NCBI GenBank assembly: GCA_016214075.1
Contig: JACRPI010000032.1
Span: 1-43,420 of the forward strand
Direction: 5' to 3'
Source: Candidatus Woesearchaeota archaeon
GTDB lineage: Archaea > Nanobdellota > Nanobdellia > Woesearchaeales > DSVV01
Length of the DNA stretch: 43,420 bases
Shown here: one piece after another, positions 1-43,420 of the stretch
How positions within the stretch are numbered: the stretch's first letter is position 1
Layout: every line of letters begins with the position of its first letter
The notes under the pieces: model-generated
What the model saw: the letters and a program-made list of their open reading frames with translations, nothing else
Databases searched by the model: none
What the model was told of the DNA's origin: nothing
Program-made: the position numbers and the translations under genes

Positions 1-201
1 ACAACCAGTGCGAAGAACGAAAAGTATTGCGTCCATTGCATTTCTGTCAGGAACGCGAGGTCTATGACACCCTAAAGGGTGTGGCTTCCCTGCGGGAAGC
101 AAAGGTTCTATTTCATTCCAAAGTTCATCCGGAATTCTCCCACCATCATCTCTAACAACTAATCCCATCGGGTCACCTCTTCTCATTCTCACGTGACCCA
201 T
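1..201 (-). CDS. IS5-family transposase, N-terminal 67 residues (partial)
   Basis: Translating the minus strand from the ATG at 199-201 gives an open frame that runs off the window. It reads ...IPDELWNEIEPLLPAG... then ...RPRVPDRNAMDAILFVLRTG. The pattern W-x-x-I-x-P-L-L-P, then R-P-R-x-x-D-R-x-x-x-x-A-I-L-x-V-L-R-T-G, is the N-terminal signature (DUF4096-type) of IS5/IS4-superfamily transposases. The DDE catalytic residues would lie beyond the window. Two small perfect hairpins (around 68-83 and 82-100) fall within this coding stretch; they may be incidental. Confidence in the family is high; whether the element is intact cannot be judged. Confidence 0.85.
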   Translation of the reverse strand, partial: MGHVRMRRGDPMGLVVRDDGGRIPDELWNEIEPLLPAGKPHPLGCHRPRVPDRNAMDAILFVLRTGC

Positions 202-256
202 TCCCTAATATCTATTCAATGAGAAAGCTACTATTTATTCCTTTCGGGATAGGCTC
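1..256 (-). mobile_element. IS5-type insertion sequence, one end (cut by window edge)
   Basis: The transposase start lies at 201 and the element's outer end appears to be at 256. Read on the minus strand the end begins GAGCCTATCCCGAAAGGAAT, which has the look of IS5/IS427-group terminal inverted repeats. It is followed by TTAG (257-260), which fits the YTAR target preference of that group. The open reading frame of a membrane protein resumes right after the boundary, so the element probably interrupts that gene. The other end is outside the window, so the inverted-repeat match and target duplication could not be confirmed. Confidence 0.7.
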
Positions 257-1312
257 TTAGTGTCCCCTTACCTATTAAGCAGCGTAGAAGGACTTAATGA
301 AAAACAATCAGAAAACTCTTTTCTTCTTGAAAAGACAAAAACATACTTTTTTTACAATAGCTATTCAACATTAGATAATGGGGAACACCAGTTTCCCTTC
401 TTCTCTCTTCTACAACACTTTAAGAGTGTTCCTGCGTCTGTTCTCACCTCTTTTGGCTGTTTTGGGAGTTGGCTGTTTATTATATCTTTGCTCTTTTCAA
501 TTATCATCATACTCCAGTCCATTTTTGTAAAGCATTTAAAACTAAACCAGACTGACTATAATTACGGGGTATTCTTTTTTATCTGGACACTTGCCACAAC
601 AGCACTGATGATTTTTTTTATAACTGGTCCTAGTAACATTGGAAACAACATACGATACGTTGCAATTGCTCTTTTTCCATTCACATTACTTGTCTTTTCA
701 AGTTATAATTTTTTCTTCTCTTATTTAGAAAAAAATATACCTAATAAAAAGTACATGTTATTGATCTTGCTCTTTCTTTTTTTCTCTTTAACCCTGGTGA
801 TCGCTATAAATACTTATCACACCACTATTAAAATAAGAGGAGGCCTTTTATCTCGACATACCGCAATTGATGAGATGGTTATGCTTATCTTTACTGATTA
901 CTATCATCTTAACATAGGTGAAAATGCATACCAAGTTATTGGAGGGAATATTCGCTTTTGTTCACTTGAACCAGAGTATATCCCTCTCAGCGAGCTTGTT
1001 TTGACTGAAATTAATTTTTTTAACGTTGCACAACCGGTGACTTTAGACAACATTAATAAAAATCTTAATATATATAATACTACTTACATTATTCTTCTTT
1101 TGAAACCTATTTCTGAGAGAAATGAGTTTAGTTCTGTTAATGCCACTTTGCTCACAGAACTACGCCCCTGTGATCATGACAGCCTTTATTGTAAGCTTAA
1201 AAATATGTTTAAGAATGAGAAGCCTTTCTTTTTTCTCTACAAAATTAATCCCGAGATTTATGCACCTTCGCAAAACTACACGGTCGCCTGCTTAGATCAC
1301 TCTCCATTTTGA
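257..1312 (+). pseudogene. 3' part of a multi-pass membrane protein gene, interrupted by the IS5 element
   Basis: About 350 codons remain open from the IS boundary to a TGA at 1310-1312. The first possible start is a GTG at 260 within the TTAG insertion site, with no ribosome binding site of its own; the frame is open back into the insertion element, so this is best read as a truncated gene. The product has a strongly hydrophobic half (residues about 65-190, at least four membrane segments) and a C-terminal soluble part. This layout resembles GT-C/family-39-type glycosyltransferase-like membrane proteins, but no catalytic motif is visible because the N-terminal part is missing. Function is not assigned. 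Confidence 0.65.
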
Positions 1313-1383
1313 GTGACCTGTGTTTAATGGTGGCAAATTCTACGTATGTTTAAGAAGCTAGAAAATCTCATGCACTAAGCAAT

Positions 1384-1392
1384 CTTTATAAA
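1384..1392 (+). promoter_or_regulatory. TATA box of the tRNA-Met gene
   Basis: The sequence ctttataaa sits about 30 bp before the mature tRNA 5' end at 1420, where archaeal TBP binding would place the start of a short 5' leader. Confidence 0.65.
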
Positions 1393-1419
1393 CAACTGCC
1401 TGTTCTTTTGGAGTATTAT

Positions 1420-1521
1420 AGCGGAGTAGGGCAGTCAGGAGTGCCCGATGGGCTCATAATGTGAACTATAAGAGTTCAATGAGGTACCCATAGGTCAGTG
1501 GTTCAAATCCACTCTCCGCTA
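1420..1521 (+). tRNA. Initiator tRNA-Met (CAU) with a 27-nt intron
   Basis: All four arms fold: acceptor 1420-1426 with 1514-1520, D stem GGGC/GCCC (1429-1432/1443-1446), anticodon stem ATGGG/CCCAT (1448-1452/1487-1491), and T arm with TTCAAAT loop. The anticodon CAT is at 1455-1457. Two features mark it as the initiator: an A1-U72 pair and three consecutive G-C pairs at the base of the anticodon stem; the CGATGGGCTCATA..ACCCATAG core matches archaeal initiator tRNAs. The discriminator is A1521 and CCA is not encoded. The mature length is 75 nt without the intron (1459-1485). Confidence 0.93.
1459..1485 (+). other. tRNA intron at canonical position 37/38, with bulge-helix-bulge
   Basis: The 27-nt insert lies in the anticodon loop after A37. 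CTCA (1453-1456) pairs with TGAG (1480-1483), forming the 4-bp central helix of an archaeal splicing motif. It is flanked by 3-nt bulges TAA (1457-1459) and GTA (1484-1486), each cut after its second base. A distal hairpin TGAACT/AGTTCA (1462-1467/1473-1478) closes the intron. This is the standard substrate of the archaeal tRNA-splicing endonuclease. Confidence 0.88.
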
Positions 1522-1565
1522 TTCTTCTTTATTATATATAATATGGATCCAATAGTAGAAGTTTG

Positions 1566-2740
1566 CTACAAATTAAAGTATTCCGAGAAGCTTCTAATAA
1601 CATAATCCATATCTTCTCTTGTCACATCATGATGGCATCCAATATAGAACCCTGATTCATTAATCCATTTTGCTACAGGATACTCTGCTTCATTAATCGC
1701 AAATAACTTTTGATAGATCGGTTGATTAATCAACGGCAACATTTCACGTGTTTCAACTCCATTTGCTTCTAACCATCCAACAAGCTTCTGTTTTTTCTCC
1801 TGCTTTAAGACTATGGGGAACATCATAAATGAATGTTCTGCTCCTTGCCTGATTTTTGGAAGCTGCATATGACTTTCAAACTTCTTCAACTTTTCAATAA
1901 GATACGCTGCATTTTTTCTTCTTTTCTCGATTATACTCGGAAGATTTTCTAGCTGCGCAACTCCTAACGCTCCTTCCATTTCTGTGACACGAAAACTATG
2001 CCCCACGCTGATAAATCTAAACCGCGCATCTATAATTTCTTTCAATTCCTCATCTGACTTTCCATTGACATCATCAATACTGATGTAGATGGAATCTCTT
2101 CCGTGATTCACTAATGAGCGAAGCTTTACTGCATACTCAGGATTATCTGTCGTATTAATACCACCTACTCCTGTTACTAACAAATGCGCAATATAGGTGG
2201 AGAAACAGCCGATATCACCAAAAGATCCCACCATCTTTCCATTATACATTGCATACATTGTTTCACAAGAATCTTCAATGACTTTGAGATTATGCTTTCT
2301 TGCAATTGCCATAATTTGATCCATCGCGCAGGACATCCCAAACAAGTGAACGGGAATTATCGCGCGTGTTCTTGGCGTTATTTTCTCCTCAATTTTTTCC
2401 GGATCAATACTATAATATTCTTTTTCCACATCCACGAATACTGGCTTCATGTTGTTATGAATCACCACATTTGATGTTGCAACAAAGGTGATTGCTGGAA
2501 CAAGCACTTCATCACCATCATTCCAACCATGCAACTCCTTTAATGCCTGCACAGCAACATGCAGCGCGCTTGTCCCGCTATTACTCATGATCCCAAATTT
2601 GGAGTGATGTATCTTCGCAAATTCTATCTCTAATTTTTTAAGAAAAGGACCGTACGAGAGACGTCCTGTTTCCAGAACTTCCATGACATTTTTTTTGCCT
2701 GCTCTGATAATGTAACAGTACCCACACCAATGCGTTTCAT
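1566..2740 (-). CDS. DegT/DnrJ/EryC1/StrS-family PLP enzyme with His in place of the PLP lysine; N-terminal frameshift
   Basis: The continuous frame runs 2684-1566 (372 residues) and shows the family's SGTSALH motif, the EDSCETM segment and FSTYIAHLLVTGVGG. In sugar aminotransferases the equivalent of His167 is the lysine that binds PLP; His at this place is known from PLP-dependent sugar 3-dehydratases such as ColD and RfbH/E1. The family start normally lies further upstream. An ATG at 2740 gives a fitting N-terminus (MKRIGVGTVTLSEQAKK), but it is one base out of frame at a run of eight T (plus strand, 2689-2696). A TATA box at 2763-2773 fits a leaderless start at 2740. A sequencing error in the run or a true mutation are both possible. 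The neighbours (epimerase, GT2) support a nucleotide-sugar role. Confidence 0.8.
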
Positions 2741-2762
2741 ATTATAGGTGGTTTTTCTTTAT

Positions 2763-2773
2763 TTTATAAAGGT
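2763..2773 (-). promoter_or_regulatory. TATA box of the DegT-family gene
   Basis: Minus-strand CCTTTATAAAA is centred 27 bp before the ATG at 2740, the usual spacing for an archaeal leaderless mRNA. It supports 2740 rather than 2684 as the original start. Confidence 0.65.
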
Positions 2774-2786
2774 TGTTAGACTTCCC

Positions 2787-3494
2787 TTAGAATTTATTTC
2801 GTAGCCACATCTCACGCAAAAGAAGCTTTACAAAATAGAGCCCTGTTGGGATTGTTCGTGCAGTGCTTTGTCCACCAATCCTATCTCCTTCATACGTCGG
2901 AATTTCCTTTATTTTGTATCCTCTCTTTAATGCACGAATAGAAAGTTGATATTCAATGCCAAACCCTTCTGAATCAGGTTTAAGGTCCGCGTATATTGAT
3001 TTTTTTATTGCACGAAACCCATTGATGGAATCGGTGAGTTTCCCTCTCCATAGTATGTTTGCGATCAAGGTAAATCCTTTATTCCCAAATCCTCTGATGG
3101 GAAGTGGAACATCATCATCATCACTTCTTCCGCCATTCATGAACCTTGAACCTACAGCCATGTCACAGTCTTCTCCGAGCAATGAAACAAGAGGAATAAT
3201 GTCTTTTGGATCTTCATTTCCATCGGGGCTAAAAAAAACAATATGTTCATGCTTCGCAAGCTCTATTGCCATACGAAACGCTTCTGCCCGACCTAATTTT
3301 TCTTGTGTGTACACTTTAAGTCCTTTCTTTTCCATAACTTCTTTTGTTCCATCTTTAGACTGCCCATCTATTGCGAATGCATCATCGAAACTTTGGAGGG
3401 GGATTTTATCAAAAAGCACATTGACTCCATTACTCTCATTTTTCGTCAGAATCACTAACGTTGCTTTCTGTTTTGCATCCTTAGCAATTGCCAT
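2787..3494 (-). CDS. Family 2 glycosyltransferase (dolichyl-phosphate-sugar-synthase-like)
   Basis: The 235-residue protein has the GT-A fold signature of GT2: TLVILTKNES near the N-terminus, AIDGQSKDGT (residues 41-50), the metal/nucleotide-binding region SPDGNEDP (89-96), GSRFMNGG, and a late INGFRAIKKS segment as in dolichyl- or polyprenyl-phosphate sugar synthases. No membrane segment is obvious. It probably moves a sugar from a nucleotide sugar to a lipid carrier on the cytosolic side; donor and acceptor are unknown. The ATG lies inside the end of the epimerase gene (14-bp overlap), so the two are probably co-transcribed and translationally coupled. Confidence 0.82.
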   Translation of the reverse strand: MAIAKDAKQKATLVILTKNESNGVNVLFDKIPLQSFDDAFAIDGQSKDGTKEVMEKKGLKVYTQEKLGRAEAFRMAIELAKHEHIVFFSPDGNEDPKDIIPLVSLLGEDCDMAVGSRFMNGGRSDDDDVPLPIRGFGNKGFTLIANILWRGKLTDSINGFRAIKKSIYADLKPDSEGFGIEYQLSIRALKRGYKIKEIPTYEGDRIGGQSTARTIPTGLYFVKLLLREMWLRNKF

Positions 3495-4467
3495 TGCTCA
3501 TCTCCTCTTTGTACCATGCAATTGTTTTTTTTATTCCTTCTTCTATGGAAATTTTTGGCTTAAAATGTAATTTTGCTTTTGCTTTGCTGATATCGCTTGC
3601 ACGCCTCATATGCCCATCTGGTTTTGTGGTATCAAACACAATTTTTGGGGCTCTCTCTGCATGCTTACAAAGAAGTCCTACAAGATTTTTAATAGAAATT
3701 TCTTCATCACTTCCAATGTTTATTGGATCCCCATCGCATGCATGCTCTACTGCTGCCATTGCTCCATCACAAAAATCTTCGACGTATAAAAATGCTCTTG
3801 TTGGTTTTCCCGTCCCAAACACAGTGATCTTATCCTCTCCACTCATTATTTTTGTCAACAAGTTGGGAATAACATGTGCTTTTTCTGGCTCAACATTATC
3901 TCTTGGACCATACATGTTTGATGGTCTTATAATCGCGATTTTCATTCCAAACTCTCTCGCATATGCTCTGCTCAAAAATTCTTCCATACGCTTTGCCCAG
4001 CCATAGCCTTCGTTTGTCTGTTCAGGGACATTTTTGCATCCCTCACTTTCTGGAGTAGGAATTGTACACTCTGTTGAATAGATACACGCAGAACTTACTG
4101 TAAGAAATCGCCCCACTTTATTTTTTCTCGATGCATCAAGGACATTCATAAACGCACTAAGGTTTTCCTTAAAGATCGTCCCAGGATGGGCAACATTATA
4201 ATGTATTCCCCCAACATCCGCAGCAAGATGACAAACAATCTCTTTTCCATGCGTAATTGTATTGCAAAAGTCCGGATCGTACAAATTTCCTTCCATCAAT
4301 GTTATTTTGCCTAGGACTCTCTTTAGATTTTTCTCCACCTTGTTTTTATTTCTATAAGAAACAGTCACATCTGCTCCTGCCTCAACAAGTTTTTCCACAA
4401 AATGACTTCCAAGAAAACCACTTCCACCTGTCACTAGAATCTGCTTTCCTGCAAAAAATGTTGTCAT
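3481..4467 (-). CDS. NAD(P)-dependent epimerase/dehydratase, GDP-fucose-synthase-like
   Basis: This is an extended short-chain dehydrogenase (about 328 residues). It shows the Rossmann motif GGSGFLGSH, the catalytic serine segment VSSACIY, and the catalytic pair in YGWAK. The segment ADVGGIHYNVAHP and the SSACIY context resemble GDP-L-fucose synthase and the related GDP-colitose synthase (ColC). Substrate is not proven. The start was set at the ATG 4465-4467 because a TATA box (4489-4497) lies 27 bp before it; the ATG at 4486-4488 would sit next to that box. The frame overlaps the next gene, a GT2. Together with the His-type DegT enzyme it could make a deoxy- or dideoxyhexose. Confidence 0.82.
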   Translation of the reverse strand: MTTFFAGKQILVTGGSGFLGSHFVEKLVEAGADVTVSYRNKNKVEKNLKRVLGKITLMEGNLYDPDFCNTITHGKEIVCHLAADVGGIHYNVAHPGTIFKENLSAFMNVLDASRKNKVGRFLTVSSACIYSTECTIPTPESEGCKNVPEQTNEGYGWAKRMEEFLSRAYAREFGMKIAIIRPSNMYGPRDNVEPEKAHVIPNLLTKIMSGEDKITVFGTGKPTRAFLYVEDFCDGAMAAVEHACDGDPINIGSDEEISIKNLVGLLCKHAERAPKIVFDTTKPDGHMRRASDISKAKAKLHFKPKISIEEGIKKTIAWYKEEMSNGNC

Positions 4468-4488
4468 AAACAAAAGAGAACAAATCAT

Positions 4489-4497
4489 GTTTTTAAA
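4489..4497 (-). promoter_or_regulatory. TATA box of the epimerase-GT2 pair
   Basis: Minus-strand ATTTAAAAA is centred 27 bp before the ATG at 4467. It lies just after the stop codon (4501-4503) of the upstream gene, indicating a separate transcription unit. Confidence 0.55.
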
Positions 4498-4500
4498 TGT

Positions 4501-6579
4501 TTATTTTCCCACATAAAACGAAACCGTTCTTTCTGCGTTATTCTCATACTCGTCTTTACAGATAACAGTGAACGCATTATAACCCTGCTCCAAGCCTTTC
4601 AAATTTGCTCTAAACGCACTCTCTGTCACTTGTGTCATCTCGAGATATTCCAAAGAACCATACGCAGCGTATCCACAGGAGATATTATCACTTTCTGTTG
4701 TTGTGACCGTGAGCGCAGTGTCTTGTTCTACTTCTTCATTGTCTTTTGGACTTACTGTCATAATCTCAAGACCACTTGATTTTTTTAATGAGTACGTTGT
4801 TGATGTTGTCGCAACATGCTGTTCGCTTTCTTCATCGTAACAGATAATCTCGTAATATTGTATTGTTTCGATTGTTTCTGTTATTTCTGCAGTTTCATTC
4901 GTTTCATCGGTTTCATTTGTTTCTGGTATTATCTTTTGCTGGATTGTCACTGCTGCTCTGCATTCATACTCTCCAAGATTTCTGCTCGCTTCTTCTGTTT
5001 TTTCACAGGTCATCGCTGTTTCAGTTGTTTCATTTTTCATCACGCAATTTCCTTCTTTATCTGAGAAGAAATGTATTGCTGCTGTTTTTTGGGAGACATT
5101 AAAGATTGTTGTTTTTGTTTCTGAGAGCAACGAAGAACTCACGAAAATAGTACTTGTATTCTCTTCTGGAACATCTGTCACATTAATGTAGCCGCGATAT
5201 TCTTCTGAAGGATTTTCTGTCTCATCAAGAATCACTTCTGAATAGATCTGACTTCCCAATCCTGATGTATTTGAGGATTGTATTCCAATAAGGTATGTTT
5301 TTTTGTTTTCTGGATTGTCTACGCAGCGGATGTCTATTGTGGTATCTGTTATTGTCGCGAGGGTTGTTGTACACTCATAACTTCCTCCTGCAATGCCGAC
5401 AAAGTCGTATGGTTTGTTTTTGCAGCTTAGCGCGTATTCCATCGTGTCATAGCTTTTATCGCTGTAATCATACTTACACTCCGCAGGTTCATCTGTATAG
5501 ATGTAGATTGGTGTTATTCCCTGCTCGTTTCCAATGAACGAACCATCTTCTGGCGACGCCGCAACAATCACTGGCGCAGCGGTGTCTTCTGTTGCATTCG
5601 CTATATTAAGTTCGACGAAAAGTTCTTCTGTTTCTGTGTTTCCATACCTGTCTTCGCAACTGATAAACAAATAATATCCGCCACTGTCAAATTTGTCCAT
5701 AACGGTGATGGAGAGATTCTTGTATGTTGGATAGGACGCGCCCACGCTCGCGATCATATCATGGATCTCATCAACGTATGGGTCAAGAACATCTCCAAGA
5801 TCATCTCCTGTCGCAGTATTGTAGACGTCAAAGACCGCAGGGAATTTCTCTTCATAGTTTTCTAAAAGATCATCAGGCGCTTCAAGCGCAGTAATCATCT
5901 GCTCTGCTGTCGTGAGATTTAAACCATCTTTTACTTTTTCTGGGATTTCCATTCGTGGAGGAGTTCTCATCGTGAGGGTGTGTGTTGTCGCGTATTCTGA
6001 AGTGCCCATAACGAAGACTGGCGCATCAAACAGCTCTGTACTGGGGAGGTAATCTAAATGACATATTGTTTCTTCATTTGTCTGAATGCCCATTGAAAAT
6101 AATTTGTAGGGGAGAATTTCTGGTGTTATTGTATAGCCGTGATATGATGTTGTTTCTATTTGTAATGTTTTTGGTTCTGCTGTATATCCTGCGCTGAGCT
6201 GGTCGCTGTCAAATGTGATGGTGATGTTCTTTTCTTCTTTCCCTGATCGCGGCCGGCAAATAGGGAAACCGTCTTCTTCTTCATAGACACATTTTTTCCC
6301 AAGACTCTTGCATTTATACTCTGTGCATGGTGTGTTTCCTTTTTCACATGCTGCACAGCTTTCTCCTGTCTTTGGCGCTTGCCAGACACCGCAGAACGTC
6401 ATTTCAGTCACTTCTACTTTTGGTTTTTTTGTAAATGGATTCAGATAATTTGGAACAGTAACCCCTACCCATTGATTCACAAACTGATATGCTGTGCTGA
6501 TCATTTCCACAAAAATATCCGCAGTTTCTTCCACAGGAGAGCCAAGCAGATTATTTTGTACTTGGACGTTTCTTGGCAA
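4501..6579 (-). CDS. Secreted/surface protein, distal part; same frame as the gene at 6778-8160, separated by one TAA
   Basis: The stated frame starts at a TTG (6577-6579), but it is open back to 6777 with no ATG, GTG or TTG in those 66 codons. That extra stretch is protein-like and Cys-containing (KTCSGLFCEQEW...). It is directly in frame with the upstream gene after its TAA at 6778-6780. The region contains a Cys-rich part (residues about 60-110), two or more Ig-like/beta-sandwich stretches (for example EDTAAPVIVAASPEDGSF and the YECTTTLATITD region), and a C-terminal Ig-like domain (...CKDEYENNAERTVSFYVGK). It lacks a signal sequence of its own, which makes sense only if it was once one chain with the upstream part. 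Function unknown; probably extracellular. Confidence 0.65.
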   Translation of the reverse strand: MPRNVQVQNNLLGSPVEETADIFVEMISTAYQFVNQWVGVTVPNYLNPFTKKPKVEVTEMTFCGVWQAPKTGESCAACEKGNTPCTEYKCKSLGKKCVYEEEDGFPICRPRSGKEEKNITITFDSDQLSAGYTAEPKTLQIETTSYHGYTITPEILPYKLFSMGIQTNEETICHLDYLPSTELFDAPVFVMGTSEYATTHTLTMRTPPRMEIPEKVKDGLNLTTAEQMITALEAPDDLLENYEEKFPAVFDVYNTATGDDLGDVLDPYVDEIHDMIASVGASYPTYKNLSITVMDKFDSGGYYLFISCEDRYGNTETEELFVELNIANATEDTAAPVIVAASPEDGSFIGNEQGITPIYIYTDEPAECKYDYSDKSYDTMEYALSCKNKPYDFVGIAGGSYECTTTLATITDTTIDIRCVDNPENKKTYLIGIQSSNTSGLGSQIYSEVILDETENPSEEYRGYINVTDVPEENTSTIFVSSSLLSETKTTIFNVSQKTAAIHFFSDKEGNCVMKNETTETAMTCEKTEEASRNLGEYECRAAVTIQQKIIPETNETDETNETAEITETIETIQYYEIICYDEESEQHVATTSTTYSLKKSSGLEIMTVSPKDNEEVEQDTALTVTTTESDNISCGYAAYGSLEYLEMTQVTESAFRANLKGLEQGYNAFTVICKDEYENNAERTVSFYVGK

Positions 6580-6777
6580 TATGGTGATTGGTTCTGCCTC
6601 TTCTTTTACTTCATATATATTCTCGCTTGGATTATATTTGAAATTTGATTCAAAAAATCCTGCTTCTGTTGTATCGAAAAGGATATTTTGACTATTTCCA
6701 CAATCGCCTTGTGCGTCGCACGATATTGCCGCCGCGTCAATCCATTCCTGCTCACAGAATAAGCCAGAACATGTTTT

Positions 6778-8160
6778 TTACGCGTTTGCTCTGCTGCACA
6801 CTTCTATGCCATTATAATTCCAGAATTTAAATCCAGGAGGGACGTAGGGCGTGCATTGTGTTTGCGCTGTTGCTTGTGTGCTTTCTTGATCTTCTGTGAG
6901 GTGCTGAAGCGCTTCATTCCAATAACAGTCTCGCTCTTTTGTGTTATCACAACAAGATTCACTTGTACATTGACTGCAATCCTGCCAACGATTTGGCCTG
7001 CACACTGCTGTTGTTCCTGCTCGTCCATTTATGAGCGCTTGCCCTTCAACGCAGATTTCTTCCCGATAATCTCTGCATGCATCTGTTATGGTTTCTCCGT
7101 TTATGCAGGAGTACAGTATATGCCTACTTCCCACGACATCTTTTCCCTGCCCTGTTTCCGCGTCATATCCACACCAACTTTCTCCATGCCTGTATGTGCC
7201 ACAATTTCGACATTCTCCGCCATTACATAGTGTTTCTTCATCTTGTTGTTCTGCCGCTGCATCATTGCAACTGCATGGCGCTGTTTCATAGATACCATTT
7301 TTTTCTTCACAAACGGTACTTGGCGTATTCGCGTAACAGCTTTGCGCAAGACCCACATAACAACAGCCATAAATTGGTTCTTGGCCACCAAAGCGGATTT
7401 CTCCTGGAGTTTCTACTGTGTCTATTCCCTGCACTGCAAACTGAAGCGTGAAAGAAGATCCTTGTTTTTGTATCGCGTATATTGTTGAAGGATATGGCTT
7501 TGCTCTTCTGATGCTGATTTGCGTATGATTGATCATGTAATTGGTTGTATCAAAAGAACCTTCTGTACTCTCTTTGTTGATAATATATCTTGCAATGTTC
7601 TGGAGCTCTCCTAATGGCACCGCACTTGTTGCTTGGAAATTTTCCACTGTTGTTGTTTCGCCATCTTTCGTGACTTTGAGCGGATAGGTGATTTGCACTT
7701 CTACTGCATCATCTGTTATTGTCACTGTTCCTTCAAAAACACCTTTTGTGATTTTGTAGCCTTGACCTTCAAATGTTTGGAAATTTAAGCAATTGTCTAT
7801 TTCTTCCCTGATTCCATAAAGGATTTGATCTTCGATTGCATCTGCGCTTAGCACTGCATTGACGCACTGCTGGGTTCCTTCTCCATAACACCAATATTCT
7901 ACTGACGTGTTTTCATAGACTTTGTAGTAGACTGGTTCATACACCCCCCCTTGGAGCGCGACTTTTGTGATGACTTCTTCCGCAACTGCTTCAAGACAGG
8001 ATTCTGTGTACTCTGTTAATGACGCCGCGTCAATTTTTTCTGGAATTTCCTGTATTTCTTCGGCGGTTTCGCTTGCGTAGTAAAGAAAAATACCTGCGCT
8101 GAGCAAGAGGATAAGTCCCAAAATTATGAATATAGTGACCTGCCCTCTTTTTTGATTCAT
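6778..8160 (-). CDS. Secreted, membrane-anchored Cys-rich protein (GQVTIF N-terminus), proximal part
   Basis: The 460-residue product begins MNQKRGQVTIFIILGLILL, a short charged head followed by one hydrophobic segment (residues about 8-28). This resembles the class III/pilin-like signal anchors seen in many DPANN proteins. A soluble domain rich in beta-type sequence follows (30-240), then a Cys-dense region (about 260-445) with CC, C-x-x-C and related spacings that suggest disulfides outside the cell. The TATA box 27 bp upstream fits a leaderless start. The frame ends at TAA 6778-6780, but the same frame continues as credible protein for another 758 codons. The original gene was probably about 1,218 residues. 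Family function unknown. Confidence 0.72.
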   Translation of the reverse strand: MNQKRGQVTIFIILGLILLLSAGIFLYYASETAEEIQEIPEKIDAASLTEYTESCLEAVAEEVITKVALQGGVYEPVYYKVYENTSVEYWCYGEGTQQCVNAVLSADAIEDQILYGIREEIDNCLNFQTFEGQGYKITKGVFEGTVTITDDAVEVQITYPLKVTKDGETTTVENFQATSAVPLGELQNIARYIINKESTEGSFDTTNYMINHTQISIRRAKPYPSTIYAIQKQGSSFTLQFAVQGIDTVETPGEIRFGGQEPIYGCCYVGLAQSCYANTPSTVCEEKNGIYETAPCSCNDAAAEQQDEETLCNGGECRNCGTYRHGESWCGYDAETGQGKDVVGSRHILYSCINGETITDACRDYREEICVEGQALINGRAGTTAVCRPNRWQDCSQCTSESCCDNTKERDCYWNEALQHLTEDQESTQATAQTQCTPYVPPGFKFWNYNGIEVCSRANA

Positions 8161-8182
8161 CAGTCTTTTTTGTGCTTTGTCG

Positions 8183-8190
8183 GTTTATAT
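8183..8190 (-). promoter_or_regulatory. TATA box of the GQVTIF-protein gene
   Basis: Minus-strand ATATAAAC is centred about 27 bp before the ATG at 8160, as for a leaderless transcript. Confidence 0.6.
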
Positions 8191-8208
8191 AGTTTGTGAC
8201 GGAGCGCA

Positions 8209-9348
8209 CTACAAGAAATCAACTTCTACTTCAAACGCATCCTGTGTTGGATATTCTTCGACAATTGCTGGCACATAGCCTGCTTCTTTCACTGCTTTCG
8301 CGCACATTTTTCTTTTTATTTCTCGAATTGGACAGAGAAGCCTATATTTTTTTTCATCAATCTCGATGTCCGTGACTATCTTTTTTTGGAGTAAACTTTC
8401 TCTTGCCGCGCTGAGCTTTTGGAGGAGTTCTTCCTTGTTTTCGACTGCTTCAAGCTTTTTCTTGTATCCTACTCCCGGAACAAATTCTTTCAAATAGACA
8501 ATGCCTTTCATTATTGTGCCATCTTCAGTCATTTCTTCTTTTACTGTCATAATACTTTCCGCTCGCTTTTTTATTCTCCTACGCATCTGAATGTTATCCT
8601 TGAACGCAGAACTGCAATAGTGGATCCTCACTTTGTCTTCTTTGAATTCTTTGAGGAGCGCTTTCGCAAACTCTTCTGACCCTTTTATTCCATACGAAAG
8701 CGTGTTTTTTGTGAGATATTTTCCCTTGTCAAACTGCGCCGCATTGGTATCAGAATACTCTAACTCATTCAAATTAATGAACTGAACATACTGCTTCGCG
8801 AAATTGATGAGCTCGATTGTTTCTTTTTCTTTTCCTGGAATCGCGGGAATTTCCATCCCAAAATGCCAGGGGAATTTTGTGCCGTTTTTAATTTGTTCCC
8901 AATATTTTTTATCGTCAACATCAGGATGGCAGCGAATTTCATCCAGACCCGCATCGTATAATTTTTTAAGATTTTCTTCTGTGAAGAGGTTGAGTGAAGT
9001 GTATAAATGAATATGAAACTCTTTTCCAAAACGCTCTTTGAGCATTTTTATGAACTGCGCTGTGCGGTCAACACGCACGAGTGGATCTCCTCCTGTGATT
9101 CCGACGCCCTTGCTCTTGCAGAGCTGGATTTCTTTGATAATATTATTGAAATCATCTGTTTTCCACTCGTTGATGTAGATTTCATCTTTCTGCCATTTTT
9201 GCTCAGAAATTGGACAATAAAAGCAATGCCGTGGACAGACTCCTGTCACAAAGAAGACAGATTTCTCTCCAGTAATGCATAATTCGCATCCTTTCGCTAA
9301 CGATCCTTGATGCGCATCCGCATGCTTTTCTTCAACTTCTGTTGCCAT
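8209..9348 (-). CDS. Radical SAM protein, COG2108-like (pyruvate-formate-lyase-activating-enzyme-related)
   Basis: The product (379 residues from the chosen start) carries the radical SAM cluster motif C-x3-C-x2-C as CPRHCFYC (cysteines 38, 42 and 45), with a second Cys pair just before it (KGCELCITG). It also has the GGDP motif of the SAM-binding strand. The region after the core (IHYCSSAFKDNIQMRRR) and the overall length fit an archaeal family related to pyruvate-formate-lyase-activating enzymes whose reaction is not known. The frame is open to 9483, but a TATA box at 9371-9379 lies 27 bp before the ATG at 9346-9348. The extra N-terminus would come from an intergenic inverted-repeat element, so 9348 is preferred. 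Confidence 0.82.
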   Translation of the reverse strand: MATEVEEKHADAHQGSLAKGCELCITGEKSVFFVTGVCPRHCFYCPISEQKWQKDEIYINEWKTDDFNNIIKEIQLCKSKGVGITGGDPLVRVDRTAQFIKMLKERFGKEFHIHLYTSLNLFTEENLKKLYDAGLDEIRCHPDVDDKKYWEQIKNGTKFPWHFGMEIPAIPGKEKETIELINFAKQYVQFINLNELEYSDTNAAQFDKGKYLTKNTLSYGIKGSEEFAKALLKEFKEDKVRIHYCSSAFKDNIQMRRRIKKRAESIMTVKEEMTEDGTIMKGIVYLKEFVPGVGYKKKLEAVENKEELLQKLSAARESLLQKKIVTDIEIDEKKYRLLCPIREIKRKMCAKAVKEAGYVPAIVEEYPTQDAFEVEVDFL

Positions 9349-9370
9349 CTTATAAAGATCTGCTTGTTTG

Positions 9371-9379
9371 TTTAAAAAA
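9371..9379 (-). promoter_or_regulatory. TATA box of the radical SAM gene
   Basis: Minus-strand TTTTTTAAA is centred 27 bp before the ATG at 9348; it decides the start. Confidence 0.6.
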
Positions 9380-9431
9380 GTTTTTAAGAAAAAGCCTCCA
9401 TCCAAAAATTCATTGATAGTTTCTTTTTGAG

Positions 9432-9556
9432 CAAAAAATAACAACAACGATGGCGGCCTACGGACAAAATACTGGCTTCGCAACAGTATTTTATCCTACG
9501 GGGCACCCCGTAAGGGACAACCCCCGCCCCGTCGGCGCCATTGTTGTTATTTTTTG
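9432..9556. repeat. Intergenic inverted-repeat element A (125 bp, two internal hairpins)
   Basis: The outer arms 9432-9455 and 9536-9556 are near-complementary (CAAAAAATAACAACAA...ATGGCG against CGCCATTGTTGTTATTTTTTG, with a 3-nt bulge). Inside are two perfect hairpins: AAAATACTG/CAGTATTTT (9466-9474/9484-9492) and TACGGGG-CA-CCCCGTA (9497-9512). It lies between the divergent radical SAM and rnhB genes. Its arms resemble those of the element at 38881-39009, so it is probably a MITE-like or structured repeat rather than a gene. Confidence 0.65.
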
Positions 9557-9580
9557 AAAAGCAGACTCTTTCCTCACAAC

Positions 9581-9589
9581 ATATTTAAA
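9581..9589 (+). promoter_or_regulatory. TATA box of rnhB
   Basis: ATATTTAAA is centred 27 bp before the ATG at 9612, consistent with a leaderless transcript. Confidence 0.6.
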
Positions 9590-9611
9590 CAAAATAGCAC
9601 AACAAGAAATA

Positions 9612-10271
9612 ATGGTACTCGTTTGCGGCATTGATGAGGCAGGAAGAGGTCCTGTTATCGGACCACTTGTTATCGCTGGCGTTGTGCTGGATGAAAATGA
9701 ATTTCATAAATTGCAACAAATTGGTGTTAAAGATTCCAAACTTCTTTCTCCTTCTACACGAGAACGACTTTTTGATCAAATCAAAGCAATTGCGCCACAG
9801 CATCACATTATTTCTCTCTCTCCCGCGCAGGTTGACGAAGCTGTTCTCGCAAAAACACAAAACAATAATCTCAACTGGCTTGAAGCAACGACTTCCTCTG
9901 AAATCATCAACAAATTACAGCCTGAAAAAGCGATTGTGGATTGTCCCAGCAATAATCTTACCGCATACACGCGATTTGTTCGCGATAAATTACGGAACAA
10001 AGGGATATTTCTCGTTTGTGAGCACAAAGCAGATGTCAATTATGTAATCTGCGGCGCAGCGTCTATTCTCGCGAAAGTCACTCGCGATCGCGCGATTGAA
10101 GATTTGAAAAAGCAGATCGGCGTTGATTTTGGGAGCGGGTATGTCACTGATCCAAAAACCGTCGCGTTCTTACAGGAATATTGGGATAAGATTGACGTGT
10201 TCCGAAAAAGCTGGGAAAGCTGGCAACGATTCGCGCGCAATACAAATCAGAAGAAGCTGGGGGAGTGGTGA
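9612..10271 (+). CDS. rnhB: Ribonuclease HII
   Basis: The 219-residue protein opens with the family signature CGIDEAGRGPVIGPLV. The four acidic catalytic residues are visible: Asp8 and Glu9 (IDEAGRG), Asp110 (AIVDCP) and Asp141 (CEHKADVNY). The GAASILAKVTRDR segment that follows is typical of RNase HII. It removes the RNA part of RNA-DNA hybrids and starts ribonucleotide excision repair in the cytosol. The length is normal for archaeal RNase HII. It converges with the methyltransferase gene, with one base between the stop codons, so the two transcripts must overlap at their 3' ends. Confidence 0.96.
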   Translation: MVLVCGIDEAGRGPVIGPLVIAGVVLDENEFHKLQQIGVKDSKLLSPSTRERLFDQIKAIAPQHHIISLSPAQVDEAVLAKTQNNNLNWLEATTSSEIINKLQPEKAIVDCPSNNLTAYTRFVRDKLRNKGIFLVCEHKADVNYVICGAASILAKVTRDRAIEDLKKQIGVDFGSGYVTDPKTVAFLQEYWDKIDVFRKSWESWQRFARNTNQKKLGEW

Positions 10272-10272
10272 G

Positions 10273-10920
10273 TTAGGTTTTTGTCGCAATCGCTTCAATA
10301 AAATGCGAGGTCTTTTCTCCTTGCGATCCTTCATATGTTCCTTTTGTTTTTTCAATGTTTATGATTTGGAAGTTGCTTAGTTTTTGTTTCATGTATTCTT
10401 CATCAAAGAAATGACGAACATAATTTTCTTCTGTCACAAAGACATTTTTCTCTACTTCTTTTCCTTTGCCAAACTCTTCATCTTCTGTTGATTTACATTT
10501 TATGAACAGAAAACCACCTCTCGTGAGCATCTTATGGAGCATTTTGAAGATTTGCTCTGTTTGCTCGTCAAGAAAATAATGAAGACTCAAATGCGTGTAG
10601 ATGATGTCAAATGAACTTTCTGGAAATTGAAGATTCTGAAGATCTTGCTCTATAACTTGTATGTTTGTTATCTTTTCTTCATTTATCTTTTTATTTAGAA
10701 TCTCTAATGCGACTGGTGAGACATCTGTCGCTGTCACTTCATAGCCTCGCTTTGCAAAGAAGATACTATCTCTTCCGTCTCCACAACCGAGATCGAGCAC
10801 TGTTTTCCTTGATTTATCTTTTAGAAACTCTATGCACTGTTTTGCAAATTCTGTTGGGTCTCGTTTCTCTTTTCTTTCTGTTCGCTTTTTCCAGTACTGG
10901 TCTTGTTGGAGAGGTTGCAT
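10273..10920 (-). CDS. Class I SAM-dependent methyltransferase
   Basis: The 215-residue protein contains SAM-binding motif I as VLDLGCGDGRDS (residues 41-52), motif II in TATDVSP (63-69), and the later DIIYTHLSLHYF segment of the methyltransferase-11/TehB-like class. The N-terminal QYWKKRTERK stretch is also common in small-molecule methyltransferases. The substrate cannot be read from the sequence. It is the last gene of the minus-strand run, 10 bp after the GT2 at 10931, so a role in modifying a sugar or lipid intermediate is possible but unproven. Confidence 0.85.
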   Translation of the reverse strand: MQPLQQDQYWKKRTERKEKRDPTEFAKQCIEFLKDKSRKTVLDLGCGDGRDSIFFAKRGYEVTATDVSPVALEILNKKINEEKITNIQVIEQDLQNLQFPESSFDIIYTHLSLHYFLDEQTEQIFKMLHKMLTRGGFLFIKCKSTEDEEFGKGKEVEKNVFVTEENYVRHFFDEEYMKQKLSNFQIINIEKTKGTYEGSQGEKTSHFIEAIATKT

Positions 10921-10930
10921 GCTCTAAATT

Positions 10931-11926
10931 TTACCCCAACAACCATCTTACCCCTTTCAATTCTCCCCACGCATAGCTGAAATGTTGGATGAGAAAGGCG
11001 AGAAAGACCTGCAGAAATCGCGCTGATTTGCTCTGCTTCAGAGAAATAAGAAGACTATATAACAGAATAAAAGGGAAATACGCATACGGCACAAGCAGCC
11101 AGACATTTTTTGTCCAGAAATACGCAATTCCTGAAACAACAAACACTGGAATGAAAAATAATGGAAGCAGATATTTTCCGCTCACCAAATCTGGATGCTT
11201 TTTCATCAAGCGCATTCTGCCATCTCCATAGAACACCATATTCTTCCAAAACGCTTTTGGCGTCGCGCGAAAATTATGCCAGACAAATGAGTCGTGAATC
11301 CCATAGACAATGTATCCTTTCTTTTTCAGCTTCGCGCCAAGATCCCAGTCTTCTCCCTGATTTCCTAATTCTTCTGAGAACATACCCACATCAAGCAGCG
11401 CTTTTTTCTGATGCAATGAATTCGCGCAGGAAATACTGAACACAGGCTTATTCTTTTTCATCGGTTGGGCTTGAATGCTTCCAAGCGAACCAAGCATTGA
11501 ATTAAACGCAATCCCAATCGCTTCCTGAAACACTGTCGCGTCTTTGGGCGGAATATTCGCGCCACCAACTCCCGCAAGCATTGGATTTCCCACTGCATGA
11601 CGAGAAAATCCTTGCCTCAATCTGCGCAGCCAATCTTCTGGCACAATACAATCCGCATCAGTAAACGCAATGAAGTCATATTTTGCATTTTTTATCCCAA
11701 TATTTCTGCACTCAGTAATGGATCCTTTTTCTTTGCTATGAAAATGGAGATTCGCATGCTGCTCCTGCGCTTTTTTTACAAGAGATTGCGTGGCATCTTT
11801 TGAACCGCCATCAACAATCAGAACTTCATAGCTTTCTTTAGGAACGTCTTGCTTGAGCAATGATTCAAGACATGAAGAAATATTCTTCTCTTCATTCAAT
11901 GTGACAACAATCACGGAGACCTTCAT
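10931..11926 (-). CDS. Family 2 glycosyltransferase with C-terminal membrane segments
   Basis: The 331-residue protein has a GT-A domain: VSVIVVTLNEEKNI at the start, VDGGSKDAT (residues 38-46), the metal-binding TDADC (89-93), and GEDWDLG further on, corresponding to the ED motif of processive-type GT2 enzymes. Two or three hydrophobic helices follow (about 245-315), which should anchor it with the active site in the cytosol. It is part of the operon 14639-10273; its ATG lies inside the end of the preceding small gene (35-bp overlap). Probably adds a sugar to a lipid-linked glycan; donor unknown. Confidence 0.85.
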   Translation of the reverse strand: MKVSVIVVTLNEEKNISSCLESLLKQDVPKESYEVLIVDGGSKDATQSLVKKAQEQHANLHFHSKEKGSITECRNIGIKNAKYDFIAFTDADCIVPEDWLRRLRQGFSRHAVGNPMLAGVGGANIPPKDATVFQEAIGIAFNSMLGSLGSIQAQPMKKNKPVFSISCANSLHQKKALLDVGMFSEELGNQGEDWDLGAKLKKKGYIVYGIHDSFVWHNFRATPKAFWKNMVFYGDGRMRLMKKHPDLVSGKYLLPLFFIPVFVVSGIAYFWTKNVWLLVPYAYFPFILLYSLLISLKQSKSARFLQVFLAFLIQHFSYAWGELKGVRWLLG

Positions 11927-12344
11927 TTGTGTACCTCTCTATAAAGACGCTGACTCTGCATTCCAGATTTTCCGGGACTTTTGTTCCAGTAAATACTATA
12001 TCGCAAAACAAATCGTCTTGCAAAAAGACCCCTTGCGCAATAAGACAGGCATCTGACATAGGCTCTTTGCCTGTGCAATCGTAGCCTTGCCTGATAAATA
12101 TACTGTAACACTGCGAGGATAAGCGCAGATTTTTAATGTTTTCGCAGAGAAGCGGATTGTTTTCTGCTGCTGCTTGCACTGCATACATTTCAGACTCTTT
12201 CTCGTCAGTATATCTTGCTTTTAGTGTGAAAAGAGTGATACATATGAGAAGAGTCAACGCTATCCAGAAAAAGAATCTTACAACTTTTTGCAACTCTTCT
12301 TTTCGCTGTTCTTCTTTCTGTTGTTCCTTATGTTCTGCTGTCAT
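11892..12344 (-). CDS. Small membrane-anchored protein of unknown function
   Basis: This 150-residue product has a charged Glu/Lys/Gln-rich N-terminus (1-20), one membrane helix (about 22-42) and an outside domain with six or seven cysteines. I do not recognise the family. The gene starts 2 bp after the GT-C-like gene and overlaps the next GT2 by 35 bp, so it is firmly within the operon. It may be an accessory subunit or a small conserved protein of the glycan locus; this is inferred only from position. Confidence 0.65.
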   Translation of the reverse strand: MTAEHKEQQKEEQRKEELQKVVRFFFWIALTLLICITLFTLKARYTDEKESEMYAVQAAAENNPLLCENIKNLRLSSQCYSIFIRQGYDCTGKEPMSDACLIAQGVFLQDDLFCDIVFTGTKVPENLECRVSVFIERYTNEGLRDCCHIE

Positions 12345-12346
12345 TT

Positions 12347-13543
12347 TCAGAACACCCCAAGCTTCATTTTTATTTCTTCAAGAACTGCGTTGATTACTGC
12401 ATTGCCGCCAGCATCTTCCAAAATCATTGTTCTACTTGGATAGAGCCACGCGCCAAGGAAAGATATTATTGCATACAGAAGGATAAAGCAGATAATGGTC
12501 TTGTGTACCGCAAGCGTATTTTTCCATTTTTCCGCAAGGAACAAGATTCCAAGCGCAGCAAGCGGCAAAAGAACAGGAAATAAAACCATGCTAAATCTCG
12601 GCGATGTTAACGCAACAAGCTGGATTCCTACCAGATACAGAAGCGCACATAGTCCATAAAGCGCGTAGAATAGTCTTCTTTCTTTCTCCTGTTCTTGTTT
12701 CCATCCAACATATGCAAGGATATATGCAATGTGGAACGCTGCGCCATGCACAATGATAAATTTCAACCAGCCCAGTAATGAATATTTTCCTGCAGTAATC
12801 GCCGCTGCTTTTCCAGAAAGCACAGAGCCAACATTGTAGTACCACATGAAAATAAATTCAGGGACAAAAATGATAATTATAAGAGTAAGAAACATAAAAA
12901 AAGCCGTTAAAATACTTTTTGTATTTTTTATCTCTTTAATTATGTTTATATGAATCAAATAACGTATACAATAATAAGGTACTAGAATAATAACAGCGTC
13001 ACGCACTAAAAAGAAGAGACCCAAAACAAGACCAACAAAACATAAATGAGCCCATCGAATTTCTTTCTTTTCAAAAACGTATTCTATTACCCAAAGCCCA
13101 AGCACAAGCGTGAGATATCCTGCCGCGTCCACCAACACTCTTGTTGCATACAACATTAATGGAAGTGAAACAGCATACAACGCTGCTCCAATATACGCAA
13201 GTATTTCTTTTTGCTCATGATTCTTAAAGAATTTTTTCAACCAATAATAAAACAAAATCGTTGTTGCCGCAAAAATAATCATGTTTAGAATGCTATACGC
13301 CTGACGAACACCAACGAACGGCTCAAGCATTGCCGCTGCCATAATTTCTACTGGTCTTTTGAACGCATAACTCTGCAAGACACGCTCTGTATCATCGTCT
13401 CCTAATATTTCTCCTTGCAGATAATACGTTGATGGGACATACGCCTGTGTATCCACAAGAACAGTATTATAATATAACAACCCCGAAAGGATAGAAATAA
13501 AAATCAGACTCAGCAACCAGTATGTTGTTTTCATACCACTCAC
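12347..13543 (-). CDS. Polytopic GT-C-like membrane protein (family 39-like)
   Basis: The 398-residue protein is mostly hydrophobic with about nine to ten membrane helices. The N-terminal helix is followed by an outside loop with acidic residues (GDDDTERV near residues 48-55). The middle LMLYATRVLVDAAGYLTLVLG stretch is typical of the glycosyltransferase-39/PMT-like superfamily, whose members transfer sugars from dolichyl- or polyprenyl-phosphate carriers outside the membrane. Assignment rests on this general layout, not on a proven active site. It begins within the ATGA overlap with the DUF2304 gene, so translation is coupled. Confidence 0.65.
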   Translation of the reverse strand: MSGMKTTYWLLSLIFISILSGLLYYNTVLVDTQAYVPSTYYLQGEILGDDDTERVLQSYAFKRPVEIMAAAMLEPFVGVRQAYSILNMIIFAATTILFYYWLKKFFKNHEQKEILAYIGAALYAVSLPLMLYATRVLVDAAGYLTLVLGLWVIEYVFEKKEIRWAHLCFVGLVLGLFFLVRDAVIILVPYYCIRYLIHINIIKEIKNTKSILTAFFMFLTLIIIIFVPEFIFMWYYNVGSVLSGKAAAITAGKYSLLGWLKFIIVHGAAFHIAYILAYVGWKQEQEKERRLFYALYGLCALLYLVGIQLVALTSPRFSMVLFPVLLPLAALGILFLAEKWKNTLAVHKTIICFILLYAIISFLGAWLYPSRTMILEDAGGNAVINAVLEEIKMKLGVF

Positions 13544-13908
13544 TTTTTTTTGCGCACAGGATTTTGAATCGCAATTTCCCGCACCAGTTTTGTCATTTCT
13601 TTTTGCTGCGCCTCTACCTTCACATAAATTCTAAACAGCGCGTAGAAAAGAATAATCATCCCGGTGTAAATTAATGTATCTACTCCTCTTCCAATCCCTA
13701 AAAATTTTGAAAGCGTGACAAAAATACTCGGAAAGATCGCGACACAAATAACTCCGCCCCATATTACTGTCCAGAAAAAGAGCTCATTCGCTTTAATGCT
13801 GTGATCTTTATAGCGCAAGATTGCTCTGCTCAGCGCGAAGACCGCAAAGAGAATGCCAATTATCTGAAGCATCCCAAAATCTCCCAGCGCTTCTATCCCA
13901 ATACTCAT
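13540..13908 (-). CDS. DUF2304 membrane protein
   Basis: The 122-residue protein has three membrane helices (about 12-28, 42-62, 75-97) and the family's recognisable ending: a charged tail with KVEAQQKEMTKLVREIAIQN. DUF2304 genes commonly sit beside a dolichyl-phosphate-sugar GT2, as here (the GT2 stop is 17 bp upstream). They are thought to help anchor or assist that enzyme, although the function is not established. The stop overlaps the start of the next gene (ATGA). Confidence 0.82.
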   Translation of the reverse strand: MSIGIEALGDFGMLQIIGILFAVFALSRAILRYKDHSIKANELFFWTVIWGGVICVAIFPSIFVTLSKFLGIGRGVDTLIYTGMIILFYALFRIYVKVEAQQKEMTKLVREIAIQNPVRKKK

Positions 13909-13925
13909 TTTTCCACCGTTGTTTC

Positions 13926-14639
13926 TTACTTCAATACTTTACTCTTAATCATATTCCACAAAATACCCACTGCAGCAAAAGTGCTTTGCCCCTTCTCAAG
14001 CGAATACGCTGTGTAGGTAATAGTGACTGGAACTTCTTTATAGGAAATGTTTTGTTTTCCTATCTGCTCCACTATTTCTGACGCATGCTCCATGCGATCT
14101 GCCTTTAACTCAAGCTTCCGCACTGCTTCTCTTTTTATCGCGCGAAATCCATTATGCGAATCTGTCAATCGGACTCCATAAAACAGCCAAATAATCCAAG
14201 CACCCCCTTTGAGTATCATCTTTCGATGCCAAGGAACATTGGACATTGTATCTAAAAATCTTGAACCCAAACACGCATCTACTTCTTCAGCGTGTATTGG
14301 CTTTGTTAATCGTCCAATCTCTTCTGCATGATGCTGCCCATCCGCGTCAAAGGTTACAATAATTTCCGCGTCATTCTTCATCGCAAAATCTATTCCTGTT
14401 TTTAACGCCGCGCCTTGTCCTCTGTTCATGAGATGGCGAAGTACTGTCGCGCCAGCATCTGCCGCAACCGCTCCAGTCGCATCTTTTGACCCATCATCAA
14501 CAACAATAATATTGTGATAACCATTCTTTTTGAGATCAGAAATAACCGCGTCAATTCTTTTTTCTTCGTTATAACCCGCAATAACTACCCATACCGCATC
14601 ATTGCACTGTTCTTTCTTTTCTTTCTGCTCCATATCCAT
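13926..14639 (-). CDS. Family 2 glycosyltransferase (dolichyl-phosphate mannose/glucose synthase type)
   Basis: The 237-residue protein has the clear DPM1-like pattern: VVIAGYNEEKRID, VVDDGSKDAT (residues 47-55), RGQGAALKTGI, the metal-binding TFDADGQH (97-103), GSRFLD, and LTDSHNGFRAIKRE. No membrane helix of its own is convincing, but a DUF2304 partner follows directly. It likely charges a polyprenyl-phosphate carrier with a sugar on the cytosolic face, for use by the GT-C-like proteins and AglB nearby. It is the first gene of the operon 14639-10273. An ATG two codons downstream is an alternative start. Confidence 0.87.
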   Translation of the reverse strand: MDMEQKEKKEQCNDAVWVVIAGYNEEKRIDAVISDLKKNGYHNIIVVDDGSKDATGAVAADAGATVLRHLMNRGQGAALKTGIDFAMKNDAEIIVTFDADGQHHAEEIGRLTKPIHAEEVDACLGSRFLDTMSNVPWHRKMILKGGAWIIWLFYGVRLTDSHNGFRAIKREAVRKLELKADRMEHASEIVEQIGKQNISYKEVPVTITYTAYSLEKGQSTFAAVGILWNMIKSKVLK

Positions 14640-14670
14640 CCCTTATTCTCTCTAATAATCTTTATTCTTC

Positions 14671-14679
14671 TTATAAAAC
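14671..14679 (-). promoter_or_regulatory. TATA box of the 14639-10273 operon
   Basis: Minus-strand GTTTTATAA is centred about 36 bp before the ATG, allowing a leader of roughly 10 nt. No comparable promoter was seen inside the operon, where genes overlap or nearly touch. Confidence 0.5.
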
Positions 14680-14711
14680 TTATGCATGTTCTACATGTAC
14701 TTCTGCGTGCA

Positions 14712-16541
14712 CTATTCTGTTATTTTATACAACTCCACGACCAGATTGCCTTCTTTATCAAAATACTGATAGACTGCTTCCATTTTCAAAACAATGTCTT
14801 CCTGCTCCACAACAAGCACTTTTTTGAGCGGAACATCTTTGTCTCCTGCTGCCAAACGAACCTTTGCTGTTGCTGTTTCAATTCCATTTTCTTCAAGATA
14901 TTTGTTATACATCGGATCTGTCTGCAAACACCAATACGCGGCAGTTGTCTTGTCTTCTTTTTTTCCATACACTGTTTCGTTCCAGCGCTGATTGCACAAT
15001 GCCTTGAATTCTATGTTTTGCGTTTCTAAGAACGCATACGTCACCTGATATTCTTTCATCAGCTCTTTTGCTTTTGTCCTATTTGTTCCAAACAAAATAA
15101 CTGCCATATCTGCTGTTCTTTTGTTGTGATCCACAAATGGCGAGCCGTGGGTGACTCTTGTCGTCATCACATTTTCTCCAGTCATCGCGTTGAAGAAGAA
15201 GCCAACATCTGGATGCGTGGTGATCACGACATCCTCTTCTGTGATCATTCCTTTTTCATCAAGATATTCCCGCAACGCATTGTATGCTTTTATTTTTTCA
15301 CTGTCTTCTGTCGCGTATGCATATCTGTCTGAGCTTTTGTATTCTTCTATAATGTTGATAAAAGAAAATATAGCGATACCTGTAAATAGAAGAAGGAAAA
15401 TTCCTGTGGTCGTTTTTTTGGAGAACTGCTTTTCTGTTCTTTTCTCTGCCTGCTTCCAAATATAGAAAAGTCCTGTAATCAAGATAAGATGCTTGACAAA
15501 AACAAGCACAATGGGAAATCTGTAATATCCGAGACTCATGCCTAGCGTTGGATAGGTTAAATAAGGATGAATATAACCCAGCAGCGCCGCAACAAAAAGC
15601 AACAACGGAATAAATATTTTTGTTTCCTTGTTCTTTACCCCATACCAAATAAATCCTACAAACGCAATGAGGAATATTATTGTTGCTGTTGTCCGGATTC
15701 CTGCACCAAAAACAAAATCTGTGAATAAGGCACGCACTGCTTCTTCTGTGGGCATCACGGATTCTGATGTATAAATCTGCCAGTCATTCAGCGTGTTTCC
15801 CTGATATTTCAACAGCAATGGCGCCCAAAATAATAACGCGATCGCAATTCCTACGCAGAAAATGAGACACCATTTTTTTCTTACTGCTTTTTCCGCTGTA
15901 AAATCCCCTGAAATTATTTTCTGCAGAAGGATGAAGAAAAAAAGTATTCCTGCAACAATGAATGTCACGAGATGCTGTAACCCCGCAAGACCAAAAATAA
16001 TTCCCGCGATAAGTACTTTCTTTTTTTCAATATCTTTATTGATCTGATAGAGGAGCAGCGCAAAAATCGCAAGCAACGGAATCATCAGCTGTTTTGCAAA
16101 TTCTGAAGGATGAAACGCAGGAACAAGTTGTACTGCCCATGTGAGAGAAAGGATTAGTGCCCACGTCTTGTTTTCAAAATACATTTTTCCGAAAATGTAT
16201 GTGATAATAATTGTTGCAATCAGAATAAGAATAGGAAAATAAATTCCAACAGTTAATATGTCTATAAAAGAAATTTTTGCAACAAGCGCGATGAGAAATT
16301 GGGTGAGCCAGGGATAGTGCTGCAGTTCTCCAAGATACTGCGCGCTGATAAATGGATTATATGTATTGTAAATCTTGAGCGCTGACGCGAAATGCGCATA
16401 ATGATCTCCACCATAATATTCTGAAGGGAATTGATTGAAACTAGAAAAAAGAATACCATAAAATATTGTGAAGAAGATGAGAATAATGCACACTGCTTTA
16501 TCCTGCCACTGCATTGATTTGAAGAAAGTACTTGGTTTCAT
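14712..16541 (-). CDS. Polytopic GT-C-type membrane protein with C-terminal soluble domain
   Basis: The 609-residue protein has a membrane region with about ten or more helices (residues 15-410) and a C-terminal domain of about 200 residues likely outside the cell. The first outside loop carries YYGGDHYAHF, with Asp46 where GT-C enzymes such as STT3 and PMT keep a catalytic acid. The overall layout, including the soluble tail (VTHGSPFVDHN...), recalls oligosaccharyltransferase-like or related GT-C proteins, but the diagnostic WWDYG motif is absent, so it is not a second AglB. Probably a lipid-linked-sugar glycosyltransferase. A TATA box lies 25 bp before its ATG. Confidence 0.72.
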   Translation of the reverse strand: MKPSTFFKSMQWQDKAVCIILIFFTIFYGILFSSFNQFPSEYYGGDHYAHFASALKIYNTYNPFISAQYLGELQHYPWLTQFLIALVAKISFIDILTVGIYFPILILIATIIITYIFGKMYFENKTWALILSLTWAVQLVPAFHPSEFAKQLMIPLLAIFALLLYQINKDIEKKKVLIAGIIFGLAGLQHLVTFIVAGILFFFILLQKIISGDFTAEKAVRKKWCLIFCVGIAIALLFWAPLLLKYQGNTLNDWQIYTSESVMPTEEAVRALFTDFVFGAGIRTTATIIFLIAFVGFIWYGVKNKETKIFIPLLLFVAALLGYIHPYLTYPTLGMSLGYYRFPIVLVFVKHLILITGLFYIWKQAEKRTEKQFSKKTTTGIFLLLFTGIAIFSFINIIEEYKSSDRYAYATEDSEKIKAYNALREYLDEKGMITEEDVVITTHPDVGFFFNAMTGENVMTTRVTHGSPFVDHNKRTADMAVILFGTNRTKAKELMKEYQVTYAFLETQNIEFKALCNQRWNETVYGKKEDKTTAAYWCLQTDPMYNKYLEENGIETATAKVRLAAGDKDVPLKKVLVVEQEDIVLKMEAVYQYFDKEGNLVVELYKITE

Positions 16542-16560
16542 TTTGCGGTATTTTAGTTTA

Positions 16561-16569
16561 TTTTATATT
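16561..16569 (-). promoter_or_regulatory. TATA box of the GT-C gene at 14712-16541
   Basis: Minus-strand AATATAAAA is centred about 25 bp before the ATG at 16541, as for a leaderless transcript. Confidence 0.55.
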
Positions 16570-16663
16570 ATTGGAATAAACTTTTCCATAAAGCATGCGT
16601 TTGTGGTATAGATCGTTGCTTGGCGATTCTATAACAAAAATCATTAGCTCTCAAATGTTTTTA

Positions 16664-19600
16664 TTACGCTTTGGTCTCTTCCGTTGTCTCTGCTATTTCT
16701 ACTTCTTTTATCTCGACAGGCATATCAGCAGAACCAACAATTTCTTGCTGCACAAACACTTTATTCGCAGAGCTACAAGACCAATCCACTTTCCAAACAT
16801 AAATAGTTTCTCCTGTCACTGTATGCTGCTCTTCAAACAAATCAAAACACTCGAGGTTGTGGCCTTTGTAAAAAAATAATTTTGTGAACATGCTTTCCAG
16901 CAGTTGAGAATCCATGAAAAAGCCAGTAAAGCTTGCTCCTGAAGGAATTATCGCCGCGCTGTACGACGATCTGCCATCTGATGAAATGAGCACATCACTT
17001 TGGTTACTGAAATCAGTTGTATTAAACGACCCATCTGGCGCAATATACAGCAATTTTTGCGGATGCTTGTACCCTTCGCTTGTCAGCACGCCTGCATCAC
17101 CTGTGGTAAAATTAATCATAACTCCTGAACCGCAGAGGAGCATTTCGTTTTCCTGCCAGCAATCCTGTGGCATGGTGACATACGAAGGCCATCCTGTAAT
17201 CCAGTTATTTGGGTCACTTGTTATTGCCTCATTGTATAATTTTTCCGCTTCTTCCACAGAAAGACCAATATCATTTTCGATGATTGTTAGCGCTTCTTCT
17301 TTTTCATACGCATTCGCGACATTCACGATGTACGCTCTTTCGAAATTCCATGACCCGAAGTGCGCCCAAACTCCTGATTTTCCCACCATATCCTGACTTG
17401 TAATAAAATAATCTTCTGGAGGAGTACAATGCGTGTACTGAAGCACTGCGCTTGCTTCTTCTTCACTGAATCCATTTTCTGTTAATGCTGTTCTTGCATC
17501 TTCTTCTGTCATCAAAATGATTTCTTTTGTGAGCGTGATTGTCTTGTACGAATTATTTATTTTTTTGTAGATAGTATCGTACGCGCTATTTCCGCCACAA
17601 TCTAACATGCGCAGAATTCCAACTGCTTCACTTTCGCTGTCTGTGAGCAACGCGCGCCCAATCCAGTGCGCCTGCGGCGTATCCTGTGAACCTCCATCAA
17701 ATGTCACCGCGCGATCCGCAATCGCTTTAAACCAATGACCAAAATCCCACCATGAATTGACTATCGCGTCTGGCGCTGCCTCTTGATTAATTTTTTCCAA
17801 GGCATTATACCATCCATCATTGATTAAAGGCATTTGCTGGCTTCCCAACGTATAGCCTACTCCAATCGGTAAGAAAAGGAGAATCGCGACTCCCGCAATA
17901 AGGACAACCTTTACCCATTTTACCTGCAATTTTATGAGATCCGCAATAACGTCTGCCCAAATTCGATAGACAAAAGAAACACCAAATCCACACGCGACCG
18001 CAAACGCTGGCACGAGAATCATCACGAAACGAACCCCCTGCGTACTTGCGTAGATAGTTCCGACAAACCAAATGAACAAAAGAACAGCATATTTCATGTC
18101 CGCTTTCTGCTCTTCAAGGAGCGCATAGATGACTCCAATAAGCAATGGAATACCTACTAAAAAGAAAAACAAAAATAATGTGTCCTGAAGCTGCGGAATC
18201 CATTTAATGATCGCGGCATACCACATACTTACCCCGACAAAATAGATTGTTGTAAAGGAAACCTTTCTGTAAATCAAATAAAACAATGGCGCGAATAATA
18301 AGAGGGTGAAGAAAAATGGAGAGATTATTTTTCCACTCAACAGCGTCAGTAGAATCACCCACGCAAGTCCCGCCGCAAGCATCCATTCCTGCTCTTTTTC
18401 AATAATCGCACGCTCAAAAAGCGCATACCCTACTCCTAAAAACGCAAGTAGAAGAAGAATTCCCATTCCAAAGCTCACTGTGCCAATTATTTCTGACAAA
18501 GAAGCTGGATTGAATTCCGCAACTGTTGTTAAAACGTTTGGCCAGATTTTGATAACTCCCACTTCTTTGATCGTCGAAAACGCAAGTGGTTCCTTGACCG
18601 CATTGACAAATACTTTAAAGCTGGAAAAGAACGTGACGAAAAGACCACAGCATACAATGAAGATGACCAACGCAAGAAGCAATTTTTCTTCTTCACTTTC
18701 AAACTGCTTTTTCTTTATTGTTTCCAAACCTGTTTTTACTGCTGCTCCTAACACAAACAACGGCGCAAGAATAATCGCGCCAATGATCCAAGTGATCTTC
18801 TGATTGCGCTCTTTTCCCGCGATGTATTTTTTGACAAACACATACCACAAAGAAACAAAACAAACACCAAGAAGGAAATCATAAATGTACCACCAGCCGC
18901 CCCACGTGTAGCTGAAGATTCCTACAATCATTCCCCCCAATGCGCCGAAACCCAGCGCTTTTTTCCAATTTTGCGCTTCAAGCGCTTCGATAAAAATCCA
19001 CATAATTAATAGAGGGAAGAGAACGTTATAGCCATCTGTATCAGAAAATCCCGCAATTGTTCTTCCAATAAACGCTGGATGCACCGCAACGATTGTCGCC
19101 GCGACAAACGCGCCCATATTTCCCGCAACCTTTTTCACCATGAAAAATGCAGGGATAACCGCCAACGCAGCAAGAAGCACTGGCAAGAAATACACCACAG
19201 TCATCAATCGAATGTTTGGCGCAAACAAAGAAATTATTTTGTAAAGATATGCTTCCACCATCACGTGAAAATGCGGGAGTTTACTTGTTTCTCCACCGAG
19301 TACTTCACGCGGTGTCCCTGCCATCTGATGCGTGTCATAATATCTTCCATTGAGTTCGATGTCGCCTTCATACCCATGTTCTAGATAATTTTCTGTTAAT
19401 CTATAGAAATACCATGGATCAATTTCTCCAAGATACGTTAATCCATACTCGTCCTGAAATTGTGCTTTAATTTGCTGCGCATTTTGTTCTACGAGGTCTT
19501 CTATCGCGATTTGCTGCCCCAGATAATCAATTGTTCCTGCCGCATAGATCGCATCGAGCTGCTCTTGCGCAAGCTTCTGCTTGTTTTCCTCAGGGAGATT

Positions 19601-19831
19601 CGGATACTGCGCATTGACCTGATCTAGAATTGATTGTTGGATTGATGAACGAATATTTGCTTCTGCTGCATTGTCAATTGATGGAAGGTAAACTGGTTGG
19701 ATTCGAATATGGATGCTTAAGAAAATGGGAATCAGTATCAGGAAGAGAAGATAATTTGCTTTGCACCACGTCCATATGTTTAGCGCAATTTTTCCAAAGT
19801 CAATAGAAATGTCTTCTTTTTCTTCTCCCAC
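16664..19831 (-). CDS. aglB: Dolichyl-phosphooligosaccharide-protein glycosyltransferase (AglB/STT3)
   Basis: The 1,055-residue protein has the hallmarks of the archaeal oligosaccharyltransferase. EIDPWYFYR (catalytic Asp138) is in the first outside loop, SDTDGYN (263-269) is the second acidic motif, and VAEFNP (Glu439) is in the position of the SVSE/TIxE loop. The acceptor-recognition motif appears as WWDFG (694-698) instead of the usual WWDYG. The membrane region has about 13 helices (to about 660) followed by a large outside domain. It transfers glycans from a lipid carrier to Asn in N-x-S/T sequons outside the membrane. An unusually long first loop (about 50-135) is rich in Gln, Asn and Glu. 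The start is a GTG preceded by GGTGG; an ATG four bases upstream is out of frame. Confidence 0.95.
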   Translation of the reverse strand: MGEEKEDISIDFGKIALNIWTWCKANYLLFLILIPIFLSIHIRIQPVYLPSIDNAAEANIRSSIQQSILDQVNAQYPNLPEENKQKLAQEQLDAIYAAGTIDYLGQQIAIEDLVEQNAQQIKAQFQDEYGLTYLGEIDPWYFYRLTENYLEHGYEGDIELNGRYYDTHQMAGTPREVLGGETSKLPHFHVMVEAYLYKIISLFAPNIRLMTVVYFLPVLLAALAVIPAFFMVKKVAGNMGAFVAATIVAVHPAFIGRTIAGFSDTDGYNVLFPLLIMWIFIEALEAQNWKKALGFGALGGMIVGIFSYTWGGWWYIYDFLLGVCFVSLWYVFVKKYIAGKERNQKITWIIGAIILAPLFVLGAAVKTGLETIKKKQFESEEEKLLLALVIFIVCCGLFVTFFSSFKVFVNAVKEPLAFSTIKEVGVIKIWPNVLTTVAEFNPASLSEIIGTVSFGMGILLLLAFLGVGYALFERAIIEKEQEWMLAAGLAWVILLTLLSGKIISPFFFTLLLFAPLFYLIYRKVSFTTIYFVGVSMWYAAIIKWIPQLQDTLFLFFFLVGIPLLIGVIYALLEEQKADMKYAVLLFIWFVGTIYASTQGVRFVMILVPAFAVACGFGVSFVYRIWADVIADLIKLQVKWVKVVLIAGVAILLFLPIGVGYTLGSQQMPLINDGWYNALEKINQEAAPDAIVNSWWDFGHWFKAIADRAVTFDGGSQDTPQAHWIGRALLTDSESEAVGILRMLDCGGNSAYDTIYKKINNSYKTITLTKEIILMTEEDARTALTENGFSEEEASAVLQYTHCTPPEDYFITSQDMVGKSGVWAHFGSWNFERAYIVNVANAYEKEEALTIIENDIGLSVEEAEKLYNEAITSDPNNWITGWPSYVTMPQDCWQENEMLLCGSGVMINFTTGDAGVLTSEGYKHPQKLLYIAPDGSFNTTDFSNQSDVLISSDGRSSYSAAIIPSGASFTGFFMDSQLLESMFTKLFFYKGHNLECFDLFEEQHTVTGETIYVWKVDWSCSSANKVFVQQEIVGSADMPVEIKEVEIAETTEETKA

Positions 19832-19863
19832 TCATCCCACCAAGAGATGTGAGAAAGCTGGGT

Positions 19864-19872
19864 TTTTATAAA
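19864..19872 (-). promoter_or_regulatory. TATA box and ribosome-binding site of aglB
   Basis: Minus-strand TTTATAAAA is centred about 37 bp before the GTG start. A GGTGG motif lies a few bases before the GTG, supporting 19831 as the start. Confidence 0.55.
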
Positions 19873-19979
19873 GGTTGTTGAAAAGAATGCTCCACTACTT
19901 TGCTCCTTTAGATTTTGTTTAGATTCGCCCGATTGCTTTTGAATTTCTGTTCTCATTTTACTTTTTTAAAAAAAAAGAG

Positions 19980-20047
19980 AGCTGAATTGTGTATAAGGAC
20001 TTTACTGAGCGACTACTTATTTTTTTGGTGCGTGTTTATGTGCAGCT
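19980..20047. repeat. Structured element E (68 bp), related to the element at 33656-33720
   Basis: Outer arms AGCTG (19980-19984) and CAGCT (20043-20047) enclose the conserved strings AATTGTGTAT, TAAGG, GCGA and GGTGCGTGT in the same order as in the second copy. An inner stem ATAAG/CTTAT is also possible. It lies in the gap between aglB and the reductase gene; no open frame is apparent. Confidence 0.5.
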
Positions 20048-20065
20048 GTTTATGAAAATACAACA

Positions 20066-21187
20066 TTATAACGCTTTCCACATCTTTTTCATGTGCTTCA
20101 TCCCAAAGAAAATAAATTGCGGATTTTCTCTAACAAGATGAAATATTAATTGTAAAAGGTTATCCCGCGTATACTTTTCCATCACCTCGTTCGCACTGGA
20201 ATTGTTCAGCATTTTGACGAGTTGGTTGTATTCCTCATCTGAAAATTGGTCAAGGAACTTTCGCAGGAAGAGATGGAGCCACAATTTTTCTCTTTTGAGT
20301 TCTTTGTTGAAATCTTTGTTGTTGATGACGCAGTCTGTAAGTATTTTCGCTGCTTCAAGATGTGGAATAATTCCGCCTCCTGTTGTGGATTTTATGATTG
20401 TCGCTGCGTCACCAATAAGATAGATGTTGTTTTTTTGGACATTGATGTTTGGATTGTAACAGGGAATTAATCCTCCTTGTCTGTCCGTAATGTCCAAGTC
20501 TGTGTATCCTAATTTTTCCATCGCATGTTTGAAATAGATGTTTGGTGTTTCTTTTGTCGCAAGACCAATTCTTGCGTGCTGCGTATCTTCTGGGACAACC
20601 CAGAGGAAAAATTCTGGACAGATATTTCCAAGATAGACGTGATAGGTGTTTGGTTCAAAGGTTCCTTTCACTGTTGCCTGGCTCCCATAATACATCGGCG
20701 TTGGATGCCGCTTGAGCATTTCTTCGTTGATGATTTTAGAGACTTTGCTGTTTGGTCCATCCGCGCCGATAAGAATGTCAATTTTAACTTTCTTTTCTGC
20801 TTCTTTATTTTTCACGATGATTTCTTGTGTTTCATCATTGTAACTGATGAACTTTGTTCCTTTTTCTATCGTCGCTCCTGCCACGATCGCTTTCTTCAGA
20901 ATGTAGTTGTCAAACTTATGACGGCAAACGATAATATCATCATTTTTTGTTTCAAACACAGTGCCATCTGGCGCAAACACTTTGACTTTCCGCATCCTGT
21001 TGACTATGTACTCATCGCTGAGTTCCACGTGGTTTTTGAGATCATTGGTGAGAATTCCTGTACACTGAATAGGAAGCCCTGGCTCAAGATGTTCTTCGTA
21101 GATCGTGACGTTGTAGTTCGCTTTTGCAAGAAGATACGCTGTGTAGTTTCCCGCAGGTCCTGCACCAATGATCGCGACTGATTTCAT
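20066..21187 (-). CDS. Geranylgeranyl-reductase-family FAD-dependent oxidoreductase
   Basis: The 373-residue flavoprotein starts with the FAD-binding motif IIGAGPAGNYTAYLL, then has GLPIQCTGIL (residues 37-46), GADGPNS (141-147) and LIGDAATIIKSTTGGGI (257-273). Together these are the layout of the archaeal geranylgeranyl reductase family. Members saturate double bonds of the isoprenoid chains of archaeal membrane lipids or of polyprenyl carriers. Length is slightly below the usual 390-450. The alternative is a related FAD monooxygenase-like enzyme. Near aglB it could also act on the lipid carrier of N-glycosylation, but this is only position-based. A TATA-like box 26 bp upstream fits a leaderless start. 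Confidence 0.85.
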   Translation of the reverse strand: MKSVAIIGAGPAGNYTAYLLAKANYNVTIYEEHLEPGLPIQCTGILTNDLKNHVELSDEYIVNRMRKVKVFAPDGTVFETKNDDIIVCRHKFDNYILKKAIVAGATIEKGTKFISYNDETQEIIVKNKEAEKKVKIDILIGADGPNSKVSKIINEEMLKRHPTPMYYGSQATVKGTFEPNTYHVYLGNICPEFFLWVVPEDTQHARIGLATKETPNIYFKHAMEKLGYTDLDITDRQGGLIPCYNPNINVQKNNIYLIGDAATIIKSTTGGGIIPHLEAAKILTDCVINNKDFNKELKREKLWLHLFLRKFLDQFSDEEYNQLVKMLNNSSANEVMEKYTRDNLLQLIFHLVRENPQFIFFGMKHMKKMWKAL

Positions 21188-21208
21188 TCTTTATGGGTTG
21201 AACGGAGC

Positions 21209-21217
21209 GCTTTTAAT
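21209..21217 (-). promoter_or_regulatory. TATA-like box of the reductase gene
   Basis: Minus-strand ATTAAAAG is centred 26 bp before the ATG at 21187. Confidence 0.45.
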
Positions 21218-21335
21218 GATTGTTGTGGATTGTTGCTTTTTTACCCTTTACTTTTGCCTTTTTGTTTTTGAAGAGTAAGATTAAGTTTGTGCGTCTTCTT
21301 TTGTGGAATCACTTAATAGTAGTTAATTGCAAAAG

Positions 21336-21346
21336 ATTTATAAATA
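21336..21346 (+). promoter_or_regulatory. TATA box of the first TPR gene
   Basis: ATTTATAAATA is centred 26 bp before the ATG at 21367, fitting a leaderless transcript. Confidence 0.65.
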
Positions 21347-21366
21347 AAGCAGGGGTTCTTTGAGGT

Positions 21367-22707
21367 ATGGCCCAAGCAAGTACTACAGAACAAGACTTTT
21401 TTGGTAATGAACCATCGTTAGATAGTTCTCTCCAAGCTGTTGAAGCAGAAATCGAACCAGAAACCTATTCAGAATTTTATGACTTGGTTACAGAACGATT
21501 ATTTAAAACATCAGCAGAAGAAGGGATTGGATTTCTTGGCAAGTATATTGAACGACGAGGATCTTTTTGGGGTCTTGGAAGTGTAGGAACTTCTCTTAGA
21601 AAACATAGTTACCTCCAAGAAGACATCGCAAAATCACATCCTAATGATCCTGATCGAATAGAAGAAGCACTTGTGCAACTTCGCGATACGAAACGAGAAA
21701 ATGGTCGATTAACGCTTGATGACGTTGTCGCGACAAGTTATCTTCTCACTGATGAATTTGACAGACGCGCGACATTTTTGTTGGCGTATGAACTTGATTA
21801 TCTTGAAGCACGAGAGCTCGGTGTCTCTGTCTCTTCGAAAGGAAAAACCGGGACTACCCAACGAGCTCCGACAAAAACAGAAGGAGAAGCATATGTCGCA
21901 GATATCCTTCAATGGATGGACTACGCAACTTCAAAGAGGATGCCTTTCAGAGAACTCATACGAGGAATCCATTTCTTTCTTATTAACAGTTTAGAACTTT
22001 ATGCGACTGCTGTTCATGATATTAAACAAAAAAATTATACTGTTGCTCAAATAAAACTCACTGGCCTTCGCGCTGCTGCTGACAAAGGACTCGCGAACAT
22101 AGAAGGACCAATTATTTATCAGCTTGCGCAAATTGCACTCAAAACAAAAAATGATGCACTCGCTGAAGAAAGATTGAGAGAATGTGTGATGATGCCTTCA
22201 ACAGCATTTCCCACACAGTTTGGAATACATATTGAAGATGCATATCAGGCACTTTTAGAACTCTACCAAAAAAGAAAAAATATTGATGCTGCACACGAAA
22301 TATTGTCTCATGCAAAACGATACAACGCAGTAACACAAGAACACTATGTCTCTGTTGCACGACTCTGTTATAAGCTATATCGCGGACAGGATGTCATTGC
22401 TCTTATCAATGAAGGCATCAACAGATTTTCGGAACATGACAGATTACGAGCATACAAACAAGATGTAGTTAATGATTGGTTTGAATTAGGTGGTAAAGCA
22501 GAAAAAGATAAAGATTACTCTGATGCTCGCGCATATTACAGACGAATCATTGAATTTGAACCAACACATACGCAAGCGTATTTACGAATTGCACAAACAT
22601 ATGAAGCACAGGGCAGAAAACTTGAAGCACGAATGCATTACCAGAAAACACTCGCCTTAGATAAGAGAGTTACTGAAGCACAACAAGGGCTTAAACGTGT
22701 TCAATAG
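21367..22707 (+). CDS. TPR protein with shared N-terminal helical block (TPR1)
   Basis: The 446-residue, probably cytosolic protein has no signal peptide or membrane helix. Residues about 35-150 form a helical block with the pattern LTLDDVV...DRR...YELDYL that recurs in the next gene and in the 931-residue membrane protein. Several degenerate TPR helices follow (about 200-350). The last 84 residues (363-446) hold a strong TPR module: VVNDWFELG, DYSDARAYYRRIIEFEP, then AYLRIAQTYEAQGRKLEA. That module is repeated at the C-terminus of the next two proteins and, more loosely, inside the GT4 fusion. It likely acts as an adaptor. I do not recognise a named family. Confidence 0.78.
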   Translation: MAQASTTEQDFFGNEPSLDSSLQAVEAEIEPETYSEFYDLVTERLFKTSAEEGIGFLGKYIERRGSFWGLGSVGTSLRKHSYLQEDIAKSHPNDPDRIEEALVQLRDTKRENGRLTLDDVVATSYLLTDEFDRRATFLLAYELDYLEARELGVSVSSKGKTGTTQRAPTKTEGEAYVADILQWMDYATSKRMPFRELIRGIHFFLINSLELYATAVHDIKQKNYTVAQIKLTGLRAAADKGLANIEGPIIYQLAQIALKTKNDALAEERLRECVMMPSTAFPTQFGIHIEDAYQALLELYQKRKNIDAAHEILSHAKRYNAVTQEHYVSVARLCYKLYRGQDVIALINEGINRFSEHDRLRAYKQDVVNDWFELGGKAEKDKDYSDARAYYRRIIEFEPTHTQAYLRIAQTYEAQGRKLEARMHYQKTLALDKRVTEAQQGLKRVQ

Positions 22708-22797
22708 AAAAAACATCAACATTCTTTTATGGATCTATTTCTTAACCTAATCGACCATCACAACTTAATCTTCAAGTCGTAAAGCATACCGCATAAT

Positions 22798-22807
22798 CTT
22801 TATAAAA
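22798..22807 (+). promoter_or_regulatory. TATA box of the second TPR gene
   Basis: CTTTATAAAA is centred 26 bp before the ATG at 22829. Confidence 0.65.
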
Positions 22808-22828
22808 CGATTCTCGTTTCTCTCTTTC

Positions 22829-24736
22829 ATGATGGAACATTCTTCTGGTGGGGCTCCGTATGATCTTCTTCTCCAAACACTGTCTCGGCGTTTGCTAAAA
22901 CCCACTATTTCCCAAAAAGAGGGACTTGACGCACTTGCCTCTTACATTACGGGCACAGGATGGATAACTGAAAAACCTCTCTGGGCAACACTCCTCTACT
23001 GGCGGACAAGACAAGAAGAACGCTCTGCTCTGAACAGTTGTCTTGAAGAATTGTATTCCAAAAAACGAGAACTGAAGAATGACTCTCTTTCTCTTGACGC
23101 AGTTGTTGCTGTCGCGTACACCCAAACAAACGAGGTTGATCGACAAGCGCTGCTCGTTCTTGGTCATGAATTTGGTTTTTATACAATCACAAAAGAATCT
23201 AACTCTGCATATTTCGTTGATGATGATTCCAAGCAAAGTATTGTTGCTCTTGTAACAAATTTGGAAGCCGCAAAGAAGGGAGGAATTACAACGGACGCAG
23301 TCATGGCTTATCTTCTTCCTCAACGCACTGTTTCCAACGCCAGAGAAGAAACTTTGGATATTGGAGATACGTGCGGATATGACTCTGATATTACTGGAAC
23401 TTTTGAATTTGATGATGATCAAGAATTGGATAATTTCGCTACAGAAGAGCTTGACCCCTTAAGCCCAACTGTTCTTATTCCTCTTTATACGATGGGAATT
23501 ACTGCTGTCCTTGCAAACGATCGTGAAACAATTACCCAAATAGGAAAAAATAATATGATCCAACTTCGAGACGCACAATATAAAAAACACATCGCTTGCG
23601 CACTTCGCGCAGCGTACAGTTTCCAGAATAATGTTATTCCACAAGCAATACGATATTATGAAGAAAGCATTGCTTTAACGCCAGAACCGGAAACACACGA
23701 ACCCCTTTACGCAGCCTCAATTACGGCACTTTCTGGATTATATTGTCGCTCTGTTGCATACACTGAAAGATTTGCAACGCTTTACCCGCTCGCGAAGGCA
23801 GTGGCGATCCCACTTGATGAACAGACTATTTGTGAGAAAGTTAGACATTTCGCGGAGATGACAACGAAGGCGTATAGTACACAAAAAAGCGACACTTCTC
23901 TTCGTCAATTAGACAAACTACTTCCTCTTACTGAACTTCCTTCTGTCTTTGAAATAGTAACCACGGCATATACTTCAATGATGCGCCATGCGCTTGATGA
24001 CAAAAATATTGATCACGCAAGACATTGTCATGACAAAATAGCAGCACTTTCCCAAAAAGTTCCTTTTGAAGACGAACTAAGAGACGGTATTGAAGAAAAA
24101 GTTCTTGATGCCATTGTTTTATTTTATGAATTTGCAGCATTACAATATGACGTAGGAGCTGTTGAAGAAGCGGCAAAAGCACTTGACAACTGTGAACGTG
24201 TTTTAAAGACTGGTGGCGCTGGCGCTCTTCACTTACTCACTGCAAAAATTCGACTTGCTGAAGGAAACAACGATGCTGCACTCGCATCTTTAGAAGCAGC
24301 TGTTGCTTCTGATTTTAGTGATCCACGATACAAAGTAACAAAAGAAGAAGTATATGTACTTCTTGCACGACAGTATTACTTAAGAAAGAACTACAATAAA
24401 CTAAGAGATTTATTTGAAGACGGTTTTGAAAAACTTCCTTCACATCAGAATTTAATAGAATATAAACTAGATGTTGTTAATGATTGGTTTGAATTGGGAC
24501 ATAAAGCAGAAAGAAATAAGGATTATTCTGACGCACGCATGTATTATCGACGAATCATTGAATTTGAACCAATTAATGCAAGAGCCCACTTACGAATTGC
24601 CTTAACTTATGAAACACAAGGACGTAAAATAGATGCACAAACATACTACCAAAGGACACTCGTTCTGGAGGCTCAATCTTTGGAAGCGCAACAGGGGCTT
24701 CTTCGATCGATAAAGGAAGTTATTACTCCACAGTGA
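22829..24736 (+). CDS. TPR protein, paralogue of the preceding gene (TPR2)
   Basis: The 635-residue protein repeats the layout of TPR1. The N-terminal helical block ends LSLDAVV...DRQ...HEFGFY (residues 87-118), with the same 27-residue spacing as in TPR1. An acidic linker follows (about 165-200, rich in Asp/Glu), then a middle region of degenerate TPR-like helices, and finally the C-terminal module (545-635) with VVNDWFELG and DYSDARMYYRRIIEFEP. The two C-terminal modules differ at few positions, so the genes are duplicates that have diverged in the middle. It is probably cytosolic and a scaffold. Its TATA box and ATG fit a leaderless mRNA. Confidence 0.78.
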   Translation: MMEHSSGGAPYDLLLQTLSRRLLKPTISQKEGLDALASYITGTGWITEKPLWATLLYWRTRQEERSALNSCLEELYSKKRELKNDSLSLDAVVAVAYTQTNEVDRQALLVLGHEFGFYTITKESNSAYFVDDDSKQSIVALVTNLEAAKKGGITTDAVMAYLLPQRTVSNAREETLDIGDTCGYDSDITGTFEFDDDQELDNFATEELDPLSPTVLIPLYTMGITAVLANDRETITQIGKNNMIQLRDAQYKKHIACALRAAYSFQNNVIPQAIRYYEESIALTPEPETHEPLYAASITALSGLYCRSVAYTERFATLYPLAKAVAIPLDEQTICEKVRHFAEMTTKAYSTQKSDTSLRQLDKLLPLTELPSVFEIVTTAYTSMMRHALDDKNIDHARHCHDKIAALSQKVPFEDELRDGIEEKVLDAIVLFYEFAALQYDVGAVEEAAKALDNCERVLKTGGAGALHLLTAKIRLAEGNNDAALASLEAAVASDFSDPRYKVTKEEVYVLLARQYYLRKNYNKLRDLFEDGFEKLPSHQNLIEYKLDVVNDWFELGHKAERNKDYSDARMYYRRIIEFEPINARAHLRIALTYETQGRKIDAQTYYQRTLVLEAQSLEAQQGLLRSIKEVITPQ

Positions 24737-24761
24737 ATACAAATAGAAACTTTTATAAATA
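24733..24761 (+). promoter_or_regulatory. Promoter of the PP2C gene, near-identical to the PKD-gene promoter
   Basis: These 29 bases, ending in TTTATAAATA, match 33741-33769 at 27 positions. The match covers the upstream GTGAATACA and ATAGAAAC strings as well as the TATA box. The block overlaps the stop codon of the preceding gene. The TATA centre is 26 bp before the ATG at 24782. Confidence 0.65.
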
Positions 24762-24781
24762 AGCTCCTTTTTTACCCCAAT

Positions 24782-26623
24782 ATGGATAGCTATGCAACAC
24801 AATATTTCAAAAGAACGCAAGATGGTTTTGACAGTTCTGAAAATGATGCATACTCCCTTTTTCTAACAGAAGATATGATGCTTTCTGTTGCTGGCTTTTC
24901 TTACCTTGGAAGAAGAAGACCACTTAATGAAGATAATTATATCCTTCAAGATGGAACTCTGGTTGTTGCGGATGGCGCTGGGGGTCACAATTCCGGAGAA
25001 ATCGCAAGCCATCTTGTCTGCGATGTTTTTGAGCGAGAGAACGATCCTACTTCTGTGCCAATACAACATAAAGAATTAAGCGACACTATTCGCGAGGCAC
25101 ATACTTATGTAATTAAAGAGGCTGCAAAAAGACCGAAAGAGTTAGGAAAAGAAAGAGAAGGAGAAATGTGTTCTACTGTTGCTGCTCTTCGCTTTCTAGG
25201 GAATAAAGTTTCTCGCGCGTACGTCGGTGATTCTCGCATTTATCGCTTACGAAATAACAGATTAAAACAACTGAGCGAAGATGACAGTGTTGCTTGGGAA
25301 AGATATCGAAAAGGAGAAATTACAAGAGAGAATGTTCGAACAGATAAAAATAGACATTTTATTACTTCTGCAATTGGATTTAGTGACAGTTCTCTTTCTC
25401 ATCTTCACGATTCTTCAGATGATGTCCAGCTTGGAGATGTTTATCTTCTTTGCACAGACGGTCTTTGGGATGAACTTCCTGATCGGGAAATTGGACGACT
25501 CATAAAACAAGGATACGTTGACCACCCTGATGATGATCTTACTGTCGCAAAAATGCTTGTTACTGCTGCAAACAGCGCAGGGGGGCGAGATAATATTACC
25601 GCTGTTCTTGCACGAGCGAAAGGAATTCCTATTGAAATTCTTGTTGAACGAGGCATTGGAGCAATAGAAGAAGACGATACAACTCTTCTTTTGGATCTCT
25701 TTAGCAAGCATAGAGACAGATTGCTCTCTGCACATGGAAGCAAAGCTCGCTATGTTCTTGCAGAATATACACAAAGAACCGGACTTTCGCTTACTGCACG
25801 AGATTTTTATTTAGAAGCAATCGAACAAGCATCTCCTCAAGAACGCAAAGAATCTTATTTTAAAAAAACAGTTGATACACTCCTTTGGCTTTATTCTTCT
25901 CTTTATATTCAGGAAACTGGTGCATCAAATGGAAGAGAACAAATATTCTTCAGAAAAGTTCTGGAACTTCGAGGAAAGGCAGAAGGGTATAAGGAACGAA
26001 TTGATGCAACACTTTGCGAACGTGTTGAGCAATTTGGTGATTTTGAAAATATTACAGAACTTGACAATCTGCGCCTAGGCTCTATAGATGCTCACGTTCC
26101 TGCTCTTCGAGAAAGTATTGCTCATGGTTATCTACAAATTGCTGAGAAAGCACTCGCTAGAAAAGACTATGCTAATGCACAAATGTTACTTGAAAAAATG
26201 CACCTGGTTAATACTGAAACTCCTTTTATGCAAACAGTTACTAAAAGACAGGGAACTGCTTACGTTGGTCTTGCGAGAGTTTACTATGTAACACGCCAAT
26301 TTGAAGCACTTCATACATTGTTTAGCGACGAGCATAAAGAAGTACAAGAGCTCATGAGTTATAAGAAGGATGTTATAAACGATTGGTATGAACTTGGTCG
26401 CAAAGCAGAGAGGGAAGGAGATTACTCTGATGCACGTGCCTATTATAGAAGAATTATCGACTTTGAGCCATCACATGTTAGAGCACACTTTCATATTGGG
26501 ACTGCATACGAAGCACAGTTACGACATGACCAAGCAAAAACTGCTTACAAAAGAACTCTTACATTAGCACCAACTTTTACTGAAGCACGAGAAGGATTAA
26601 CAAGAGTTAAAACGAGGAACTGA
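24782..26623 (+). CDS. PP2C-family Ser/Thr protein phosphatase with C-terminal TPR module
   Basis: Residues about 33-280 are a PP2C/Stp1-type phosphatase. Metal-binding acids are present in RRRPLNEDN (Asp51), VADGAGGH (Asp64), LLCTDGLWDEL (Asp226) and GGRDNITAV (Asp270), with YVGDSRIYRL in between. So the enzyme looks complete and Mn/Mg-dependent. A middle helical region (about 300-525) leads to a TPR module (527-613; DYSDARAYYRRIIDFEP) shared with the two preceding proteins. PP2C enzymes are uncommon in archaea. It probably removes phosphate from Ser/Thr of partners bound through the TPR tail. The next gene starts 5 bp later, so the two are co-transcribed. Confidence 0.88.
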   Translation: MDSYATQYFKRTQDGFDSSENDAYSLFLTEDMMLSVAGFSYLGRRRPLNEDNYILQDGTLVVADGAGGHNSGEIASHLVCDVFERENDPTSVPIQHKELSDTIREAHTYVIKEAAKRPKELGKEREGEMCSTVAALRFLGNKVSRAYVGDSRIYRLRNNRLKQLSEDDSVAWERYRKGEITRENVRTDKNRHFITSAIGFSDSSLSHLHDSSDDVQLGDVYLLCTDGLWDELPDREIGRLIKQGYVDHPDDDLTVAKMLVTAANSAGGRDNITAVLARAKGIPIEILVERGIGAIEEDDTTLLLDLFSKHRDRLLSAHGSKARYVLAEYTQRTGLSLTARDFYLEAIEQASPQERKESYFKKTVDTLLWLYSSLYIQETGASNGREQIFFRKVLELRGKAEGYKERIDATLCERVEQFGDFENITELDNLRLGSIDAHVPALRESIAHGYLQIAEKALARKDYANAQMLLEKMHLVNTETPFMQTVTKRQGTAYVGLARVYYVTRQFEALHTLFSDEHKEVQELMSYKKDVINDWYELGRKAEREGDYSDARAYYRRIIDFEPSHVRAHFHIGTAYEAQLRHDQAKTAYKRTLTLAPTFTEAREGLTRVKTRN

Positions 26624-26628
26624 ATAAA

Positions 26629-29301
26629 ATGACCCCAATTGATGCAGTAACCGAAGTTTCTCGTGATCTTTTCCCCAACAGACGAGTTCTTTTAATCGCT
26701 CATGAGTTTGAAACAGGAGGAGGCATTGCAACATATGTTCGTCATACAAAAAAAGCTCTTCGAAGTTTAGACCTTATGGTGGATGTACTTGTTAGAGCAC
26801 ATGGCTCATCATCTGAAGCAAGCTTATTTACTGATGATGTTGCTACAAGCGTTGACATTAATAATCTTCCGCAGCTATTAAAAAGACGTCCTTATGATCT
26901 TATTCATTTTAACAGTATTTCTACAACAACTATGTATGGTTTTCCACTTCGTGGTCTTGGTATTTTGAACACGCCACTTGTTTATACGGCTCACTCTAGC
27001 ATCCAACAAGAGATGGATCGCTTAGGAGTAGGTGGTGCTGAATATCAACGAGCACTTGAAGCACAACACCAATTACTTGATATTGCTGATAGAATTATTG
27101 TGCCGAGTACAGCTTTGGGGGGCGCACTTGGAGGACAGAGTAAAATACGAGTTGTTCCTAATCCTGTTGCTCTCCCTACTTTTGAGGCAAAAAATGTTGA
27201 CGCTATTGCCAATTGGATTCGAAAACATTATGCTCCTAATGATGAAGACCTCCTTATTTATTCAGGTAGGCTTGGACAAGAGAAAGGAGTAACAACTCTT
27301 GCTGCAGCATATAATCATCTTAAGCGACAGAGGACAAATTTGAGGTTGTTATATGTCGGTGCAGGACCTGCAACTCCTACTGTGTACCAAATTCTTGGAG
27401 CAGACTGTGATGGCTTTATTAAAGATGGCTCTGGAAGAAAATATCCGCCAGTTACTGGTTGGCGACAAGGAGAAGAGCTCTTTGCATATTATGCTGCTGC
27501 AGATGCTATTATAATCCCAAGCAAACTTGAATCGTTTGGGCTCAGTGCTGCTGAGGCACTTCTTATGAAAAAGCCTTTGATTGTTAGTGACATTGATGGC
27601 CCACATGAATATTTTGTAGAACCTGGTTTTGCTTATGGAATCTCGAATCCTAATGATGTGAGCGCAATTATCCAAGCAACTAACCGCTGTCTTGCTGAGA
27701 AAGGAACTTCCTCTCAACGTGCTATGATTGATCGTGCTGTTGCGCACCTTACTTCTGAACTCAATTTAGGAAGTTTCGGGAAGAGAGTACTTCGAACATA
27801 TGCGGAGTCTATAGGAAACACCACTCGAAGAAGACATTATTATCATGCTGCTGCTGCATATCACCAACGAAGACTTGAAGAGTTGCTCACCGAAGAGCCC
27901 GATAATGGAGCTATCGCTTATGCACTTGCAGAGATGTATGCCTCTCATGGAGAGACCTCGTCTGCTCAACAGTTATTAGAACGAGCAATGACCTGTACAT
28001 TTACCGCTTCATATGGTGTGGAAAAACAACAAGCATATGTTGCACTTGCTGCACTTTATTATAAAAAAAGAGAGTATCATTTACTTCCCCCTCTTTTCAA
28101 AGAAGGCTCTGTACTCCTTGAACATGATAAAGTAGATGCGTATAAGAAAGCAGTCGTTGATGATTGGTATGAATTTGGAATCAAAGCACGAGAAGCAAGA
28201 GACTTAGTTCTTTCACAATATTACTTTAATCTAATCTTGGAAACTGACCCTAACCATGGAAATGCGCATCACCGCATTGCGCAAACAATCAAAGAGCTGG
28301 GTGGAGAAGACGCACGCATGCGTGAACACTACGACTATGCTCTTGCACTTCGTGCAGAAATGTTTCCAGAAGAATTTATGACTGGCTTTGCATCTGAAGC
28401 AACAAGAGGTAGCAGCACCAGAACATATCATAATGAAATTACCTTATATCGATTTAACAGACCGAGAATTATCTACGCAACTCCTAAAGAAAGAAGAGCA
28501 CTCTCTGGCTTTGTTGTTAAAAAAGTAATGGAAGAAGGAGACTTACGAACAATAACCCTCCAACGCGCAAAAACTGAATTTTCTACTCTTGAACTACTAG
28601 CAACAAGTCCGCAGTTTCAAGACCACTATAGAGTACCGCTTCCCCTCGCTTATGATCCTACTTCTGGTATCATTGTTATGGAACTTGTTCAAGGAAGAAG
28701 TGTCCCTTCTATTGTTGCACAAAACCCCACAAAATTTGTTGAGTACATGGAAAGAATTGCATCTTTTGCAGCTGAATTACATGAAATAAGAATACATGAC
28801 CGAGCAGATGCTCCTTTAACAACAAATGTTCAATATAGTTTATATCTAAACATGATTAGAGAAGATAATACTAAATCGGCTGACCCCGCATATAGAAGGA
28901 TTAAAGAATATCTTGAGTGTGGAGCGTCTGTACCAACTGGAAGAACACAACGTTTTATCCATGGTGACCAGAGCATTGCTGTTTTTTATGATACTGGGGC
29001 AGAACTTTACTGTATTGATTTTAACAACGCTGATTCTGGTTTGCCAAGTCAAGATGCAGCACTGCTTATTTCAAATGCATACACACATATGGCTGATGTT
29101 GTTCCCTTACCTCTCTTTAGGAATGGAGTAGAGCACTTCTTAGAACTGTATACCAAAAAAATGGGCTCTGATGAAAAAGCTGCTTTTTCACGTCAGCTCC
29201 CATTTTTCCTTGCAGGCGCGGAATACTCAAAAGTAAGCGACCTCGGCCTTGGTCGTGTAGATTATAATATTCGAGAAATTTATGGCATCACTTTAAAGTA
29301 G
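26629..29301 (+). CDS. GT4 glycosyltransferase - TPR - kinase-like (APH-type) fusion
   Basis: The 890-residue protein has three parts. Residues 18-390 are a GT-B glycosyltransferase of family 4, with GGGIATYV at the start, YSGRLGQEKG (211-220) and the E-x7-E motif ESFGLSAAE (301-309). Residues about 405-580 are TPR-like; WYEFGIKA and LILETDP correspond to the module of the three upstream genes. Residues about 600-890 resemble an aminoglycoside-phosphotransferase/choline-kinase-type fold: VVKKV (Lys631/632), VMELVQG hinge, FIHGDQSIAV (776-785) and CIDFNN (795-800). The catalytic-loop Asn of HGDxxxxN is Val, so kinase activity is doubtful. It probably glycosylates a protein or lipid under control of the phosphatase next door. 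Confidence 0.8.
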   Translation: MTPIDAVTEVSRDLFPNRRVLLIAHEFETGGGIATYVRHTKKALRSLDLMVDVLVRAHGSSSEASLFTDDVATSVDINNLPQLLKRRPYDLIHFNSISTTTMYGFPLRGLGILNTPLVYTAHSSIQQEMDRLGVGGAEYQRALEAQHQLLDIADRIIVPSTALGGALGGQSKIRVVPNPVALPTFEAKNVDAIANWIRKHYAPNDEDLLIYSGRLGQEKGVTTLAAAYNHLKRQRTNLRLLYVGAGPATPTVYQILGADCDGFIKDGSGRKYPPVTGWRQGEELFAYYAAADAIIIPSKLESFGLSAAEALLMKKPLIVSDIDGPHEYFVEPGFAYGISNPNDVSAIIQATNRCLAEKGTSSQRAMIDRAVAHLTSELNLGSFGKRVLRTYAESIGNTTRRRHYYHAAAAYHQRRLEELLTEEPDNGAIAYALAEMYASHGETSSAQQLLERAMTCTFTASYGVEKQQAYVALAALYYKKREYHLLPPLFKEGSVLLEHDKVDAYKKAVVDDWYEFGIKAREARDLVLSQYYFNLILETDPNHGNAHHRIAQTIKELGGEDARMREHYDYALALRAEMFPEEFMTGFASEATRGSSTRTYHNEITLYRFNRPRIIYATPKERRALSGFVVKKVMEEGDLRTITLQRAKTEFSTLELLATSPQFQDHYRVPLPLAYDPTSGIIVMELVQGRSVPSIVAQNPTKFVEYMERIASFAAELHEIRIHDRADAPLTTNVQYSLYLNMIREDNTKSADPAYRRIKEYLECGASVPTGRTQRFIHGDQSIAVFYDTGAELYCIDFNNADSGLPSQDAALLISNAYTHMADVVPLPLFRNGVEHFLELYTKKMGSDEKAAFSRQLPFFLAGAEYSKVSDLGLGRVDYNIREIYGITLK

Positions 29302-29310
29302 TGATTTGAC

Positions 29311-29326
29311 CGAAACATTTAAATAT
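29311..29326 (+). promoter_or_regulatory. Strong BRE/TATA promoter of the 931-residue protein gene
   Basis: CGAAACATTTAAATAT is identical to 37257-37272, before the S-layer-like gene. It predicts a leader of about 45-50 nt; AGGTGA (29381-29386) is the ribosome-binding site before the ATG at 29394. Confidence 0.65.
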
Positions 29327-29393
29327 AACTTAGTTTTCACTACCAAGTAATTACAAGAATAAAAGTTATAGTAACAACTAAGGTGAACAAAAC

Positions 29394-32189
29394 ATGGCAT
29401 TTACACGAGCAGGAAACCGAGAAGCATTTTTAGAAAAATCTGGATCTATAGATGTTGAAGGATTACAACGTGCAATTGAAACTGGTGACCTTCTTCGACG
29501 CTATGATTTAGACACTGCTCAGAACATAACACGATATCACAGACAGACTCCCTCACTCGTCGGCGGCGCAAGTGTAGCACCAAATACTGCTGCAGATCCT
29601 ACCTTGGATCATCTTGCTGTAACTCCCTTTGATCCTGCAACAGCAACATCACCTGGTTATAACCTCGGGGCAATGATTGCACAATACCTCCCACTGAGAG
29701 ATTGCTTTTATCATCGTGATAAACAACGAGAAGTTGCAAAAGGACTTGATGATTTATACAAAGAATTACAGCGCGTGCAAAATGAAGTTGTTGCACCGCA
29801 CCCTACCAATCCAGGACTCCTTGTCACAACAAAACGAAAATTGACCGCAGCTGAAGCTGGGAAAATTATAGGTCAGCGACGCTATCATGTTTCCCGAGGA
29901 ACACTCGAGCAACTTTCTATTGAGTTAGGATATGTTGGTGAAGTAGATATTCAAACACCAGTCCCTACACCTTATGGTTATACAGCACCTGCTGCCCCAG
30001 CAACACCTGGAGCACCTACATACAGAACACCAACACCTGATGATGTCCGTGCAGCATATCAGCAGCCATTAAGCTGGAAACGCCCACAAACTTATTTACA
30101 AAGAATCCCTGAAGGAGTTCTTGCAGTTATTCGAGATGGTGCACTTGTCACAGGCGCAATTGCTGGTTCAGGACTCGCACTTGGTGCAGTTGGCGCATAT
30201 GCCGCAGCAAAAGGCGGACAAATAGCAGCAGGGCTTATAGGTTCAGGAATTTCTCATGTTGCACGACGTAGCGCATCTGACTATATTACATCGGAAGACG
30301 GTCTTCAAAATTTTGCACAGATGACCGGAAAACTCAGTGGTCTCGCAGCATACAGCGCAACAGCTTCCTTAGCAACTGCAACACTCGCAGTAGGATGGGT
30401 TACAGGAACATTAGCAGGAAGTGCAATTACCCGTTATATTGCAAACAGAAAAAGACAAAATGCTCGCGATAAACAGCGACAACTTGAAGATGTTCTGCAA
30501 ACTGGCGGCATAGACCCTACTTTAGCAACACAAATTCAGAATGATATTCGTTCTGCTGAGAAGTATGAAGCAGCTTCTGCAACGTTTGATATTGCATCGC
30601 TCCTTGGAGTAGTAGGAGGTGTTTTATCCAATGGTGTAGGTATGGTTTCATCAACAAATGATACTGAAGCACCATCCATCGACAAAATAGAATATTCCAC
30701 AAAAACTGATCTCTGCAAAGGAGACAAAGTAGAATTCAGTTTCACAGCAGCGGACAATAAAGATGTTGAAAAAGTTGTCGCTGAATTATACACTGCTGGC
30801 GACGCGCAAGACGCATTACAAGCAAAACTTTTAGGAGTTCCAAGTTCTGTTACAGCATTACAAGATGCAACTGTCCATCAAGATGGAATTACTGATATTA
30901 ATGTTTTCGGAAAAGATGTTGTTGAAGGAAATGGATCATTCACTATTAATGACTCTGGAGACTACAAAGTTTTATTGACCGCAACTGACGCAGCTGGAAA
31001 CAGCACCTCACAGCTTGTTGAACACACCTACACCATAGGAAATTGTGAAAGCACAGTTGATCCTGACGAGCCCCCTGTTTGTCCTGTTGATCCTGATGAA
31101 CCAAAAACACCAAGCGAACTCGAAGACTGTGTTAAAGAACGCTTCAGCTATGGTAAAAATATCAGCAAAGGCGTTGAACTCCGCGAAGTCTATGACTATC
31201 ACACCACACCTTTGAAACCTGAAGCAGGACACGAACAAGGATTAACTCTTGATCATTGGAAAGGCGGAAGCGTTTCATTGAATGGTGTGTATGATGAACA
31301 TACACCATGCGATTTCAACGTCGACAACACTGTTGTCATGCTTGAACATTACACTGACGCAAAAGCACTCGATTATCGAGTCCTTGTTGATGTTGACGCA
31401 TCTGGCCACTTCGAAATTCCAAAAGAATTCGCAGCATACAACGGTGATGACATCCAAGTCACTTGGGCAGAAGTAACCCACTGCGAAGATGGCAAACTTG
31501 GTCTTGAAGACTTAGCAAGCTATACGCACGGAAACCATGTTGTTATTCCAAAAGAAGCAGTGTTTGAAGGATCTGTTCCAACACACGTCGCACCACATTA
31601 TGTTGATTGCGATGGATCAGCTGATGCAACACCTGCACCAAAACATACTGACGTTCCAAAAGACGATTGCGGACCATGCAAAACAGCATGCGACAAGGAA
31701 TATTATTTACCTGTCGGCGTTGTAGATACAAAAGCAGGCCCATGCCCTGACGGCGCACCTGTTATGACAAGCAGTGGATTTGTTCCAGCAGGAACACTTG
31801 ATACAGTCGTCAATACATTTGGTTATATGCCAAGCGATGTTTCAGGAACACCTGTAGACGCAGTTCCTGGAAGTGTTGACGCAACACTCAATCCATTTGG
31901 ATACACTCCTGACGCAGCAGCGCCTCTTAGCGCTCCAGGAGGAACACTTGACGCAACACCAAATCCTTTTGACGGCGTTGCTCCAGCAGTGCCTGCACCA
32001 ACAGGAGCTCCTAGCGGAACACTCAGTGATCCAGTAGATCCATTTGATGTTGACGCAGGATCTGCTCCAGCAGATCCATTAGTGTACAATCTTGGTCATT
32101 ATTACCAAGAAACATATTACATCGATGACGAAGTACTTCGCGCATTCGAGAGACAACAACAAGCAGCATTAGAATTACGACTAGTATAG
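29394..32189 (+). CDS. Multi-pass membrane protein with probable extracellular Ig-like domain and proline-rich repeats
   Basis: The 931-residue protein has no classical signal peptide. Residues 98-182 are a helical block whose LTAAEAG...ELGY pattern keeps the 27-residue spacing of TPR1 and TPR2 and looks like a helix-turn-helix. A Pro-rich linker follows (185-230). Then come Gly/Ala-rich hydrophobic stretches (about 240-290, 312-350, 395-420), probably membrane helices. An Ig/cadherin-like domain (425-555; EFSFTAADNKDVEKV and VLLTATDAAGN) and a Cys-rich part follow. Near the C-terminus about four copies of a G-T/S-L/V-D-x-x-x-N-P-F-x-Y-x-P repeat occur (about 800-900). I do not recognise the family. 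It probably links a cytosolic face to the cell surface. Confidence 0.7.
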   Translation: MAFTRAGNREAFLEKSGSIDVEGLQRAIETGDLLRRYDLDTAQNITRYHRQTPSLVGGASVAPNTAADPTLDHLAVTPFDPATATSPGYNLGAMIAQYLPLRDCFYHRDKQREVAKGLDDLYKELQRVQNEVVAPHPTNPGLLVTTKRKLTAAEAGKIIGQRRYHVSRGTLEQLSIELGYVGEVDIQTPVPTPYGYTAPAAPATPGAPTYRTPTPDDVRAAYQQPLSWKRPQTYLQRIPEGVLAVIRDGALVTGAIAGSGLALGAVGAYAAAKGGQIAAGLIGSGISHVARRSASDYITSEDGLQNFAQMTGKLSGLAAYSATASLATATLAVGWVTGTLAGSAITRYIANRKRQNARDKQRQLEDVLQTGGIDPTLATQIQNDIRSAEKYEAASATFDIASLLGVVGGVLSNGVGMVSSTNDTEAPSIDKIEYSTKTDLCKGDKVEFSFTAADNKDVEKVVAELYTAGDAQDALQAKLLGVPSSVTALQDATVHQDGITDINVFGKDVVEGNGSFTINDSGDYKVLLTATDAAGNSTSQLVEHTYTIGNCESTVDPDEPPVCPVDPDEPKTPSELEDCVKERFSYGKNISKGVELREVYDYHTTPLKPEAGHEQGLTLDHWKGGSVSLNGVYDEHTPCDFNVDNTVVMLEHYTDAKALDYRVLVDVDASGHFEIPKEFAAYNGDDIQVTWAEVTHCEDGKLGLEDLASYTHGNHVVIPKEAVFEGSVPTHVAPHYVDCDGSADATPAPKHTDVPKDDCGPCKTACDKEYYLPVGVVDTKAGPCPDGAPVMTSSGFVPAGTLDTVVNTFGYMPSDVSGTPVDAVPGSVDATLNPFGYTPDAAAPLSAPGGTLDATPNPFDGVAPAVPAPTGAPSGTLSDPVDPFDVDAGSAPADPLVYNLGHYYQETYYIDDEVLRAFERQQQAALELRLV

Positions 32190-32203
32190 TGAGGTAAACA
32201 ACA

Positions 32204-33586
32204 ATGACATACAAAGCAACAACATATACGGTAGCAGCACTTGCAACAGCGATTGGATCATATTCTCCAACTGCAGATGCAACAACAGCACGAAAAGAAC
32301 GACCAATGGCTTATGAATTCCCAGGAGCACCTGCTGGACTTGAAAAAATCACTGTTTCTGCTGGCGTTAATTTAATTCCAAATCAGACAGATGGTTCAGT
32401 TGTTGTTCGTGTTGGCAGTGATGAACTTCCTCACCGAGCAGATGTCAGCGTTAAAAGCGTCGCGACAGGAAAAGAATTACCTGTTTGCGGCTATACAGTA
32501 CAGTACGTTGTTTCACCAGCGACTGAAGCAAGTCAAATGGATCCACGCGATGATCTTATGATTAAACAATATAGAGCAGCATTCCAAAAACCAAAACCAT
32601 TGAATGGCGTTGAAATTGATTATAGAATGGAAGAAAAAGATTTTGACCTTCTTGCAAGTCTTCCTGGCGATGGAAAATATATTCTTTACACACGAGGAAC
32701 AGTCAGTGTTCCAGTCGCTGGCACAGATTGTACACAAACATTGAAGATCCCAGGATTTTCCGAAGGACCATCTTATGATGTCTTCACTGTTGTTGGCACA
32801 AAAGGAACGCCATTTGTTTATCCTTCAGCAGAAATTGAAGCATGGACAAACAGCGATCTTGAATTTACTGAAGGAGGCATGTTTCATCCAAAATGGAAAC
32901 AAACACATGTAGTTAAAGGAATCATACAATATGAAGCAGGCAAACATGTCGGCGCAGATTTTGCAGTTCTTGGAACTGATGGCTTTGGAACAAACAAGAA
33001 AGATGATCCTTGCGCACCACGAGATCCATGCGCTCCAACAGATCCTTGCACAACAAACTGTAAACCAGTTCTTTACGAAGAACTCTTTATTGTTGGCGCA
33101 AACACTGTTCAGGAAGGAAGACGAACTATTGTTGTTCCTGACGAAACAAGCATGAACAGAGTGAAGATCCAACCCGGACAACATCTTGTTGCACGCTATG
33201 ACGCGGAGAATTATAACATTAGAACACATGAAGTGGATGCAGTAACAACAAGACGAACTGACGGAACTATTGCACTTGCTGAACGAAACATTGATGGAAT
33301 CATTGTTCCTGCTCACGGCATGGTTTTCGGCATTGAGCGTGTGCTCTACGGTATGTACGCTGTTGACAGAGATCATGATGGCGTTATCAGCCCTGGCGAA
33401 CAAGAATGCAGACCTATTGCAAAAGACGTTACCGTTGTTGAATTTGTTCCACGCGGTTATGAAGCAGAAGCATTCCTTGCAGGTCTTGGTCTTGGATTGA
33501 TTGGGGGATATTTAATTCCAAACCCAACACCAGTTCTTGAAGCAGGAGAAGTTGGCTTTGGCGCTGCAGGAGCACTTGTACACTAA
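32204..33586 (+). CDS. Surface protein with EF-hand-type calcium loop and C-terminal membrane anchor
   Basis: The 460-residue protein follows the preceding gene after 14 bp with its own GAGGT ribosome-binding site, so the two are co-transcribed. The N-terminus is weakly hydrophobic (about 7-25) and could be a signal. The body is mostly beta-type, with a DPCAPRDPCAPTDPC repeat (268-282) rich in Cys. Residues 388-399, DRDHDGVISPGE, are a complete EF-hand calcium-binding loop (dockerin-like). A Gly-rich hydrophobic stretch near 424-439 (AFLAGLGLGLIGGYLIP) may anchor it. Function unknown; calcium binding is a firm prediction from the loop. Confidence 0.7.
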   Translation: MTYKATTYTVAALATAIGSYSPTADATTARKERPMAYEFPGAPAGLEKITVSAGVNLIPNQTDGSVVVRVGSDELPHRADVSVKSVATGKELPVCGYTVQYVVSPATEASQMDPRDDLMIKQYRAAFQKPKPLNGVEIDYRMEEKDFDLLASLPGDGKYILYTRGTVSVPVAGTDCTQTLKIPGFSEGPSYDVFTVVGTKGTPFVYPSAEIEAWTNSDLEFTEGGMFHPKWKQTHVVKGIIQYEAGKHVGADFAVLGTDGFGTNKKDDPCAPRDPCAPTDPCTTNCKPVLYEELFIVGANTVQEGRRTIVVPDETSMNRVKIQPGQHLVARYDAENYNIRTHEVDAVTTRRTDGTIALAERNIDGIIVPAHGMVFGIERVLYGMYAVDRDHDGVISPGEQECRPIAKDVTVVEFVPRGYEAEAFLAGLGLGLIGGYLIPNPTPVLEAGEVGFGAAGALVH

Positions 33587-33645
33587 TTTTTTCTTTTCTC
33601 TTCTTTTTTTCTCATTTTCATTTTTCAAATTTTTACCAAAAAAAG
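33587..33645 (+). terminator. U-rich transcription terminator after the EF-hand gene
   Basis: The run after the stop codon consists largely of T in tracts of 3-7 bases. U-rich tracts alone end transcription in archaea. Confidence 0.6.
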
Positions 33646-33655
33646 ATTTCAAAAT

Positions 33656-33720
33656 AGGTTGAATTGTGTATGCGCAGTGTAAGGCGAATAAAGCACACTG
33701 GTGCGTGTATTACACAACCT
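33656..33720. repeat. Structured element F (65 bp), related to the element at 19980-20047
   Basis: Outer arms AGGTTG (33656-33661) and CAACCT (33715-33720) enclose AATTGTGTAT, TAAGG, GCGA and GGTGCGTGT in the same order as element E, plus a perfect inner stem CAGTGT/ACACTG. The outer arm bases differ from element E yet still pair. This fills part of the 313-bp gap 33587-33899; the remainder holds the terminator and the promoter and leader of the next gene. Confidence 0.55.
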
Positions 33721-33740
33721 CTCCAAGTTCTTACTTATAA

Positions 33741-33770
33741 GTGAATACATATAGAAACATTTATAAATAG
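33741..33770 (+). promoter_or_regulatory. Promoter and long leader of the PKD gene
   Basis: The TATA box (33760-33769) predicts a start near 33790 and so a leader of about 110 nt, long for an archaeon. The leader has hairpins TGTCA/TGACA (33797-33801/33810-33814) and GATCAT/ATGATC (33854-33859/33864-33869). AGGTGG (33887-33892) precedes the ATG at 33900. Confidence 0.6.
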
Positions 33771-33899
33771 ATATTCATTACCATACAGTAAATACATGTC
33801 ACGGAGTTATGACACTAAGTCTTTCCGACGACAGTAATGACAAGAAATGACACGATCATACAAATGATCCAAAATAACAACTAGAAAGGTGGAACGACA

Positions 33900-36800
33900 A
33901 TGTATAAAAAACTAACAGCATATCTCGCATTATTTTTAATTTGTATGACTTCTGTTTTTGCAGCAAATACAGTCACTCTTCATTACTATGATGAAGATGG
34001 CGATGCCGTCAATAATGTTGAAGTTTCTGTTTATGAATGTGATAACAGCTCTTGCAGTTCCCTTGATGGTAGCAGAGTAGATTATGATGACACAGGTTCT
34101 ACAAACGACGCGGTATTAAGCATTCCAGGTGTTAGTTCCACAACATGGTTTGTCGCATACGCATTCGCAGAAGAAAGTGACAGTTATTTACCGAATTATC
34201 AAACATTTTATCTTACAGGCAATGGCGCAACTGGCGAAACAGACGTGACGCTTGAAAAAAAAGATACTTGCCGATCCACAATCCAATCATTCAGCGTGAC
34301 GAACAGCGCAGCGCCTAACGAACCAATTTATGTTGACGTTGAAGCTGCTCTTGAAGCAGACACGTACAGCGCATTCCAATATTCAGACTCAGGCATTTAC
34401 GCATACGGCGATGGCACATCTACTTACGGTGACTGGTTTAAAGCAGAAACACTTGTAAGTTTATCTATTGTGAAACAAGTTACTATCGGTGCTGGCGCAT
34501 TTGAAAGCACTATCAGTATTCCTGTTTACTCTGACACAGAAACATTGAACATCCAAGCTGAAGACAGCGAAAATGTTCAGTTTAGTTATACACCTACTTC
34601 AGAAGGAACATACGTTGCAACTGTCAGTACTTATGTGACAGACGCACAATGCGCAAGCGCTGAAGAACAATCCAGCGCAGAACAATTTGAAATTGTTTCT
34701 GAAGAGGATACCGAATACTGTTACACATTAATTGACAATCTTGCTATCCAAGAAATTGAAGATGGAACTGTTACTGAACTCCAAACAGGAGTAGAATATA
34801 CAGTTACTTTTGACAAATTATCCAACAGCGTTGATAGTGATGGAGATCTTGACGCGCGTGACACAGCACTTGACGTGACGGTGTACGATGAAGATGGCGA
34901 TCTTGATTACTCTTTCAGCGATGTTGATGGAAACAGCGATACAGACTATGATGACTATTCATTCTCCTGGACACCAATCAGTGGCGGAGATAATACTATT
35001 GTTGTGTACGGTATCGCAGACAACTGCGAATACAGCACAAACCTTGATGAAACAGAAACATTGACTATTTATGTTGCTGGCGACGATGTGGACACCACAT
35101 ATCCACCAGTCGCAGACGCTGGAGGTTCATTCTTCGGTATGTACTGGAGTTTAGATTATGATGTTACTTTTGACGGCAGCGGCAGCTACGACACAAACCC
35201 AGACGGTTCAGGATCTATCGTGAGCTACGAATGGGACTTTGGTGACGGAAGCACGGGCACTGGCGTGAGCCCAACACACACGTATAGCGCGAATGGCTTT
35301 TACACCGCAACACTTGTTGTTACAGATAATGACGGATTAACTGACGACGATACAGCATCAGTTCGAATTTGGGTTATTGATTTCCCAGAAATTCCAGACC
35401 CTGATTTTGATCCTAGCGTAACCTGCGGCGGACCATACAGCGCAACACTTGGCGACAGTATTACTTTTGATGGGTATGGCTTTGACCTTGATGGCGGACC
35501 TATAGTGTACTTATGGGACTTTGGAGACGGAAGCACTTCTGTTGAAGAAGATCCAACATACACCTACAGCGCAGAAGGAGTCTATCCAGTTACTCTTACT
35601 GTTTTCGATGATGAAGGCAACAGCGCAGTCTGTACAACCACTGCAACAATTACAGCAGTGACTGTGAACAGCGCGCCTACAGTAGATTGTAGTGTTTTAG
35701 AAACCGCAGGAACTGTTGATGAAATATTAACACTCGATGTTGACGCGACAGACAGCGACGGAACCATTGCTCAATACGATTGGGACTTTGGAGACGGAAG
35801 CACTGACAGCACAACAACTGATAGTACACAGAAAGCATACAGCGCAGCAGGAACATACACGATTAGTGTTACAGTGACTGACGATGCTGGCGCAACCGCA
35901 AGTTGTAGCCAAGACATTGACATCACAGAAGATACAACAACGACAAACATTGCACCTACTGTTGACTGTAGTTTATTCCCTACAACTGGAACTGTTGACG
36001 AAGTCGTGACATTCCAAGCAGTCGCAACAGACAGCGATGGAACCATTGCTCAATATGATTGGGACTTTGGAGACGGAAGCACTGACAGTACTACAACAGA
36101 GAGTACCACATATACATACACAAGTGCAGATACATACCCAGTGACTGTTCTCGTAACAGACAATGCTGGCGACACTGCACAATGTACTCAAGATATTATT
36201 ATTAGCGAAGCAGCAGAACCTGCTGTGATGACTGTAGAAATTGTCGCAGACCCGACAAGCGGCATCGCGCCACTTCCAGTCAGCTTTAGCGCAATAATCA
36301 CAAACGGAGTTCCTCCATTTGTGAGCTACGCTTGGGACTTTGGAGACGGAAGCACATCCACTGACACCGCTCCCGTGTACACGTACACTGCTGACGGCGT
36401 TTATACAGTAACACTTATTGTTACAGACATTACAGGAGCGACAGCAACAGACACAGAAGTGATCACTGTTGAAGCAGATCTTCCCGCAATCGCGGTCGCG
36501 AGCGCAACTCCGACAAGTGGAGAACCAACTCTTTGGGTACGATTCTCCTCTGCAGGAAGCTCAGGCAATGAACCATTATCTTATTACTGGTCATTCAGCG
36601 ACGGTGGAAGCTCCACATCCGCAAATCCAGCACGCTATTATAATAGCGAAGGAACATTCACCGCGACATTGACTGTCACTGACGCAGATGGCGACACTGA
36701 CAGCGACACTGTCACCATTACTGTCGGCGATGAACTTGAAAACATCGCAAACAGACATTATTATGTTGACGGTATCGCAATGAGCAATGACGGCAGAGTT

Positions 36801-37067
36801 CAAGCAGGAGACGACCTTGAATTATGGGTTGGCGCTGAAAACATTGCTGACATTGACAAAAGCGCGGTCACGTTCAACGCAATCATTCAGGAACTTGGTA
36901 TCTACGAAACCAGCGGAGAATTTGATTTAGACGCTGGCGAAGCTGAAGTGAAAGTACTTAGTATTTCCATTCCAGCAGACACTGAACCAGGGACCTATTA
37001 TGTCCGCATTACAATCAGCGATGATGATGTCAGACGTATTATTTACCGAGATATCATTGTCGAATAG
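33900..37067 (+). CDS. Secreted surface protein with six PKD domains
   Basis: The 1,055-residue protein starts with a signal peptide (MYKKLTAYLALFLICMTSVF, cleavage near residue 21-22). An N-terminal beta domain (22-120, VTLHYYDEDGDAVNNVEVSVYE) and a second beta-rich region (125-395) follow. Then come six PKD repeats (about 402-945), recognised by W-D-F-G-D-G-S-T at about 444, 540, 630, 723 and 814; the sixth has WSFSDGGSS. A C-terminal beta domain (about 955-1055) resembles CARDB-type folds. There is no anchor helix, so it is either released or held by other surface proteins. It is acidic and Thr/Ser-rich with N-x-S/T sites, fitting AglB glycosylation. Confidence 0.87.
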   Translation: MYKKLTAYLALFLICMTSVFAANTVTLHYYDEDGDAVNNVEVSVYECDNSSCSSLDGSRVDYDDTGSTNDAVLSIPGVSSTTWFVAYAFAEESDSYLPNYQTFYLTGNGATGETDVTLEKKDTCRSTIQSFSVTNSAAPNEPIYVDVEAALEADTYSAFQYSDSGIYAYGDGTSTYGDWFKAETLVSLSIVKQVTIGAGAFESTISIPVYSDTETLNIQAEDSENVQFSYTPTSEGTYVATVSTYVTDAQCASAEEQSSAEQFEIVSEEDTEYCYTLIDNLAIQEIEDGTVTELQTGVEYTVTFDKLSNSVDSDGDLDARDTALDVTVYDEDGDLDYSFSDVDGNSDTDYDDYSFSWTPISGGDNTIVVYGIADNCEYSTNLDETETLTIYVAGDDVDTTYPPVADAGGSFFGMYWSLDYDVTFDGSGSYDTNPDGSGSIVSYEWDFGDGSTGTGVSPTHTYSANGFYTATLVVTDNDGLTDDDTASVRIWVIDFPEIPDPDFDPSVTCGGPYSATLGDSITFDGYGFDLDGGPIVYLWDFGDGSTSVEEDPTYTYSAEGVYPVTLTVFDDEGNSAVCTTTATITAVTVNSAPTVDCSVLETAGTVDEILTLDVDATDSDGTIAQYDWDFGDGSTDSTTTDSTQKAYSAAGTYTISVTVTDDAGATASCSQDIDITEDTTTTNIAPTVDCSLFPTTGTVDEVVTFQAVATDSDGTIAQYDWDFGDGSTDSTTTESTTYTYTSADTYPVTVLVTDNAGDTAQCTQDIIISEAAEPAVMTVEIVADPTSGIAPLPVSFSAIITNGVPPFVSYAWDFGDGSTSTDTAPVYTYTADGVYTVTLIVTDITGATATDTEVITVEADLPAIAVASATPTSGEPTLWVRFSSAGSSGNEPLSYYWSFSDGGSSTSANPARYYNSEGTFTATLTVTDADGDTDSDTVTITVGDELENIANRHYYVDGIAMSNDGRVQAGDDLELWVGAENIADIDKSAVTFNAIIQELGIYETSGEFDLDAGEAEVKVLSISIPADTEPGTYYVRITISDDDVRRIIYRDIIVE
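35751..36110 (+). repeat. Recently duplicated PKD-coding repeat
   Basis: About 80 bp starting at 35751 are nearly identical to about 80 bp starting at 36030, covering the D-S-D-G-T-I-A-Q-Y-D-W-D-F-G-D-G-S-T-D-S segment of the third and fourth PKD domains. A shorter common core (tgggactttggagacggaag) recurs in PKD 2, 3, 4 and 5. The nucleotide-level identity points to recent duplication or gene conversion. Confidence 0.75.
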
Positions 37068-37069
37068 AT

Positions 37070-37207
37070 ATGCATGACAAACTGTCACTGCATAGACTAT
37101 CAACAAGTATCACCAAAGACAATAACTGTTTGAACAAAATAAAATTGTCTTTGGTGGAATAGTCAACGACATTCGTTTTTTTTTCAATTGCATCATGTCG
37201 TTGACTA
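37070..37207 (+). terminator. Three strong stem-loops after the PKD gene (probable 3'UTR/terminator)
   Basis: HP1 is 37070-37093 (ATGCATGACA with TGTCA-C-TGCAT). HP2 is CACCAAAGACAAT/ATTGTCTTTGGTG (37111-37123/37144-37156, perfect). HP3 is TAGTCAACGACAT/ATGTCGTTGACTA (37160-37172/37195-37207, perfect) with nine T in its loop. ATAGTC at 37159-37164 can pair with GACTAT either at 37095-37100 or at 37203-37208, so alternative folds exist. All lie upstream of the next promoter, so they belong to the end of the PKD transcript. Confidence 0.6.
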
Positions 37208-37243
37208 TACTTTACAATAGTGAAGGAAAGTAACCACTGTAGT

Positions 37244-37278
37244 GTACTCATATCAACGAAACATTTAAATATGAGTAC
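37244..37278 (+). promoter_or_regulatory. Promoter of the S-layer-like gene inside a 10-bp inverted repeat
   Basis: CGAAACATTTAAATAT (37257-37272) is the BRE/TATA element. GTACTCATAT (37244-37253) and ATATGAGTAC (37269-37278) form a perfect inverted repeat that straddles it, which could be an operator. The predicted leader is about 60 nt. Confidence 0.6.
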
Positions 37279-37354
37279 TGAATACATAGGCTAAAAGAGT
37301 GGTTTGTAACTCTATACACTCACAAAAAAATAGAGGAAATTGGGGGTAACAAAA

Positions 37355-38662
37355 ATGAAAGGAAAAGCAATATTTGCATCATTAATGCTTTTGCTTGTTG
37401 CGATTTTCGCAATGGCGAGTGTTAGTGCACAAATAGTAATTGATGAAGTTGAATTCGACGATGACGAAGTCAGCCCATCAAGCAGCACAGAAATAACAAA
37501 CTTTGAACGACCACAAGATGGCGTTGAAGTAAAAGTTCACTTCACGTACGAAGACAACGCTGACGGCGTTTCTGACAGTATGGATGAAGTTGAAGTTGAA
37601 GTAGAATTGACCGGATATGACGACAGCAATGATCGCGTCCGTGACACAGAATATGTTGACGAAGTCAAAGAAGGAGAAACTTATGTTGAGCGATTGACAC
37701 TAGATTTCCCTTGGGATATGACTCAGGATTATTACACATTGCGTGTTTATATCTGCCCACGATCAGGCGACTGTGTTGAAGAAACATACGAACTTGACAT
37801 TGAAGCAGTAGAACATGGCTTTGCAATCAAAGACGTTGACTTTTCACCAGGCTTAACTGTTGAAGCAGGACGAGCATTGTTGACTACAGTTCGTGTAGAA
37901 AACTTTGGTGACGAAGAAGACAATGAAGGCGTTAAAGTTAAAGTAAGCATTCCAGAACTTGGATTAAGCGCTTCTGACTACCTCGATGAAGTAGACGAAG
38001 ATGACTCCGTTTCAAGTGAAGAATTGTACATCAGAGTTCCAAGCGGAACAGCAGCTGGTATATACGACGTTGAAGTAAGTGTTACTTACGATGACGGCGA
38101 TGAAACTGTTACTGAAGAATATTCATTAACTGTTACCGCAGCTGAAGAAGCTACAGCAACTGAAGAAGCTGTTGAATCAAAGACAGTTATCACCGTTGGA
38201 CCAGAAGCTCAGGACATGACCGCTGGACAAGGTGGAGCAGTTTACCCAATTACATTGACTAATGCAGCTGGAGAAGCTAAAACATATGTTGTTAGCGTTT
38301 CCGGTTACGATAGTTGGGGAAGCGTCCGCATTGACCCAAGCAACGTTGTTGTTCTTGGTCAAGGCGAAACACAAACTGTTTACTTGTTTGTTTCCGCAGA
38401 TGAAGAAGCTTCAGGAAGCTACACATTTGCAGTGACAGTAAGCGCAGGCAGTGAAGCTTTGAAACAGATGCTTTTAACAGCAAATGTTGAAGGCGCTCCT
38501 GCAGCTGAAGAAACAAGCAGCTCTGACAGTGTGAAGAAAGGTCTTATGGTAGGATTAGCAGTACTTGCTATCTTGCTTGTTATCCTTGGATTAATTGTTG
38601 TTGTCAACAAATTACGCCAAGATGACGAAGAAGACGAAAAAGAAAGTAAAACGTACTACTAG
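37355..38662 (+). CDS. S-layer-like secreted protein with C-terminal membrane anchor
   Basis: The start is the ATG at 37355, preceded by GGGGGT (37342-37347). The 435-residue product has a signal peptide (MKGKAIFASLMLLLVAIFA..., cleavage near VSAQ, residue 24-26). Three beta-sandwich domains follow with CARDB/NPCBM-like spacing, including a last one of the type ITLTNAAGEAKTYVVSVSGYDSW. Then come a Ser/Glu linker, one membrane helix (about 394-416) and a charged cytosolic tail (RQDDEEDEKESK). It is very acidic. This layout is that of the putative S-layer proteins of Woesearchaeota-like archaea. The strong promoter, leader and ribosome-binding site suggest high expression. Confidence 0.77.
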   Translation: MKGKAIFASLMLLLVAIFAMASVSAQIVIDEVEFDDDEVSPSSSTEITNFERPQDGVEVKVHFTYEDNADGVSDSMDEVEVEVELTGYDDSNDRVRDTEYVDEVKEGETYVERLTLDFPWDMTQDYYTLRVYICPRSGDCVEETYELDIEAVEHGFAIKDVDFSPGLTVEAGRALLTTVRVENFGDEEDNEGVKVKVSIPELGLSASDYLDEVDEDDSVSSEELYIRVPSGTAAGIYDVEVSVTYDDGDETVTEEYSLTVTAAEEATATEEAVESKTVITVGPEAQDMTAGQGGAVYPITLTNAAGEAKTYVVSVSGYDSWGSVRIDPSNVVVLGQGETQTVYLFVSADEEASGSYTFAVTVSAGSEALKQMLLTANVEGAPAAEETSSSDSVKKGLMVGLAVLAILLVILGLIVVVNKLRQDDEEDEKESKTYY

Positions 38663-38679
38663 GTACGTGTAGCTTTTCC

Positions 38680-38770
38680 TTTCGTTACTCCTTTTTTCTT
38701 TTATTTTTTTCTTTTTATTTTTCTTCGGAGTTTTTTATTTTCTCGATTTTTTCTTAAGATTACTTTTTTA
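38680..38770 (+). terminator. U-rich terminator after the S-layer-like gene
   Basis: Long T-tracts (up to seven T) continue for about 90 bp after the stop codon, typical of efficient archaeal intrinsic termination. The 459-bp gap 38663-39121 holds this terminator, a palindrome, element B and the next promoter; no gene is seen. Confidence 0.6.
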
Positions 38771-38816
38771 CAATGAGATACACATTCTCCTTGGTATTCT
38801 CTTTTTAAAAAATAAC

Positions 38817-38836
38817 CCCATTGCCGCGGCAATGGG
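38817..38836. repeat. Perfect 20-bp palindrome
   Basis: CCCATTGCCG followed directly by its complement CGGCAATGGG, with no loop bases. It is more GC-rich than its AT-rich surroundings and could be a protein-binding site, a cruciform or part of a mobile repeat. Confidence 0.6.
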
Positions 38837-38880
38837 TCCCCCTGACATTTTCTGCTTTTGCTGGTGCGTGTTTGAAGTTA

Positions 38881-39009
38881 ACAAAAAACAACAAGGCGCA
38901 AACTGAGTGTAGAGGGAATTCCCATACAAAGTGTGGGAATTTCCTTTACGAATAGGACATCCGAGGAACGAGGATGGCCGTGTTTGCTGCCATTGTTGTT
39001 GTTTTTTGT
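38881..39009. repeat. Intergenic inverted-repeat element B (129 bp, two internal hairpins)
   Basis: The arms 38881-38903 (ACAAAAAACAACAAGGCGC...) and 38982-39009 (...CATTGTTGTTGTTTTTTGT) pair with a short bulge. Inside are a 16-bp hairpin with two mismatches (38909-38924/38934-38949) and an 8-bp one (38955-38962/38972-38979). Size, arms and layout match element A at 9432-9556, so both belong to one repeat family. Confidence 0.65.
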
Positions 39010-39058
39010 ATACCAATGTTCAATCCAAAAACGTTTTCTCTCTCGCTATTTTCGTAGC

Positions 39059-39067
39059 ATTTATAAG
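39059..39067 (+). promoter_or_regulatory. TATA box and ribosome-binding site of the VWA-protein gene
   Basis: ATTTATAAG predicts a leader of about 32 nt. GGGGGAT (39111-39117) lies just before the ATG at 39122. Confidence 0.6.
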
Positions 39068-39121
39068 GAGAATAAACTTCCCTAGTCTCTGACGAGTAAT
39101 CAAATATATTGGGGGATACTG

Positions 39122-42100
39122 ATGACAAACAAAGGGATGACTTCGAGCTCTAGTACTTTTCAAAGACTCTTTATTTTATTTACACTTCTCACTATAACGC
39201 TTCTGAGCACACTTCCACTTCTTTCAGGAAAAGAAACAGTCAGTTTCCAAACCACTGGCGCAACTGTCGCAGCGTATAGCGCGGCAGCTTTTGGAAGTGC
39301 AGACAACAGTGTTTGCGCAGGCGCAGCAACTGTCCAACAACTTGTGCTTCGTAATCAAGGAACTGTCGCGGATACGTATTATATTAGCGCAAGCAGCGAT
39401 GACGCAGCTGTTGCATCGTGGCTCTCTATTGGACAACAAGGAACTACTCTTCAACCAGGCGAAGAAAGCACTGTGGTTTATTACATCACTCCTGACACTG
39501 ACGTTGCTGGTACATTTGATTATACTCTCACCATTACCTCACTCTATTCAGACACCAAAGTTATTGAGCAAACCATTACTGTCGGCGAGTGTCCTAACAT
39601 TGCATTAAACGCGTATACCACCTCTCAACAAACCTGCCCGTGCAGCGTCGGAATATATGTTTTTGATCTCGCAAACAGCGGCAGCAGCACAGAAACCTAT
39701 TCCCTCTGGCTCGCGGATATGGATCCAGCATACTATGATCTTTCTGAATATCAAGTCACTCTTGCTCCTGGCGAGCATCAAGATATTTACGCATACCTTC
39801 GCATGGCATGTTCCATCTATGGAGAATTCTCTTTCACCTTAGTTGCTGAAACAAGCCAAAGCGGCTACACAGCAGAACTTCCTCTTGCCTTAGACGTTCA
39901 ACAGGCATGTTATGTCTATAACATTGCTCTTGGTGAAGCGCTTATCTTTAGTTCAGACGCGCCAATGATCGTTACGTTCACGCCAAAAGCTGACACGACC
40001 TATGTCCTCTGCCAAGAAGATCCTGCGGTCATTCCTGTGAACATTCAAAACTCTGGCGATATTAGCAATGAATACCATGTGTTTATTGAAGACGCTGAAG
40101 ATTGGATTACTGCGGCAGAACCATACATCAAACTCAAAGGCGACCAAGAACATACCACAAGCCTTGTCGTGAACAGTGTCGCCGCACCTGTCGGCACCTA
40201 CTCTTTCGCGCTCAAAGCAGAAACACTTCGCGGAGACCTTGAAAGTGTTCTTCCTTTTACTGTAGAGATTCAGCAATGCGCTCCTGATGAAGGACTTCCC
40301 GCATTGTTGAAATGGACACTCATTACTTTGCTTGGAGCAGTGCTCCTCGCAATCCTTATTGTTGGTTATTTCCTTTATACAAAAAAAGGACAAAAAGGAA
40401 AAGGCGGAAAAGAACATCCATTGATGACCTGGGCTGGCAAACATAAACATTTACTTTGGGCACTTCTTGGGCTATTCTTGCTCTTGCTCCTTATTGGAAT
40501 ACTTGCATATCCTATTGTCAAAGAAAAATATGACGCGCGCGTCGCTGCAGGATCTGACAGCGCTGAAGAAGCACGAACTCTTCCCACATTATTTTATAAT
40601 TGGGCAACTGCATTGATTGCGTTAGGAATCTTGTTGTTACTTGCATTCCTTGTCTGGCATTTCAAGCTTCGCAAGAAACAGAAAAAGAGTACAGGGAAAA
40701 CTAAAGGTAAAAAAGAAAGCAACATCGCTGGTTTCTGGAACAAATTCTGGAATGCGACCACATGGCAGAAAATAAAACCATTTTTGAAATGGCTTTGGAT
40801 TATCTTTTTGCTCCTCTTACTCCTTGGCGGTCTCACTGCAGGCATGTATTTCCTCTACAATAATTACAAAGAAGACGCAAGCAAATTTTTAACGCAGCAG
40901 AACGCAACTGCTGAGCAGGAAACTGAAGAGATTGCTGTTGAAGAAACAGAAACTTCTGAAACCGCTGCACTTGAAGAACAGATTAAACTTCTTCAAGAAC
41001 AAATTGCATCCCTCGAAGAAAAACTTCTTGCGATGTCTGAAGCAGTAGCACAAGATGATAGCGATGATCAGCAAAAACTCCTTGACCAAATCGCTGCGCT
41101 CGAAGAACAAATCAGCGCTCTTGAAAAACAACTTCAAGATCTTCTTGACAAACAGACAGAACCTACTGAAGAAGATGACGATACAAAAGCATTAGAAGAG
41201 CGAATTGACGCGCTTGAAGAACAAATCAAAGCATTGCAAGCACTGATCGCGACACTCTCTCTCGAACAGAATCAAGAAACGCAGGAAGTTGTTGAGAGTA
41301 TTGAAGAAGAAATTGATTCTCTTGAAGAAGAAAAAGAACAGCTCGAAGAACAACAAGAAGAAGAGATTGTTGTTCCTGAGATTACCTCAAGCACGTTTAA
41401 AACAATTCTTGCATTTGATGTCAGCTTAAGTGGACAAATTGTTGAAAACGGTAAAACACGATTTGAACGAGGGATTATCGCCGCACAAACCTATATCCAA
41501 GAAAAAGGGATATACAGCGTTATGATTGTGGGGAAAAACCCTATTGTAATCCGACGAAATGTAGACAGCGAAACCGCGCTGAAAGTGATCAAAAACCTTC
41601 GCCCTCTGGACACCCAATCCAATCTTGGAAAGGCACTTTATTATGCTGCTGAACAGCTTAATGGAGAAGAAGGTCGAATCGTTTTAATCAGCGACATGCA
41701 AACCACTGATAACACTGATATTTATGATATTAAGAAAGAACTTGAAGAACAAGGGATTGATGTGGTCTTCCTCAGTCTCTCTCAGAAAAAATCAGTTGTT
41801 CAGCCTGTAGAAACGAGCGATGAAGAAACTGCAGAAGAGCAAGAACCTGCTCCAGAAGAAGTTGCTGAAGAGACTGTTCAGGAAAGTCCTGTCTTTGATA
41901 CTGAGAGCCAAACTGCTGGAGACTTTGTTATCACTCTTCCAAAAAATTCTGTGTACTCTTTGGATTTAGAGCATTATTTTAGTGACGCTGATGATGATGC
42001 ACTTGTCTATACCGCAACCGCAGGGGAACATCTTACTGCTCTTGTTGAAGGGGCAATCGCACTTCTCACTCCTGAACAAAATTGGATAGGAGAAACGACT

Positions 42101-42457
42101 ATTCGTTTTGCCGCAGATGATGAGAAAGGTGGCGCTGTTGAAAGTCCATTATTCAAAGTAATTGTTGCTGAACAAGAAACAGCTATTGTTGCTGAAGAAG
42201 CTGTTGAAGAAGAAGTAATTCCTGAAGAAGAGCAGAATATTGCTGAACAAGAAGAAGCAATTGAAGAGGAGCCTGCTCAGGAAAACGCTGTCGAAGAGAC
42301 AGAAGGAACAACGGAAACAAACAGTTATGTCCCTTGGATAATTTTAGGATCCATTATTTTCCTCATTATTCTTTCTTTAGTGATGGGCGCGTTTGTCAAA
42401 AAATTTCATAATGACCCGAACACTCCTGAAAATAAGGACCATGAGAAGAAGGAATAG
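39122..42457 (+). CDS. Large membrane protein with beta domains, coiled coil and VWA domain
   Basis: The 1,111-residue protein has an N-terminal signal anchor (about 13-35) and three beta-sandwich domains (about 40-385) with CARDB-like QPGEESTVVYYI and LAPGEHQDIYAYL strands. Four membrane helices follow (about 396-418, 444-464, 494-513, 556-578). A Glu/Gln/Leu heptad coiled coil (about 614-745) leads to a von Willebrand A domain (about 758-890) with the MIDAS residues D-V-S-L-S (766-770), Thr831 and Asp858. A cadherin-like domain (935-1015; LEHYFSDADDDALVYTATAG), an acidic linker and a last membrane helix (about 1075-1096) complete it. The VWA domain should bind a divalent metal and a protein partner. 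Its combination with four mid-protein helices is unusual. Function not assigned. Confidence 0.8.
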   Translation: MTNKGMTSSSSTFQRLFILFTLLTITLLSTLPLLSGKETVSFQTTGATVAAYSAAAFGSADNSVCAGAATVQQLVLRNQGTVADTYYISASSDDAAVASWLSIGQQGTTLQPGEESTVVYYITPDTDVAGTFDYTLTITSLYSDTKVIEQTITVGECPNIALNAYTTSQQTCPCSVGIYVFDLANSGSSTETYSLWLADMDPAYYDLSEYQVTLAPGEHQDIYAYLRMACSIYGEFSFTLVAETSQSGYTAELPLALDVQQACYVYNIALGEALIFSSDAPMIVTFTPKADTTYVLCQEDPAVIPVNIQNSGDISNEYHVFIEDAEDWITAAEPYIKLKGDQEHTTSLVVNSVAAPVGTYSFALKAETLRGDLESVLPFTVEIQQCAPDEGLPALLKWTLITLLGAVLLAILIVGYFLYTKKGQKGKGGKEHPLMTWAGKHKHLLWALLGLFLLLLLIGILAYPIVKEKYDARVAAGSDSAEEARTLPTLFYNWATALIALGILLLLAFLVWHFKLRKKQKKSTGKTKGKKESNIAGFWNKFWNATTWQKIKPFLKWLWIIFLLLLLLGGLTAGMYFLYNNYKEDASKFLTQQNATAEQETEEIAVEETETSETAALEEQIKLLQEQIASLEEKLLAMSEAVAQDDSDDQQKLLDQIAALEEQISALEKQLQDLLDKQTEPTEEDDDTKALEERIDALEEQIKALQALIATLSLEQNQETQEVVESIEEEIDSLEEEKEQLEEQQEEEIVVPEITSSTFKTILAFDVSLSGQIVENGKTRFERGIIAAQTYIQEKGIYSVMIVGKNPIVIRRNVDSETALKVIKNLRPLDTQSNLGKALYYAAEQLNGEEGRIVLISDMQTTDNTDIYDIKKELEEQGIDVVFLSLSQKKSVVQPVETSDEETAEEQEPAPEEVAEETVQESPVFDTESQTAGDFVITLPKNSVYSLDLEHYFSDADDDALVYTATAGEHLTALVEGAIALLTPEQNWIGETTIRFAADDEKGGAVESPLFKVIVAEQETAIVAEEAVEEEVIPEEEQNIAEQEEAIEEEPAQENAVEETEGTTETNSYVPWIILGSIIFLIILSLVMGAFVKKFHNDPNTPENKDHEKKE

Positions 42458-42473
42458 GGAAGTTTGAAAAAAT

Positions 42474-42564
42474 AAAAATCCCAATCGCCCCAAAAGGCGG
42501 GGCACTAAAAAATGAATTTTTTGTGCATGAAAACTTCGTTTTCACAGTATTAACGAGGATTTTT
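42474..42564. repeat. Multi-branched inverted-repeat element C (closing stem with three hairpins)
   Basis: A closing stem AAAAATCC/GGATTTTT (42474-42481/42557-42564) encloses three hairpins: GCCCC/GGGGC (42487-42491/42499-42503), GCAC-T-AAAAAAT/ATTTTTTGTGC (42502-42526) and TGAAAAC/GTTTTCA (42528-42544). The first two share two bases, so not all pairs form at once. It sits 17 bp after the VWA gene stop; no open frame is evident. Confidence 0.55.
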
Positions 42565-42567
42565 AAT

Positions 42568-42634
42568 GTTAGAAATACCCTTGATGATAAAAAAGTGGTA
42601 ACCCAACCGTTGCAAGCAACGGGGTATTTCTAAC
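42568..42634. repeat. Inverted-repeat element D (67 bp)
   Basis: Perfect 13-bp arms GTTAGAAATACCC/GGGTATTTCTAAC (42568-42580/42622-42634) enclose a perfect hairpin CCGTTGC-AA-GCAACGG (42607-42622). The 3' arm overlaps the inner hairpin by one base. The size and arms suggest a MITE-like insertion or a terminator between the convergent VWA and regulator genes. Confidence 0.55.
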
Positions 42635-42662
42635 AAATAAAAAAAGCAGAAGAATGGAAAAA

Positions 42663-43322
42663 TCACTGTTTGTACTTTTTCCATAAATATTCAAACTGAT
42701 TCGAAAAAGTCGTGATAACATGCTTTGATTTTATTCTTATAACAATGATATCTGGCTCATAAATAATGATAAGAACATTATCACCAAAGACAACCCAAAC
42801 AATAGGCATGTAAACTTCTTGAGGCAGCCAAAGTATTTTGACATTAGCTGTTTTCTGAGCATTTTCTAATCTTTTTCTAACTATGCTTGATCTTGTGGAA
42901 AATAATCTAATCGGACAATGTTTAAACCATTTCTGGAACTCGATAGGAAAATATTCTTGAACCTGTAAATTACCAAAACCTTTCCAACATGCTGGTTCCT
43001 CTTTAATAATTTCATTTAGAATAGATTTGTATGCTTTTCTTCCACGATAAATCTCAAATAATTCTTTTTCTTTTACACTTTCATATTTTGCCTGTAGACG
43101 AGGAATAATTGCTGAAAGTTCCTTTTGCATTTCCTGTGCTTTAATCAATTGTTTCTCTTTGAAATCCTCTACTATCTGCTGGAGCTTTTTTGGACTAGTG
43201 GGGAGGAAAAGTCGTTTATTATCTTCGTGGAATACAGTAACTAAGCCTGTTTCTGCTAGTTTATCAAGTGCTTCGTAAACAGACATTGTCATCTCTTCGT
43301 CATCTGCATTTTTGCTCTCCAT
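42663..43322 (-). pseudogene. TrmB-family transcriptional regulator, N-terminally truncated
   Basis: Residues from about 13 onward match the second half of a TrmB winged helix (SVYEALDKLAETGLVTVFHEDNKRLFLPTSP) followed by the usual coiled linker (KKLQQIVEDFKEKQLIKAQEM) and the C-terminal effector part (VFGDNVLIIIYEPDIIVIRI...FEYLWKKYK). TrmB proteins sense sugars or other metabolites and repress or activate transcription. Here the first 30-40 residues of the HTH are missing. The ATG at 43322 lies inside the end of a transposase frame, so the first dozen codons are probably element-derived. It is unlikely to bind DNA normally. The product may still be made. Confidence 0.72.
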
Positions 43323-43420
43323 CTTATGAGATCAAGAAGCTTGTTCTGTCCTAAATGGAGATCAATCTCTGCTGCTTCAGCAGGAGTTTTCCCTTTGAGT
43401 TGTTGATGTGGATTAACAAA
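43289..43420 (-). CDS. Transposase, C-terminal end (partial, DDE/integrase-core type)
   Basis: The minus-strand frame entering from the window edge reads VNPHQQLKGKTPAEAAEIDL then LGQNKLLDLIRW and stops at TGA 43289-43291. The P-H-x-x-L-x-G-K-T-P-A-E-A-A-x-I-x-L and L-G-x-N-K-x-L-D-L-I pattern is the usual C-terminus of archaeal DDE-type transposases. The rest lies outside the window, so the family is not fixed. It overlaps the presumed start of the TrmB frame, consistent with insertion into the TrmB gene. Confidence 0.75.
   Translation of the reverse strand, partial: FVNPHQQLKGKTPAEAAEIDLHLGQNKLLDLIRWRAKMQMTKR

Follow-up and report, generated by a model that had tools for sequence, protein, structure and literature searches.

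A private in-frame TAA in a putative surface-protein gene of a woesearchaeal draft genome: a probable young nonsense allele or a one-base assembly error

Analysis of the window (the whole stretch of 43,420 nucleotides studied here, which is the entire contig C32 of a 1.62-Mb Candidatus Woesearchaeota draft genome with 46 contigs and 98% completeness) showed a gene on the minus strand (4501..8160) made up of 460 codons, a TAA, a further 758 codons and a terminal TAA. The in-frame TAA at codon 461 (6778..6780, minus strand), read from the translation and absent from the same column in homologs, was private to this genome and looks like a fresh broken copy of the gene or a one-base assembly error, not like a novel use of the code. 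The preferred reading, to which a probability of about 60% is given, is that one substitution turned codon 461 into a stop and left a recent or segregating loss-of-function allele of a gene for a pilin-anchored surface protein with Ig repeats. The TAA would then be a real base in the cells, and termination at it would be complete.

The first-pass annotation had described a gene of about 1,218 residues broken by one nonsense codon, with both halves in the same phase. Translation confirmed that the frames 8160-6778 and 6777-4501 (minus strand) are one frame split at this TAA, with the terminal stop at 4501, and the reconstruction of one gene was supported by homologs, which were single open frames of the same extent, open across the site. 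The 758 codons behind TAA 6778-6780 contained no second stop, and the probability of such an open frame under the sampled base composition was about 1.7e-22. The 66 codons directly behind the stop (6580..6777, minus strand) had been reported to lack a start codon and to read as normal protein. Both observations held: the first start-like codon was a TTG at 6579-6577 and the first ATG came after 91 codons, and the stretch obtained a coding score of +18.2 bits and was conserved in relatives, with a mean column conservation of 0.498 in the homolog alignment (0.44-0.52 upstream). A run of 66 codons with no start-like codon has a p of 0.067 at the gene's own frequency, which is unremarkable alone; what matters is that these codons score as coding and align to relatives. 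The downstream part carried no leader in the translation, in agreement with the signal sequence reported as missing there.

A sample of the genome, comprising the window and 20 further stretches (377,615 bases), contained 16 same-frame pairs of open frames, and only the window's pair had a long coding-like stretch with no start, the next best scoring +4.2 bits. The wider check of 264 coding-like frames gave one other weak break candidate (29 codons, 8.7 bits, window 12350-13630).

The translated protein began with a leader and membrane segment (residues 1-30, 8071..8160, minus strand), in which KRGQ is followed by a hydrophobic stretch. The N-terminal leader was MNQKRGQVTIFIILGLILLL, and the leader KRGQVTIFIILG is presumably similar to archaeal class III (prepilin) leaders. 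Three further regions were recognised on the minus strand: an N-terminal domain (about residues 30-245, 7426..8073), delimited by locus comparison and by the model mc3e4ab0bb9d1 and encoded in distant relatives by a gene of its own (about 250 residues); a cysteine-rich module (about residues 290-520, 6601..7290); and a C-terminal region (residues 690-1219, 4504..6093) with predicted helices followed by Ig-like beta domains. The assignment of the last region came from its model (pLDDT 81), from a Foldseek search that gave 240 matches at E <= 0.001 to Ig repeats, with low TM-scores, and from Big_13, which was present in the C part of 11 of 20 members and absent from the window's own. No Pfam match was found for either part of the window protein, nor for residues 30-720 in any of 21 members, and neither part matched NCBIfam. 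A profile of residues 30-720 gave one insignificant match (E 0.66) against PDB sequences, and Foldseek of the N model gave no match at E <= 0.001. A cystatin-like/NTF2-like fold for model residues 76-153 was not supported, the best VIA-align Z of 4.6 (rmsd 3.5, 75 aligned) being below the meaningful level.

The gene lies between the two parts of a surface-glycan cluster (1566-4488 and 10273-19831, minus strand), which contained a DegT aminotransferase, GT2 glycosyltransferases, a sugar-nucleotide epimerase, DUF2304, a PMT_2-like protein and an STT3/AglB-like oligosaccharyltransferase. DegT and a glycosyltransferase were also found near the gene in the congener G002. The leader, the Ig-like C-terminal region and the glycan-gene neighbours make a surface role of the protein likely.

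The stop cuts the cysteine-rich module, whose extent was read from conserved and invariant alignment columns. Columns conserved in at least 86% of rows lay on both sides of it, with C404, C412, C436, W447 and C455 before the stop and C464, C469, W473, C481 and GDCGN (485-489) behind it. In the AlphaFold model of residues 30-720 (mc3e4ab0bb9d1, mean pLDDT 79, 21 sequences, with a placeholder put in for the TAA), the stop corresponds to model residue 432, inside the strand 431-436, in a block with pLDDT 82. With conserved Cys and Trp on both sides and the stop in mid-strand, the 460-residue product would therefore end within the module and lack some of the conserved cysteines.

Relatives were compared at the stop column in three sets that overlap: a 21-row homolog alignment, a 352-genome search within the order, and tblastn on 79 named loci taken from the GTDB collection; the genome collection searched holds one genome per species. 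For the alignment, 20 regions with long matches were fetched from 18 genomes, and 21 homolog rows were aligned with the window, leaving out matches to the N-terminal domain only as well as G161:C166, G036:C92 and G005:C73; the first alignment omitted L043 (gap), and the second omitted L037 and L043. The column was a sense codon in all 21 homolog rows and was variable, with 8 different residues. The 352-genome search returned 37 matches in 30 genomes to the 136 residues around the site, and among these only the window's copy had a stop, the 36 others (29 genomes) being open and covering the column. The tblastn gave 91 matches crossing the site, from 76 of the 79 loci, with 81 sense codons, 10 gaps and no stop in the column. 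A search with the N part (194 genomes) showed that, for the long matches, most open frames extend to about 1,090-1,370 residues, and that the shorter frames were those next to a contig end or, in G153, an assembly gap.

The congener G002 had one frame of 1,201 residues, with identity to the window protein of 55% before the stop and 49% behind it. The alignments demonstrated that the two sides of the TAA are parts of a single homologous protein read in one frame, uninterrupted at this column in the homologs, as expected for a nonsense allele. A chimeric contig was rejected, G002 having both sides in one frame. The gene was present in 10 of 11 genomes of the family, the own genome included, and its C part was single copy in the own genome. 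A genome-contig search with the C part alone gave no relatives, and tblastn against plasmids gave no match.

The part behind the stop showed none of the signs of a decayed pseudogene (further stops, lost conserved residues, faster change). Behind the stop, 16 columns with an outgroup majority were changed in the window lineage and 17 in G002; within the 66 codons the counts were 6 and 3, which lean against a young null allele but are too few to weigh. All 45 columns in which 70% or more of the outgroups have Cys were kept in the window copy (24 before the stop, 21 behind it), and the differences by codon position were alike before and behind the stop. With no decay seen behind the stop, the change is either very recent, not yet fixed, or an error of the assembly.

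A young null allele would have arisen through a single nonsense substitution at codon 461, too recent for decay to have accumulated behind the stop. Translation would end at the TAA and give a product of 460 residues with a prepilin-like anchor, the N-terminal domain and a cysteine-rich module that is incomplete. The 758 codons behind the stop (the rest of the module and the Ig-like repeats) would stay untranslated, because no start occurs for 66 codons and any later start comes with no leader. The sequenced allele would thus be a young or still segregating null. Nonsense interruption of this sort is a known and common kind of event, and the gene resembles young nonsense pseudogenes and strain-level null alleles of prokaryotic surface genes in having one premature stop, intact homologs and an otherwise normal frame, but differs from them in that no subsequent decay is present and in that the stop is known here from the assembly alone. 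Two points count against a young null allele: the absent decay is equally expected from a sequencing or consensus error or from real read-through, and one would not quite expect a null allele in a gene that is single copy and retained throughout the family. A real stop would mean that an uncultured archaeon loses or varies a conserved, single-copy surface protein in nature, which would hint at strain-level surface variation.

The alternative that survives best is that the TAA is a single-base assembly or consensus error and the gene is intact in the cells, which we regard as possible, with the odds clearly against it. It would fit one change in an otherwise undecayed gene, private to one assembly, on a contig of a 46-contig draft genome. 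Among the aligned homologs one further break was found, in L043 (G153): a 53-base gap beside unread bases, near column 2061 of the alignment with L046. This break is an assembly artefact, the gene of the congener G122 being intact. Against it, the change replaces a base and keeps the frame, whereas the six A beside it would be more prone to errors of length. The 264 sampled coding-like frames also contained no other strong break, so that the assembly is not rich in errors of this kind. Should the TAA be an error, an annotation that lists two false genes would be corrected. The first-pass annotation had offered four causes for the interruption; recent mutation and sequencing error stand after this comparison, while conserved read-through and slippage-type phase variation found no support in the evidence given below.

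Functional read-through, in which UAA is decoded or suppressed so that products of both 460 and 1,219 residues are made, was judged improbable. The undecayed downstream part and the long form made by relatives would agree with it, but no homolog had a stop at this column, and read-through genes are called by conservation of the in-frame stop among homologs (PMC1914089). The column is also variable, so a special residue is not called for. TAA ended 140 of 265 sampled coding-like frames of the own genome (TGA 64, TAG 61), and aRF1 was intact and uninterrupted; on these two counts genome-wide reassignment of TAA was rejected. No UUA anticodon was found among 39 distinct tRNAs predicted by ARAGORN (41 Rfam tRNA matches in the genome), and no stimulating RNA structure was found around the stop, since 42 of 200 shuffled sequences folded as well as the real one (z -0.80). 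A narrower form of the idea, in which productive UAA read-through specific to this DPANN species works at a fixed rate and yields a short anchored protein beside the full-length surface protein, would explain the undecayed tail and is quite improbable as well.

Known read-through genes (selenocysteine at UGA, pyrrolysine at UAG, suppressed stops) share with the window gene a coding sequence that continues in frame behind the stop, but here the stop is UAA, which is neither the UGA nor the UAG codon of selenoproteins and pyrrolysine proteins, and it is private to one genome in which a UUA tRNA was not found and aRF1 is intact. No literature on UAA read-through in Woesearchaeota or on this protein family was found in the open-access library searched. 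An ARAGORN call of an intron-containing tRNA-Pyl (CUA) in L073 (1501-1607, contig C30 of the own genome) was rejected, as the intron at the canonical place gives CUU, a tRNA-Lys, and as a suppressor it would concern TAG in any case. Miscalls of this type could cause these archaea to be credited wrongly with the use of pyrrolysine. The Rfam tRNA match in L081 that had no ARAGORN model showed no anticodon-loop intron in the alignment and appears to read GAA at the anticodon.

That the gene is in fact two genes, with the downstream part translated on its own, is highly unlikely, although neighbouring genes for the N-terminal domain and for the cysteine-rich protein do occur in some distant relatives. 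Of the 79 named loci, 31 had the N-terminal domain in one frame with the cysteine module, as in the window gene, and 21 had it as a separate gene just upstream; the other 27 were neither fused nor split (contig edge, no N-terminal domain within 400 bases, or no module match). L182 is an example of the split form, with a 252-residue gene (3860-4618) that runs into the beginning of the next one (4615-8319), which encodes 1,234 residues and a hydrophobic leader of its own among them. The second gene of the split relatives has its own ATG and signal sequence, and the stops in the tblastn matches of split loci fell at query residues 241 and 255. The boundary in the split distant relatives, as placed by this locus comparison, is near residue 250, about 200 residues ahead of the TAA at 461. 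In contrast, the second part of the window gene sets in within a conserved module, with no start for 66 codons and no leader. The first-pass annotation had named relatives with two separate genes and a genuine second start as what would speak against one interrupted gene, and no division of this kind was found at codon 461, the split relatives dividing near residue 250.

Phase variation that switches the gene off and on at the stop site carries an equally slight chance: surface proteins next to glycan genes, such as this one, are typical targets of such switching, but inverted repeats and close direct repeats were absent at the site (in a repeat search that omits runs of 1-3-base units), the six-A run lies behind the first base of the stop, where a change of length shifts the frame and does not restore the long one, and the genome holds no second copy of the C part to recombine with.

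Whatever the origin of the TAA, the undescribed protein family is a more interesting by-product than an ordinary nonsense event. Judged by the matches, the family is widespread in Woesearchaeota and Pacearchaeota, with a prepilin-like N-terminal domain, a cysteine-rich module and Ig-like repeats in the same order at full length in G002 and in the 31 fused loci, the window copy alone being interrupted at codon 461. A pilin-like anchor fused to, or encoded beside, a cysteine-rich Ig-repeat protein makes this a fusion/fission family for which there is no Pfam model, and its window member matched neither Pfam nor NCBIfam. Tandem copies of the proteins with the N-terminal domain and cysteine-rich Ig repeats were seen in several loci. 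L192 (JAUYPF010000021.1), a contig titled 'bacterium', carries a member of the otherwise archaeal family and is perhaps mislabelled or mis-binned.

Elsewhere in the window, an RNase HII gene was found at 9612-10271 (plus strand); in 5 of the 20 fetched loci, homologs of it lie close to the counterpart of the interrupted gene. Two more genes, at 33900-37067 and 39122-42457 (plus strand), encode very large products (about 1,055 and 1,111 residues) with weak repeat-like matches (polycystin-type; tandem-95 and SMC-like). An intron-containing tRNA Met(CAT) at window 1420-1521 (plus strand) was missed by the default run of ARAGORN and found by Rfam.

Follow-up and report, generated by a model that had tools for sequence, protein, structure and literature searches.

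Genes A to D of a Woesearchaeota genome form a gene set that is genuine, specific, and out of the ordinary; it comprises four genes, not six, is known from one genome, and has a putative function. The reading we favor, tentatively and as possible rather than probable, is that A to D constitute a separate cytosolic four-gene module, located at an insertion hotspot between the STT3 and GGR genes and a surface block, that acts as a TPR-scaffolded, PP2C-controlled glycosyltransferase. This reading draws on the specificity of a TPR tail common to all four proteins, intact PP2C and GT4 motifs, the intact locus of relatives without A to D, the hotspot itself, and a split between promoter types, as well as on the glycosylation surroundings, analogues in G091 and G379, and kinases encoded elsewhere in the genome. 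Counted against it are a GT4-conflict score, which fits a defense role, the absence of the metal-binding Asn from the APH-like domain of D, and the absence of a Hanks kinase gene from the module.

The locus and its genes

The window, that is, the whole stretch of DNA analyzed, comprises 43,420 nt of contig JACRPI010000032.1 (assembly GCA_016214075.1), and all coordinates refer to the forward strand. The source genome is 1.62 Mb in size and 98% complete. The initial annotation had read six co-directional genes as one system, and the ORF listing does contain six co-directional, tightly packed ORFs (A to F) at 21367-33586, exactly where it had placed them. These genes and their flanks are as follows.

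16664..21187, - strand: STT3/AglB-type oligosaccharyltransferase and geranylgeranyl reductase (GGR), the conserved left flank
21367..22707, + strand: A, 446-aa cytosolic adaptor with a helical N-domain in common with B and a C-terminal TPR solenoid (ORF call, Pfam TPR)
22829..24736, + strand: B, 635-aa TPR adaptor, paralogue of A (ORF call, Pfam)
24782..26623, + strand: C, 613-aa PP2C phosphatase with a C-terminal TPR tail (ORF call, Pfam, motifs)
26629..29301, + strand: D, 890 aa, in the order GT4, TPR tail, APH-like kinase domain (ORF call, Pfam)
29394..32189, + strand: E, 931-aa membrane protein, placed in the surface block and not with A to D
32204..33586, + strand: F, 460 aa, probably secreted, with one EF-hand-like loop, placed in the surface block
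33900..42457, + strand: family-conserved surface block of a PKD protein, a CARDB-like TM protein at 37340-38662 (o37340), and a VWA TM protein at 39122-42457 (o39122)

STT3 was assigned from its sequence and neighbors and is one of the glycan genes around A to D, together with GT2, DUF2304, PMT_2, and DegT. No hydrophobic segment exceeds the threshold in A, C, or D, and B has a single marginal stretch (residues 211-229) that appears at the looser threshold only. The GC3 of A to F is 0.23-0.27. This is lower than in the flanks, ranks within the bottom 5-18% of the genes sampled, and resembles that of kinase clusters located elsewhere in this genome, on other contigs; genome-wide statistics here refer to a sample of stretches of the genome (177 kb for the promoter word). 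We do not take the low GC3 to prove recent transfer because the genes that relatives carry at this site often have a low GC3 as well, and since this holds for their membrane and secreted pairs, the site itself may determine GC3. A viral origin was also rejected, as C, D, and E have no relatives among IMG/VR contigs. A near-identical repeat occurs at window positions 1-250 and at the left end of contig C28; it probably represents an insertion element at which the assembly broke. Joining C28 to the right end of the window was rejected because the ends do not overlap.

A specific TPR tail on A to D

Both proteins proposed as scaffolds, A and B, are indeed TPR proteins by Pfam, and the catalytic proteins do carry the scaffolds' own TPR module, as had been claimed. 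This tail of ~130 residues is C-terminal in A, B, and C and lies mid-protein in D, with pairwise identities of 30-52% over 118-133 residues and a fixed core, DVVNDWFELGxKAE..DYSDARxYYRRIIEFEP. The four copies are located as follows.

22309..22704, + strand: shared TPR tail, A copy (225 bits)
24317..24709, + strand: shared TPR tail, B copy (226 bits)
26225..26611, + strand: shared TPR tail, C copy (212 bits)
27997..28362, + strand: shared TPR tail, D copy (185 bits)

In a comparison of 784 ORFs, the members' tail domains score 178-222 bits and any foreign TPR domain at most 20 bits. The similarity within A to D is thus far above that of generic TPR, and unrelated TPR proteins do not match the tails equally well. 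A model of the four tails matches only A to D in 288 genomes of the order (E <= 1e-9), and two tail-derived patterns returned no confirmed relatives from 84,980 species, each represented by one genome. DNA identity between the copies is 48-64%, so they are old. A and B additionally have an N-domain in common (32% identity, E 4e-7), which is absent from 280 other genomes searched. AlphaFold2 predicts the C-terminal third of A as a confident TPR solenoid (pLDDT mostly 85-95, ~residues 300-440) and its N-terminal half at low confidence. Because the tail on A to D is specific and non-generic, we can fairly infer that it may serve as their common docking module.

The glycosyltransferase and the phosphatase

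The catalytic domains of D and C lie at the following positions.

26683..27804, + strand: GT4 domain of D, about residues 19-392, with E-x7-E at residue 301
28444..29232, + strand: APH-like domain of D, residues 606-868, with HGD at 778, IDF at 796, and no Asn after HGD
24881..25609, + strand: PP2C catalytic domain of C, residues 34-276, the alignment range to solved PP2Cs

D had been described as a GT4 glycosyltransferase fused to a kinase-like domain, and both the GT4 assignment and the fusion stand. It matches Glycos_transf_1 and Glyco_transf_4 with up to 67 bits (Pfam), has both Rossmann halves and an intact E-x7-E (ESFGLSAAE), and has solved relatives in 6kih and 3c48. D departs from the GT4 family in its fusion to the TPR tail and the APH-like domain, and sampling 371 genomes of the phylum turned up no matching fusion. 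The kinase-like part is better described as the small-molecule APH type than as a typical protein kinase, scoring 32.0 bits against Pfam APH (cut-off 23.2). It retains K, HGD, and DF, but the metal-binding Asn downstream of HGD is replaced in both D and its L121 homologue, leaving its activity uncertain; a two-sequence profile of this domain matched no solved structure. The homologue belongs to G126 (L121), from the same order, where GT4 and APH are adjacent separate genes and resemble an unfused version of D's two ends. Its APH-like protein is 23-25% identical to residues 606-868 of D (E 4e-15) and likewise has no Asn after (H)GD. In contrast to D, the G126 pair has no TPR tail, and no PP2C was recognized on its 8.7-kb contig.

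C is a complete PP2C, as proposed, with 36.7 bits against Pfam PP2C_2 (cut-off 24) and the full set of acidic metal-binding motifs of the PPM family (NED, DGAGG, GDSR, CTDG, and GRDN). Its nearest solved natural relatives are bacterial and cyanobacterial PP2Cs (E 2.5e-25 for 5iti), and it has all metal motifs of the Stp1/PppA-type catalytic domain (PDB 2j82, 5iti, and 6jkv). However, C scores 158.9 bits against the Stp1/IreP equivalog NF033484 (NCBIfam), below the cut-off of 230, carries a further ~330 residues with the private TPR tail at their end, and has no adjacent kinase gene. A to F contain no Pkinase match (Pfam), and a Hanks kinase next to a PP2C is thus not seen there. Elsewhere in the genome there are six protein-kinase matches, four of them over the cut-off; they lie only on contigs C25, C27, and C28, outside the window. 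The initial annotation considered PP2C rare in archaea. Published counts are low (PMC4524716), and within this order PP2C is sparse rather than exceptional, being present in 29 of 288 genomes; this genome has three PP2C genes (C and two more), with other PP2C/kinase clusters on C28 and C27. The open-access papers searched yielded nothing on Woesearchaeota with PP2C, Ser/Thr phosphatase, or TPR, and no paper describing such a gene set, consistent with the claim that it is undescribed.

A different cluster recurs in the order and combines a malate/lactate dehydrogenase (MDH/LDH)-like protein, a PP2C, and a Ser/Thr kinase, often with a TrmB-type regulator, sometimes with an AAA ATPase, and with a series of proteins starting with the same short motif. 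It is found at L004:98-10597 (this genome's C28), L090, L091, L092, L095, L096, L099, L102, and L106, and we found no published description of it. The MDH/LDH-like protein matches solved MDH/LDH with a profile E of 1.5e-13. Runs of 3-7 neighboring proteins with a common short N-terminal motif lie beside PP2C and kinase at L102:11106-17394, L095:3-6981, and L106:11732-14282; the motif, exemplified by DDSVRxRIDxLL and IExDLexkvrxlm, looks like a docking tag. At window positions 42663-43322, a regulator-like gene shows weak similarity (21-26%) to the TrmB-type regulators that accompany the MDH-PP2C-kinase clusters in relatives. PP2C domains also lie within giant open frames of 6282 residues (G003:C25, L087) and 6471 residues (G014:C14, L089).

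The locus in relatives

Four genomes of the same family have the locus intact (G004, G007, G008, and G010), with STT3 and GGR pointing away and then E', F', and PKD in the opposite direction, and A to D are absent from all four. The CARDB-like and VWA genes come next wherever the contig continues, and G003 has the same order from E' on, its contig stopping before GGR. E' is usually a soluble part plus one TM segment, and F' usually has a signal-like start. Both diverge fast, with only partial matches across genera and none to E or F of the window. By eye, the F' proteins at L044:5816-7000, L046:7635-9458, and L051:15296-17086 look like beta-barrels, which is odd for archaea.

The space between GGR and E' is occupied in two relatives by what appear by eye to be a PIN-type toxin gene and its partner (L044:3447-4237) and a nucleotidyltransferase and HEPN-like pair (L046:3908-4875). 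Toxin-antitoxin-type genes at this site in two relatives suggest an insertion hotspot. Both same-genus assemblies break at the locus, within GGR on one side and within o37340 or o39122 on the other, so the lack of A to D there says little, and the genes may be genus-wide. The A to D set was found in none of the other searched genomes and is known from one; the expected conservation of gene order in relatives thus fails as far as the assemblies allow, and a joint function has no support from this quarter.

E is a membrane protein, as annotated, with a soluble N terminus and hydrophobic segments within residues 250-418. Its proposed Ig-like region is weak, residues 422-540 matching DUF4625 at 24.6 bits, below the cut-off of 27. 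F, annotated as an EF-hand surface protein, does have one EF-hand-like loop (DRDHDGVISPGE at residue 388); its start is only weakly signal-peptide-like, and its structure prediction carries no confidence (pLDDT 31). Like A to D, neither has relatives in 29 other genomes. The idea that the N terminus of E is a copy of the A/B N-domain, raised by an equal-spacing match seen by eye, was rejected as not significant (BLAST E 1.9, hhalign 0.1%, score reached by 138-158 of 500 shuffles). N-glycosylation sequons are not significantly enriched in E (6 versus 3.6 expected) or F (1 versus 1.3). Elsewhere in the window, the PKD protein (33900-37067) has 1 sequon versus 7.7 expected (P about 0.002), and positions 4501-6579 have 12 versus 6.5.

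Two promoter types

The promoter-like elements of A to F are the following.

21337..21366, + strand: TTTATAAA, a TATA box at -30 of A, which is predicted to be leaderless
22799..22828, + strand: TTTATAAA, a TATA box at -30 of B, which is predicted to be leaderless
24752..24781, + strand: TTTATAAA, a TATA box at -30 of C, which is predicted to be leaderless
29312..29393, + strand: promoter-like GAAACATTTAAATAT and a leader with Shine-Dalgarno-like AAGGTG, ahead of E

A TATA box exactly 30 bases ahead of the ATG is the layout of leaderless archaeal genes. D begins 5 bases past C and has no TATA box of its own. With a separate promoter-like box ahead of each of A, B, and C, these genes need not be co-expressed, which counts against the module reading. 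The E-type promoter also occurs at 33754 (PKD) and 37258 (o37340), and in the 177 kb of this genome that were sampled, only E, PKD, and o37340 are preceded by a GAAACATTTA that runs into a TATA box and is followed by a leader. In relatives, a TATA-like box lies about 75-130 nt upstream of E', a layout similar to that of E. Position matches E and F to the variable surface pair of the family, and promoter type does so for E as well. Given the locus order in relatives and the promoter split, E and F most likely belong to the surface block, with A to D as a separate insertion.

Parallels in distant relatives

Looser analogues of A to D exist in two distant relatives. G091 (L104) encodes a 906-aa PP2C and a coiled-coil neighbor with a common C-terminal repeat module (36%, E 1e-12), along with a VWA-like protein (by eye, no Pfam match), a GT2-TPR protein, and a GT4-TPR protein. 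G379 (L120) encodes GT4-TPR and GT4-TPR-GT2 proteins and four TPR-type proteins with a common tail. What likens both loci to A to D is a TPR-fused GT4 beside neighbors with a shared tail, plus a PP2C in L104; they differ in their tail sequences and GT2 domains, and the A to D tail itself is absent. Of 359 genomes, 2 encode GT4-TPR proteins of this kind. A degenerate PP2C suspected by eye in L119/L120 was rejected after profile comparison (2%).

Proposed mechanism and alternatives

Docking, phospho-control, and the glycan target of A to D are the parts of the favored reading that we infer. The shared tail would be the docking part that puts the phosphatase and the glycosyltransferase on one adaptor complex, the tails binding a common partner or each other. 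Hanks-type kinases encoded on contigs C25, C27, and C28 would set the phosphates, and the PP2C would remove them, acting on a complex member or on the GT4 and so switching or re-targeting the glycosyltransferase. D would extend a cell-surface glycan, either lipid-linked or on a protein, by a sugar, and the product would feed the surface glycans made next door by the GT2, DUF2304, PMT_2, DegT, and STT3 genes.

The main rival, though an unlikely one, is that A to D are a defense or conflict module inserted in the hotspot, with the GT4 as effector and the PP2C and TPR proteins as its switch. It ranks as such because the site is a hotspot, with toxin-antitoxin-type genes in two relatives, and because GT4 domains have been described as effectors of conflict systems (PMC8195603), in which sets of PP2C, kinase, and VWA genes also occur (PMC7159879). 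These systems have the GT4 and PP2C domain types in common with A to D, D passes the cut-off of the GT4-conflict family PF20706 (29.6 bits versus 26), and the PP2C of C matches the PADLOC candidate PDC-M21C (E 6.8e-13). However, general GT4 models fit D far better (50-67 bits; 67 versus 30 at best), the PDC-M21C match covers the PP2C domain only and may reflect no more than the fold, and the surroundings are glycan genes. A to D also differ from the described systems (PMC8195603 and PMC7159879) in having no STAND NTPase, Hanks kinase, or cytosolic VWA protein, and A to F contain no STAND NTPase, nuclease, effector-associated partner, or other recognized effector in Pfam, NCBIfam, or PADLOC. 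The presence of other PP2C/kinase clusters on C28 and C27 and of promoters unlike those of the surface block would suit a general signaling module of phosphatase and adaptors, unrelated to the surface and placed here by chance; we regard this as improbable, since D is a glycosyltransferase beside STT3, GGR, and several glycan genes.

The original proposal, that A to F are one phospho-regulated surface-assembly operon whose TPR tails gather the enzymes that would build E and F or glycosylate them, now seems decidedly unlikely. All six genes are co-directional and tightly packed, share a low GC3, and have no relatives in the 29 other genomes, and the specific tail does unite A to D. E and F probably lie outside the unit, however, because an E/F-type pair occurs without A to D in four relatives, low GC3 is frequent in such pairs, the promoter types differ, and no sequence link connects A/B with E. 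Neither a common promoter nor a conserved order supports a single operon: separate promoter-like boxes are present, and the order is absent at the intact locus in the four relatives. That A to F occur in no other genome and have a GC3 below the flanks could also reflect an assembly chimera or contaminant DNA, which is very improbable given one continuous contig whose flanks on both sides share synteny with the family, the presence of archaeal TATA boxes at -30, and a GC3 similar to that of kinase clusters on other contigs of the genome.

Returning to the four-gene module, a more general and more doubtful extension is that the private TPR tail acts as an address tag, bringing phosphatase, glycosyltransferase, and adaptors into one complex for phosphatase-controlled surface glycosylation, a principle that would recur with unrelated tails in L104 and L120. 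To our knowledge, Ser/Thr phospho-control in DPANN archaea has been little described. If the tail is a docking tag, A to D would allow phosphatase-regulated glycosylation to be put directly to the test in an archaeon whose genome is very small, and partner proteins could be found by sequence alone.

Follow-up and report, generated by a model that had tools for sequence, protein, structure and literature searches.

Four adjacent genes and their shared module

The window analysed here is a stretch of DNA from Candidatus Woesearchaeota archaeon, comprising positions 1 to 43,420 of contig JACRPI010000032.1 (assembly GCA_016214075.1, forward strand); in the GTDB taxonomy its lineage is Archaea; Nanobdellota; Nanobdellia; Woesearchaeales; DSVV01. 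Between positions 21367 and 29301, four consecutive plus-strand genes, designated T1, T2, PP and GT, each encode one copy of a shared TPR module (Table 1). Pfam matches comprise TPRs in T1 and T2, PP2C and TPRs in PP, and GT4, a weak TPR stretch and APH in GT. The original prediction of one TPR module in four consecutive genes was borne out, all four segments lying where it had placed them. It had also described the modules as fused to different catalytic domains, which is true for two of the four genes only (PP and GT), T1 and T2 sharing one non-catalytic N-terminal helical domain.

Table 1. Genes, domains, promoter elements and neighbours of the four-gene cluster (window coordinates)
Feature	Position	Strand	Description
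T1	21367..22707	+	446 aa; N-terminal helical domain and TPRs
T2	22829..24736	+	635 aa; T1 paralogue, middle part longer
PP	24782..26623	+	613 aa; PP2C phosphatase, linker, TPR module
GT	26629..29301	+	890 aa; GT4 glycosyltransferase, TPR module, APH-like kinase domain
N-terminal domain of T1	21454..21816	+	common to T1 and T2
N-terminal domain of T2	22841..23194	+	common to T1 and T2
TPR module copy 1	22234..22704	+	T1 residues 290-446
TPR module copy 2	24218..24733	+	T2 residues 464-635
TPR module copy 3	26117..26620	+	PP residues 446-613
TPR module copy 4	27904..28359	+	GT residues 426-577; diverged and internal
PP2C domain of PP	24881..25627	+	residues 34-282; NED, DGAGGH, TDG and RDN metal-binding motifs all present
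GT4 glycosyltransferase domains	26719..27735	+	GT residues 31-369
APH-like kinase domain (PF01636)	28564..29088	+	GT residues 646-820; beta3 Lys, HGD and IDF readable
TATA box TTTATAAA	21337..21344	+	-30 to -23 from T1 start codon; putative leaderless promoter
TATA box TTTATAAA	22799..22806	+	-30 of T2
TATA box TTTATAAA	24752..24759	+	-30 of PP
AglB oligosaccharyltransferase	16664-19831	other	upstream; glycan genes beyond
GGR (geranylgeranyl-reductase)	20066-21187	other	upstream of cluster
PKD protein	33900		downstream of cluster
PACE-CTERM S-layer-like protein	37340		downstream; NF033506 at 112.1 bits (cut-off 110)
Membrane protein	39122		downstream; VWA match below Pfam cut-off

The window contains seven copies of TTTATAAA, a count that no shuffle reached (mean 1.84); T1, T2 and PP each have one of them exactly at -30 to -23 relative to the start codon. 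Archaeal TATA boxes are centred about 26-27 bases before the transcription start. Because of this spacing, T1, T2 and PP are probably leaderless and separately transcribed. The intergenic gaps measure 121 (T1-T2), 45 (T2-PP) and 5 (PP-GT) bases; a GAGG ribosome site is present at GT and ribosome sites also at the two genes after it, which suggests that PP and GT, perhaps together with the genes at 29394 and 32204, form one unit. The one operon region originally assumed is therefore unlikely, three of four start codons having their own TATA box and only PP-GT looking co-transcribed. Due to the putative separate promoters, T1, T2 and PP-GT need not be co-expressed.

The module itself is about 155 residues long and consists of four TPR hairpins and a capping helix. 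Although the segments first described are correct, their true start lies some 75 residues earlier (about T1 290, T2 464, PP 446 and GT 426). Local alignments scored 346 for T1-T2, 307 for T2-PP, 281 for T1-PP and 204, 201 and 164 for pairs with GT, the best score among 200 shuffles per pair being 58-73. The T1-T2 alignment contains no gap across 127 residues, and the gap-free sharing claimed for T1, T2 and PP was found from Y-K-x-D-V through the last helix. The GT copy, already said to be looser, is much looser here too (32-38% identity). At the DNA level, a repeat of 221 nt is found at 22434, 24442 and 26341, and one of 48 nt is common to all four genes (22453, 24461, 26360 and 28141).

Twenty-six module columns are invariant across all four copies, some outside the TPR consensus; Y363, K364, V367 and D370 of T1 are invariant in 4/4 copies and stand outside the usual TPR consensus positions. 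Pfam TPR models exceed the gathering score in TPR3-4 of T1, T2 and PP, and in GT only TPR_19 does so (residues 413-453). An AlphaFold model of T1, built with all four sequences, predicts four hairpins and the capping helix with pLDDT >90 over about residues 289-446; its antiparallel helix hairpins are stacked as a superhelix, as in TPR structures, and its long helix 358-380 bears the shared Y-K-x-x-V-x-D-W-[FY]-E signature. The single-sequence model of GT reached a pLDDT of 37.6 and was left out of the analysis.

Common descent and age of the copies

Likeness among the four modules could result from chance resemblance of generic TPR consensus repeats, since TPR3-4 do match ordinary as well as designed consensus TPRs. 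The N-terminal half of the module (TPR1-2), however, matches no consensus TPR, and solved structures match the module profile almost exclusively from position about 80 onward, in the consensus part. The module was split in halves and a profile of three copies was searched for the omitted fourth, 528 ORFs serving as background. In the N-terminal half, the omitted copy scored 31.2, 49.7, 35.3 and 56.5 bits against a background of at most 7.4; in the C-terminal half it scored 123.7, 112.8, 96.7 and 37.7 bits against 31-33. With the profile of the whole module, the four copies reach 233-250 bits in their own genome, which contains only one further, weak TPR at 22.2 bits. In contrast, no other genome of the order (351 in all, with members of the genus and family among them) contains the full module, and matches there are confined to TPR3-4-like parts at about 35 bits or less.

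As the leave-one-out scores exceed the background, including in the half outside the consensus TPR, all four copies descend from one module. These profiles rule out generic TPR convergence, and it is extremely improbable that chance produced the likeness. The original prediction held the modules to be nearest to one another and not to unrelated TPR proteins; indeed, they resemble each other more closely than they do the remaining TPR proteins of the genome and the order. In a single-sequence phmmer search with the PP copy, two multi-TPR proteins outscored the diverged GT copy, which the split profiles resolve. CTPR and general TPR adaptors resemble the module in TPR3-4, which are close to consensus, whereas TPR1-2 and the elongated Y-K-x-x-V-x-D-W helix are specific to this four-gene set.

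Outside the module, clear likeness exists only between T1 and T2, where residues 38-145 of T1 align with residues 11-117 of T2 at a score of 91 (shuffles: mean 38.2, maximum 56). Pfam gave nothing significant for this helical N-terminal domain of ~110 residues, and none of the order's 351 remaining genomes contains a match to it. Because both proteins carry it, T1 and T2 are whole-gene duplicates.

Between T1 and T2, synonymous divergence of the modules is 1.0, and in the other pairs it ranges from 1.3 to saturated; four-fold sites agree at about chance level (T1-T2 7/17, chance 0.31-0.43). These values bear on recent gene conversion, originally suggested for a check at the DNA level, which would maintain the likeness of the 3' ends. 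T1/T2 likeness does peak exactly in the C-terminal half of the module, yet synonymous divergence in that very half is 1.1 to saturated and four-fold agreement equals chance. With synonymous sites so far diverged, recent conversion is unsupported and very improbable. For every pair, dN computed across the entire module is clearly lower than dS, hence the copies are under protein-level constraint.

The locus had been viewed as a product of module shuffling. Local duplication of the module stands, but the simplest history is an old tandem duplication with replacement of N-terminal domains, in which T1 and T2 form the youngest pair or the most constrained one; to put the events in order, relatives would be required.

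Distribution and genomic neighbourhood

A profile search for the other fusions that the original prediction had envisaged, covering 352 genomes of the order and a phylum sample, yielded none beyond these four, the phylum sample adding nothing new for the module. No copy occurs anywhere in two same-genus assemblies (82% and 89% complete) or among plasmids. Scans by short peptide patterns, which distant relatives could escape, found no relatives of the module and GT in GTDB r220 contigs and no module in viral contigs. Transfer from a plasmid or virus was rejected, as plasmids and, by short peptide patterns, viral contigs gave no match and GC is ordinary. Contamination was rejected as well: the contig is in its right place, as shown by identities with same-genus genomes of 65% for AglB and 79-80% for GGR. 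The four-gene cluster is a genuine set of paralogues that share the module and are restricted to this lineage. Its individual parts are already known; their combination is without counterpart in anything searched, and a literature search for comparable archaeal clusters revealed nothing closer.

Two genomes of the same family, G004 and G008, keep the order AglB-GGR ... PKD-S-layer-VWA, and their slot between GGR and PKD is filled with unrelated genes. In G004 these are a PIN/VapB-like gene (named by eye) and two genes of 415 and 394 aa, in G008 an HTH/nucleotidyltransferase-like gene (also named by eye) and two genes of 873 and 607 aa. Since the flanks are preserved around unrelated contents, the slot that the cluster occupies, in an envelope-glycoprotein neighbourhood, is a variable one. 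In two same-genus genomes, contigs stop at or inside GGR. Independently of what the module may bind, the slot from AglB/GGR to the S-layer genes is a variable site in the family.

Enzymes of the cluster and a possible common dock

The PP2C domain of PP matches Stp1/PppA-type phosphatases and solved PP2Cs. Its score against NF033484 (158.9 bits) is under the equivalog cut-off of 230, and PP is for this reason classified as PP2C-type and not named Stp1. Intact metal-binding motifs and the alignment with solved PP2C phosphatases indicate that PP is probably active. With P0003 as query, no second PP2C was found in the genome, and PP2Cs proved rare in the order (5/352 genomes). Four Hanks-type kinase matches above the Pfam cut-off lie on other contigs of the genome (C25 and C27), which rules out a positional link of PP to these kinases. 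PP has no adjacent Hanks kinase gene, unlike the PP2Cs of genomes G238 and G015, each of which has a protein (Hanks) kinase match at a distance of about 0.3 kb or less. As these four kinases are encoded elsewhere in the genome and no other PP2C was found, PP may be their general eraser.

PP resembles bacterial PP2C-TPR fusions (PF13672 / Stp1, PppA type) in joining a PP2C domain with intact metal motifs to TPRs. It differs from them in its archaeal host, where PP2C is uncommon, and in that its TPR module is common to three neighbour genes. In PMC12088040, TPR is drawn as one of the domains of PP2C proteins, and archaea account for 439/57,520 PF13672 proteins. A known defence system was ruled out: for PP, PADLOC gave only the PP2C-containing candidate PDC-M21C, and T1, T2 and GT had no match at all.

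GT is assigned to GT4 by its matches to PF00534 and PF13439 and by its E-x7-E region, which reads E-S-F-G-L-S-A-A-E (residues 301-309). The module, originally called C-terminal in this gene as in the others, is internal, because it is followed by a PF01636 domain absent from that account. The PF01636 match is weak, though above threshold (32.0 bits, cut-off 23.2), and has no PDB match by sequence. The domain is like APH / Bud32-like small kinases in its readable Lys, Glu, HGD and IDF motifs; it differs from them in its place behind GT4-TPR and in its catalytic loop H-G-D-Q-S-I-A-V (read by eye), where Val replaces the Asn of HGDxxxxN. Due to this substitution we file the domain as APH-like only, and its kinase activity appears doubtful. 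Foldseek and sequence comparisons match the TPRs of the module to those of O-GlcNAc transferase / SPINDLY, in which, as in GT, a TPR superhelix is joined to a glycosyltransferase. In GT, however, the glycosyltransferase is GT4 (Glycos_transf_1 / Glyco_transf_4) without the OGT/SPY catalytic domain, it precedes the TPRs, and the APH domain follows them.

What could four copies of one module serve for? Our tentative explanation, to which we give somewhat less than an even chance, is that local duplication and N-terminal exchange produced four proteins with one dock, working in one phosphatase-controlled assembly for envelope glycan or S-layer. A four-hairpin docking module would have multiplied by local duplication and been retained in four neighbouring genes, whose N-terminal parts meanwhile were swapped or disappeared, giving rise to adaptor-like T1 and T2, a PP2C with a C-terminal dock and a GT4/APH-like fusion with a dock in the middle. 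Because all four proteins carry it, the dock might let them bind either one common partner or one another. The phosphatase, a glycan-building enzyme and two adaptors would then operate jointly, as a single assembly on the inner side of the cell envelope, where PP might remove phosphates added by the unlinked Hanks-type kinases or by the APH domain, thereby governing some lineage-specific step of the surface glycan or S-layer. The neighbour genes and GT4 suggest the envelope-glycan setting; for the location of the four proteins at the envelope, only the neighbour genes speak. Transmembrane helices are predicted in none of T1, PP and GT, and one marginal segment in T2.

Some observations run counter to this explanation. 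TPR modules can stay homologous even when they come to bind different partners, and conservation in the GT copy is much looser; the APH domain, lacking the Asn of HGDxxxxN, is perhaps no active kinase. It is also conceivable, if rather unlikely, that tandem duplication left no shared job, each copy binding its own partner and adjacency reflecting nothing else than local duplication. The whole-gene duplication of T1 and T2, the three separate promoters and the divergence of the GT module agree with such a view. Against it stand the protein-level constraint seen in every pair and the 26 columns invariant in all four copies, with the non-consensus T1 residues among them.

We consider it unlikely that the module is a self-association element, forming homo- or hetero-oligomers through the TPR superhelix with no docking of third parties. 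Copies encoded in adjacent genes could pair, and the long helix 358-380 of the predicted fold would offer a natural packing surface; the T1 model, however, covers a single chain.

The shared-dock reading in its most specific form, which we regard as speculative and hardly probable, is a phospho-controlled envelope assembly on a private TPR dock, in which a PP2C eraser, a GT4-kinase fusion and two adaptors would meet at one partner beside S-layer genes. To our knowledge, enzyme scaffolding by copied docks has not been described for archaea. If the shared dock is real, the cluster would represent a compact, natural way of scaffolding by duplication, in which unlike enzymes are joined through copies of one dock, and, in an uncultured lineage of archaea, it would tie the building of surface glycan or S-layer to Ser/Thr phosphorylation. 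In this lineage protein kinases are common and PP2C phosphatases rare.

A variable slot between GGR and the PKD gene

The interval between the geranylgeranyl reductase (GGR) gene and the PKD surface-protein gene differs among family members, as is seen when the window (20066-33899) is compared with L040 and L046 of genome G004 and with L045 of genome G008. In all three genomes the borders of this slot are conserved, AglB-GGR on one side and PKD-S-layer-VWA on the other, and the contents are unrelated, each genome carrying its own gene set. The minus-strand glycan genes leading to AglB probably constitute the N-glycan pathway of the archaeon.

Of the two proteins encoded downstream of GT, neither received a family assignment, and neither had a match in the slot of G004 or G008. 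The 931-aa protein possibly contains membrane segments and gives a weak Ig-like match. The gene pairs occupying the corresponding slot position of those two genomes are possible analogues.

Features discussed, with their locations
Feature	Sequence	Positions	Strand
Glycan gene run leading to AglB (aminotransferase, epimerase, several GT2s, PMT-like)	window	1566-16541	minus
931-aa gene after GT	window	29394-32189	
460-aa gene after GT	window	32204-33586	
Hanks-type kinase, 660 aa	G000:C25	within L048 613-3411	
Two short neighbouring kinase genes, 329 and 315 aa	G000:C27	L050 1456-3392	

Kinases and a PP2C outside the window

In the window's own genome, the 660-aa kinase likely has a transmembrane helix, its C-terminal part is helical and TPR-looking, and it adjoins a gene that, judged by eye, resembles a lytic transglycosylase; such an enzyme is unusual in an archaeon. 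The paired kinase genes overlap by one base at 2445 and adjoin a MutS-like gene, the second having an altered catalytic loop (HYDLKADN).

Locus L020 (G301:C72) is a further archaeal PP2C with unusual architecture. Here the PP2C lies, on a short contig, within an open frame of more than 1000 residues; long stretches of low complexity flank it, and the frame may include a membrane helix.
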